Shown one piece after another: positions 1 to 40,519 of a stretch of 40,519 nucleotides of DNA. Within the stretch, counting starts at the first letter, position 1; every line of letters starts with the position of its first letter. The notes beneath the pieces are model-generated. The model had not been told where the DNA came from, ran no database searches, and worked only from the letters and a program-made list of their open reading frames with translations. The stretch comes from a virus, in IMG/VR virus record IMGVR_UViG_3300043772_000414, positions 1 to 40,519 of that record; one strand, 5' to 3'. Both the position numbers and the translations under genes were made by a program.

Positions 1-216
1 ACCACGAAGGGCTACGCCCACCTGCTCGAGGAAGCCGGGACCGCGGCCGCTCGCGCGGCCGGCGACCTGATCGCCGCCAGGATGTCAGCAGGTCAGGATC
101 GAGACGATCGGCATGGCCGCGTCGATCTCGACCGCCCGGTGCAGCGGCGCGCCGCCGAACAGCCGGACGACGTCGAACCTGTCGCGCCTGCGCGGGACCA
201 GCCAGCCGACGGATAG
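1..216 (+). CDS. int: Tyrosine-recombinase integrase, C-terminal end (5' truncated)
   Basis: This is the tail of a gene that enters from the left edge, read on the plus strand and ending at TAG 214-216. Near its start it reads TTKGYAHLLEEAG followed by an alanine/arginine-rich helix. In phage and transposon tyrosine recombinases the catalytic tyrosine usually sits in an R/GYAHL box close to the C terminus, so Y5 of this fragment is the likely nucleophile. The last 40 or so residues (QDRDDRHGR... to the stop) are compositionally poor and lie antisense to the 85-456 gene, so the two genes would overlap tail to tail by about 130 bases. The fragment suggests a temperate phage. The catalytic R-H-R residues are outside the window, so the call rests on one motif plus context. 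Confidence 0.5.
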   Translation, partial: TTKGYAHLLEEAGTAAARAAGDLIAARMSAGQDRDDRHGRVDLDRPVQRRAAEQPDDVEPVAPARDQPADG

Positions 217-456
217 CCCGCCGCCGGCGAGCTCAGCCAGCGCGGGCGTGCGGCACAGTTGCGGCGACATGCGCTGGCCGGCGTCCGCCAGCGCGTAGAA
301 CCGGCCCATGCCCGCGACCTCGACGATCACGGCGATGGGCTCGCGTGCCTGACGCGCGGTCGGAGAGATCCGCGCGCGGGTCACGATGTAGCTGGTTGAA
401 TGCTCGACGCCGTCAGCGTTGAGGCGGGCGACGATGGGGATCGTTCTTGTTTTCAT
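85..456 (-). CDS. Hypothetical protein, 123 aa
   Basis: I do not recognise this protein. It begins MKTRTIPIVARLNADG and has a mixed, globular composition without the arginine runs typical of false frames in this GC-rich DNA. The start is preceded by GGGAG only 2 bases before ATG, which is close spacing. It is the last minus-strand gene, downstream of the endolysin across an 80-base gap (457-536) in which I see no convincing hairpin or promoter. Its 3' third overlaps the convergent integrase end. Its position after the lysis genes and beside the integrase suggests an accessory or regulatory gene, but nothing in the sequence gives a function. Confidence 0.5.
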   Translation of the reverse strand: MKTRTIPIVARLNADGVEHSTSYIVTRARISPTARQAREPIAVIVEVAGMGRFYALADAGQRMSPQLCRTPALAELAGGGLSVGWLVPRRRDRFDVVRLFGGAPLHRAVEIDAAMPIVSILTC

Positions 457-536
457 GACTCCCTGATCCTAGTGCCGATGCACGGATCGTTGAGCAATTC
501 CTGCGACGTAATCTCGCTGCCAGTGGAAACGGATCC

Positions 537-911
537 TTAACGGTTCACTTCGGTCAACTGAAAGTGCGGGCCGTCGCGGAACCTCGGCCAGTCCCCGCCC
601 CATTCGATCGCCACGCGCTCGGCTGCGGCTGCCGCTTTCACCGCCGCGCCCAGCTTCGTGTAGAGCGGCCAGTCCCATCGCACCTCGCCGCCCACCGTCA
701 CCGCCAGGTCGACAGCGTGGCCGGTCAGGTGACGGCTCTTCATCGTGCGCGAGGCGCCCGCGGCGACGAGCTCGCGCTGCCGCGCCTCGGTGCGAAGCCC
801 CTCGGTCACGATGAACTGGACAGCGCCGTCGCGCGCCGCGCGCTCAATCACGCGCACGAGGTCTGGGTGGACGCCGGCGAGACGCCGCCGGTCGCGATCG
901 GTGAGGCTCAT
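537..911 (-). CDS. Endolysin, M15-family peptidase (124 aa)
   Basis: Probable peptidoglycan L-alanyl-D-glutamate-type endopeptidase that cuts the stem-peptide cross-links at lysis. The family zinc signature SxHxxGxAxD is present as S59-R-H61-L-T-G-H-A-V-D68, and the third ligand is H116 in DGPHFQL. An arginine-rich helix with EGLRTEARQ (about 37-45) matches the usual N-terminal part of these enzymes. It is a single-domain enzyme of normal length without signal peptide or separate wall-binding domain, so it depends on the holin to cross the membrane. The ATG at 911 overlaps the holin stop as ATGA, which fixes the start and indicates coupled translation. Zn ligands and context make this a secure call at family level; the exact bond cut is inferred. 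Confidence 0.9.
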   Translation of the reverse strand: MSLTDRDRRRLAGVHPDLVRVIERAARDGAVQFIVTEGLRTEARQRELVAAGASRTMKSRHLTGHAVDLAVTVGGEVRWDWPLYTKLGAAVKAAAAAERVAIEWGGDWPRFRDGPHFQLTEVNR

Positions 912-1300
912 TTCCGCTTCATCGCCTCCGCGATCGAGGGCACCAGCTTCTCGGCCGTGCGGCCGATGACGTAGCCGCCCAGCCCGATCTCGACGATGCC
1001 CCAGAGCTTGATCGCCTCGGCCTCGCTCAGGCCCGGCGCCGACCACCCGAACCACCGAGCGACGATCAGCGTGACGAAGATCAGCATCGTGAGCGGCCGC
1101 CAATTGGCCGCGAGCCAGTGCTGCGACGCGGCCTCGGTGCGGACGATCTCGCTCGCCGCAGCCTGGATCTCCGACTGCGCGGAAAGCAGCTGGCGCATCG
1201 CCTCGGCCTCGGCCTTGGCCTTCTCCTGCGGGTCGGGGAAGAGGTTGCCGACGATGCGGCTGACGATCGGCGCGAGCGCCGGGATGAGTGCTGCGATCAT
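908..1300 (-). CDS. Holin (3TM type), 130 aa
   Basis: Small membrane protein with three hydrophobic stretches: residues about 1-21 (MIAALIPALAPIVSRIVGNLF), a central one around PLTMLIFVTLIVARWFGW, and a C-terminal one around GIVEIGLGGYVIG. A charged helical linker rich in A, E and K (PQEKAKAEAEAMRQLL) separates the first two. This layout is that of the 3TM phage holins found next to M15 endolysins. It would form lesions in the inner membrane that release the endolysin. The ATG at 1300 overlaps the stop of the 62-codon frame upstream (ATGA), and the stop overlaps the endolysin start (ATGA). There is little Shine-Dalgarno sequence of its own, so coupling to the upstream frame is likely. Confidence 0.85.
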   Translation of the reverse strand: MIAALIPALAPIVSRIVGNLFPDPQEKAKAEAEAMRQLLSAQSEIQAAASEIVRTEAASQHWLAANWRPLTMLIFVTLIVARWFGWSAPGLSEAEAIKLWGIVEIGLGGYVIGRTAEKLVPSIAEAMKRK

Positions 1301-1485
1301 GGTTGCACCTGCTCGATGAGAACGCTGTAGCGGTGATGGTGGGTGAGACGCTGCGCGGCGACGCGCCAACCGTCAGGGATCGGCTCGCCGTGCCGCAGCC
1401 ACGCGACGACGGCGACGACCGCTGCGAGCGGCGCGGTACGCTTCCGGGTCGATGCAGAAACCGATCGGCTGGCGTTGTCGCTCAA
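1297..1485 (-). CDS. Small hypothetical protein with TTG start (62 aa)
   Basis: The frame ends in ATGA overlap with the holin start, and its C-terminal half (RHGEPIPDGWRV... HHHRYSVLIEQVQP) looks like real protein, not GC-frame noise. The best available start in frame is TTG at 1485, giving MSDNASRSVSAST at the N terminus; no ATG or GTG lies between the junction and that point, and the Shine-Dalgarno is weak. A short apolar stretch (APLAAVVAVVAWL, about 18-30) could be one membrane segment, which would fit the lysis cassette. It overlaps the 77-codon frame by 113 bases in another frame. Function unknown; the start is the weakest part of the call. Confidence 0.5.
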   Translation of the reverse strand: MSDNASRSVSASTRKRTAPLAAVVAVVAWLRHGEPIPDGWRVAAQRLTHHHRYSVLIEQVQP

Positions 1486-1606
1486 ACGGACGGCCCGGCG
1501 GATCCGAAGAACGGAGCTCGGAGATCGACCCTTGCATGCACTCACCAACATGCGCCGCCGCTTCCGCCCAGTCGGGGTCATCGTACCCGCCGCGCCGCTT
1601 TGGCAT
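1373..1606 (-). CDS. Hypothetical protein, 77 aa
   Basis: The ATG at 1606 has a strong, well-spaced Shine-Dalgarno (GGGAGG, about 6 bases upstream). The first 60 residues (MPKRRGGYDDPDWAEAAAHV... then SELRSSDPPGRP and IGFCIDPEAYRAARSG) look like real protein. The last 14 residues turn into RRRRRVAAARRADP, as expected where the frame runs antiphase to another coding frame. Thus this gene probably ends inside the start of the 1297-1485 gene, giving a true same-strand overlap. It overlaps the end of the metallophosphoesterase by 29 bases. I do not recognise a family. Confidence 0.6.
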   Translation of the reverse strand: MPKRRGGYDDPDWAEAAAHVGECMQGSISELRSSDPPGRPFERQRQPIGFCIDPEAYRAARSGRRRRRVAAARRADP

Positions 1607-2750
1607 TGCCGCCTCCCGCTCGTGCGCGCTTCCATTCCATGACGTCGACGGCCTCGGCCAGGTCGGCGTAGCAGTGCAGCCCCGCCGGCCCCTCGCGCGT
1701 CGGATCGACCACGATGCCGATCGTCGCGCCGTGCTTCTGGCTGCCGAACTGATGCTGGTCCGCGTAGGCGTCGAGGAACTTGTAGCCGCGCGCGCGGGCC
1801 AACCAGAACGGGCGCGCCGACTTGTTGGCATCCTCGCCCGCGAACAGCTCCCAGTGGTGCTGATGGCCCGCGACGTAGACGTCGGCCTCGCCGCCGCTGA
1901 ACTTCGCCGCGCGCATCGGCCCGTGCAGCGGGTTGTAGATGCTGGTGCCTTTGAAATCGTGCGCGGCCCAGACCTTGACCGCATGGCCGGCAGGCGTCGC
2001 GACCTCGAACTGCGCGGACCAGTCCTCGAGCATGGCCGCGCCGCGCGACATCCAGTCGAGCGGGTCGCCCGTGCCGTGGCTGGATGACCACAGGTCATGG
2101 TTGCCCTTGCAGATCACGAGCCAAGGCACCGTCGCGAAGAACCACTGCGCCAGTTTCCATCCCTGCGTGCGCGTGACCTCCTGCTCCGCGTAGAGCCTCT
2201 GGAGGCGCCCCGCCCAGTTGTTGACGACGTCGCCCAGGCACACGCCGTGGACATTGTCACGGCGCAGGAGCTCGTGGTGCTGGCGCAGCAGGCCCCAGTC
2301 GGTGCCCGGATCGTCGAGGTGCGGATCTCCGACGACCGCGAGGCAGTAGGGTCCGTCGTCGCGCAAGGTGAAGCGCGCCCAGGTCTTCGCGGCCTTGTGC
2401 TCCGCGCGCCGGCGGTAGTTGCGCTCGAGCTTCTCGATGAGCTCTTCGACCGGGACGTCCGCGTCGGGAATGTGCGGCGGGTCGAACCTCGGCGTCGGCG
2501 CGTCGAGCGCCACGCGCTGGCCGCGGTAAAGCGACCAGTCGATCTTGCGGCCGGCCGCCTCTTCCATGCGCGTGACGACATCGGCCGACGTGTTGGACTT
2601 GACGCCGCAGCGGAGCAGGCCGGCGGCCACCGCGTTGCGCTGGCCGGCCCGGCCGGGTGTGCCAGGAGGCGTGTGGCCCTCGCGCAGCGCCTGCTCGATC
2701 GCCTCGATCCGCCGGATTGCTTCGCCGGCAGGCAGCCTGGGATAGGGCAT
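1578..2750 (-). CDS. Calcineurin-like metallophosphoesterase with N-terminal helical domain (390 aa)
   Basis: The metallophosphoesterase motifs occur in order: GDPH (141-144), GDVVNNW (173-179), GNHD (216-219) and GHQHH (295-299); an extra AAHD lies at 262-265. Together they supply the residues for a two-metal centre that hydrolyses phosphoesters. Residues about 5-75 form a helical N-terminal extension (RRIEAIEQALREG, then a run resembling a helix-turn-helix), so the enzyme may be tethered to DNA or a partner. The ATG at 2750 overlaps the upstream stop (TGATG). It lies between tail and lysis genes, an odd position for a nucleic-acid enzyme. The substrate could be DNA, RNA, a nucleotide or a cell-wall phosphodiester; the sequence does not decide. 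Confidence 0.85.
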   Translation of the reverse strand: MPYPRLPAGEAIRRIEAIEQALREGHTPPGTPGRAGQRNAVAAGLLRCGVKSNTSADVVTRMEEAAGRKIDWSLYRGQRVALDAPTPRFDPPHIPDADVPVEELIEKLERNYRRRAEHKAAKTWARFTLRDDGPYCLAVVGDPHLDDPGTDWGLLRQHHELLRRDNVHGVCLGDVVNNWAGRLQRLYAEQEVTRTQGWKLAQWFFATVPWLVICKGNHDLWSSSHGTGDPLDWMSRGAAMLEDWSAQFEVATPAGHAVKVWAAHDFKGTSIYNPLHGPMRAAKFSGGEADVYVAGHQHHWELFAGEDANKSARPFWLARARGYKFLDAYADQHQFGSQKHGATIGIVVDPTREGPAGLHCYADLAEAVDVMEWKRARAGGGNAKAARRVR

Positions 2751-2989
2751 CAGCGCCCCCCGAACAGGTTGCCCATGTGCTGCCAGATCCACGCGAGGCC
2801 GGCGCTCGCGGTGACGAGGACGCCGCCGACCTTGACGCTCATCCACCACGCGCCCGCGCCCATGTTCGCTGCGGCAACGAGCTGGTCGAGCTTCGCGTCC
2901 ATCTCCTCAAGCCGCGCCTTCATGTTGCCGACCTCTGCCTTGAGCGCGCCGATCTCCTGCGCGTGCGTCAGGATTGCCTGCTCGGTCAT
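2750..2989 (-). CDS. Small coiled-coil membrane protein (79 aa)
   Basis: Residues about 7-42 form a heptad-like coiled coil (EIGALKAEVGNMKARLEEMD), followed by one hydrophobic segment at about 49-70 (SVKVGGVLVTASAGLAWIW) and a short tail. This coiled-coil plus single-membrane-span layout is seen in XhlA-type lysis accessories and in some antiholin-like phage proteins, but the polarity alone does not identify it. Its stop overlaps the start of the metallophosphoesterase (TGATG). It is a likely lysis or envelope accessory given the holin and endolysin 1.5 kb downstream; the specific role is inference. Confidence 0.65.
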   Translation of the reverse strand: MTEQAILTHAQEIGALKAEVGNMKARLEEMDAKLDQLVAAANMGAGAWWMSVKVGGVLVTASAGLAWIWQHMGNLFGGR

Positions 2990-2996
2990 GGCACGC

Positions 2997-3398
2997 TCAC
3001 AACGCAGCGGCGGCGCGGAACAGGTCGTCGACCTCCGCGTCGCTCAGGTTGAGGGCGGCAGCGAGATCGACCACGAGCTGGTCGTCGCGGCGGATCTCGA
3101 GGCCGTACTCCCACGCGATGCGCGTGGACTGCGGGCCAGCGGCGACTGCGGCCTCGACAGCGTCGAGCTTGCCGGCGGCGAGCAGCGCGAGGCGCGCCTG
3201 GCGCGGGCTGACCGAGCCCGGCACGGCCGGCGGCGCCGGCGTCACGGGCGCCACGGGCTCTGGCACCTCGACGAGGCCCCACGCTGCGCGATCGGCGGGC
3301 GACATCTGCCGCAGCCACTCCGCGGGGTAGTTGACGCCCTCGCGCACGAAGGCGCGGTCGAGCATGACGGTCTGGCCGTCGGGGAATTGGAAGCGCAT
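2997..3398 (-). CDS. Tail-fibre-linked conserved phage protein (133 aa)
   Basis: The start at 3398 is fixed by TGATG overlap with the receptor-binding fibre. The protein begins MRFQFPDGQTVMLDRAFVRE, has a PEWLR/PADRAAWGLVEVPEP segment, a proline-rich linker (about 46-62), then a helical C-terminal part starting with SPRQARLALLAAGKLDAVEA. This arrangement (short beta N-terminal half, PRQARLALL helix, then IAWEYGLEIRRD) is a recurring small protein beside tail-fibre genes in many phages, where it is often annotated as hypothetical or as a fibre-assembly factor. Coupled translation with the fibre gene fits a chaperone or assembly role, which remains inference. Confidence 0.7.
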   Translation of the reverse strand: MRFQFPDGQTVMLDRAFVREGVNYPAEWLRQMSPADRAAWGLVEVPEPVAPVTPAPPAVPGSVSPRQARLALLAAGKLDAVEAAVAAGPQSTRIAWEYGLEIRRDDQLVVDLAAALNLSDAEVDDLFRAAAAL

Positions 3399-5749
3399 CA
3401 GCGAGCCCTCGAGTATTTGAAGGGGACGTCGGCGAAAGCGATGAACAGGTAGCTGTTGCCCGAATTGTTCAGGCTGTAGCCGGTCGGCGCGCGGACCTTG
3501 AAGCCGCCGGCCAGCAGGTCGAGGCCGTAGGTGTTCGACGCTTCCGCGCCGGCGCTGTCGGAGAACACGCGCTGGATCACCTCGTTGGCGGAGCCTGACG
3601 GGTTGGCGATGAACCAGCCGGTGGCGACATCGCGCGCCTTCACCATCACGAACTTGGGCTTGAAGCCGCACCACACGAACGGCCCGTCCGTGTTGTTGTT
3701 GCCGGTGTAGACGCCGATGCGCGAGAAGCCTGGCACCTCGGTGAAGAGGTACGCGAGGTAGTTGACCAGGTTCGCGTTGTTGTAGCTGCCGACGCGGAAG
3801 TTGGAGGCGTCCGGCGCGGTGCTGTCGAACATCGTCGTGTCCACGGCCTCGGCCGCAGCGGTGCCAAGGTCGAGGTAGTAGGCCGCGCTCGTCATGTTCT
3901 TGTGGTAGCCGGCCCACACGCGAGCATCGCGGCCGCGCACCAGCGCGAACTGCGGCGCGACGCCAAGACCATGGGCGATGTTGCGCGCACCGCCACCGTT
4001 GCCCGTGTAGAGCGTGACGTTGAAGCCTGGCGCAGAGCCGCTCTTCAGAGCCCAGTCGACATAGGTCGCGGCGCTGACGTTGACGCCGCGGCTGGAGGCG
4101 TCGCTGCCGAGCGAGTAGCCGTTCGAGGCGAACGCCGACAGGCTGTTCGCGTCGGTGTATTCGGCATTCGGCCCGGTGCTCTGGATGCCCTTCTGCGCGC
4201 CGCGCGAGGTGTCGAAGAGGTTGTGCGTCGTCGCCGCCGAGCGGCTCTTGATCCACACAAGGTCGGGCGCGAACTCGAGGTCGGACACGCTGGCCGCGGC
4301 GCCCGTGCCGGTGCGGAGCCGCGCGTCGAAATACTGGCGCGACCGCTTGATCGACGGCGCCGCGAGGTTCGCGGTGTTGAGCGCGGAGAAGCCGGTGGGC
4401 GGGGTGTGGGCGAAGGCGCGCTGGCCGAAATTGACGCGGCTCGTGACTGCCGTGCTGGTGTAGCCCGCCATGTACGGGAACCACGTCGTGCCGGTCAGCC
4501 CGGTCCAGCGCGGGTCGGTGTTCGTCGCAGGGTTGGCGGTGCCGCTGGAATTGAACCACGTCCCGTTCTTGCCGACCCACATGGACCCGTTGTCCATGTC
4601 CACCGCCACCATGATGATGTCGTTCGCTGCTGGCTGGCTGGCCCCGGACCAATTCGTGGCGCCCGTGATCGCTTGGCTGGTGCCGTACTGCACGACCCCA
4701 GAGTTGAACGAATTGAACCACGACCCGAACTGGTAGGTGCGCGTCGCCGCGCTTGACGGCCCGGTGGTGTTGACCGAGACGTTGTCCGCAATGCCGATGC
4801 CCGTGCCGTAGCCAAGAGCGGACACCGCGATTTCCCAGTACCACTTCCCCGACGACGGGATCGCCATCGTCGCGCGGATGGCGTGGACGTCAGCGGCGGG
4901 AACTGCTGCGGTGTTGCCCTCGCTCACCGTCACCGTGCCCTTGTCGATCGGCGACCACACCGGGAAATTCAGCGTCGGCGTGTCGAGGCTCTGGTCGAAG
5001 GTCGTGCCTGCGGTCACGCTGATGCCGCTGGTCGTCCAGTTGTTGGCGTTGCCGCTGCTGTCGTTGCCGATCGTCGTGGTCGTCGTCGCGTCCTCGAACG
5101 CCAGCCGGAACCCGTTCGTGCCGTAGGTGCCGGAATATCGGATCGGCACCCACTCGCCGGTCACCGCGTCGGTCTTGCCGAACGAGCTCGGCGTCAGCGC
5201 CTGGCCGTCGATCAGGTGGACGTGCGTCAGGTGGCCGTCGAGGTAGGTTCCGTTGACGATGTCCGACATCAGCCGCATCGCGGTCGACGCCGGGTTCAGC
5301 GTGGTGTTGGAGTTCAGCGTCGGGTAGGTGCCGCTCTGGTAGACGAGCGCGACGCCGTTCAGCCAGGCCTTGATCCTGTCGCTGGCCGTGGCCTGCGTCG
5401 TGTCGATGGTGACCACGAGGTGGAACCACGCGCTGGGGTCGCGCGCCAGCCACGCAAACTGCACGTCGTTCGCGTCGGCTCGAGTGAAGAGGCGGCCCCC
5501 GTAGCCAGAGATGTTCCACGCGATCATGCCGGCGTTGCCGGTCGTGCAAACCAGCGCGACCTGCGATCCCGACGAAAGCGTCGGCGCGGCTTTCATCCAC
5601 GCCGAGTAGGTGACCTTCTTCTGATCGGTCGGCGACGCGCCGCTGGTCCGCGACAGGTACGCGCTGTTCGACGCGCGAAAGCGCAGCGAGTTCGCCACCC
5701 GGTAGCTGGAAGAGCCGCCGCCGATCCCGAGGAACTCTGGCGACAGCAT
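3398..5749 (-). CDS. Tail fibre / receptor-binding protein: LamG-like, SPRY-like and DUF7483-like domains (783 aa)
   Basis: Virion protein that probably contacts the host surface. Residues about 20-225 resemble a LamG/concanavalin jelly roll (VTYSAWMKAAP, then WFHLVVTIDTT and IKAWLNGVAL). Residues about 300-460 look like a SPRY domain (GKWYWEIAVS at 301-310, VAVDMDNGSMWVGKNG at 381-396, VNFGQRAFAHTPPTGF at 439-454). Residues about 465 to the end resemble the DUF7483 fibre module (VTLYTGNGGGARNIAHGLGVAP). The correct ATG is at 5749, where it overlaps the TAA of the upstream fibre gene (TAATG); the open frame continues upstream only as noise. Two carbohydrate-binding-type folds in tandem suggest glycan recognition. 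Domain boundaries are by eye. Confidence 0.8.
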   Translation of the reverse strand: MLSPEFLGIGGGSSSYRVANSLRFRASNSAYLSRTSGASPTDQKKVTYSAWMKAAPTLSSGSQVALVCTTGNAGMIAWNISGYGGRLFTRADANDVQFAWLARDPSAWFHLVVTIDTTQATASDRIKAWLNGVALVYQSGTYPTLNSNTTLNPASTAMRLMSDIVNGTYLDGHLTHVHLIDGQALTPSSFGKTDAVTGEWVPIRYSGTYGTNGFRLAFEDATTTTTIGNDSSGNANNWTTSGISVTAGTTFDQSLDTPTLNFPVWSPIDKGTVTVSEGNTAAVPAADVHAIRATMAIPSSGKWYWEIAVSALGYGTGIGIADNVSVNTTGPSSAATRTYQFGSWFNSFNSGVVQYGTSQAITGATNWSGASQPAANDIIMVAVDMDNGSMWVGKNGTWFNSSGTANPATNTDPRWTGLTGTTWFPYMAGYTSTAVTSRVNFGQRAFAHTPPTGFSALNTANLAAPSIKRSRQYFDARLRTGTGAAASVSDLEFAPDLVWIKSRSAATTHNLFDTSRGAQKGIQSTGPNAEYTDANSLSAFASNGYSLGSDASSRGVNVSAATYVDWALKSGSAPGFNVTLYTGNGGGARNIAHGLGVAPQFALVRGRDARVWAGYHKNMTSAAYYLDLGTAAAEAVDTTMFDSTAPDASNFRVGSYNNANLVNYLAYLFTEVPGFSRIGVYTGNNNTDGPFVWCGFKPKFVMVKARDVATGWFIANPSGSANEVIQRVFSDSAGAEASNTYGLDLLAGGFKVRAPTGYSLNNSGNSYLFIAFADVPFKYSRAR

Positions 5750-6822
5750 TAGGACGCCACCTGCCGGCGACCCCACTCGCGCAGGTTCGTGCCGTCCGAC
5801 CGGAAGATCAGATGCAGCCGCCCGCTCGCCGGGAACGAGCCCGGCGTGCCGTCGTTGGTGTCGAAGATGAACGCCGCGTTGAACGCATGCGCCCAGGCGC
5901 CGCCGCTGTTGGTGATCGACAGCGCGTAGAACCTGTTCGCCACCTGGTTGGTCGGCGCCGCGAACGTGCGCGCGGCCGCGCACGTCACCGCGCCGACCTG
6001 CGCCGTCGCCATGTCCCAGTTCACCGTCGCCGCGTCCGTCAGCGTCGCGGTCAGCGGCGTCTGGCCGGCGCCCCACGACTGCGACTGGCTCAACGCAGCA
6101 GCGTCCAGCGTCGTGCGCGCTGCCGCCGCGCTCGCTGCGGTGAACAGAGCGTCGCCCGTCGCGCCCGCACCCAGCGTCGTGCGCGCTGCGCCAGCGCTCG
6201 CGGCCGTGAACAGGGCGTCGCCGGTTGCGCCCGAGCCCAGCGTCGTGCGCGCCGCGCCCGCCGTGGCGTCGTCGAGGACGTTCGCCATGAACGCCGACAC
6301 CGGCACGCCCGCGACGCCTGCGGCCGCGATGGGCTCGCCCGCCGCGTTGAACGCTGCGAACTTGCTGGCGCGCTGCGCCGCCGCCGGGAACTGAGTGGAC
6401 AGCGCGCCGTCCGACACGGGGAACTTGATCGCGCGGTCGATCTCCTCCTGCTGCTGCAGGTCGATGATCAGGAGCTTGTCGAGCGCCGTCTCCTGGACGT
6501 CGGGGAAGTAGCCGCCCTGGTTGTCGAGGTCGGTCGCCTGCTCGAGCGTCAGCACGCGCTTGATCGTGATGTATTCTCCGCTCGCCAGTCGCGACGCGCC
6601 GCTCGCCGGGAACGTGATGGATCCCGAGCCGGGGTAGGAAGCCACCGTCACCGAGTAGTTGCCGGTCCCGGCGCCCTCGGTCAGCACGGTCTCGACCCCT
6701 GCGCTGTCGAGCTTCGTCACGACCAGGTCCGTCGAGGCGTAGACCGAGAACGAGAACGAGAACGAGCTCGCCACCCCGTTGCCCTGATAGGTGACCTTCC
6801 GTGCTTGCGACAGGACCGTCAT
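5749..6822 (-). CDS. Tail fibre, T7 gp17 N-terminal-like attachment domain (357 aa)
   Basis: The N-terminal about 140 residues (QARKVTYQGNGVASSFSFSF, then IKRVLTLEQATDLDNQGGYF and DVQETALDKLLIIDLQQQEE) match the adaptor domain that T7-like fibres use to dock on the tail. This is followed by a linker with 22-residue repeats (188-209, 210-231 and a partial third) and a C-terminal beta-rich part ending in FRSDGTNLREWGRR, a common fibre end. The ATG at 6822 follows GAGG. The next gene starts in its stop codon, so the two are a pair: this one probably anchors on the particle and the 783-residue protein may be the distal tip. That division of labour is inference. Confidence 0.8.
   Translation of the reverse strand: MTVLSQARKVTYQGNGVASSFSFSFSVYASTDLVVTKLDSAGVETVLTEGAGTGNYSVTVASYPGSGSITFPASGASRLASGEYITIKRVLTLEQATDLDNQGGYFPDVQETALDKLLIIDLQQQEEIDRAIKFPVSDGALSTQFPAAAQRASKFAAFNAAGEPIAAAGVAGVPVSAFMANVLDDATAGAARTTLGSGATGDALFTAASAGAARTTLGAGATGDALFTAASAAAARTTLDAAALSQSQSWGAGQTPLTATLTDAATVNWDMATAQVGAVTCAAARTFAAPTNQVANRFYALSITNSGGAWAHAFNAAFIFDTNDGTPGSFPASGRLHLIFRSDGTNLREWGRRQVAS
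6129..6261 (-). repeat. Tandem 66-bp repeats in the fibre gene
   Basis: Two complete 66-base units (6196-6261 and 6130-6195) and the start of a third encode near-identical 22-residue blocks with the core AARTTLG.GATGDALFTAAS. They lie in the linker between the docking domain and the distal domain of the tail fibre. Such linkers can vary in copy number and so in fibre length. Confidence 0.85.
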
Positions 6823-6832
6823 GGCGACCTCA

Positions 6833-6879
6833 TTGCGAGAATGTCAATCTATCCGCCGCCCGCCACCGCGGGAACCTGG
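6833..6879. promoter_or_regulatory. Intergenic element: 14-bp TTGYG-type site plus CCAGGTTCCC word
   Basis: The short gap between the giant ejection gene and the fibre gene holds TTGCGAGAATGTCA (plus strand, 6833-6846) and GGGAACCTGG (6870-6879; CCAGGTTCCC on the transcribed strand). Both words recur together at 27424-27447 and 31178-31215. The role is unknown; an operator is the simplest idea. Confidence 0.4.
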
Positions 6880-6885
6880 CCTCGG

Positions 6886-9800
6886 CTACTTGTCCTTTTT
6901 CGGTCCCGCGAGGAAGTCGTAGACGCCCACGTCTTCACCCTCGAACATCGCGTCGGCCGCCGAGATCACCCGGTTGACCTGCGTCGCCGGCACGCCGGCC
7001 CCGAACCCGAGCGCCGACACCAGCGCCTTGAGCGCCTTGGCGTCGAGCTCGCCGTTGTCGATCGCCTCGGCGATGCCCTTGACGGACGCCCCCAGCGCCT
7101 TGCCGAACCCGTCGAGCGGGGTCGGCTTGTAGCCAAACCCCTCGGCCAGCCCGGCGAGGTCGCGCAGGAACGGCAGCGACGACATCGCGTAGACCGCGGC
7201 CTTCGCCGCCAGGAAGCCGGCCAGCGTCTCTTCCTTGTCCTCGTCCGGCCCCTGCCGCTTGACGAGCGCGTCGACCATGACAGGCACCGCCATCAGGATG
7301 AACGCCCGCGCGGCCAGCTGCGGCACGTCGCGCACGCCGCGCACGTTGCCCAGCGCCTGGCGCTGCAGGTTGTAGAGCAGGTTGAAGTACGAATAGAACA
7401 TGGTCAGCGCGGTCATCACGCCGCGCTCGCGCTGGATCGCCGCGAGATCCTTGATCCCGCCGGCGGTCTGGCTCGTGCGCAGGATGTTGTCGGCGGCGTC
7501 GACGGCCTCGTCGGTCGTCGCCCCGCGCGCGATGGCCTGGTCATAGGCCGCGAGCCACGTCGGCAGGTCGACCATGTAGAGCTGGATGCCGGCGATGCCC
7601 ATCAGGCTGAAGCGCTGCATCTGGGACCACGCCCCGCGCTTGCCCGACAGCTGCTGCAGCGCGTGGCGGATGTCGCGGTCGGTGTTCTGCAGCCGGTGCC
7701 GCATCTCGCCAGACGCCGCGAAGACCTGCGCGCGCACCTGCGCGGGCGACGCGAGGTAGCGCACCAGCCCGACCAGCATCGCGGTCGTGCCGCGCCGCGG
7801 CGAGTACCCGCCGCCGGGCGCGCGCGACAGCGCGTCGATCGAGTTGGCGAGGCCGAACACCTGCGCGACCATCGTCGTGTAGCTCAGGCCCATGATCGCC
7901 ACGGTCGCGTTGCGGCGCATGGCCTCAACGAGCCGGCCGCCGATCGACGTCGGCGCCACCGGCTGGCCGTTCGCCGCGAGCTCCTGCACCCAGGCCTTGA
8001 GCGTGTCGTAGAGCTCGGGGCCTACGCGGTTGTTGAGCGCGCGCACCACGCGCTGGCGAGCCAGCAGCTTGCGCGCGATGCGCACCGGTTCGTAGTGCGT
8101 GATGAAGTGCGCGGTGCGCTCGATATGGTTGGGCAGCGCCGTGATGTCGAGCAGCACGGGCGCCGAGAACCCGGTGCGCGCCTTCGTCATGCTGGAGTTG
8201 ACCGACGCGCGCACGACCGTCGACTGCATCGCCTCGAGCGCCGTCTTGCCCTCGATGTCGCGCGCCTGCACCGAACGCGCGGGATCGTACATCATCGGGA
8301 AGTAGCCGCCGCGCAGCGACTGCCCGTAGCGGGTCTCGATCGTGCGGGCATCGACGCGCTCGGGCGCGACGCCGTTCTCGCGGCGGTAGACCTCGCGCAC
8401 CTGGGGCCACATCGCCTCGAACGCATCCCAGACCTCCTGCACGAAGGTCCACTCCTCTGCCGTCAGGTTGGCGAGCGCCTCGTCGACGCCAGCCACCGTG
8501 AACGGCGTCGCGCCATCGGTGACGTCCTTCTCCGAGCCCTCGATCATCTTCTCGAAGTTGCTTTCGTTGCCGACGTTGAGCGCCATCATGATCAGGTCCG
8601 ACCGCGCGAACGTCCGTCCGAGCAGCGGGACCGTGATGCGCTCGGCCAGGCGAGAGCGCGTCGGCATGTTGTCGAGCGCGTCCATGACCCGCTGCGTCAC
8701 CCGCAGCGTCATGTCCTTGCGCGCGGTCTCCGCGTCAGCAAACGGCTTGAACAGGAACCTCCAGAGCGGCCCCATGCGCTGGCCGTCCACCTGCTCGACA
8801 AGGAGCTCGACCTTGCGCAGCGCAGCGTCGAACGACGCGAGCTTGCTGCGCGCGCGGTCGAGGACGCCGGGTTTCTGCTCGACGGCGCGCCGCGCCATGC
8901 GTGGCAGCTGCGGGTTGCGCTCGGCGCTCGCGGCGATATCGTTCGCCATCTCGGAGATGGCGAACTCCTCGCCGTCGATCAGCGCCGTCTTCGCGAGCCG
9001 CCCCTGCGCCTCCAAGTTCTTGATCGTGTCGCGCAGCGTGCGGAACTCGTCGAGCGTGAGCGCCTGGTAGTTGGTCCGCTCGTCCGCGTCGATGATCCGC
9101 TGCGGCATCTCGATCGTCGCGCCCGCGTCCTGGCGCTGGCGCTCGATCCAGTCCAGCACCGCCTGCATCTCGAGCCGCACGCGCGTGCGCTCCATCAGCT
9201 GCGGCCCCAGCTGGTAGGCGTCGAGGATCGTGCGGATCTGGTCGACGTAGCCGGCCTCGAGCGCCGGGAACTTGGCCGCGGCGCGCGTGAAGCCGGACAG
9301 GTAGTCGACCGCCTTCTCGACCTCGGCCCGCGCCTTGTAGGCCTCGTGCGCCATGTAGAAGTTCAGCGCCTGCTGGAACTTGGCCTTGAGCGCCTCGGTG
9401 CGGTCGCCCGACGCCAGCGCCCGGTCGGCAGCGCGCCCAGCCTTGCGCTCGGCCATCAGGAAACGCTGCGGCTGGAGCTCGGAAACCTTCCGGCCGGCGA
9501 TGCGCTCGCGCGCCCACTGGCGCAGGAACGCAGGCTTGAGCTTCGTGCCGCCGCCGCTCTGCAGCGCGTTGAGCTCTGCGATCAGGACGTCGCCGCGCTT
9601 GTCCGTGTGCGCGCTCTCGACCGCCTTGTCGACCGCCGTGCCGTCGACCTGCATGTCGCCGTGCCGCTCGCGCATCCGCTCGTCGGTCTCGCGGTCGATC
9701 GTCGTTTCGACGCCGTTCGTGTTCATCATCGCGATGAGCATGTCGCGCCCGCTGTCGAACCCGTAGAAGGACGCCACGACGTCAGGGTGCGAGCCGCTCT

Positions 9801-12800
9801 CGCCCTGGGCCGTCGCGTAGACCGTGCGGCCCTTCACCCGCGGCAGCCTGGACAGCGACTTCTGGTTCTCGAGCAGCGCCACGACCGCCTCGCGGCTCAT
9901 GCGCGGCTGCACCAGCCCCGCCGGCAGGGGCTGGCCGTCGGGCATCTTGCCCGCCGCCAGCGCGTGGATGGCGAGGAACACCGGCCTCGCGCGCACCTCG
10001 GCCGCGACCTCTTCGCGCAGCTTGGCCCGCTCCTCGCGCCACCACGCCGCCTTCTCGCGCTCGACCTCGCGCATGTGCCGGCGCAGCTGCTCGGTGCGCG
10101 CAGCCTCGCCTGCCGCCATCACTGCGGCTTGGTAGGCCGCGAAGCGCTCGGGAGACATGCTGGCCTCTTCGGGCGAGGCGAACATGGCGCGCAGGTTGTA
10201 TTGCTGCTCGACAAGCGCGATCTCCTCGTCGGTCGCGAGCATGCGGTCCATGACCGACTTGACCTCGGGCGAGAACCGAACGGCCAGCTGCTCGGAGCCG
10301 AGCCTGCGTTGCAGCGCCGCGTAGATGGACACCAGCCACGCGCGGAACCTGTTGAAGGCGTCCTGCAGCGCCACGCTCGGCGCCAGCCCGGTGCGGAAGT
10401 AGTCCTCGGTGCCGCGCGCCCACTGCTCGTGCGCGGCTCGCGCCAGGTGCCCCGACCATTTCGCTCCGCGCGGCATGCCGGCAAGACCGCCAGCCTTCGC
10501 CATTGCCTCGACCTGGTCGTCGGTCATGGCCTCGAGCGTCGTCACGCTCACGGCGTCGCCGGCCTTGCGCGCGTAGGCGATCGCCTCCTGGCGGATCGCG
10601 CCGGCATTGGACGCGAACCAGTCATTGACCGTCTGGAGATCCTGCGCCAGCTGCGGGCGCCCGGCCCCATAGGCAGCGGCGTCGGCGCGCAGCTGCTCGA
10701 GGTAGAGGTGCCCGCTCTCATGCAGAAACGTCGACCGGTCGGCGCCAGCGCCAAGACGGATGATGATCTGGCCGGGGTTGAACTGGATCGAGCCGCGGGC
10801 GGGTTGTTCAAGCGTCCCACGCCCAGCCGCCGCCGACATGCCCGCGCGCATCTCGCCGACCTGCCGCGCCTGCTCAATGACCGTCGCGATCTCCTCTGCG
10901 ACCGCGTCCTGATCGGTGTCGATCTGCCCGTCGAGCCACAAAAGGGCGCGATCCAGCATGCGCGCGCGGGGGTCGTCGCGGTCGGCGTTGCTCAGCTTGT
11001 CGAGCACCTTGCGCGCTGCGGCCGGGTCGAACTCGCCGTCGCGGATGCCGTCGATGTCCTGCGCCAGGGCGTCCAGCTGGTCTTCGACGTCGGCGAAGAC
11101 GCCGCGCTCAAGCGGCGCGCCGGACTGCTCGAGCGTCTGCGCGCCTTCGTCGCCGCCTAGGAAATCTTCGTCGGCGATGTCGACTTCTTGAAGCGCTGGC
11201 TCAGCTGCAACATCAAGGCGTCCCGCAGATCCTCGTTCGTCTCCAAGGCCTGCACCATCGGATCGCTGCTGTCCACCATCCGAAACTTGTCGGCTGGCGA
11301 TAATTGCGTCGGCTGTTGCGCGCGCGATGTCTTCATAGCTGATGTCCGCCGTCTGGCGGGCTCCCATCTGACCGTAGAGACGTTTCTCATAGTACCAGAG
11401 CACCGCCTGGATGTCCGCAACCGTGAGGTCGACCCCGCGCCGGGCCAGCATCTTCTGCGCGCGCATGGTCGTCGCGATCATGAAGGTGCGGTCGGTCGCG
11501 TTGAACGGCTGATCCTCCAGCTGCTCGAACGCCGCCTTGTAGAGGGTGTTCGCCGCCTTCTCGATCTCGGTGCCTTCCTTGAAGCCCTTGGCCTTGTAGG
11601 AGGCGACGTAGTCGACGGTCAGCGCCAGCGCCTCGTCGTCGGTCATCATCTCGACGGGCTGGTTGAGCCGCCGGTCCTTGGTCACGAGCTCCTTGAACCG
11701 CTGCAGGCCGGCCTCGGTCGGCTTGGTCAGCAGCGTGCCGCGGTAGCGGTTGAAGGTCCGCGACCACCACCGGTCCATCGTCAGGTAGCCGGTCGACCCC
11801 ATCAGGTTCGCGAAGAACGCCCCGAGTTTGGGTCCGAACACGGAGGCCGACACCGGCATGGTCGTGTCGACGGTGTAGCCGGTCGAGAACGAGACGCCAG
11901 CCTTCTCGGCCATGCGCTTGAGCTCGCCGACCTTGGCCTCGGCCAGCAGCATCGTGCGCAGCTGGTCGAACCCCCCATCCTGGGCCAGGCGCGCGATGCG
12001 CTGGATGTTGCGCACCATGCTGGAGTTGCGCTCGCCGCCGAGCTTGAACTCGAAGTCGAACGACCCGGTCTGCCGGAACGCTTCATAGGCGATCGCCGCG
12101 AAGCGCAGGTTCTCCTTCACCTTGGCGCCGTCGGACGTCACCGCGATCAGCGCAGTCAGCAGCGTGCGTGCAGCGTCCCGGCTCGGCAGCAGCTTGACGC
12201 CGGGCGGCGCGTCGCCGGTGGTCCTCGCCGTGTCGTCGACGAGCTCGGGGAAAGCGGCGCCCAGCCTGTCGAGCGCCTTCTGGAACTTGATCGAGTACCA
12301 GCCGACCGGAGACTTCTCGGGGTTGGCCTTCGCCTGCTCGACCTCGAAGAGGATCTCCTCGACCATCCACGAGGCAAGCCGGCGCTCGGCCTCGGGCGAC
12401 CTGTCGTCGGCCTCGATCGTCCCGTATTTCTGCCGCTGGCGCGCCTCGAGCGCGGCCGCGACCTCGCGCGTCTTGTATTTCTTGCCGGGCTCCAAGCCGA
12501 AGCGCTTGAGCGTCTCGCGCTTCCCGCGCAGCGGCACCGTCTGCTCCATGACGTTGCCCTGCACCGCCCGCGCCTCGAGGTCGGCCAGTTCCTGCAGCGC
12601 GTCGCGGATCTCGGCCGCCGAGCTCGTCACGATCGACAGCGCGTTGCCGCTCATCTCGTTGTAGCGCTCGATGTCCGCCTCGAGGTTGCGGATGTCGTTC
12701 TCGCGCCCGTCGAGGCGCGTCTGCTCGTCGGCCGTGCGCCGCGGGTTGCCCGCGAGCTCGTCGCGCACCGCCGCCAGGATCGCGGCCTCGGAGACGTAGT

Positions 12801-15036
12801 TGCCGGTGCCGTCGTCCTCGTCGGCGGTGAACCAGGGCATTTCGGCCAACGGCAGGTTGTCAGCCGCCTGGCGCCCGCCGACCTTGAACAGGCCCGGCCG
12901 GGTCTTCGCCGTGACGCCCAGCGCCTTGAGCTCGCCGGCCAGCGGCGAGTTGGGGTCGACGCCCGTGCGCGCCAGCAGGTCGAGGATCGGCGTCTTGGGC
13001 AGACGCAGCGTGTCCGGCGAGCGCGCCTTGTCGAGGATGATGTCGATCTCGTCGACCCGCCGGCCCATGTCGCGCACGCGCTCGATGCGCAGGTTGTCCT
13101 GCTGCCAGAGCTCGAGCGGCGACACCCCGGCTCGCTCGGCGCGCACCGCGTAGCGCTGGGCGGTCAGGACAGCGGCGTAGCGCGCCGTGTCGCGCGCCTC
13201 GCCCGCGGCCATCATCATGCGCTCGACCTCGGTCTCGATCCGAGCGGCCTCGACCCGCCTGCCGCTCTCCATCGAATCGAGCAGCGAGGCCATGTCGTCG
13301 ATGGACTCCCTGAGCCCCGTGGCCTCCCACTCCTTCGCCTCGGCCTCGGTCATGCCGTCGACGCCCAGCCGGACGTGCTCCGTCAGTCCGGCGCGCGTGG
13401 CTTTGTTTGTGAGAATGTGCTGCGCGAAGGCCTCGGGCGTCATGTGGACGTCGCCGCCCACGGCCAGCGCCTCGGCCATCTGCTCGTCGGTCACGCCCAG
13501 GTTCCGCATGAGCGTGGCCTGGTCGACCGCCTGCTCGCCGCCCTCGGGCGCGCCCTGGAAGAACTCCTGCAGCCGGGCCGCAGGGATTGCGATTGTGTCA
13601 ACGCCCTGGTCGCGCAGGACGGCGCCGGTCACCTCGCCAAAGCGCTCAGGATCGCGCTGGGCGAGCTTGGAGAGGTCGGCCGCATCTCCGGCCTCCCTGA
13701 TCGCTTCCGCGTCCCTGGCGGCTTTGGTGGCCCTCCTGCGCTCGGCCATAGCCTGCATGGCCGGGCCCGGCAGCCCCAGAACGGACGTCGCCTTCGCCGC
13801 CTGCACGCCGGCGTCGATCACGCGCTCGACCGTGTCCTCGAGCCCCGCCCCCTTGAAGGCCCCGCCGTCGGCCATCTTGGCGACCTCGGCGAAGGACGCC
13901 GTCGAGAGCTCCTGCAGCATCTCGGTCAGGCTTTCGATCGCGATGCCCTCGGCATAGCGCTTGCCGAAGGTCGCCAGCGTCGCGGCGAAGCTAGGGCTGG
14001 TCGCCGCGGCTTGGCCGATCGCGGCCGCCACCTTCTTGCGCCCGCCCAGCTGCGCGAGCTCGGCGATGCCCGGCACGCGCTTGAGGATCGCCGACAGCCC
14101 GTAGGCCTCGAGGCCGGCGTTGACCGTCCCGGCCAGCATCGCGGCGCCGCGCGCCACGTCGTTGTCGAGGGGCCTGCCGTCGGAGGTCTTGAGCCCGCGG
14201 TATTCGATGAACGCCAGATAGGTCTCGAGCTCCCACGCGGCCTCGAGCGCCCCGGCCCGCCCGCCGACCGCCAAGCCGGTCGCGGTCGCCGCCGGCACCG
14301 TCACGAGCTCCTCGGGCAGCGCCGCCTGCGGGCCCAGCTGGCCCAGCAGGGCCGCGCCGCCACCGAAGGCTATGCCGGTCTGCAGGCCGCGCTGCAGCGC
14401 CTTGCCCAGGATCGACCCCATGATCGGGATCTGCTCGCCCGCCGCCGACAGGTAGGCGTCGGTCTCCAGCTGCTCCTGCGCCTTCTCGAGCTCGCCCACG
14501 CGCGCCTCGTCCTCGGGCGTCGCCTGCCCCCAGAACAGCCGCCGGCCGACGTCGCGCAGGTCGGTCGTGATCATGCCGCGGCGGAACCCCTTGGCCGCGC
14601 CCTCGGCCTCCTCGACCGCCGTGTCGCGGATCTTCGACCAGGTGCGCTCCAGCCAGCTGAGCGTCTCCGCGTCGTCGTGCGCGACCTTCGCGAAGTCAGG
14701 GTTGGAGAAGAACATCTGGACGCGCGGCGCGCCCTGCAGCGCGGCCTCGGCCGCCTGCCTGCGTACCTCGCCCTCGACCTGGTCCTCGGCGCCCTCGACC
14801 GCCGGCAGCGGCAGGCCGCTCGCGCGCGACAGCGCCTGCGCGCGCGCCGCCTGGTCAGGATTGAGCCCCTGCACCGCGCGGAGGTTGGCGCCCGCCTGGC
14901 CTGCGGTCAGGTCGCGCAGCACCTTGTCGTAGTCGGTGTCGCCGGGCGCCGGCCCGGCCGGGGAGGTGTCCGGCTTGCCCTTGGGCTGGGGAAACAGGCT
15001 CGAAGCGAGCGCGTCATAGTCGACGTCATCGGCCAC
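6886..15036 (-). CDS. Giant internal virion / DNA-ejection protein (T7 gp16-like position), 2716 aa
   Basis: By position after gp13-, gp14- and gp15-like genes this is the large ejection protein that enters the cell with the DNA. Start is GTG 15036 with GGGAGG six bases upstream; it overlaps the previous gene by 11 bases. Visible parts: a glycine/alanine-rich amphipathic region (about 190-260) that may insert in membranes; long charged helices; a zinc-protease-like HESGH at 1439-1443 in FLHESGHLYLEQL; and a C-terminal region (about 2390-2716, with QLYMVDLPTWLAAYDQAI and MTALTMFYSYFNLLYNLQRQ) resembling the LPD38 domain of large polyvalent phage proteins. I see no lytic transglycosylase motif. 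The protein is about twice the length of T7 gp16 (1318 residues). Enzyme activity of the HESGH region is inferred from the motif only. Confidence 0.8.
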   Translation of the reverse strand: MADDVDYDALASSLFPQPKGKPDTSPAGPAPGDTDYDKVLRDLTAGQAGANLRAVQGLNPDQAARAQALSRASGLPLPAVEGAEDQVEGEVRRQAAEAALQGAPRVQMFFSNPDFAKVAHDDAETLSWLERTWSKIRDTAVEEAEGAAKGFRRGMITTDLRDVGRRLFWGQATPEDEARVGELEKAQEQLETDAYLSAAGEQIPIMGSILGKALQRGLQTGIAFGGGAALLGQLGPQAALPEELVTVPAATATGLAVGGRAGALEAAWELETYLAFIEYRGLKTSDGRPLDNDVARGAAMLAGTVNAGLEAYGLSAILKRVPGIAELAQLGGRKKVAAAIGQAAATSPSFAATLATFGKRYAEGIAIESLTEMLQELSTASFAEVAKMADGGAFKGAGLEDTVERVIDAGVQAAKATSVLGLPGPAMQAMAERRRATKAARDAEAIREAGDAADLSKLAQRDPERFGEVTGAVLRDQGVDTIAIPAARLQEFFQGAPEGGEQAVDQATLMRNLGVTDEQMAEALAVGGDVHMTPEAFAQHILTNKATRAGLTEHVRLGVDGMTEAEAKEWEATGLRESIDDMASLLDSMESGRRVEAARIETEVERMMMAAGEARDTARYAAVLTAQRYAVRAERAGVSPLELWQQDNLRIERVRDMGRRVDEIDIILDKARSPDTLRLPKTPILDLLARTGVDPNSPLAGELKALGVTAKTRPGLFKVGGRQAADNLPLAEMPWFTADEDDGTGNYVSEAAILAAVRDELAGNPRRTADEQTRLDGRENDIRNLEADIERYNEMSGNALSIVTSSAAEIRDALQELADLEARAVQGNVMEQTVPLRGKRETLKRFGLEPGKKYKTREVAAALEARQRQKYGTIEADDRSPEAERRLASWMVEEILFEVEQAKANPEKSPVGWYSIKFQKALDRLGAAFPELVDDTARTTGDAPPGVKLLPSRDAARTLLTALIAVTSDGAKVKENLRFAAIAYEAFRQTGSFDFEFKLGGERNSSMVRNIQRIARLAQDGGFDQLRTMLLAEAKVGELKRMAEKAGVSFSTGYTVDTTMPVSASVFGPKLGAFFANLMGSTGYLTMDRWWSRTFNRYRGTLLTKPTEAGLQRFKELVTKDRRLNQPVEMMTDDEALALTVDYVASYKAKGFKEGTEIEKAANTLYKAAFEQLEDQPFNATDRTFMIATTMRAQKMLARRGVDLTVADIQAVLWYYEKRLYGQMGARQTADISYEDIARATADAIIASRQVSDGGQQRSDGAGLGDERGSAGRLDVAAEPALQEVDIADEDFLGGDEGAQTLEQSGAPLERGVFADVEDQLDALAQDIDGIRDGEFDPAAARKVLDKLSNADRDDPRARMLDRALLWLDGQIDTDQDAVAEEIATVIEQARQVGEMRAGMSAAAGRGTLEQPARGSIQFNPGQIIIRLGAGADRSTFLHESGHLYLEQLRADAAAYGAGRPQLAQDLQTVNDWFASNAGAIRQEAIAYARKAGDAVSVTTLEAMTDDQVEAMAKAGGLAGMPRGAKWSGHLARAAHEQWARGTEDYFRTGLAPSVALQDAFNRFRAWLVSIYAALQRRLGSEQLAVRFSPEVKSVMDRMLATDEEIALVEQQYNLRAMFASPEEASMSPERFAAYQAAVMAAGEAARTEQLRRHMREVEREKAAWWREERAKLREEVAAEVRARPVFLAIHALAAGKMPDGQPLPAGLVQPRMSREAVVALLENQKSLSRLPRVKGRTVYATAQGESGSHPDVVASFYGFDSGRDMLIAMMNTNGVETTIDRETDERMRERHGDMQVDGTAVDKAVESAHTDKRGDVLIAELNALQSGGGTKLKPAFLRQWARERIAGRKVSELQPQRFLMAERKAGRAADRALASGDRTEALKAKFQQALNFYMAHEAYKARAEVEKAVDYLSGFTRAAAKFPALEAGYVDQIRTILDAYQLGPQLMERTRVRLEMQAVLDWIERQRQDAGATIEMPQRIIDADERTNYQALTLDEFRTLRDTIKNLEAQGRLAKTALIDGEEFAISEMANDIAASAERNPQLPRMARRAVEQKPGVLDRARSKLASFDAALRKVELLVEQVDGQRMGPLWRFLFKPFADAETARKDMTLRVTQRVMDALDNMPTRSRLAERITVPLLGRTFARSDLIMMALNVGNESNFEKMIEGSEKDVTDGATPFTVAGVDEALANLTAEEWTFVQEVWDAFEAMWPQVREVYRRENGVAPERVDARTIETRYGQSLRGGYFPMMYDPARSVQARDIEGKTALEAMQSTVVRASVNSSMTKARTGFSAPVLLDITALPNHIERTAHFITHYEPVRIARKLLARQRVVRALNNRVGPELYDTLKAWVQELAANGQPVAPTSIGGRLVEAMRRNATVAIMGLSYTTMVAQVFGLANSIDALSRAPGGGYSPRRGTTAMLVGLVRYLASPAQVRAQVFAASGEMRHRLQNTDRDIRHALQQLSGKRGAWSQMQRFSLMGIAGIQLYMVDLPTWLAAYDQAIARGATTDEAVDAADNILRTSQTAGGIKDLAAIQRERGVMTALTMFYSYFNLLYNLQRQALGNVRGVRDVPQLAARAFILMAVPVMVDALVKRQGPDEDKEETLAGFLAAKAAVYAMSSLPFLRDLAGLAEGFGYKPTPLDGFGKALGASVKGIAEAIDNGELDAKALKALVSALGFGAGVPATQVNRVISAADAMFEGEDVGVYDFLAGPKKDK

Positions 15037-17284
15037 TGCCGGCCTCCCAGAGCTTCTTGATGTTGGCAGCCGTCACCGGCTGCCGCGCGTTCTGCAGCGC
15101 CTTGGCGATCTTCTCGACATCGCCGGCCGGCACGCCGGTCACTTCGCTGATCCGCTGCTTCTGGGCCGCCACGTCGCGCAGCTGGAACTGCCGCGCCCGC
15201 TCGGTGCCGACGACCTCAAAGGCCTTGACCCTGTCGTCGTAGAACGTCCCGCTACCGACGAGCGTGCCATCGAGGAAGAGCTCTTTGAGCGCGCGGTCGA
15301 AGTCCTGGGCGGTCGGCCGCTTGCCCTGCGCCGCGAACTGGTCGGCCACGCCTCGCACGAGCTCGAACACCCGCTGCGACTGCTCGGCCTGATTCTTGGG
15401 CGTGCCCTCGCCGTATCGGATCTTCGCCGCGTCGAGGTAGGTCTTGGCGATGCGATCACCCAGCGCGTAGCTGGTCGCCTTCTGCGCGTCCTTCTCGGCC
15501 CGGCTGTCGACGCTGCGCTGCAGCCCCTGCCAGTAGCGCACGCGCGTCTCGGTCAGCTGGCCGTAGTGCTGGGTCATGTCGTAGGCGGCGAAGGCGACCT
15601 TGTCGTCCATGAACAGCCGGTGGATCTTCACGTCGGTCGCGGCGTCGTCGGTGCGCGCGAACCCGCGTCCCTCACTTGACCGCCGGTCCTCGAACGCGCG
15701 CATCGCCGAGATTGTCGTGCCGTCGATGCGGGCCAGGTCAGCCGCCGGGATGTCGTCGACCCGCCCGCCGCGCACGATGGTCTGCCACGCGCGGTCTCTG
15801 ATCTCGCGTTCCTCGCGCTGCTCGACCCGTGCCCGGTCGGCAAAGCGCTGGCGAATGCGCGTCACCGTGGCATCGCGCACGCGGGGGTCTTGGATCTTCT
15901 CCGCTTCAGCCAAAGCCGCCGCCTCGGTCATGCCGTTGATCGACAGGATCCCGTCGGCAGCGGCTTGGGATTGCTGGCGGTTGTCGCGATCCGCAGTGCG
16001 CTCGACGTCGGCAAACCGCTGCCGGATGCGCGTCTCGACTGCGTCGCGCACGCGCGCGTCTGGGATCTTCGCGGCTTCCGCGAACGCGCTGGCCTCGGTG
16101 ACGCCAGGCGCCGCCATGATCCTGTCGGCCAGAGCCTGCGAGCCGTCGCGCACGCCGCGATCCTCGACGCGCGTCTCGTCGGCGTAGTTCTGCCGGATCC
16201 GCGCCAGCACCGCGTCGCGCATGCGCTGGTCGGTGATTTCGTTAGCCGCCGCCAGCGCGGCGCTCTCTGTCATGCCGGGCCGGCGCAGGATTTCGTCGGC
16301 CTTGGTCATGGCCTCGCCGCCGCGCGCGCGCGTTCCGAGCGTCTCGCGCTCGTCGATGCGCTGGCGCACGCGCTGGACGGCCTCGTCGCGCAGCTTGGGG
16401 TCTTGGATCTTGCGGGCCTCGGCCAGCGCCTGCTCGTCGGTCAGGCCCATCGCCATGATCCGATCCTCGGCCGCCTGCGCCGCGCCGCGGATGCTCGAGG
16501 CCTCGAGCGCCTTCTCCAGCTTGGCGCGGTCGCGACCGTCGATGTCGGCCTTGTTGCGCGCGTAGTACGACGAGGCATAGCCGGGCGCCCGGTCCAGCGC
16601 CGCCTCGATCACGCTCTTGTGGATCGCGCTGCGGTATTCCTGCAGCTTCGACGCCGCCACCTCGGACGTCCAGCCGTTGCGCTCGGCCATGCTGGCGACT
16701 TCGCCGCGCATGACGCCCAGGGCTGCGTCGATGTTCTTCTGGTTCGTGTAGTTCGCCGCGGCGTCGTCCACGGCCTCGTTGATCCGCGCTTGCGACAGGC
16801 TGTCGGCCGCCGTGCGCCGCTCTGCCATGAGGTGCCGCGTCGCGCCCTCGAGCTTCGACGACACCCGCTCGTCGGCCTTGAGCGCGAACAGGTCGCGCGA
16901 GCGCTGGTTGCGCGCCGTGCCCAGCACCTCGGCCTTGGCGCGCTCGACCTGATCGCGCACGTCGGGGAAGGCGTCGATCGCAGCCTGGCCTCGCAGCGCG
17001 TAGTAGCCCTGGTTCTGCGCGGTGCCGTCGCCGAAGCCGATCGACCTGATGCGCTTGGACAGCTCCACGTCCATGCGCTTGGCGTCGTTCTCGTTGTCCT
17101 CGATCTGGAGCTCGACCGCGCGCCGAGCCAGCGTGTCGCCGAACCGGTCGATCCGCTGCGCGGCCATGTCGGCCGCGCGCGCGGCGCCCATCCCGAAATC
17201 GTCGGGCGTCGTGTTGATGCGCTGGTATGGCGCCTCGACCGGGCGCAGCACCACTCCGTCGGTCAGCTGCGGGACGCGGGCCAT
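15026..17284 (-). CDS. Internal virion protein C (T7 gp15-like position), 752 aa with 57-residue repeats
   Basis: Long, charged, almost wholly alpha-helical protein between the gp14- and gp16-like genes. It begins MARVPQLTDGVVLRPVEAP and has an N-terminal helical part (about 30-260), four 57-residue repeats (about 270-497) and a C-terminal domain (about 520-752). The family position suggests a subunit of the periplasmic tunnel formed during DNA ejection. The start ATG at 17284 sits on the stop of the upstream gene. The low similarity usual among such proteins means the assignment rests on gene order, size and helicity, not on a conserved motif. Confidence 0.7.
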   Translation of the reverse strand: MARVPQLTDGVVLRPVEAPYQRINTTPDDFGMGAARAADMAAQRIDRFGDTLARRAVELQIEDNENDAKRMDVELSKRIRSIGFGDGTAQNQGYYALRGQAAIDAFPDVRDQVERAKAEVLGTARNQRSRDLFALKADERVSSKLEGATRHLMAERRTAADSLSQARINEAVDDAAANYTNQKNIDAALGVMRGEVASMAERNGWTSEVAASKLQEYRSAIHKSVIEAALDRAPGYASSYYARNKADIDGRDRAKLEKALEASSIRGAAQAAEDRIMAMGLTDEQALAEARKIQDPKLRDEAVQRVRQRIDERETLGTRARGGEAMTKADEILRRPGMTESAALAAANEITDQRMRDAVLARIRQNYADETRVEDRGVRDGSQALADRIMAAPGVTEASAFAEAAKIPDARVRDAVETRIRQRFADVERTADRDNRQQSQAAADGILSINGMTEAAALAEAEKIQDPRVRDATVTRIRQRFADRARVEQREEREIRDRAWQTIVRGGRVDDIPAADLARIDGTTISAMRAFEDRRSSEGRGFARTDDAATDVKIHRLFMDDKVAFAAYDMTQHYGQLTETRVRYWQGLQRSVDSRAEKDAQKATSYALGDRIAKTYLDAAKIRYGEGTPKNQAEQSQRVFELVRGVADQFAAQGKRPTAQDFDRALKELFLDGTLVGSGTFYDDRVKAFEVVGTERARQFQLRDVAAQKQRISEVTGVPAGDVEKIAKALQNARQPVTAANIKKLWEAGSGR
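15796..16477 (-). repeat. Four 171-bp coding repeats in the gp15-like gene
   Basis: Residues about 270-497 contain four copies of a 57-residue helical unit. The anchor (R/N/A/E)(K/E)I.D.(K/R/V/M)RD recurs at residues 291, 348, 405 and 462, exactly 57 apart, and each is followed by a variant of V.RIRQRFAD. The protein copies are diverged but in perfect register, which implies old tandem duplication with retained spacing. Confidence 0.85.
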
Positions 17285-17916
17285 CAGATCATCCCGTAGC
17301 GGCGGTAGGTGAGCCAGCGATCGCCCACCGTGCCGGCGCCGGACAGCAGCGTCGCGCCAGCCCCGACCAGCGCCGCCGGCCCGGCCGCAGCCGATCGCGC
17401 GCGCTGCAGGCCAGCGTCGGCCATGAAGTTGGTGCCCTGCGCGCGGTAGCCGTAGGCCTCGCGCGCGGCGTTGGCGCGCAGCGTCAGCGCGTCGATCTCG
17501 CCCTGCGCGGCGGTGTCCCCGGTGATGTCGAGCGCCGAGCCGTCATCCACGAGCATGCCGTTGGCCGCGAGCGCCGTGCGCTGCCGGCCGATCAGCATGC
17601 GCGTCTGCTGCCGGCGCGCGTCCTCGGCCATCTGGCCGCGCATCTCGGCGTCCCTCGCCTGCTGCTCGGCGATGACGCGGTTGTTCTCCGCGACCTGCGC
17701 CTGGTAGCGCGCCTGCCCCGCCGCAGCCGCGCCAGACTGCACCTGGCCGTAGACGCCGACCGCCGTCGACAGCAGCGACGCGCCGAGCGAGGCGTAGGTC
17801 AGCCACGGGGCAGAAGCCGCCGCCGCCGCGCCGCTTGCGGCCGCTGCGCCGCCTGCGGCAGCCGCTCCGCTTGCAGCGCTTGCAGCCGCCGCGCTGGCCG
17901 TGATGAGTTCACACAT
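17284..17916 (-). CDS. Internal virion protein B (T7 gp14-like position), 210 aa
   Basis: The N terminus is a small-residue-rich hydrophobic region (MCELITASAAAASAA, then about 45-60 LTYASLGASLLSTAVGVYGQ) followed by a coiled-coil segment (about 70-115, GQARYQAQVAENNRVIAEQQ) and a glycine/alanine-rich tail with ALTLRANAAREAYGYR. This matches the gp14-type proteins of T7-like phages, which form the outer-membrane part of the ejection channel. The ATG at 17916 overlaps the upstream gene by 8 bases. The assignment combines the typical layout with gene order. Confidence 0.75.
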   Translation of the reverse strand: MCELITASAAAASAASGAAAAGGAAAASGAAAAASAPWLTYASLGASLLSTAVGVYGQVQSGAAAAGQARYQAQVAENNRVIAEQQARDAEMRGQMAEDARRQQTRMLIGRQRTALAANGMLVDDGSALDITGDTAAQGEIDALTLRANAAREAYGYRAQGTNFMADAGLQRARSAAAGPAALVGAGATLLSGAGTVGDRWLTYRRYGMI

Positions 17917-18379
17917 GACGCATCTCGAACCTGTGGAAGGGGAGCCCGAACGGGCCGAATGGCGCCGGTGACATAATCGCAAACCCTAGCCAGCGAAGCC
18001 ACCTGACCGACGCCGCATTGCGGGCGTCGACCCAGTTCGTCAACACCCCGTAATCCTGGCGCACGGCCTGGACGTAGCGCCGGCTCATGCGCAGGAACGG
18101 CCGGGCGTGGCGCTCGATCGCGTCCGAGCCCAGCAGGTAGATGCAGCCGACGTCGCCCAGCAGCGTCATGGGGTGCGTGCCGAAGATCGTTTCGACCTCG
18201 CCGTCGACCGTGCCCGCCCAGCTGCCGGCCTCGACCGCGCGCAGGAGCGCGTCATTCGGCCCGCTGCCTGACGCCGCCCAGACCTCGTCCACGTCGGCGC
18301 GCCGCAGCCGGGGCGCCAGGTCGACCGCGTCCGCCGGCGTCGCCCGGCGCACGCCGAAATCAGCCGCCGAAGTCGACAT
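17909..18379 (-). CDS. GNAT-like / DUF2833-like virion protein (T7 gp13 position), about 156 aa
   Basis: The core (VRRATPADAVDLAPRLRRAD, then GEVETIFGTHPMTLLGDVGC and NWVDARNAASVRWLRWLGF) has the layout of a small GNAT acetyltransferase: an N-terminal RRATPAD start, a beta hairpin, and the ARN..S.RWLRWLGF helix. In podoviruses a GNAT-like DUF2833 protein occupies this slot beside the gp14-like gene and is thought to help virion assembly. Start is uncertain: ATG 18379 overlaps the nozzle gene by 20 bases, whereas GTG 18352 would begin just after the nozzle stop and right at VRRATP. Whether it acetylates anything is unknown. Confidence 0.75.
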   Translation of the reverse strand: MSTSAADFGVRRATPADAVDLAPRLRRADVDEVWAASGSGPNDALLRAVEAGSWAGTVDGEVETIFGTHPMTLLGDVGCIYLLGSDAIERHARPFLRMSRRYVQAVRQDYGVLTNWVDARNAASVRWLRWLGFAIMSPAPFGPFGLPFHRFEMRHV

Positions 18380-20645
18380 CGGGGATTACAGCCTGGATCT
18401 CCATCGGCAGCGGGTAGCTCTGCCGGATGGCGATCCGCCCGTTCGTGTTCCACGATGGCAGCAGGTGCTGGTCCTTGTCCCCGGTCAGCAGCTGCGTCGC
18501 CTCGCCGTAGTCTTCGTTCTCGCGCCACTTCATCTCCGACAGCGCGTCGAAGTCGGGCCCGATGAACAGGCCGCGCGAACGCTGGAACCGCACCGACACG
18601 CGGGAGATCTTCTTGTTGATCGACTGCGCCGTCGGCATGCCGCGCATCGAGAGCTCGAGGTTGAGCGTCTCGATGTCCGACGTGTAGGCCAGCCCGACAT
18701 GCACCTTCGTCGCCGCGCGCGGCAGCGTGATCGCGCCGTTCGCCACGGTCTTCCCGGCCACGACGTTGCCGTCGGCCAGCACCGCCACCGCGCGGCCCTC
18801 AAGGTGATCGAGGCCAGAGATCACGGTCGCCGCGGCGCCCGAGTAGGTCGCGCCGCAGTCGACGAAGAAGGCGTCCTCGACCGCCGTCACCAGCCGCTTG
18901 TCGAGGCGCTCGACGTTGCGCACGGTCTGCCCGTTGATCGTCCGGCGCACGACGAAGTAGACCGCGTCCTCGTTGTCAGCGGTCTCGGGGATCGAGGCCA
19001 CGCTCTCGAAGAAACCGTCGGTTTCGTGGCGGCACCACGCGACGACCTGCTGCTCCTTGTTCCAGGTCAGCGACAGCGCCGTCCCGTCCGACAGCACGAC
19101 CCAGATCACCGAGTGCGGGATCTGCGCGTAGGCCCACTCCGAGATCGTGCGGTTCTCGAACAGGTGCGGCGCCAGGATCGTGAGGTCGGCGCCGTCATAG
19201 GCGTCGCTCTCGAGCGCGTAGGCGAGCGAGCGCACGATGCTGCCGCGGTCCTGCACGAACAGCACCGTGTTGCCAACGACGATCGGCGGAACGTGGCTCG
19301 CGCCCCAGTATGACTGCGGGCGCTGGCGCAGCGTGGCAGCCGAGAACCCGCTGTCGCTGCCGGCAGACACGCGCCACTCCGACCCCGACGTCATCACGAT
19401 CAGGTCGTTGAGCGGCACAAAATGCCGGATCTGGTTGACCTCGCGCGCGGTGAGCGTCGCCGTGATCGCGTCGTCGTCGCGCGCGGGATCCGACACGCTC
19501 ATGTTCGCGGTGTTGCCGGTCTGGCTGTAGTAGCTGGTGTCCGGCTTGTTGTTCGACCCGCCGAAGACCCGCCGCTGCTCGTAGTAGGTGACCGCGCCGG
19601 GCTTGTCGCCGGTCGCCGAGAACGGATTGCGCGCCGCCGGCGGCGTCTGCTCGGTGTCCGCGGCGACATTGTCGTCGACAAAGGTCGTGCCCTCGGTCGA
19701 GCCGATGAAGCCGTAGAGGCCAGAGTTCTTCTGCCTGTAGACCGAATACTTCGCCGCGCCCGTGGTCGGCGCGCCGGTCGTCAGCGTGATCTTGTTCGTG
19801 CTCGACAGCGCCGCCACGCTCGCCACCGTGACGTCCTGCGCGAGGCTCTCTTCAAACGTCTCGGACTTCACCGCGGTGATCCGGTACTTGTAGGTCTCGC
19901 TTCCCGCCGTGCCGCTGCCAGACCAGCCCGTCGGCGTGGCGATCGACGGCGCGAAGGTGATGGTCGCGATCGACCACGCAGCGTGCCCCGTGCGCGAGAG
20001 CTCGCGCGGATCGTAGGACGGATGCACGAGCGTCATCACGTCCGCGCTCTGCACGGACTTGAGCGTCGCCAGGTCGGCCTGGGCGTAGGGCGTCGTCAGG
20101 GTGTAGACGCGCGCAGCCGTGCCGCCGGACGTGTAGGCCGCAAACCCTGTCCCGTTGATGTTGCCCCCGGTGACCTGGTCGGTGAGCTCGAACGTGTTGG
20201 CCGCGACGTTGGCGACCTTGAAGCGCCGGCCGTTCAGCCGGGTCATGCCGGCCACGCCCGTGATGTAGACCTCGTCGCCGTTGGCGAACCCGTGCGCCGT
20301 CGACGTGATCACCACGGGGTTCGCCTGCGTGGCTCCGGTGATCGTCTTTGCAGCCTCGAGGACGTGGCCGCCGTCCTTGATCACCCGCATGCGCAGGTCG
20401 GTGAACTCGAGGACGTAGGTCTGGGTCGTCGAGAAGCGGAAAGGGATCAGCCGCGGCTTGGCGTTGTGCGCGCGCGCCGGCCCGACGTAGCGCAAGCCCG
20501 CGCGGTTCGCGACGCCGCCATGCGGGCGCACGAAGACGTTCTTCGCGGTGCGCAGAGCGACCGCGTACTTCGACACGTCGACCCGGCCATAGAGCGCCGG
20601 CCCGATCTCGCCGGCGGCGAAGCTCGGCTGGATAAGCCGGGTCAT
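18360..20645 (-). CDS. Tail tubular protein B / nozzle (T7 gp12-like), 761 aa
   Basis: The N terminus MTRLIQPSFAAGEIGPALYG, then RVDVSKYAVALRTAKNVFV and PHGGVANRAGLRYVG is the signature beginning of podovirus nozzle proteins (GE.sP.LygR.D...Y..gl...N....pqGGv..RpGt.yv). The rest is beta-rich with repeated surface segments, as in the propeller of this family. Six copies should close the tail end and later open for DNA release. ATGA overlap with the gp11-like gene (20642-20645) fixes the start and couples the two tail-tube proteins. Confidence 0.9.
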   Translation of the reverse strand: MTRLIQPSFAAGEIGPALYGRVDVSKYAVALRTAKNVFVRPHGGVANRAGLRYVGPARAHNAKPRLIPFRFSTTQTYVLEFTDLRMRVIKDGGHVLEAAKTITGATQANPVVITSTAHGFANGDEVYITGVAGMTRLNGRRFKVANVAANTFELTDQVTGGNINGTGFAAYTSGGTAARVYTLTTPYAQADLATLKSVQSADVMTLVHPSYDPRELSRTGHAAWSIATITFAPSIATPTGWSGSGTAGSETYKYRITAVKSETFEESLAQDVTVASVAALSSTNKITLTTGAPTTGAAKYSVYRQKNSGLYGFIGSTEGTTFVDDNVAADTEQTPPAARNPFSATGDKPGAVTYYEQRRVFGGSNNKPDTSYYSQTGNTANMSVSDPARDDDAITATLTAREVNQIRHFVPLNDLIVMTSGSEWRVSAGSDSGFSAATLRQRPQSYWGASHVPPIVVGNTVLFVQDRGSIVRSLAYALESDAYDGADLTILAPHLFENRTISEWAYAQIPHSVIWVVLSDGTALSLTWNKEQQVVAWCRHETDGFFESVASIPETADNEDAVYFVVRRTINGQTVRNVERLDKRLVTAVEDAFFVDCGATYSGAAATVISGLDHLEGRAVAVLADGNVVAGKTVANGAITLPRAATKVHVGLAYTSDIETLNLELSMRGMPTAQSINKKISRVSVRFQRSRGLFIGPDFDALSEMKWRENEDYGEATQLLTGDKDQHLLPSWNTNGRIAIRQSYPLPMEIQAVIPDVDFGG

Positions 20646-21244
20646 TCGCGCCCCCGCACCCAGGCCGCTTCGCGCGGCCCGCGATCGAAGCCCTCGGTGC
20701 CATTGGCCCCCGCAGCCTGCGCGACGTGCGCCTGGTAGGACTGCATGGCGAACTTGGCGAGGTCGGCCTTGCCCGTGAGCGAGAAGGCGATGCGCGAGGC
20801 GAGGCGCCAGGCCAGCGCATCGACGAACAGCGTCGTGAACCTCGAAGGGTCGGTGACGTCGAAAGTGTAGGCGAGCGTCGCCTCTTCCATGTCGGTCAGG
20901 ATGGACGTCGTCTGGCCGTCGTCGGTCGACACGACGGAGAACGGCACGACGTCCGAATAGGGACCGAGCGGGTTGACGATCTCGCGCGCGCGGATGCAGT
21001 CCGACGGGTACTCGTAGCGGTAGGCCCAGTCGTCGTAGGGGTTGGTCTCAAGGACCGCGAGCGCCTTGCGCTTGCGCGCGAAGTTCCAGTTGTAGGCCTC
21101 GAGCGTCTGCACGCGGGACCAGTCGTACCAGCGATTGCAGATCTTCGCGGTTGGCGAGGCCTCGGTCAGGCTTTCGATCGTCGCGTCGGCGCCGATGTAG
21201 TCGAGCGCCATGTTCGCGATCTTGACTGAACTGATCGTCGCCAT
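20642..21244 (-). CDS. Tail tubular protein A / adaptor (T7 gp11-like), 200 aa
   Basis: Begins MATISSVKIANMALDYIGAD, with the NMAL..IGa start typical of gp11-like adaptor proteins; then CNRWYDWSRVQTLEAYNWNFARKRKAL and WAYRYEYPSDCIRAREI, both hallmark stretches of the family. The protein is mostly helical, about 200 residues, the usual length. It should bind the portal and recruit the nozzle. The gene begins one base after the stop of the 82-residue upstream protein and overlaps the nozzle gene by four bases. Confidence 0.9.
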   Translation of the reverse strand: MATISSVKIANMALDYIGADATIESLTEASPTAKICNRWYDWSRVQTLEAYNWNFARKRKALAVLETNPYDDWAYRYEYPSDCIRAREIVNPLGPYSDVVPFSVVSTDDGQTTSILTDMEEATLAYTFDVTDPSRFTTLFVDALAWRLASRIAFSLTGKADLAKFAMQSYQAHVAQAAGANGTEGFDRGPREAAWVRGRE

Positions 21245-21245
21245 G

Positions 21246-21494
21246 TCACCGCCTCCTGCGCCTGCGCGCTCGGATGATCCAGTCGTTGCCCTCTGGAACT
21301 GGCGGCGGGGCGCCCGGCAACGTCAGTTGCGCGAGCCCGTCGCCGCCTTGCTGGCGGATTGAAAAGGGCAGCGCCGTCGAGAGCCGCGCGCCGGCCAGCG
21401 GCGAGCCGAACGCGAGCAGTCCCTGCACCGGGCCCGCGCTCCCCGTCGCCCTGACGAGCTGCGACGGAGCGCCTCCTGCGTAGAGCGAGACCAT
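21246..21494 (-). CDS. Small hypothetical protein (82 aa)
   Basis: Starts at 21494 in the stop codon of the 713-residue structural gene (TGATG) and ends one base before the gp11-like start, so it fits a coupled structural operon. The protein has a glycine/proline-rich middle and ends in a run of arginines (IIRARRRRRR). It resembles short particle or tail accessory proteins in similar loci but I cannot name a family. The tight junctions on both sides are the main support. Confidence 0.65.
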   Translation of the reverse strand: MVSLYAGGAPSQLVRATGSAGPVQGLLAFGSPLAGARLSTALPFSIRQQGGDGLAQLTLPGAPPPVPEGNDWIIRARRRRRR

Positions 21495-23635
21495 CAGGCC
21501 ACCGTCAGCGTCGCGTAGAGGTCAACGCCGCTCGGCAGGCTGGCGCTCGGCACGAAGCGCCGCCGCGTGTTCAGCGCGTCGCTGCCGAGCCCCGCGGTCC
21601 ACGCCGTGCCGTTCCAATACTCGAAGGCGCCGTTCGTCGTGCCGCTGCTGGCTTGCGTCAGGACCAGCGCGTTGGTGTCCGCGCGGTAGACGTTGATCGT
21701 GTGCACCGTCAGCGCCGCGCCGAACAGCGCCGACTGGATGAACCCGAAGGTGCCGTTCGACCCGTCGAAGTCGCCGAAGTTCCAGCGGTACTGGCTCGGC
21801 AGCGCGTCCGAGGTCTCGTAGAGCAGCGCCAGCGAAAGCACGCGCGCGGGCAGCATGATCACGCCAGCCGTGCGGAACAGGAACGCGAATTGGATGTTCG
21901 CCGCCGTCGACACGCCCGACAGGTCGCCGCTCTGGGGGACGTCGGTCCACGAGCCGCTGTTGTCGTCGATCCCGCTCGTCCGGTACTGGACGCGGAAGAG
22001 GTCCGGCGCGACGCCCATCGTGTCGTCGCCCAGGTTCTCCATGCAGTTGACCAGCACCCGGTAGAACTTGGCCGGCGCCGCCCCAAGCGCGAGCTTGGGG
22101 CAAACGATCCGGTTGGGCACATCCGCCAGGAACCCGAGGTCGGCCGCAAGCGGATAGGCGCTCATCGCGTTGAGCGTGGTCGTCGTGCCGGGGTTGTAGA
22201 TCCAGAACATCCAGCCGTCCTCGACCCAGACGAAGGGCGAGGCGTTGGCCGGGTAGTGAACGAAGATCGGGCTGTCCGTGTCGCGCAGCGCAGACGGCGT
22301 CTGGCTGGCCGTGCACGACGAGCGGCGGTCGAGCTGCTGGCCGCCGGTGTAGTAGTCCGTGACGTAGACCGAGCCCGACGTGCCCGACGACGTCGCGATC
22401 ACGAGCTTGTCCAGCGACCCGGCGACATCCATCGAGATGAAGCCTGCGCTCGCCAGGTTCGTGACGGTGCCGCCTGGCGGGACCTCGGACATCGAGTCCG
22501 CGACGAACGTCGTGCTTGCTGCTACGACCGACGCCAGCGGCACCCGCAGGATGCGGCTCAGCGTCATCAGGTACAGGCATGCCACGCCCGCGCCCGCGCC
22601 GTGCGCCAGCGTCGCCACCTGGCCGTTGTTCGCCTGCGAGATGTTGCCCGTCACCGCCTGCGCGCCGGTGATCACGATGTCGGAGCCGGTCAGCACCGCC
22701 GCGCCAGCGGTCAGCGTCAGCGGCGCGCGGATGTTGTAGCGGTAGAGCTGGAGCGACGTCGTCGCGCCCTCGGTCGAGTAGACGTACTGCTGCGTCCAGG
22801 TGTCCCTGTCGCCCAGCGCGCAGCCGCCGATCACGTCGTTGGTGATCGTCGCCGCGTCCTTCAGCCAGAAGTTGGCCTTGATCTTGTCGACGGTCGTCGC
22901 CGCGGGGATCGCCACCGCCGGGTTCTGGAAGTCCGCGAACTGGAGCCCCTTGGTCACGAACAGGCCGCCGTTCGTGACCGTCGCGTTCGTGTTCGCGTGC
23001 ACCAGCATCAGGTCTTCGATGACGTAGGGCGTGCCGGCGGCGATCGTGCCAGCGCCCGCCGTCAGCGTGATCGACGTGCCGCTGCCGATCGCGCTGATCT
23101 GATACCAGGTCGTGATCTGCGTCGGGTCGGTCGAGCCGAAGCCGATGCGCGAGCCGACCGACAGGCCGGTCGCCCAGGCCGTGCCGCTGCCCGTCACCGC
23201 GGTGCCGCTCACCGTCACCGTGCCGGTCGTGTACGCCTCGAGGATCGCGCGGAAACCGCGCACCGTGTGCGCCGTCGCGGTCGGGAACGTCAGCGTGACA
23301 GCGCCGCGCAGCGTGTAGGTGTTGGTCGACGGCACCCAGGTCCAGAGTTGCACGCGGCGGGTCGCCGCTGCGGCAGCACCGTCAGAACCGAAGACCCAGA
23401 ACAAGTCGTCGGTGATCTTGATCGGGTGCACGAAGTTCGACGGGATCGCCAGCGACGACTCGCCGAAGTTCGCCACGCCAACCGGCGCCGGCCCGATGAA
23501 CTTGTCGACGTCGCCAGCGCCGAGGTTGAACTGCCCCGTGTGCTTGCCGCGGTTGATCTTGGTCGCGTCGTAGGCGCCGCCCACGGCGACCTGCGCCAGC
23601 GAGCCGTTGAAGACCTGCTCGATCGCCGCCTTCAT
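21494..23635 (-). CDS. Large minor structural protein (713 aa), unknown family
   Basis: Beta-rich and low in charge, with many T, S, G, A and V residues, as in phage decoration or fibre proteins. It opens MKAAIEQVFNGSLAQVAVGG and has a region of antiparallel repeats around YTTGTVTVSGTAVTGSGTAW (a common linker in virion proteins) and a C-terminal part containing VLTQASSGTTNGAFEYWNG. It sits between head and tail-tube genes and is preceded by a small gene whose stop overlaps this ATG (ATGA). Likely a minor capsid or tail protein exposed on the particle. I cannot see a catalytic motif. Confidence 0.7.
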   Translation of the reverse strand: MKAAIEQVFNGSLAQVAVGGAYDATKINRGKHTGQFNLGAGDVDKFIGPAPVGVANFGESSLAIPSNFVHPIKITDDLFWVFGSDGAAAAATRRVQLWTWVPSTNTYTLRGAVTLTFPTATAHTVRGFRAILEAYTTGTVTVSGTAVTGSGTAWATGLSVGSRIGFGSTDPTQITTWYQISAIGSGTSITLTAGAGTIAAGTPYVIEDLMLVHANTNATVTNGGLFVTKGLQFADFQNPAVAIPAATTVDKIKANFWLKDAATITNDVIGGCALGDRDTWTQQYVYSTEGATTSLQLYRYNIRAPLTLTAGAAVLTGSDIVITGAQAVTGNISQANNGQVATLAHGAGAGVACLYLMTLSRILRVPLASVVAASTTFVADSMSEVPPGGTVTNLASAGFISMDVAGSLDKLVIATSSGTSGSVYVTDYYTGGQQLDRRSSCTASQTPSALRDTDSPIFVHYPANASPFVWVEDGWMFWIYNPGTTTTLNAMSAYPLAADLGFLADVPNRIVCPKLALGAAPAKFYRVLVNCMENLGDDTMGVAPDLFRVQYRTSGIDDNSGSWTDVPQSGDLSGVSTAANIQFAFLFRTAGVIMLPARVLSLALLYETSDALPSQYRWNFGDFDGSNGTFGFIQSALFGAALTVHTINVYRADTNALVLTQASSGTTNGAFEYWNGTAWTAGLGSDALNTRRRFVPSASLPSGVDLYATLTVA

Positions 23636-23814
23636 GCCGGCTCTCCATCAGCCGTGGCGACCACCTGCTCCGCGAGGAACGCGCAGATGGGTCCGTTGGT
23701 GTCGACGCGGCGCCGGCACGGCACGAAGTCGTGCGGCGCGTAGTCCCCGCCGACCACGACCTCATAGGAGCTGTTCGCGGCCACGACGTCGCCGGCGGCG
23801 ATTGCGTGCGCCAC
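23632..23814 (-). CDS. Small hypothetical protein (60 aa)
   Basis: MAHAIAAGDVVAANSSYEVV, then GDYAPHDFVPCRRRVDTNGP and a C-terminal FLAEQVVATADGEP: a short beta-rich protein with no family I can name. It starts three bases after the coiled-coil gene and its stop overlaps the next ATG (ATGA). The composition and the two junctions indicate a real gene, probably a minor virion component. Confidence 0.65.
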   Translation of the reverse strand: MAHAIAAGDVVAANSSYEVVVGGDYAPHDFVPCRRRVDTNGPICAFLAEQVVATADGEPA

Positions 23815-23817
23815 TGC

Positions 23818-24324
23818 TCAGCCTCCGAGCCGAGCCTTGATCGCCTCGAGCTCGCCCTTGAGCACGGCCAGCCGCTTCGCGACATCGTCGTGCTCGCGCT
23901 GAACTTCGACGATCGCCTGCTGCGTCGCGCGCAGCGAAGCCTCGGCCGCAGCCTTCGTGGCGGCCGCAGCGTCCGTGATGCGCGCCGCCTCGCGGCGCGC
24001 GTCGTCGACGAACTTGTCGCCGTCTTCGCGCGCCTGCGCCTCGATCATGCCGGCCTTCGCCGCGCCGGCGGCGATCGCCGCCTTCGCCGCAGCATCGGCC
24101 TTGATCGCGTCGGCCTTGGCAGCCGCCGCGCGCGCGTCGGCCTGGTCGGCCTCGGCGATCGCGCGATCGCGCCTGGCCTCGGCCTCGCTGGCAGCTTGGA
24201 GGATCGAGCCATGCTGCTCGAGGAACTCCATCGCGCGCTTCAGCCCGTTGAACGTGCGCAGAAACCGCGCGACGTGCTCGGCAGCCTCGAGGAGCTCGGC
24301 CGGGGCCGGGATTTGCTTTGCCAT
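23818..24324 (-). CDS. Alanine-rich coiled-coil protein (168 aa)
   Basis: After a short N-terminal helix (AELLEAAEHVARFLRTFNGL) nearly the whole chain (about 40-165) is a long heptad-like helix rich in A, E, K, D and Q, with stretches such as DRAIAEADQADARAAAAKAD. No cysteine, no membrane segment. Proteins of this kind next to minor capsid genes serve as spacers or assembly factors; here the role is only inferred from location between the two structural genes. It starts one base after the end of the 125-residue gene. Confidence 0.7.
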   Translation of the reverse strand: MAKQIPAPAELLEAAEHVARFLRTFNGLKRAMEFLEQHGSILQAASEAEARRDRAIAEADQADARAAAAKADAIKADAAAKAAIAAGAAKAGMIEAQAREDGDKFVDDARREAARITDAAAATKAAAEASLRATQQAIVEVQREHDDVAKRLAVLKGELEAIKARLGG

Positions 24325-24325
24325 G

Positions 24326-24703
24326 TCACTTGCCTCCGAACCGCACGATGAGCGACACCGTCAGGCTCGTCGTGCCATCGCCGGCCGTCACGCGCGGGCG
24401 GATGAACCGCACGAGCTCCGAGATGGCCTCGATCTTCGCCGCAGTAAACGACAGCGCGTTGCCCTGCGGGTCCGTGAGCGGCGCGTAGTTGCTGCCGTCG
24501 ATCGACCCCTCGATCACCACGGCGCCGCCGACGCCGAAGGTGCCGGCGACCTGCACCGCGCGGTCGGGGAACCCGACCCACGACACCTCGCCGCCGACGT
24601 CGCTGCCGGCCTGCGTCAGGTTCGCCCAGGTGATGACGCGCGACGATGCGTTGCCGATGCCCTCGTCGCTGATGTTCTGAATGCTCGGCGCGATCGTCGC
24701 CAT
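24326..24703 (-). CDS. Minor structural protein (125 aa), conserved in BPP-1-like loci
   Basis: A beta-rich protein containing PDRAVQVAGTFGVGGAVVIE, then GSNYAPLTDPQGNALSFTAA and RFIRPRVTAGDGTTSLTV. This block (VQ..GTFG.GG.V...GS.DG..Y..L.DPQGN.l) recurs in phages with BPP-1-like heads, downstream of the cement protein, usually labelled hypothetical or structural. The ATG at 24703 has GAGGTGA upstream and follows the terminator at 24717-24747, so it is the first gene past that termination signal. Confidence 0.7.
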   Translation of the reverse strand: MATIAPSIQNISDEGIGNASSRVITWANLTQAGSDVGGEVSWVGFPDRAVQVAGTFGVGGAVVIEGSIDGSNYAPLTDPQGNALSFTAAKIEAISELVRFIRPRVTAGDGTTSLTVSLIVRFGGK

Positions 24704-24716
24704 CGGTCACCTCTGA

Positions 24717-24747
24717 GAAAATGGGCGGCGGCCGAAGCCGCCGCCCA
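24717..24747 (-). terminator. Intrinsic terminator inside the late operon
   Basis: On the transcribed strand an 11-bp perfect stem (TGGGCGGCGGC / GCCGCCGCCCA) with a TTCG tetraloop, at 24722-24747, is followed by TTTTC (24717-24721). It lies two bases after the stop of the 59-codon gene and just before the Shine-Dalgarno of the next gene. It separates the head genes from the tail genes and would lower, though need not abolish, downstream transcription. Confidence 0.9.
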
Positions 24748-24748
24748 G

Positions 24749-24928
24749 TCACTGCTTCTTCGCCTGCACCGCCGGCGCCGGCTGGGGCAGCGGAGCCCGC
24801 GGGGGCTCCACCACCTCGGCCGTGCGCGGCAGTTGCTTCGCCCATGCGTCCGGCACCTCGTGGACCTTGTTCGGCCGCAAGCGGCCGCCCTCGGGCGAGA
24901 ACCAGACCTGGCGCAGCTTCACCTTCAT
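24749..24928 (-). CDS. Small hypothetical protein (59 aa)
   Basis: Reads MKVKLRQVWFSPEGGRLRPN, then KVHEVPDAWAKQLPRTAEVV and a proline/alanine-rich tail ending in QAKKQ. The first half looks like a small globular beta domain with the FSP.G...pn..h.vPd.w...LP pattern seen in short capsid-locus proteins. It lies 11 bases after the cement gene stop and immediately before the terminator. Function unknown. Confidence 0.75.
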   Translation of the reverse strand: MKVKLRQVWFSPEGGRLRPNKVHEVPDAWAKQLPRTAEVVEPPRAPLPQPAPAVQAKKQ

Positions 24929-24939
24929 GGCTCAGCTGC

Positions 24940-25383
24940 TCAGTTGGTCGCGTCGGGGAAGGCGCGGATCGCGGACGGGTTCGGCGTCAGGAAGGCGTTG
25001 ATCTTCCCGGCCGTGAGCGCCGCGGTGCCGACGTTGGCGATGATGCCCAGGTAGCGCTCGTAGACGCCCTTGGGCAGCTGCACGCAGACCGCCTCGTAGC
25101 CGGCGACGAGCGTCGCCTTCCCGATGTCGGCCGACTTGAAGTGCAGCGACGCGCTGCCGTCCGTGGCGATCGCGGCGGCCGCGTCCGAGACGAGCTCGAA
25201 CGAGACGGTCGCGGCGCCCGCGGACGTCACCGACGTGTCCACCTGGACCTCAAGCCAGAGGTTGTCGATGTAGTTGACGCCGTCGCCACCCGTGTCGATG
25301 ACGTCTCCGACCAGCTGGCGGCCGGTGCCGGCGGTGCCGAGCGCCGTGGCGTCGGCAAACTCGGTGCGTTCGTCGAGGATCAT
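24940..25383 (-). CDS. Bbp16-like capsid cement protein (147 aa)
   Basis: Begins MILDERTEFADATALGTAGT, then GRQLVGDVIDTGGDGVNYID and NLWLEVQVDTSVTSAGAAT, a pattern characteristic of the Bbp16 family, whose founding member in BPP-1 is a jelly-roll decoration protein that clamps neighbouring coat proteins. The C-terminal half has LPKGVYERYLGIIANVGTAA. It directly follows the coat gene across a 26-base gap with AAAGGAA upstream of the ATG. Length and place match the family. Confidence 0.85.
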   Translation of the reverse strand: MILDERTEFADATALGTAGTGRQLVGDVIDTGGDGVNYIDNLWLEVQVDTSVTSAGAATVSFELVSDAAAAIATDGSASLHFKSADIGKATLVAGYEAVCVQLPKGVYERYLGIIANVGTAALTAGKINAFLTPNPSAIRAFPDATN

Positions 25384-25409
25384 GGTCCTGTTCCTTTCTC
25401 AGCTGACCG

Positions 25410-26408
25410 TTACGACACCAGCGCCTCGTCGGCGGCGAGCGCGTCGACGCGACGGAGCGGGATGCCCTGGAAGCGCTCGACCCACGTCCCACCCACGTTC
25501 TCCTGGGTGAGCGTGCTGTCCTTCACCTTGGCGCTGATCTGCCGGCGCAGGAACGAGAGCGTGTTGCGCGACAAGTAGAAGGCGCAGCGGCCCAGCGACA
25601 TGGACGGCAGGCGGGTCATCGCCTGGTACATGAGGTCGGGCAGGTCCGCGCCGGACGTCGCGTCCTTCGTGAGGTTCGACTTGTCGATGTTGCAGATGCG
25701 CACGACGTAGCGCCAGTCGCGCACGGTCAGCCCGGCGTCCCAGCGGTAGTGCGTGCGGTAGGCCTCCATGCGCCCGCCCGAGCCGTCGGCGTTCTCGATC
25801 GTCACGAGACCCTTGTCGGTCACCTGGATGCCGGCCTTCGAGCCCTTGGGCACGATGCCGTGGCAGGTGTTCGGGCCCCAGCAGATCAGCCAGATCGACG
25901 CATTGTCGGTGCCCGAGCCGTCGGCCTTGATCACGTTCTCGCCGTTCGCGGCCGTCGAGGAATTGAACCGCGGAGCGAGACCGGTGAAGGCCTCGGGCTC
26001 GGTGCCCTCGTTGCCGTAGAACAGCGTGTCGGCGATCTCTTGGTTCATGCCCTCGATGTGGGCGCGATCCTCGAGCAGCCGGAACGCGGCGGTGTTGCCG
26101 TTGAGGTCAGCCAGCGCCTTGTCGATCTCGGCGTAGGCCTCGAGCATGCCGCAGGTGTCAGTGACCTGCGCGGTCGTGCCCTTGTTCGGCTGGACGCCGC
26201 CGTAGAGCTTGCGCCAGGTCGGGGCCGGCAGACCGGTGCGGATCGACGTCTTATGGCCGGTGGGAAGGTTGCCCTCCATCCAGGACATGTCCGCCAGGAT
26301 CTCGTTGGTCTCGTTGAGGATCTCGACGACCGCGGCGATCTTGCCGTCGGGATCGCTGGCCTTCGCCAGGTCGAGCAGGGTGGGGTTAGTCACGCTCAGG
26401 GTAGCCAT
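25410..26408 (-). CDS. Major capsid protein, BPP-1 type (332 aa)
   Basis: The sequence matches the BPP-1 coat family: MATLSVTNPTLLDLAKASDP, then NEILADMSWMEGNLPTGHKT, WRKLYGGVQPNKGTTAQVTD, GMLEAYAEIDKALADLNGN, GMNQEIADTLFYGNEGTEPE and WLICWGPNTCHGIVPKGSKA. In BPP-1 this protein has an HK97-like fold with a changed strand connectivity, and the same should hold here. Length is the family norm. The Shine-Dalgarno CGGAGG is about 10 bases before the ATG; a TTGTCATTTTGTCA site (26423-26436) covers the junction. Hundreds of copies form the head with the cement protein. Confidence 0.95.
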   Translation of the reverse strand: MATLSVTNPTLLDLAKASDPDGKIAAVVEILNETNEILADMSWMEGNLPTGHKTSIRTGLPAPTWRKLYGGVQPNKGTTAQVTDTCGMLEAYAEIDKALADLNGNTAAFRLLEDRAHIEGMNQEIADTLFYGNEGTEPEAFTGLAPRFNSSTAANGENVIKADGSGTDNASIWLICWGPNTCHGIVPKGSKAGIQVTDKGLVTIENADGSGGRMEAYRTHYRWDAGLTVRDWRYVVRICNIDKSNLTKDATSGADLPDLMYQAMTRLPSMSLGRCAFYLSRNTLSFLRRQISAKVKDSTLTQENVGGTWVERFQGIPLRRVDALAADEALVS

Positions 26409-26425
26409 TGGTCAAGCCTCCGTTG

Positions 26426-27079
26426 TCATTTTGTCATCGTGGAACCGAAGAGAATTTCCGCGGCATCGCGCTTGCCCGCGGCGGAACCGCCGCTGACCAT
26501 CGTGCTGTCCTCGGAAATCGCGCGGCCGACCTTCATGGCGAAGCGGATGAACTCGGGATGATTCCCGGCACCCGTCGCCGCGAGAGCGGCCTTGAGCTCG
26601 GGCGAGCCGAAACGGTCGATGGCCTTGCGCGCGACGGCGACGTTCTCGTCGAACTTCTCGCCGCCGAACTCCTTGTCGGCCTTCGCTTCGTTCACCCACT
26701 TCTGCTGCGTTTCGGTCCAGACCGCGGTCTGCTGCTCGGCGGCTTGCCGGCGTGCGTCGGCGAACAGGTCGACCAGCTTCTGCGCCTTGTCCTGCGACAG
26801 CCCGAGCTCCTTGAAGATCGGGGTCGCCTTCTCGGCGATGGCCTGGTCGAGCACGACGCCCTCGGGGAGCTTCCACTCCGCGTAGGTGTCGGGCACCGCG
26901 TCGGACGCCTTGTCGGCCTTGTCGCCGTCCTTGGCCGTCAGCACGGTGCCATCCGCCTGCGACTGGTCGTCTGCAGGCTTCGCCGCTGCGGCCGCAGGCG
27001 CGGTCGTCGCGGCATCCGCGGCCTGCCCGGCCGGGATCTCGGTATTCGGTGCGGTGCTGGTCGTCGTTTCGTCAGCCAC
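26426..27079 (-). CDS. Head scaffolding protein (217 aa)
   Basis: Lies directly upstream of the coat gene, the usual scaffold position. The N-terminal 60 residues are disordered and rich in A, T and P; then a conserved-looking helical part with YAEWKLPEGVVLDQAIAEKA, LSQDKAQKLVDLFADARRQA, WVNEAKADKEFGGEKFDENV and GNHPEFIRFAMKVGRAISED, a pattern common to scaffolds of BPP-1-like and related phages. The start is GTG 27079 with AAAGGAG seven bases upstream; it overlaps the previous gene by 8 bases. I see no serine-protease motif, so a separate maturation protease is not evident. Confidence 0.8.
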   Translation of the reverse strand: MADETTTSTAPNTEIPAGQAADAATTAPAAAAAKPADDQSQADGTVLTAKDGDKADKASDAVPDTYAEWKLPEGVVLDQAIAEKATPIFKELGLSQDKAQKLVDLFADARRQAAEQQTAVWTETQQKWVNEAKADKEFGGEKFDENVAVARKAIDRFGSPELKAALAATGAGNHPEFIRFAMKVGRAISEDSTMVSGGSAAGKRDAAEILFGSTMTK

Positions 27080-27404
27080 CGGGTTGCTCCTTTGTCAACG
27101 CTTCGTCCATCATCGTGAGGTAGCCACGTCGATCGGCCGCCTGGATCTCGGCCAGGAGCCACAGTCCGATCGCGCGCTTGCCCTCGCGCCACGCCGTCTC
27201 GCCGTCGCCCGTGTGGCTCGGCGCGTAGATCCCGCACCGACTGAGGATCCGCCACAAGACGTTGCGACCGCCTTCCGTCCCCAGCAGCACGCGGAGCTCG
27301 CCGAGCTCGCTGTCGCGGGCCACCTTGGCCCGCCTGCGCGCCGACTGGACGGCTTCGACATCGCCCGCGTCGTAGGGCTTCTCGTCTGCCACCCGTTCGA
27401 CCAT
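27072..27404 (-). CDS. Bbp19-like protein (110 aa)
   Basis: Small helical protein with ELRVLLGTEGGRNVLWRILS, then CGIYAPSHTGDGETAWREGK and RAIGLWLLAEIQAADRRGYL. The LWR.L..CG.y...........fREGkR..GlwL pattern is that of the Bbp19 family from Bordetella phage BPP-1, found between portal and scaffold genes. Its molecular role is not established; location suggests a head-assembly accessory. The upstream gap carries two repeated words (27424-27447). Confidence 0.8.
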   Translation of the reverse strand: MVERVADEKPYDAGDVEAVQSARRRAKVARDSELGELRVLLGTEGGRNVLWRILSRCGIYAPSHTGDGETAWREGKRAIGLWLLAEIQAADRRGYLTMMDEALTKEQPGG

Positions 27405-27423
27405 CTCGCTGTCATTCTCCCAT

Positions 27424-27447
27424 TGACGAAATCACAAGGGAACCTGG
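27424..27447. promoter_or_regulatory. Intergenic element: TTGTGATTTCGTCA next to CCAGGTTCCC
   Basis: On the transcribed strand CCAGGTTCCC (27438-27447) begins at the first base after the portal stop and is directly followed by TTGTGATTTCGTCA (27424-27437), a copy of the 14-bp motif seen upstream of the ribbon-helix-helix gene. No clear -10 box follows. Possibly an operator or processing site. Confidence 0.4.
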
Positions 27448-29154
27448 TCACAGACCGGTCAGTTGAGACAGCATGTCCTCGCCGTCCGGCTTGGCCTCGG
27501 TCAACGTCTTCGCGGTCTCTGCCATCGGCTGCGCCTGCGCGATCGCCTGTTGCGCGGCCAGCTGCTTGGCGCGCTGCGCGCGGCGCGCGACGACGTCGTC
27601 GTCGGGCCGCACCAGCTTGGGGCTGACGCCCGTGAGCTCGCCGTAGTCGTCGACCATCTGGTCGAGGTCGAGCTTGTCGACGACCTCGGGGTTGAGCGCC
27701 GCGATGCCACCGACGAAGCCGGCGATGCGCTCGATCCCGACCGTGCCGACCGCCTTCTGCGCCTGCGCCAGGATCGAGATGTATTCGACCTTGAGGTCGA
27801 CGCCGCGCAGTTCCTGCGGCGGCTCGGGGATCACCGCGCGATCAAGCCAGCGCCCGTTGCCGTCGGTCGACGCGCGCAGCATGACGGCGAAGGTCCGGTC
27901 GATCAGCGGGTCGAGGAGCTCGTTGTGCAAGCGCTCGAGGACCGGGCCAAGCATCAAGAGCTTTTCTTCGTGGCGCTCCTCGACTTCGCGCGCCGTGATC
28001 TGCCGCCGATCGGACATCGAGAGCATCAGGAACAAATCGGCGTAGAATGCCCGCTCGATCCGCTGCTCGGTGCGCTGGATGTCGAGCATGAGCTCGTTGA
28101 TCCGCGGGTCGACCGTGTAGACCGGCGCCAGCGCCTGCCGCTCGCCCTGGTCGTAGATCGTGAGCCCGCCGGGCAGGCTCGACACCGGCACGTTGCGCAG
28201 CGTCGCTGGCCCGCTCAGCGGCGGGTTCGACATCTTGTCGATCGCCTGAGCCTTTCTCTTCTCCTCGATCTGCAGCGCCTTGACGTCGCCAAGCGACGTC
28301 ATGCCGGGGCAGTCGGTGCCGTAGATGTCCTCGCCGGTCACGTCCCAGCGCGGTGCCATCGCCGGGAACTCGTCGAAGCCCGACTGCCGCAGCATCGTGT
28401 CGCCGGTCGCGCCGACCTCGTAATAGACCGAGCGATATGGCTTGTTGCGCGCGTCCTTCATGCCCAGGTCGCGCTCGTCGTTGGGCTCGATCGCATGCAC
28501 GACCGTCACCCAGCTGTCGACGCTGCCGCGGTCCCACAGGTTCTTGATCGACGGCGACGCGACGCTCCAGTCCGGCTTCGCGTTGCGCTGGCCCCCGAAC
28601 ACGAACTGCGACACGACCTGGCCGACGGTCATGTCGAACTCGCGATACAGCGTGTCGACCTGGAGGCGCGACGACTGGCCGATCATGTAGCTGCCGGCCG
28701 TGTGGTTGTAGATGCGGATGACGTCGTCGAAATCCTCGAGGACGGTCATGCACCCGGTGCCGAACAGCCCGAGCTCGCGGTAGAGCACGGCCAGCTGGTT
28801 GTAGATGTTGGATCCCGCGAAGACCTCGCGCATGCGCGTCTCGACCGCAGCCAGCCACATCTTGACCGGGCCGAACTCCATCATGTCCCGGTCGGGCGTC
28901 GCGAGCCGGAACCACGGTCGGGCCGGCGAGGTGATGCCAGCCATCATGCCGCTCGACAGCGTGCGCAGCGCCATCGTCGCCGACGAGTTGATGATCCGCG
29001 CGTTGCGCTTGTCGCCCTTGTTGCGGTCCTGCACGAAGTAGCGACCGCGCCTCGGGCTGATCCAGTCCGAGAGCTCGCGGTAGTGCGTGATGAAAGACGC
29101 GCGCTCGTTGACGAGCGCCGCCTTCCGTCGCTCGAAATGCTCGCGCCGGTTCAT
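27448..29154 (-). CDS. Portal / head-tail connector (T7 gp8-like family), 568 aa
   Basis: Twelve copies should form the ring through which DNA is packaged and ejected. N-terminal features of the podovirus connector family are clear: ASFITHYRELSDWISPRRGR, NARIINSSATMALRTLSSGM, MAGITSPARPWFRLATPDRD and LGLFGTGCMTVLEDFDDVIR. The middle has SMSDRRQITAREVEERHEEK, the family's long helix, and the C terminus ends in a charged tail. Length is typical. It starts two bases after the end of the proline-rich small protein and lies downstream of the terminases. Confidence 0.95.
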   Translation of the reverse strand: MNRREHFERRKAALVNERASFITHYRELSDWISPRRGRYFVQDRNKGDKRNARIINSSATMALRTLSSGMMAGITSPARPWFRLATPDRDMMEFGPVKMWLAAVETRMREVFAGSNIYNQLAVLYRELGLFGTGCMTVLEDFDDVIRIYNHTAGSYMIGQSSRLQVDTLYREFDMTVGQVVSQFVFGGQRNAKPDWSVASPSIKNLWDRGSVDSWVTVVHAIEPNDERDLGMKDARNKPYRSVYYEVGATGDTMLRQSGFDEFPAMAPRWDVTGEDIYGTDCPGMTSLGDVKALQIEEKRKAQAIDKMSNPPLSGPATLRNVPVSSLPGGLTIYDQGERQALAPVYTVDPRINELMLDIQRTEQRIERAFYADLFLMLSMSDRRQITAREVEERHEEKLLMLGPVLERLHNELLDPLIDRTFAVMLRASTDGNGRWLDRAVIPEPPQELRGVDLKVEYISILAQAQKAVGTVGIERIAGFVGGIAALNPEVVDKLDLDQMVDDYGELTGVSPKLVRPDDDVVARRAQRAKQLAAQQAIAQAQPMAETAKTLTEAKPDGEDMLSQLTGL

Positions 29155-29155
29155 G

Positions 29156-29383
29156 TCACTGCCCCAGGAGCGTCTTGCCGGCGGCGGTCGTCGCCGCCGT
29201 GTCGCTCGCGCCGAGCGGCCCGGTCAGGATCGTCGAGGCGCGGCCGCCGGCGAGCGCGGCTCGCTGGCGCTCGTTCGAGCGCGCGGTCCTCGAGGCAGCG
29301 TCCATCTCCTTCGGGAGCTCGGGCGGCGGCGGCGGGGGCGGCGGCGGCGCCGGCACCTTGGGGCTCGACATGCACATGGTCAT
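29156..29383 (-). CDS. Small proline-rich phage protein (75 aa)
   Basis: After MCMSSPKVPA comes a run of nine prolines, then a helix (PKEMDAASRTARSNERQRAA) and the ending GGRASTILTGPLGASDTAAT to AAGKTLLGQ. The ASTILTGPLG...KTLLGQ tail behind a short poly-proline stretch is a familiar small protein next to podovirus portals, of unknown function. The ATG at 29383 is in ATGA overlap with the upstream gene; a second ATG at 29377 has better spacing to GAGGAG, so the product may be two residues shorter. Confidence 0.75.
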   Translation of the reverse strand: MTMCMSSPKVPAPPPPPPPPPELPKEMDAASRTARSNERQRAALAGGRASTILTGPLGASDTAATTAAGKTLLGQ

Positions 29384-29562
29384 CGCTCCTCGTGAGGGTC
29401 GTACTCGGTCGCTCGCGCCGGCGCGGGATGCAGCGCGCGGGCGTAGTCGCAGGGCTCAGCAGTCGCCGGCGGTCGCCGGCGAGCGCCGCACTTGGCGCAG
29501 ACGGCGAGCGTCCCCTGCCCGGCCGGCGGCGGCTGCCAGTCGTGCTCAGGTGAACGGGTCAT
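29380..29562 (-). CDS. Small zinc-ribbon-like protein (60 aa)
   Basis: MTRSPEHDWQPPPAGQGTLA, then VCAKCGARRRPPATAEPCDY: one CxxC pair and a later cysteine, enough for a partial metal knuckle. HDW....G..AVCAKCGA is a common beginning of tiny phage proteins near the terminase. It overlaps the end of the large terminase by 17 bases and its stop overlaps the next ATG. Function unknown. Confidence 0.65.
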   Translation of the reverse strand: MTRSPEHDWQPPPAGQGTLAVCAKCGARRRPPATAEPCDYARALHPAPARATEYDPHEER

Positions 29563-30844
29563 AGTCCGAGACCATCGTGTGCGAGGCGCGCTGGCCGAAC
29601 GCCAAGCGCGGCGCGACAGGCATCGCGAAGGTGAGCGCGAGCGCGTCGGCCAGGTCCGGCGACTTCTGCCCGCGCTTCTTGATGTCGTCCTTGCTCTCGA
29701 GCTCGAAGCGATCGGCTCGGTTCATGCGGTAGGTCGGCACGCACAGGTCAGCCTTGAGCTCGGCGTGCGCCGGCAGCATCGCGCCCGCGCGCAGCCACTC
29801 GGCCATCGCGTCCCACATCTCGGCGCGCTTGTTCGCGTAGCGCGCCGACAACGGCGAGCCGCCGAAGTTCACCTCGACCGGCGCATGGCCCAGCTGGCGC
29901 AGGCGGTCGATCACGCCCTCGCCGCGGCCCGCGTCGACGAAGACTGCGTCGGGCTTGTAACGCGCGATCCGGTCGGCGACGTGCGCGGCCAGCGTCATGT
30001 TGTCGACGCCGCGGAAGACCTCGGGCTCGTGCGCGATCAGACCCTGGCGCTGGACGATCACGCTGCGGTCGTCGCCGTAGCGCGCGACGTCGACGCCCAT
30101 GATCAGCGGCGCGCCGGCGACCTCGGCCGGATGGATCGTCCGGCGCGTGGCGTCCGACACCATGTCGATCGTGATCAGCGTGTTGTCGGTCGCGGCGGCG
30201 AAGTCGCAGAGCCACTCCTGCCGGTACTGAGCCTCGGACTGCGAGGCCCGCGCGAGCTCGAGCTCCTCGTCGTCAAGCCAGGGCAGTCGCGTCTCGTCGG
30301 CGCGGTACAGGCCCGCGTACCAGGTGGGATCCGACTGCGCCTGGGTGTAGAGCTCGTGGAACAGATTGAGCCCCTTGGGCGTGCCGATGAACAGGCACCA
30401 GCCCTTGCGGTCGGCGAGCGCCGGCCGGACGATCTCGCCCCATACGTTGGGCCGCATGTCGGCGACCTCGTCGAGGACGACGCCGTCGAGGTAGAGGCCG
30501 CGCAGGCCTTCCGCGTTGTCGGCGCCGTAGAGCGTGACGCGCGCGCCGTTGGGAAACTCGACCCAGAGCTCGCCGTCGGACTTGCGCGCGCCCGGCACGC
30601 TCATGCCGTACTGCAGAACGTAGAGCCACGCGATCGCCTTGGCCTGCTTGAGATAGGGCGCGACGTAGCCAAAGCGCCCGTTCGGGCGCGTGCAGCGCAG
30701 CGCTGCGTCGATCAGCGAGTTGATCGCCAGCACCGTCTTGCCGAACCGCCGATGGCAGACGAGCACGGAGAACCGCTTCATCGCGCGGTGGATCGCGACC
30801 TGGTGGACGTGCGGCTGGTAGCCGGTATGCGCGGCCACGTTCAC
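29546..30844 (-). CDS. terL: Terminase large subunit (432 aa)
   Basis: Packaging motor with ATPase and nuclease. ATPase: Walker A CHRRFGKT (30-37), Walker B VVLDEVAD (122-129), coupling motif IGTPKG (153-158). Nuclease of RNase H type: acidic residues D251 (MGVDVARYGDD), D303 (AVFVDAGRGEG) and D396/D399 (SPDLADALALTF). Length is close to the family norm. ATGA overlap with the small terminase gene fixes the start at 30844. Packaging strategy (cos or headful) cannot be read from the protein alone. Confidence 0.95.
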   Translation of the reverse strand: MNVAAHTGYQPHVHQVAIHRAMKRFSVLVCHRRFGKTVLAINSLIDAALRCTRPNGRFGYVAPYLKQAKAIAWLYVLQYGMSVPGARKSDGELWVEFPNGARVTLYGADNAEGLRGLYLDGVVLDEVADMRPNVWGEIVRPALADRKGWCLFIGTPKGLNLFHELYTQAQSDPTWYAGLYRADETRLPWLDDEELELARASQSEAQYRQEWLCDFAAATDNTLITIDMVSDATRRTIHPAEVAGAPLIMGVDVARYGDDRSVIVQRQGLIAHEPEVFRGVDNMTLAAHVADRIARYKPDAVFVDAGRGEGVIDRLRQLGHAPVEVNFGGSPLSARYANKRAEMWDAMAEWLRAGAMLPAHAELKADLCVPTYRMNRADRFELESKDDIKKRGQKSPDLADALALTFAMPVAPRLAFGQRASHTMVSDYDPFT

Positions 30845-31104
30845 GTCGGATCACCCGGCGCGCGGTCGATCCCCGTGACGACGGAGATCGTCACCGAGCC
30901 CTTGTGCTCGACCTCGGACTTGACCTCGGCAGGCACCAGCTTCGACAGCAGGGTGACGAAGCTGCGCGGGTCATTGCGCGCGAGCCGCTCGAGGTAGGCC
31001 GCGCCGCCGGCGCGACTGAACGCCGACATGATCGCGGCCTTCAGCGACACCGTCTTCGCGCCCGCCGTACCGGCCGGCCGGCCACGCTTGCGCGTCGCCG
31101 CCAT
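30841..31104 (-). CDS. terS: Probable terminase small subunit (87 aa)
   Basis: Basic N terminus (MAATRKRGRPAGTAGAKTVS) followed by helices (LKAAIMSAFSRAGGAAYLER, then ARNDPRSFVTLLSKLVPAEV) and an acidic-to-beta tail. The pattern RGRP.G...K...LK.ai..af...GG..YL..lA..dP..F..Ll.k.lP is common for the small protein in front of phage large terminases. It would bind the packaging start site. Position, size and coupled translation with terL support the call; direct DNA-binding evidence is absent. Its ATG overlaps the stop of the 15-codon frame (TGATG). Confidence 0.7.
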   Translation of the reverse strand: MAATRKRGRPAGTAGAKTVSLKAAIMSAFSRAGGAAYLERLARNDPRSFVTLLSKLVPAEVKSEVEHKGSVTISVVTGIDRAPGDPT

Positions 31105-31151
31105 CAGTAGCCTCGCCGGCCGCCCTTCTTGCTGCCGCCCTTCTTGCCCAT
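31104..31151 (-). CDS. Tiny basic peptide MGKKGGSKKGGRRGY (15 aa)
   Basis: Fifteen codons with GAGGTGACGAG just before ATG, a good Shine-Dalgarno, and a TGA that overlaps the ATG of the small terminase (TGATG). It encodes a Gly/Lys/Arg peptide. It may be a leader whose translation couples ribosomes into the terminase genes, or a real DNA-binding peptide. The clean ribosome site and junction support translation. Confidence 0.55.
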   Translation of the reverse strand: MGKKGGSKKGGRRGY

Positions 31152-31177
31152 CTCGTCACCTCGCAGGTTCGCGTGCG

Positions 31178-31215
31178 TGACAAAATAGCAACGCCGGGCA
31201 ACGGCGGGAACCTGG
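31178..31215. promoter_or_regulatory. Intergenic element: CCAGGTTCCC plus TTGCTATTTTGTCA
   Basis: Between the VRR-NUC gene and the tiny peptide, the transcribed strand has CCAGGTTCCC (31206-31215, starting right after the stop) and, 14 bases on, TTGCTATTTTGTCA (31178-31191). The same pair of words occurs at 27424-27447 and 6833-6879. No good sigma-70-type promoter is visible here. Confidence 0.4.
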
Positions 31216-31587
31216 CTAGGTCAGCAGCGCCAGAACCTTGATGACCGCCTCAGACGGCGTCGCCGCGTAGACCGTCTCGACGCGATGGCCCAGCGCGCGC
31301 AGCTGCTCCTGCCGCCACTCCTGCGCGTCGGACAGTCGGCCGCGCTTGGTCTTGAGCTCGACGAACAGGACGCGCCCGCCGGGCAGGTAGATCCGCAGGT
31401 CAGGCTCGCCCGCGGTCATGCCCATCGCCTTGCGGCGCGCGCCGTCGCGCGGGCTGCGCCGGCCCTCGTTCTGGTCGGCAGCGAACACGATGCCTTGCCG
31501 GCGCAGGACGGTCGAGACCGCCATCTGCAGGTGATCCTCGCGCCACGGGATGTCGGCGCGCGCCCAGGTGGCTTCGCTGGTGATCAA
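31216..31587 (-). CDS. VRR-NUC nuclease (about 123 aa)
   Basis: Small PD-(D/E)XK enzyme of the VRR-NUC type, acting on branched or nicked DNA. The core GEPDLRIYLPGGRVLFVELK carries the D, E-x-K catalytic residues, with TKRGRLSDAQEWRQEQLRAL as the following helix and HRVETVYA as the last strand. The N terminus has EDHLQMAVSTVLRRQGIVFA. The start is unsure: TTG 31587 overlaps the stop of the membrane-protein gene as TTGA; GTG codons at 31599 and 31629 would add residues that read like noise. Located just upstream of the terminase genes, it may trim DNA for packaging; that role is inference. Confidence 0.85.
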   Translation of the reverse strand: MITSEATWARADIPWREDHLQMAVSTVLRRQGIVFAADQNEGRRSPRDGARRKAMGMTAGEPDLRIYLPGGRVLFVELKTKRGRLSDAQEWRQEQLRALGHRVETVYAATPSEAVIKVLALLT

Positions 31588-31832
31588 CGCACCACCCACG
31601 CCAGCGCCGCGCCCCAGACGCCGAAGCACAGCGACAGAGCCAGCACCGGAGCGACCAGGGTCACGAAACCCGGCCGCTCGTTGAGCTCGCGCTGAAGCTT
31701 GTCGACCTCGGCCAGCAGCAGGCCGCGCTCGACGTGCTCGCGCGTCCGGTCGCCGGCGGCCTCGCGCTCGAGGTGCCGGTCGCGGATCACCTCGACCATG
31801 GTCCTCGTGGGGCGGTAGAGGTACTGGCTCAT
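31584..31832 (-). CDS. Small membrane protein (82 aa)
   Basis: Charged helical N-terminal part (about 10-52, including EHVERGLLLAEVDKLQRELN) and one C-terminal membrane span at about 55-81 (LVAPVLALSLCFGVWGAALAW). No signal or catalytic motif. The ATG at 31832 overlaps the stop of the previous small gene (ATGA). It could be an inner-membrane anchor or a superinfection factor; nothing decides between these. Confidence 0.7.
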   Translation of the reverse strand: MSQYLYRPTRTMVEVIRDRHLEREAAGDRTREHVERGLLLAEVDKLQRELNERPGFVTLVAPVLALSLCFGVWGAALAWVVR

Positions 31833-32008
31833 GGCTTGGCCTCCATCGCCGCCAGCTGGCGCTCGAGGTCCGCGATCCTCTGGTGCGCCAGCAGGTATCC
31901 GATGCTCTCGGCGTCGAGGTCGCGGGCGAGCTCGACGCGCAGCGCGATCCGGCTGCGCAGCGTGGCCGGTGTCTGCGCGACCGTCGGCGCGTAGTGCAGC
32001 GGCTTCAT
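31829..32008 (-). CDS. Small hypothetical helical protein (59 aa)
   Basis: Reads MKPLHYAPTVAQTPATLRSR, then IALRVELARDLDAESIGYLL and AHQRIADLERQLAAMEAKP. Two helices, the second coiled-coil-like. ATGA overlaps with both the ribbon-helix-helix gene (32005-32008) and the membrane-protein gene (31829-31832) make this a confident small gene in a coupled chain. No family recognised. Confidence 0.75.
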   Translation of the reverse strand: MKPLHYAPTVAQTPATLRSRIALRVELARDLDAESIGYLLAHQRIADLERQLAAMEAKP

Positions 32009-32163
32009 CGGCCCGGCTCCTCGAGCTCGCGCTCGCAGAGCTCGCGCACCGCCCGGCGGATCACCGCCGCCCGGCTGTCCCTGGTCAGCGCCGCCAGGTC
32101 GTCGAGGCGCTTGGCCTCGTCCACCGACAGCAGCGTCCCCACGCTCACCTTCGCCTCGCTCAT
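32005..32163 (-). CDS. Ribbon-helix-helix (Arc/CopG-type) DNA-binding protein (52 aa)
   Basis: MSEAKVSVGTLLSVDEAKRL, then DDLAALTRDSRAAVIRRAVR and ELCERELEEPGR. The pattern strand (KVSVGTLLS), helix (VDEAKRLDDLAALT), turn with SRAAVIRRAVRE helix is the ribbon-helix-helix fold, in which a dimer inserts the strands in the major groove. It is the first gene of the late operon. AAGGAGG is 9 bases upstream of the ATG; two direct copies of a 14-bp motif cover the promoter-like sequence just before it. It may repress itself and the late genes; binding is inferred. RHH repressors commonly bind tandem short repeats. Confidence 0.85.
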   Translation of the reverse strand: MSEAKVSVGTLLSVDEAKRLDDLAALTRDSRAAVIRRAVRELCERELEEPGR

Positions 32164-32175
32164 GTCCTCGCCTCC

Positions 32176-32225
32176 TTGTGGGATTGTCACGACTGCGATC
32201 ATGCGTCGCATTGTGAGATTGTCAA
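32176..32225 (-). promoter_or_regulatory. Late-operon promoter with two operator-like repeats
   Basis: On the minus strand TTGACA (32220-32225) and CATGAT (32198-32203) are 16 bases apart, a plausible -35/-10 pair. TTGTGAGATTGTCA (32211-32224, plus-strand reading) overlaps the -35 box, and TTGTGGGATTGTCA (32176-32189) covers the expected start point; the copies differ at one position in 14 and are 35 bases apart. Each copy itself is a direct repeat TTGTSA / TTGTCA at 8-base spacing. The layout suits repression by the gene that follows. Confidence 0.6.
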
Positions 32226-32514
32226 GCGCCTAGACTTTCTTCCGCCAGTTCCCGCCAGTTCCCATAGGGGTCGGGAAAAAAGTCGACAGCGAAATCAGTC
32301 AATGAAAACAACTATATATAATAAGAATTAATATATTAGATCCTATTCTTTCCTTTCTTTCCCTAGCCTCTCCTTGTGTTGCTTTTCTGTCACACCCCTC
32401 TTCCCCCCTTGCTGTATCCTCTCTGGGGCGGGAATTATGGGAAAAAAGTCGTTTCGCTTTTGTCATCAACGGCTTGCGGCGCGTTCTTAAACGGGAATTA
32501 AATGGGAAGTTTCC
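32226..32514. other. AT-rich noncoding control region, candidate replication origin
   Basis: No credible gene lies here. From left to right: tandem CGCCAGTTCC (32243-32252, 32253-32262); a 13-base word GGGAAAAAAGTCG at 32273-32285 and again at 32439-32451; a strongly AT-rich block at about 32299-32345 in otherwise GC-rich DNA; a pyrimidine-rich tract (32341-32410); and CGGGAATTA followed by TGGGAA twice (32429-32443, 32492-32508), the last next to TTCCC 32511-32515. It lies beside the Prim-Pol/helicase gene, which fits an origin; late or early promoters may also lie here, but I see no clear one apart from that at 32198-32225. Confidence 0.5.
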
Positions 32515-34743
32515 CTAGTTTCCCGCCGCGAGCCTGTAGTGGTGGACCGGCCGGCCCGCCGACGACCGCTCGACCCGCATCTCGACCACCTCCTGGACGT
32601 TGACCAGGTCGTCGAGGATCTGCGCCCGGTCCCTGCCGGACAGGCCCCGCAGCTGCCGCGACAATTGTGACTTTGTCACCCAGTCGCCCGCAGCGCGGAG
32701 GATGTCGAGCACCTGGTTGACCGTCCGCTCGTGCCGGTTGTCGGCGAGGTGATCCGCTGCAAGGTGCGCGACGTACTCGCACGAGGCCCGCACGATGGCC
32801 TCGGCCAGATCGAGGTCGGCGTCCTCCATGATCGGCACCGCCGGGTTGCGCGCGATGGCCTGGATCATGGCGAGCTTCAACACCTGCTCGCGATAGCGCG
32901 TCCAGATCCCGCCGGTCCCGGTCTTCTGAGCCGCGCGCACGACGTCGTCCGCCCGGTCCCCGATGTCGTGGATGCGGTCGAGGACGCCCGCCCAGCGCAC
33001 CAGGATGGGCGAAGGGGGCGCGGAGGCCTTGCCCCCCACCCCGACGAGGTTCCCCTGCCCTGGCGCGATCGTAGCCCCAAACGCGGCCCACTGCGCCACG
33101 AGGCGCTCGGGCGGCTGGACGTCGGAGATGGACCGCGACGCCCGCGGCAGGTCGTCGACCGCCGGGATCACGAGGAACCGGTTGAGCTCGCCCGACGAGA
33201 TCGCCGACCGGGTCAGCCCCTCGCGGTAGGTCTCGAGCGCCGTCGTGGCGTAGATGCACAGATGCGGATGGTCGATCACGATCGGCTCGACGTCCCCGCT
33301 CGCGTAGTGCCCGCCGTGGAAGATCGACCCCGAGCTCGAGAACAGCTCGAGGAGCGCCTTGGCGATCGACCGCAGGTGCGCCGGCCCGTCCTCCTGCGTG
33401 ATGGCGCGCAGCAGCATGCCGAACTCGTCGAGGTGCAGCACCTGGCACGGCTGCCCGTGGAGGCCGCGCAGCAGGCCAGCGCCGGACACGATGCTGTCCC
33501 CGGCCAGCAGGTGATGCTGGCCCGCCGCGGCCAGCAGCTTCTTCACCGCCTTGCGCGAGTGATCCTTGCCCGAGCCGGTCCCGGCGATCCCGACGACGTA
33601 GAGGTTCGTGCGGGTGTCCCACTCGCTGGCATAGCGCCGGCCGAACACCGCGCCCAGCGCGGCGAAGACGTTGGCGAGCGCGAGCTCGGGCTGCGGCCGG
33701 ATGGCCGACCCGACGATCCACCGCACGGTCTCGCCGATCGGGCCGGGGAGCTCGAGCGGGTTGAACGGCAGCCGGCCAGGCGCGGCCGCGCCGCGCAGCC
33801 GGCGCGTCGGCGGGTTGACCCGCCGGCGCAGCTTGTCGAGGAACGCCGCCGCCGGGTGCGGCCCCGCCAGCAGGACCGGCCGCGAAGGCTCGGGCCGCCA
33901 GCCAGCCTGCATCGCGTGATGCCAGAGCGTGCCCATCGTGATCGCGCCGCCGTGCCGGAACCCCCGCCACTTGCGATGGCACTCGCCCGCCCGGTACTTC
34001 TGCCCGCCGGCCGACCACTGATCCCAGGTCGCGACCGGGTAGGCGCCGGCGTGCAGCGCCATGCCGACCTCGAGCCATGTCTGGTAGTCGCAGTCGGGGT
34101 GCAGGTAGCCGAGCATGTGCTCGACCTGGTCCTGGCTCAGGTCGTGCTCGGGCTCGACGTAGCGCTCGACCGGCGCCGTCGGCGGCGTGGCCTTCTTCGC
34201 CACGAGGCCCGCGAGCCAGGCCGGCGCCTCGGCGATCGGCGCGGCCGCGTCGGCGAACCGGTACTGCGCGCCGCTCGCGTGGACCGACGGCGCGGCGACG
34301 ATGTAGCCGCCGTCGCCCCGCACGTCGAGGCCGTCGCCCAGCTGGCGCACGCTGTTCTTGACCGGATCTTTCCAGAGAAAGAACAGGTGCTTTCCCTTTC
34401 CGGTGAAATGCACCAGCGTCTGCGGCAGCTGCCCGTGCTCGGCCTCGAGCGCCGCGAGGCTGGCCTCGCCGGCCGCGCCGTCAATGTCGAGCGCCCAGAA
34501 GCCGGACGCCTCGCCCGTCGCGATCGCCAGGTTGTGGCCCGGCCGGAACAGGAGATTGATCTGCCGCGGGTCGCGCGTCGCCGCCTTGAGCCCGTTGCTC
34601 GGCACCGGGTGCTTGCCGGGGTTGCCGCAGGTCGCGCTGCCGCAGGTGCAGCGCCCGGCCACGACGCCGTGGACAGGGAACACGGACCAGCCGCGCTCGT
34701 GCGCGTAGACCTGGGCGACGTTGCGGAGGTCGGGGAGGGTCAT
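32515..34743 (-). CDS. Bifunctional DNA primase/polymerase-helicase fusion (742 aa)
   Basis: The N-terminal about 185 residues form a Prim-Pol domain: GWSVFPV, the cysteine pattern CTCGSATCGNPGKHP (32-46), the metal pair WALDID (83-88), and GKGKHLFFLW (115-124). Residues about 200-285 resemble the PriCT-type linker (DCDYQTWLEVGMALHAG, then KWRGFRHGGAITMGTLW). From about 325 comes an ATPase with Walker A GTGSGKD (388-394), as in DUF3987-like helicases. It should prime and unwind DNA at replication start. The ATG at 34743 is in ATGA overlap with the upstream gene. It is the last gene of the early block and abuts the AT-rich candidate origin. Confidence 0.9.
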   Translation of the reverse strand: MTLPDLRNVAQVYAHERGWSVFPVHGVVAGRCTCGSATCGNPGKHPVPSNGLKAATRDPRQINLLFRPGHNLAIATGEASGFWALDIDGAAGEASLAALEAEHGQLPQTLVHFTGKGKHLFFLWKDPVKNSVRQLGDGLDVRGDGGYIVAAPSVHASGAQYRFADAAAPIAEAPAWLAGLVAKKATPPTAPVERYVEPEHDLSQDQVEHMLGYLHPDCDYQTWLEVGMALHAGAYPVATWDQWSAGGQKYRAGECHRKWRGFRHGGAITMGTLWHHAMQAGWRPEPSRPVLLAGPHPAAAFLDKLRRRVNPPTRRLRGAAAPGRLPFNPLELPGPIGETVRWIVGSAIRPQPELALANVFAALGAVFGRRYASEWDTRTNLYVVGIAGTGSGKDHSRKAVKKLLAAAGQHHLLAGDSIVSGAGLLRGLHGQPCQVLHLDEFGMLLRAITQEDGPAHLRSIAKALLELFSSSGSIFHGGHYASGDVEPIVIDHPHLCIYATTALETYREGLTRSAISSGELNRFLVIPAVDDLPRASRSISDVQPPERLVAQWAAFGATIAPGQGNLVGVGGKASAPPSPILVRWAGVLDRIHDIGDRADDVVRAAQKTGTGGIWTRYREQVLKLAMIQAIARNPAVPIMEDADLDLAEAIVRASCEYVAHLAADHLADNRHERTVNQVLDILRAAGDWVTKSQLSRQLRGLSGRDRAQILDDLVNVQEVVEMRVERSSAGRPVHHYRLAAGN

Positions 34744-35114
34744 GGCTTGGCCTCCAGCGCTGGCACAGGCAACAAGCGCCCGCTCCGCGCGCGCCATTTC
34801 CATTCCATGCCGACGACAGCCCGATATAGCTTGATTGAGTAGCCGCCGGGGTTCTCCTCGACGTGACAGCGGGCATCCTCCTTTACGTTGCCGTAAATGA
34901 ACCCTCCGCACTCTCCCAGCAGCCACTCCCGCACTACGCGGCAATGAGCGCAGGTCTTGTGGCGATGAATCGAACCCTCGTAAACGTACGCCTCGCGGTG
35001 ATACCGCTCCCCGGCATCAATCTCTCGCCCGCACTCACGGCATCGATGGGGCTTGCGCGCGACGACGTAGCGGTCGCCGACGACGGCGACAAAGCCGTCA
35101 TTGTCGTCGATCAT
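34740..35114 (-). CDS. Zinc-finger-like phage protein (124 aa)
   Basis: Contains CRECGREIDAGERYHREAYV and a second pair in HKTCAHCRVVREWLLGECGG, a four-cysteine zinc site of the type found in many small phage proteins that open with a C..C...I..G..Y pattern. The rest has no enzyme motif. The ATG at 35114 overlaps the stop of the coiled-coil gene (ATGA); an upstream GTG at 35120 is less likely. GC content here looks lower than in neighbours, hinting at a more recent arrival. Confidence 0.75.
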   Translation of the reverse strand: MIDDNDGFVAVVGDRYVVARKPHRCRECGREIDAGERYHREAYVYEGSIHRHKTCAHCRVVREWLLGECGGFIYGNVKEDARCHVEENPGGYSIKLYRAVVGMEWKWRARSGRLLPVPALEAKP

Positions 35115-35617
35115 GCACACGGCTTGGCCTCCAGCGCGGCGCGCAGCGCGTTTCTGTGCTGTCGGTTGCGATCAACGTAGTCGTCGCAATGGCTGCACCG
35201 ATGACCGGGGTCGTCGTCCCCCCCGTCGCATGTCAGGACATTGAGCGATTCGCGCGTCAGTCGCTCCAACGACTCCTCGCGGGCGCGGAGGCGCTCGTTT
35301 TCGGTGCGCAACTTGTCCGCCTTTGCGCGCGCGTCGGTGGCGTAGATGCTGGCAAGTTGACGGTGCTCGCGGAGGTGCTGGTTCTCCGAGCGCAGTTCCG
35401 CCATCGCGGCCTTATGAAGTCCAGCGGAAGGCCGATCCATTCCGACGCGGCGAAGATGGTTGTTTTCTACGCGGAGGCGCTCGATCTCGCTGAGGAGCCA
35501 TCCCCGGTCGTCGTGCGATTGCGGGCAGATCATCGACGGGCCGTTGCGCCACCGCTGATCGATTTCGTGCCTCGCACGGATCTCGGTCAGGATGTTCTTT
35601 TGGATCTCGTCGCTCAT
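35111..35617 (-). CDS. Coiled-coil protein with C-terminal zinc knuckle (168 aa)
   Basis: Two coiled-coil stretches (about 40-60, LLSEIERLRVENNHLRR; about 72-122, with AKADKLRTENERLRAREESL) are followed by CDGGDDDPGHRCSHCDDYVD, a likely CxxC-type metal site, and a helix. Function unknown. AGGAC lies just before the ATG. The gene is in a run of small accessory genes between the DUF6511 and Prim-Pol genes. Confidence 0.7.
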   Translation of the reverse strand: MSDEIQKNILTEIRARHEIDQRWRNGPSMICPQSHDDRGWLLSEIERLRVENNHLRRVGMDRPSAGLHKAAMAELRSENQHLREHRQLASIYATDARAKADKLRTENERLRAREESLERLTRESLNVLTCDGGDDDPGHRCSHCDDYVDRNRQHRNALRAALEAKPCA

Positions 35618-35620
35618 GTC

Positions 35621-35857
35621 CTAGCTCCCCTCAATCCGTGTTGCGCGCCACGCACCATTGCCGAGCGGCACGCGCCTGCGCGATGGGATCGAAACCTCCA
35701 TGTTCATCGACGACTGAACGTGCGCGTCGGGCCAGCGCTCGCTCGCGAACCATTTGCGACCAGGAGCGTCTCGATCGTTGAAGGCGTCCATAGCGTCCAG
35801 CAGCGCTTCCAATCCGCGCTGCCTGCAGCGCCTCATCGGCGGATCAGGGCGTGGCAT
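35621..35857 (-). CDS. Hypothetical protein (78 aa)
   Basis: MPRPDPPMRRCRQRGLEALL, then DAMDAFNDRDAPGRKWFASE and RWPDAHVQSSMNMEVSIPSR. A short helix then a mixed region; no family recognised. The ATG shares its A with the TGA of the DUF6511-like gene (TGATG), a strong sign of coupled translation. The following gene starts four bases after its stop. Confidence 0.6.
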   Translation of the reverse strand: MPRPDPPMRRCRQRGLEALLDAMDAFNDRDAPGRKWFASERWPDAHVQSSMNMEVSIPSRRRVPLGNGAWRATRIEGS

Positions 35858-36144
35858 CAGAACGGCGGCGCGTTCTGCATGCTCTCGGTGAACGCCGTCA
35901 CGGCGACCTCGATCAGCATGTCGAACTGCTCTCCGCTCAGCTGCGCGACGTCGGTCTGGCCGAGCTCGTCCAGGTACTGTCCGACCGCCACGCCGGCGGC
36001 CTTGATCGCGTCCTTCTCGTGGATCGTCGGGTCAATCATCTGTCCATTCTCCATGCATCTGTAGCTGCAGAACGTGCGCGGGTAGCGCCACTCGGGATCG
36101 GTCACGAACACCCGCGCGTCGCGCCCGCACCTCAGGCAGATCAC
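35857..36144 (-). CDS. DUF6511-like phage protein with N-terminal zinc knuckle (95 aa)
   Basis: The GTG at 36144 overlaps the DUF6378-like stop (GTGA) and gives the N terminus (M)ICLRCGRDARVFVTDPEW, then YPRTFCSYRCMENGQ: a CxxC...CxxxC metal site. It continues DPTIHEKDAIKAAGVAVGQY, LDELGQTDVAQLSGEQFDML and ends NAPPF. The whole pattern (C..CGRDA...FCS.RC, then P...Ek.Ai..A...ag.YLd.igkTDla.ls...w) is that of DUF6511. Role unknown. The distal open frame reading further upstream is noise; the GTG is preferred because the family has the cysteine-rich start. Confidence 0.75.
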   Translation of the reverse strand: MICLRCGRDARVFVTDPEWRYPRTFCSYRCMENGQMIDPTIHEKDAIKAAGVAVGQYLDELGQTDVAQLSGEQFDMLIEVAVTAFTESMQNAPPF

Positions 36145-36470
36145 TTGCGCCAGGCGTGCCAGTGCTCCGCGATCTCGCCGGCGACCGCGGCATAGCCGGC
36201 GGCGTCGACGTAGTTGTCGAGGTTGTGCTCGCCGCCCGAGACCGTGCGCGCGACCTTCAAAAGGAGCATCATCGTCGCGACGTCGAGCGAGCCGAAGATC
36301 GCGCCAGGCACGTCGACGCCTCTGCGCTGCAGCTGCAGGCGCATGTAGGCATTCCACAGCGCCGCGATGCAGGCGTGGTTCTCCATCGTGTCGCCGTGCG
36401 TGCGCGCGCGGTCGCCGTCCACCAGCTGCCGCGCCGTCTCGAGGATCTCGCCTGCCTTGGTAATAACCAT
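36141..36470 (-). CDS. DUF6378-like phage protein (109 aa)
   Basis: Carries the family blocks RARTHGDTMENHACIAALWNA, here at about 21-41, and DVATMMLLLKVARTVSGGEH, then NLDNYVDAAGYAAVAGEIAE. All-helical and compact. Such proteins are widespread in temperate phage early regions, function not established; the fold resembles all-alpha nucleotide-handling proteins, a speculation. CGGAG lies 7 bases before the ATG and a TTGTGGTTATGTCA site (36483-36496) overlaps the leader. Confidence 0.8.
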   Translation of the reverse strand: MVITKAGEILETARQLVDGDRARTHGDTMENHACIAALWNAYMRLQLQRRGVDVPGAIFGSLDVATMMLLLKVARTVSGGEHNLDNYVDAAGYAAVAGEIAEHWHAWRK

Positions 36471-36493
36471 CGTCGTTCTCCGTTGTGGTTATG

Positions 36494-36895
36494 TCACGAG
36501 TATGCCGACGGGTTCACCGTCGGCGGCCTTGATGGTGCGCGCCCGCGGGCCGGCGCCTCTGCCTGGTCCTCGAAGCGCTTGTCCCCCATGAGCCGCGCCC
36601 ACGAGGCCTCGGGGTCGCCGAGCTTCCGGTGCTGGCGCACATGGGATCGGAACTCGACGCCCATGACCGCGCGGAAGCGATAGATCGTCGAGCCATAGAC
36701 GCCCGCGCGCTCGACCGTCCCGACCTGCTCGAGCATCCCGTAGCGCTCGAGCCAGCGGATCGAATTGCCCAGCGAGCGCACAGTCTGGCGCGGCGCGAAG
36801 ACGGCGACGTCGCGCACGTCGAACTCGCGGCCGTGCTCGACCGCCCAGGCATGGATCCGCCGCATGATCTGCGTGCCGCGCTGCCTACCAGTCAT
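36494..36895 (-). CDS. Probable winged-helix protein (133 aa)
   Basis: A helical N terminus (RRIHAWAVEHGREFDVRDVA) is followed by VRSLGNSIRWLERYGMLEQV and a hairpin-like GVYGSTIYRFRAV: the order helix, recognition helix, wing suits a winged-helix DNA-binding domain at about 10-75. The C terminus is basic and proline-rich. It overlaps the helicase stop by 11 bases. Possible roles are transcription control or a partner of the helicase. No family named. Confidence 0.6.
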   Translation of the reverse strand: MTGRQRGTQIMRRIHAWAVEHGREFDVRDVAVFAPRQTVRSLGNSIRWLERYGMLEQVGTVERAGVYGSTIYRFRAVMGVEFRSHVRQHRKLGDPEASWARLMGDKRFEDQAEAPARGRAPSRPPTVNPSAYS

Positions 36896-38468
36896 AGCGC
36901 ACGATCTCGGTGTATTTGCCGGCGGGGCGCACCGCGATCCGGCGCGGCGTCGGCAGGCTGTCGGCCACGAGCAGCGCCTCGGCGACGGTCGTCGGCACGG
37001 GCTGGCCCGGCGCGCGCTTCTGCCACCAGCTGACCGCCTTCTGCCGCGCGTAGCCCGTGTGCTCGACGCAGATCCACTCGCGGTGCGGGACCATGCCGCA
37101 CCGGTACTCGACGCGCATGGACGGCGTGCCGCCGCCCATCTTCGCGTGCAGCGCGTAGCTGACCTCGCTCACGTCGCACCAAGTGTCGCGGATCTGCGTC
37201 GACAGCACCGCGTCCGTCGCGGCCTCATGCGCGAGCTTGGGCTTGGGAGCGGGGAACTCGTGGCCGCAGTTCGGGCAGACGCGCGTCGCCGTCGCCACGA
37301 TCGTCGAGCACTCGGGGACCGGGCACACCTTGACCGGCGCCTCGCCATCGCCGCCCTCGCCCGGCGCCGACACCTTGATGCGGTCGATCGGCCCGTGGCG
37401 CCGGCAGTTGCCCGCGAAGTCGAGCAGCAGGCAGTCGTCCTTCCCGCTCGCGAGCCGCGTGCCGCGGCCGACCATCTGAACCCACAGGCCGGCAGACTTG
37501 GTCGGCCGCAGCGCCGCGATCAGGTCGACGCCTGGCGCGTCGAACCCGGTCGTGAGCACGCTCATGTTGGTGATCGCGCGCAAGGCTCCCGACTTGAACG
37601 CGCCCAAAATCCGGTCGCGCTCGGGGCCGGGCGTCTCGCCGGTCACCGCCTCGCAGCTGATGCCGCGCTCGCGGATCGCATCGCGGACGTTCCATGCGTG
37701 CCGCACGCCGGCGCAGAACACCAGCCACGAGCCGCGGTCCTGGCCGTGCGCGACGATCTCCTCGACCGCCGCGCGCGTGATCTCGTCGACGTCGACCGCT
37801 GCCTCCAGCTGCTTCTGGATGAACTCGCCGCCGTAGGTGCCGACCTTCGACACGTCGAGCTTGGTGCGCGGCTCCTTCGGCCTCACCTCGGTCAGGTATC
37901 CCTGCTGGATGGCCTCGAGGATCGACATCTCGTAGGCGATCGAATCGAACATCCGGCCCTCGCCCTGGTGCAGCATGCCGCTGTCGAGCCGGTAGGGCGT
38001 CGCGGTGAAGCCGATGATCTTGAGCGCCGGGTTGATCTGGCGCATGTCGGCGAGGAACTTGCCGTACATGGTGCCGGCGTCACGCGGGATCAGGTGCGCC
38101 TCGTCGACGATGATCAGGTCGCAGCGCTGCACTGTGTAGGCACGCCGCCAGATGGACTGGATCCCGGCGCAGGTGATCGCCTGCCCGACGTCCTTCCGCC
38201 CGAGCCCCGCCGAGTAGATCCCCGCCGGCGCGTCCGGCCAGTGCCGGACCAGAGCCGCGTAGTTCTGGGCTATGAGCTCGCGCACATGCGTGAGCATCAT
38301 CACCCGGCTGTCGGCCCAGGCCTCGAACACGCCGCGGATGAACTCCGCGATCACCACCGACTTGCCAGTTCCCGTCGGCAGCACGATCAACGGGTTGCCG
38401 GTCTCGCGCATGAAGTAGTCGTAGAGCGCGTCGATCGAGGCGCGCTGGTAGGGGCGCAGGTCGATCAT
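36885..38468 (-). CDS. SF2 DEAH-type helicase with zinc ribbon (527 aa)
   Basis: ATP-dependent helicase or translocase. Motif Q-like RPYQRASIDAL (5-15), Walker A PTGTGKS (31-37), DEAH (122-125), TATP (155-158), VLTTGFD (304-310) and motif VI QMVGRGTR (331-338). After the two RecA-like domains comes a zinc ribbon (C382, C387, C398, C401) and a C-terminal domain of about 110 residues. It acts in recombination or replication with the adjacent PD-(D/E)XK nuclease, whose stop overlaps its ATG (ATGA). Similar phage proteins accompany RecB-like nucleases. Confidence 0.95.
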   Translation of the reverse strand: MIDLRPYQRASIDALYDYFMRETGNPLIVLPTGTGKSVVIAEFIRGVFEAWADSRVMMLTHVRELIAQNYAALVRHWPDAPAGIYSAGLGRKDVGQAITCAGIQSIWRRAYTVQRCDLIIVDEAHLIPRDAGTMYGKFLADMRQINPALKIIGFTATPYRLDSGMLHQGEGRMFDSIAYEMSILEAIQQGYLTEVRPKEPRTKLDVSKVGTYGGEFIQKQLEAAVDVDEITRAAVEEIVAHGQDRGSWLVFCAGVRHAWNVRDAIRERGISCEAVTGETPGPERDRILGAFKSGALRAITNMSVLTTGFDAPGVDLIAALRPTKSAGLWVQMVGRGTRLASGKDDCLLLDFAGNCRRHGPIDRIKVSAPGEGGDGEAPVKVCPVPECSTIVATATRVCPNCGHEFPAPKPKLAHEAATDAVLSTQIRDTWCDVSEVSYALHAKMGGGTPSMRVEYRCGMVPHREWICVEHTGYARQKAVSWWQKRAPGQPVPTTVAEALLVADSLPTPRRIAVRPAGKYTEIVRYDW

Positions 38469-39367
38469 CGCCCGTCGTCCTCCCAGCCGTCATAGATCAC
38501 GGTGTCTCCGCGCACGTCGACCTGCTCGCGCGGCACCAGCCCTGGGATGTAACGATGGCAGGGCAGCGCCTCGCGGCCGGTGCCCATGTCGTGGCCCAGC
38601 GCGCACGCCCAGGCGCCGCCGTCGACCGGCGTCGAGTGCATGCAGGTCCGGCAGTTGCGCTCGGGCAGGTCGGCGCCGTGGCACAGGTTGCGGTAGTCGC
38701 ACCAGCGGCACAGGTAGAAGGCCGGATCCTCCGACATGCGCGGCGGCGGGCCGTCCGCGCGCACGATCCGCCGGGCCTTCTCCACCAGCCGGATTGCCTC
38801 GCCCGCGTCGTAGTGGACGCGCTCGCAATGCAGGTCGTCGTCGTCCTTGTTCACGGCGATGTAGAGAGCGCGCGTCAGCGACGCGAGGTGCATGTAGACC
38901 TGCATCTGCGCGTAGTGCTCGGGCTTGCTGCCCTGCACGCCCTTCTTCTGCAGGTCCGCGAAGGACTTCGCCGAGTGCGTCTTGAACTCAAGCAGGTGCC
39001 AGGTCGCCGGCGCCTCGGGCACGCCCAGCCCGACGCCGTCCATCGACCCGCCGAAATGCCCCTCGGCATCGCGCACGGTCCACTGCCGCCCGCTGTCGGG
39101 ATCGACGTCCATGACCGTCATGCCGATCCGCCGAAGGTCGGCGACGATGCGCGGCTCCTCGAGGTGTCCGCGCGAGAACAGCCGCAGCAGCCGCCCGTCA
39201 TGGCGAACCGTCAGCGCCCAGCGGAAGCTGTACCAGAGCTGCCGCTCGCACTGCCGGCCGATCACCGACGCGCCCAGGTGGGCGCGCCGGCTGTCTTCCT
39301 GACGCTCCGCGATCGCGCGGAAGATCAGGCTGCGCGTGTCGTTCACGCGCGGCGGGATGGGTGCCAT
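38465..39367 (-). CDS. PD-(D/E)XK exonuclease, Cas4/AddB-like, with two cysteine clusters (300 aa)
   Basis: RecB-type nuclease core with the D110 (GSMDGVG) and E127-x-K129 (LLEFKTH) catalytic residues and QMQVYMH helix (154-160). C40 (QCERQLWY) together with C220, C223 and C229 (YLCRWCDYRNLC) makes the four-cysteine set that holds an Fe-S cluster in Cas4 and AddB. A second set, C239, C242, C255, C270, could bind zinc. It probably resects DNA ends for recombination. ATG 39367 has GGGAG about 6 bases upstream; further upstream in-frame codons are noise. Confidence 0.9.
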   Translation of the reverse strand: MAPIPPRVNDTRSLIFRAIAERQEDSRRAHLGASVIGRQCERQLWYSFRWALTVRHDGRLLRLFSRGHLEEPRIVADLRRIGMTVMDVDPDSGRQWTVRDAEGHFGGSMDGVGLGVPEAPATWHLLEFKTHSAKSFADLQKKGVQGSKPEHYAQMQVYMHLASLTRALYIAVNKDDDDLHCERVHYDAGEAIRLVEKARRIVRADGPPPRMSEDPAFYLCRWCDYRNLCHGADLPERNCRTCMHSTPVDGGAWACALGHDMGTGREALPCHRYIPGLVPREQVDVRGDTVIYDGWEDDGR

Positions 39368-39459
39368 GTCTCTCCCCTCGCGAGCGCCTTGAGGATGGCG
39401 CGCGTGGCCGACCACCATAGTGGATCATCCCACGCGCGCTCGGGTTGCGTCTTTGTCAT
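39343..39459 (-). CDS. Small hypothetical protein (38 aa)
   Basis: Reads MTKTQPERAWDDPLWWSATR, then AILKALARGETWHPSRRA. ATG 39459 has GGAG six bases upstream, placed at the end of the pentamer array, and starts one base after the array frame's stop (TGA-G-ATG). It overlaps the nuclease gene by 25 bases in another frame. Size and junctions support it moderately. Confidence 0.5.
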   Translation of the reverse strand: MTKTQPERAWDDPLWWSATRAILKALARGETWHPSRRA

Positions 39460-39460
39460 C

Positions 39461-39622
39461 TCAGTCTCCATGCCTCGCCGTGCCTGGCCGTGCCCAGCAA
39501 TGCCCAGCCTTGCCAGGCCACGCCCTGCCGCGCCTTGCAGCGCCCTGCCTCGCCACTCCTTGCCATGCTCGGCCACGCCTTGCCCCGCCAAGCCAAGCCG
39601 GACAGTGCCGTGCAGTCTGCAT
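39461..39622 (-). CDS. Pentamer-array reading frame (53 aa), Arg/Gly/Ala/Trp-rich
   Basis: The ATG at 39622 follows directly on the TGA of the upstream gene, and the frame ends TGA 39461-39463 one base before the next ATG. Its sequence starts MQTARHCPAWLGGARRGRAW and continues as five-residue blocks such as VARQG, AARRG, KAGHC, WARPG and TARHG. The period comes from the GGCNN DNA array and not from amino-acid selection alone. Because 5 and 3 are coprime, other frames through the array are open too, so translation is not proved by openness; the exact fit between neighbours is the argument. There is no Shine-Dalgarno, so it would need reinitiation. Confidence 0.4.
   Translation of the reverse strand: MQTARHCPAWLGGARRGRAWQGVARQGAARRGRAWPGKAGHCWARPGTARHGD
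39470..39614 (-). repeat. GGCNN pentamer array, 29 units
   Basis: Read on the transcribed strand, 145 bases divide into 29 five-base units with no phase slip; 23 have the exact form GGCNN and six carry one or two changes (for example TGCTG, TGCAA, GGAGT, AGCAT, TGTCC, TGCAC). The two N positions vary freely. It lies between two early genes. The RNA would have GG pairs every five bases with three-base spacers. Confidence 0.95.
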
Positions 39623-40228
39623 TCACGCCGCGCGCGCCAGGTCGAGCGCGTCGCGCTCTTCCCACCGCACGACAGCGAACCGTCCGTATGGTCCCTTCCG
39701 CGCCGGGCGGAAGTCGCCCAGCCCGACGCGCGAGCCGGCATGATCAACGATCCGGCGCATCAGCTTCGCGTTGAAGTTCCCGGTGTCGAGGCGCATCTCG
39801 AACGCCAGGCGCCAGTCGTCGAACATCGGCCGGTGCGTGAGCACGCGACCCTTGGTCGACGGGATGACGACCGCGCGCGTGTCGACGCGCCACGGCTGCT
39901 GGTGCTGGATCTCGATCTCCGCAGCCTCGATGTCGAGGAAAGCGAACAGCATCGACGACGCCGCCGTCGTCACCTGCGCCTTGCCGACCTTCTCGAAACG
40001 ACCGCCGTCGATCAGGCACCGCAGCAGGTTCGGCTGCGGGATGATCGGCGTCTGGCCGCCGGCGCCGCCCAGGTAGAGCTTCTTGCTCGCGATTTCGAGC
40101 GGCGTGCCTCGATCTTGCGCAGCGCTCGCCGAGCGCGAGCCAGACGAGGCCGCCTGCGCGGCCTCGTCGTGGAAGCGGTTGCAGATCAACGGAGTGATGC
40201 CGCTGATCTCGACGGAGATGGTGATCAT
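39623..40228 (-). CDS. Conserved phage early protein, unknown function (201 aa)
   Basis: Begins MITISVEISGITPLICNRFH and ends with RRIVDHAGSRVGLGDFRPAR, then KGPYGRFAVVRWEE. The start (strand, then GITPL..nRF) and the late glycine-rich stretch G..vGlGdfRP...GpyGrF recur in an early-phage protein family found beside DUF669 or recombination genes. The combination faintly recalls Cas7/RAMP folds, but no catalytic residue identifies it. Residues about 28-45 are serine/alanine-rich and probably a disordered loop. It starts one base after the DUF669-like stop. Confidence 0.7.
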   Translation of the reverse strand: MITISVEISGITPLICNRFHDEAAQAASSGSRSASAAQDRGTPLEIASKKLYLGGAGGQTPIIPQPNLLRCLIDGGRFEKVGKAQVTTAASSMLFAFLDIEAAEIEIQHQQPWRVDTRAVVIPSTKGRVLTHRPMFDDWRLAFEMRLDTGNFNAKLMRRIVDHAGSRVGLGDFRPARKGPYGRFAVVRWEERDALDLARAA

Positions 40229-40229
40229 G

Positions 40230-40519
40230 TCAGCGCCTCCACGGCGGGGTCGCGCCGGCCGCCTTGGCCGGTGCCGCCGCCCTGGCCGGCGCGGCCTGCT
40301 GGACCGGCGCCTGCTGCGCCGGCTGCGCCGCGCGCTGCATCTGCACGACCTGGCCGCCGGCCGCCGCGCGGTAGTTCGCGACCTCGTTGCTCGGGCCGTA
40401 GTCGCCCTGGCCCGGCCGCACCTTGACCTTGGCGACCAGCGTGCAGCCGTGGAGCTCCTCGCTGTCGGCCACGTTCAGCTTGCCGACCGCGTGGCAGATG
40501 CTCGACAGCGTGCGCTCGG
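40230..40519 (-). CDS. DUF669-like protein, C-terminal part (cut by the right edge)
   Basis: The frame is open to the window edge. It reads ERTLSSICHAVGKLNVADSE, then ELHGCTLVAKVKVRPGQGDY and GPSNEVANYRAAAGG, ending in a low-complexity A/Q/P tail and PPWRR. The pattern I..a.G......d...L.G......v....g......N....yr is that of the DUF669 C terminus, a family near phage recombination genes that may bind single-stranded DNA. A GTG at 40472 also occurs but is not the true start, since the conserved part lies upstream of it. Confidence 0.75.
   Translation of the reverse strand, partial: ERTLSSICHAVGKLNVADSEELHGCTLVAKVKVRPGQGDYGPSNEVANYRAAAGGQVVQMQRAAQPAQQAPVQQAAPARAAAPAKAAGATPPWRR

Follow-up and report, generated by a model that had tools for sequence, protein, structure and literature searches.

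A GGCNN Pentamer Array Beside a Predicted Guide-Binding Protein Gene in a Phage Genome Is Very Probably a VIPR Guide Tract

The locus at 39461–40229 of the window (the whole 40,519-nt viral stretch analyzed here, IMG/VR record IMGVR_UViG_3300043772_000414) is very probably a VIPR (Viral Interference Programmable Repeat) system, in which a GGCNN pentamer array is the guide tract beside the guide-binding protein Vipr, and neither a gene nor a plain microsatellite. The array was matched to the guide RNA of such systems (vrRNA) because the ORF upstream of it encodes a protein with a predicted RAMP fold and homology to Vipr of Escherichia phage SUSP1. Computed from the sequences were the array itself, the homology and fold of Vipr, the tie in position and strand between the two, the hypervariable NN against a conserved GGY, guide-target pairs with a 1-nt skip in relatives, and a clean empty site.

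VIPR of the Escherichia phage SUSP1 type was described only in 2026, in a preprint (PMC13142463, doi 10.64898/2026.04.26.720920; PDB 36pp) and is proposed as the ancestor of CRISPR effectors. According to the main text of the preprint, a small (~20 kDa) phage-encoded Vipr of an ancestral RAMP lineage acts with vrRNAs of alternating GGY and NN; the GGY is conserved, the NN are the guide and pair with dsDNA, and one base is skipped per unit. The vrRNA contains 9–16 repeats followed by a conserved 3′ tail. An accessory vap gene is typical and not universal, and transcription, RNP assembly, DNA binding and repression are shown there only for SUSP1-type systems (PMC13142463).

The features of the locus and its surroundings are:

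40230–40517, minus: DUF669-like/ssDNA-binding-type gene, C-terminal part, flanking the cassette upstream and running off the window (phrog_2300, phrog_6015)
39461–40229, minus: whole predicted VIPR cassette (vipr plus array), 769 bp, absent as one clean block from IMGVR_UViG_3300042453_000903
39623–40228, minus: vipr gene, 201 aa, RAMP-type (Csm3/Cas7-like) predicted guide-binding protein, directly upstream of the array (homology and predicted fold)
39461–39622, minus: 53-codon ORF of the initial annotation, an incidental open frame over the array (ORF list and simulation)
39470–39609, minus: GGCNN pentamer array, 28 units, predicted vrRNA tract (phase score far above chance)
39465–39474, minus: array end GGCAT GGAGA, leading into the next ATG, analogous to GGCAA-GGA array ends recurring in relatives
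39343–39459, minus: 38-aa ORF (MTKTQPERAWDD...), directly after the cassette (ATG overlapping the DUF669 stop in the empty site)
38465–39418, minus: Cas4-domain (PD-(D/E)XK) recombination exonuclease, downstream, a phage core gene also present in the vipr-less sister phage; its real start is probably the ATG at ~39367
36885–38468, minus: DEAD/DEAH helicase, downstream, a phage core gene also present in the vipr-less sister phage

Structure of the Pentamer Array

On the minus strand, from 39609 to 39470, the array was shown to consist of 28 consecutive five-base units with zero phase slips, beginning 14 nt past the vipr stop on the same strand as vipr. Its phase score of 31 compares with a maximum of 7.5 in 60 order-2 Markov copies of the whole window, and of 15 in 2000 such copies of the array region itself. 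Twenty-three of the 28 units start with an exact GGC, the remaining five with TGT, AGC, GGA, TGC and TGC; position 2 is G in every unit and position 3 is C in 26. The last two bases had been called free in the initial annotation, and they are indeed near-random (entropy 1.84 and 1.98 bits for positions 4 and 5). Its perfect 5-base phase was also borne out, but GG-C is not present in every unit, and 28 units were counted instead of 29: the supposed 29th (GGAGA, 39465–39469) looks, from its letters, like a Shine-Dalgarno sequence for the next ATG.

A neutral pentanucleotide microsatellite arisen by replication slippage is extremely unlikely. Local unit duplications do occur in a few relatives (e.g., GGCAC runs at locus L139), but slippage and mutation would blur all five positions equally, whereas here GGC is kept and NN is near-random. 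Moreover, arrays of this kind accompany vipr on its own strand, and contain guides with targets (see below).

The 53-codon frame exists as annotated, open from just past the stop codon of vipr and ending immediately ahead of the following ORF, and comparable ORFs carry hypothetical-protein annotations in mycobacteriophages. A stop within a GGCNN array needs NN = TA or a mutated unit, so that open frames are to be expected; in simulation, 91% of 28-unit GGCNN arrays kept one or more frames open throughout. In addition, the period of conservation is 5 and not 3, six of 36 long arrays of relatives are closed in all three frames, and the variable positions can be read as guides to DNA targets that are in frame. 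A genuine coding function for this ORF, with a short, repetitive R/G/A-rich protein as its product, is thus highly improbable.

It is likewise very improbable that the array is a G-quadruplex or other folded RNA element acting on operon expression. A GG tract does recur every five bases, and the array folds somewhat better than shuffled sequences (z -2.43), but such an element would not account for the constant C or the freely varying NN, nor for the 21% of units that lack the first G, the association with a RAMP protein and the target matches. The earlier suggestion of an RNA element was therefore right in kind, while G-quadruplexes, ribosome pacing, a copy-variation hotspot and a basic peptide found no support; a guide RNA explains the array best. 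An Rfam search of the array region matched no family, and a terminator and promoter scan of the region was uninformative, with no promoter found. A hairpin 3′ of the array (GCGCGCGUGG...CCACGCGCGC) falls inside the ORF that follows; folding of this stretch did not exceed that of shuffled sequences (z -0.60), and no structured tail was found.

The vipr Gene and Its Product

The 201-aa ORF matched a hypothetical protein of phages SUSP1 and SUSP2 (tblastn, E 5e-5) and the PDB entry 36pp, 'SUSP1 Vipr protein', both with the single sequence (phmmer, E 5.1e-7) and in a profile search (E 2.6e-11). PADLOC and Pfam assigned no name to the protein. Its AlphaFold model (pLDDT 77) had Csm3/Cas7 RAMP proteins as best structural matches (Foldseek E 4e-5), and the VIA match to Csm3 covered 167 residues (Z 11.8, rmsd 4.7). 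As to the thumb domain, the Csm3 match is full-length, but model confidence is low at residues 20–24 and 28–37. The glycine-rich C-terminal VGLGDFRPARKGPYGRF (VGLGDFRP...KGPYGRF) resembles the RAMP G-loop; G164, G168 and G181 are invariant even across the Viprs of SUSP1, LESphi2 and Gordonia. Two peptide patterns run against the GTDB species genomes found no Vipr of the clade to which the window protein belongs.

A Clean Empty Site in a Near-Identical Phage

The record IMGVR_UViG_3300042453_000903 aligns with the window along most of its length at ~97% identity but lacks exactly positions 39461–40229. The blastn breakpoints (39460/40230) were confirmed by alignment of the empty site, where the 38-aa ORF starts at an ATG that shares bases with the DUF669 stop (TGATG), and no vipr was found elsewhere in that record. 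The cassette thus sits between two genes of the early operon, and its exact joint absence from a ~97% identical phage shows that vipr and array are acquired or lost jointly, in a single 769-bp cassette.

A second region, window 21244–24692, is either missing from the vipr-less sister or strongly diverged there, and holds a 713-aa tail-fibre-like gene, so that the two phages may also differ in host range. The window further contains a 2716-aa ORF (6886–15036, minus), a giant virion-type protein matching the uncharacterized family phrog_9880, and near it 2.3 copies of a 66-bp repeat (6105–6258).

Arrays and vipr Genes in Other Phages

Starting from Vipr, same-strand arrays were found adjacent to vipr in 24 of 28 clade loci, a set that includes the window and some near-duplicate contigs. 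Starting from the repeat, 122 loci were collected (120 viral contigs with 7 × GCCNN and two annotated phages found by array similarity); a Vipr homologue was detected with the starting profile in 84 of these, compared to 0 of 62 control loci. In this repeat-first set 316 arrays lay on the vipr strand and 9 on the opposite one, with a median distance of 17 bp between vipr and the nearest array and a median length of 12 units. The same array finder, run on SUSP1 as a positive control, returned GGT-NN arrays both upstream and downstream of its vipr.

On the stretch examined, 38 of the 122 repeat-first loci (e.g., L005, L060, and L076) showed no detectable Vipr homologue; their contigs may be truncated, their Viprs may have diverged, or the arrays may act in trans.

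The initial annotation had proposed to look for such arrays next to DUF669 or RecB-like genes. They were found to adjoin vipr genes instead, and besides vipr no real neighbour gene was present in more than four of 25 related loci, which makes DUF669 and the Cas4-like nuclease incidental flanks. Two larger clusters of neighbour genes among these loci were rejected because they consist of antisense shadow ORFs that overlap vipr or the arrays. No conserved accessory gene was thus found in the clade, and this would fit a VIPR type without one, since the main text of the preprint has six vap genes for seven types (PMC13142463).

Of the 1732 clade units, 97% have G at position 2 and 79% at position 1, and position 3 holds C in 88% and T in 9%, whereas the entropies at positions 4 and 5 are 1.88 and 1.97 bits. 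Relatives with vipr DNA 81–96% identical usually showed NN identities of 0.45–0.65, with some blocks shared. At the 3′ ends in relatives GGCAA-GGA array ends are common, as well as AT-rich spacers or hairpins. The arrays of L167 (4713–4997), L162 and L166 continue in phase into a GC-rich terminator-like hairpin, which suggests a dedicated non-coding transcript at these loci.

Two vipr loci with 93% DNA identity, each with its own arrays, are present on contig IMGVR_UViG_3300021475_000019 (L150 and L155). In Mycobacterium phage Donkeykong (NC_051648.1), gene 48 (36870–37256), annotated as a hypothetical protein, overlies a pentamer guide array, and the adjoining 'hypothetical' gene 49 is a Vipr homologue. 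Similarly, the hypothetical-protein annotation g34 of Cyanophage Cy-LDV1 lies over a pentamer guide array with a Vipr homologue adjacent. Arrays like that of Donkeykong were found in ~28 mycobacteriophage records.

Guide-Target Matches in Relatives

The NN strings of 103 arrays were compared with the whole clade-phage contigs (arrays masked), allowing skips of 0, 1, 2, or 3 nt. At a score of at least 17, the numbers of matches were 0, 10, 1, and 0, respectively, and shuffled guides gave none at any skip. The ten matches with a 1-nt skip derive from five guides of 9–15 units each; where the matched strand is the coding one, NN reads codon positions 1–2 and the wobble base is the one skipped. 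A serine integrase/resolvase gene (Pfam Resolvase, E 1e-26) is the target of one guide, and an endonuclease-like gene with similarity to Holliday-junction resolvases that of another.

The guides of IMG/VR phages 3300021475_000019 and 3300050821_006219 match each other's genomes reciprocally. The two reciprocal guides sit in arrays opposite to the vipr strand and kilobases from vipr (L228, ~11103, and L233, ~8897, each on its reverse strand).

All five guides matched the genome of the phage carrying them worse than that of the rival: the rival matches were 27/28, 28/30, 26/28, 22/24, and 20/22, compared to best own-genome matches of 21/28, 19/30, 20/28, 19/24, and 15/22, respectively. Judged from the printed codons, the own-genome matches of four of the five look like alleles of the same gene as the rival target. 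That the own allele matches worse than the rival's suggests self-avoidance by divergence.

Search for a Target of the Window Array

Exact-pattern scans of viral sequences and genomes, using exact patterns of 8–9 units (units 5–12, 10–17, 10–18, 15–22, and 18–25), revealed no target for the window array; the only matches were edge-limited, all stopping at or near the pattern edges. The longest, of 10 units in a gene of Nitratireductor that is ThiF-like from its peptide, was rejected, being chance-expected in such a collection and showing no extension. Inside the window the best match (21/28) lies at position 16963, minus strand, within a gene for a virion protein of 752 aa and in codon phase. 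It was not accepted as the array's own target, a score of 21 also being reached by one of 40 shuffles and thus indistinguishable from chance; the corresponding gene of the vipr-less sister gave the same score. At L167, the array contains a 14-unit guide followed directly by about five in-phase units and the hairpin; relatives show 14 guide units and then about 4–5 in-phase tail units. By analogy, the active guide of the window array is probably formed by units ~10–24, and the 5′ units would be a second or older guide.

An empty target search and five of 28 units with a non-GGC start could also be expected of a decayed VIPR remnant, whose guide has no target by now or is no longer expressed. 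We consider this unlikely: vipr is intact with every clade-invariant residue present, the deviation rate of the array equals the clade average (G at position 1 in 79%), and a second metagenome contig carries an identical array and an identical vipr.

Relation to Known Systems

TIGR-Tas systems are phage-linked and use tandem-repeat guide RNAs with a non-contiguous layout, and Tas proteins have a Nop5/Nop58-like RNA-binding core. Compared at the level of this general description, the window locus shares the phage-linked, non-contiguous tandem-repeat guides, but its protein has a predicted RAMP fold in place of the Tas core.

With class 1 CRISPR-Cas effectors (Csm3/Cas7, types III and VII) the window Vipr shares its predicted fold. 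Nevertheless, the window has neither CRISPR repeats and spacers nor other cas effector genes, and its guide follows a gapped pentamer code instead of a contiguous spacer. An identity as class 1 CRISPR-Cas was therefore rejected: the locus contains only vipr and pentamers, and its Cas4-like gene is a phage exonuclease that is also present in the vipr-less sister.

SUSP1-type VIPR resembles the window locus in its phage-encoded small RAMP protein, to which the window Vipr is homologous, in adjacent same-strand GGY/NN tandem repeats, and in the 1-nt skip with the skipped base at the codon wobble position, which was reproduced in the clade of the window Vipr. The window Vipr is, however, only ~21% identical to SUSP1 Vipr over the alignment, and the clade units are GGC and not GGT. 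The clade also differs in having no conserved accessory gene and in array ends that, instead of a distinct folded tail, look like GGCAA-GGA units kept in phase, and its tracts reach 71 units (28 in the window) compared to the 9–16 reported in the preprint's main text (PMC13142463).

Proposed Mechanism and Implications

As in SUSP1-type systems, the array would give rise to a non-coding vrRNA read from the same strand as vipr, along which Vipr subunits are expected to bind, one per GGC unit. The NN dinucleotides would be left free to pair with dsDNA by the rule NN-x-NN-x, one target base being skipped per unit, and the complex would occupy a gene in a competing phage and repress it. The vipr gene and its array together make up one 769-bp cassette, gained or lost as a block in an early operon.

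We tentatively propose, as a possibility falling somewhat short of probable, that the clade represents a minimal VIPR type (one protein and guides, no accessory gene) that acts as an exchangeable 'rival-allele' module, which some near-identical phages carry and others lack. Its guides would be tuned to alleles of competing relatives, while the carrier's own allele of the same gene would have drifted at the positions read by NN, giving sequence-based self/non-self discrimination and reciprocal targeting between phages.

The window locus places VIPR in a distant Vipr clade, where the gapped 1-nt-skip code is independently reproduced. Beyond the main text of the preprint (PMC13142463), guide-target pairs with an allele contrast and a clean cassette difference are new. 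The results also suggest that many repetitive phage 'hypothetical proteins', such as Donkeykong gene 48, are really guide-RNA arrays. The near-identical phages with and without the cassette form a natural pair and a ready-made genetic test, and the contrast between own and rival alleles makes phage self-avoidance testable.
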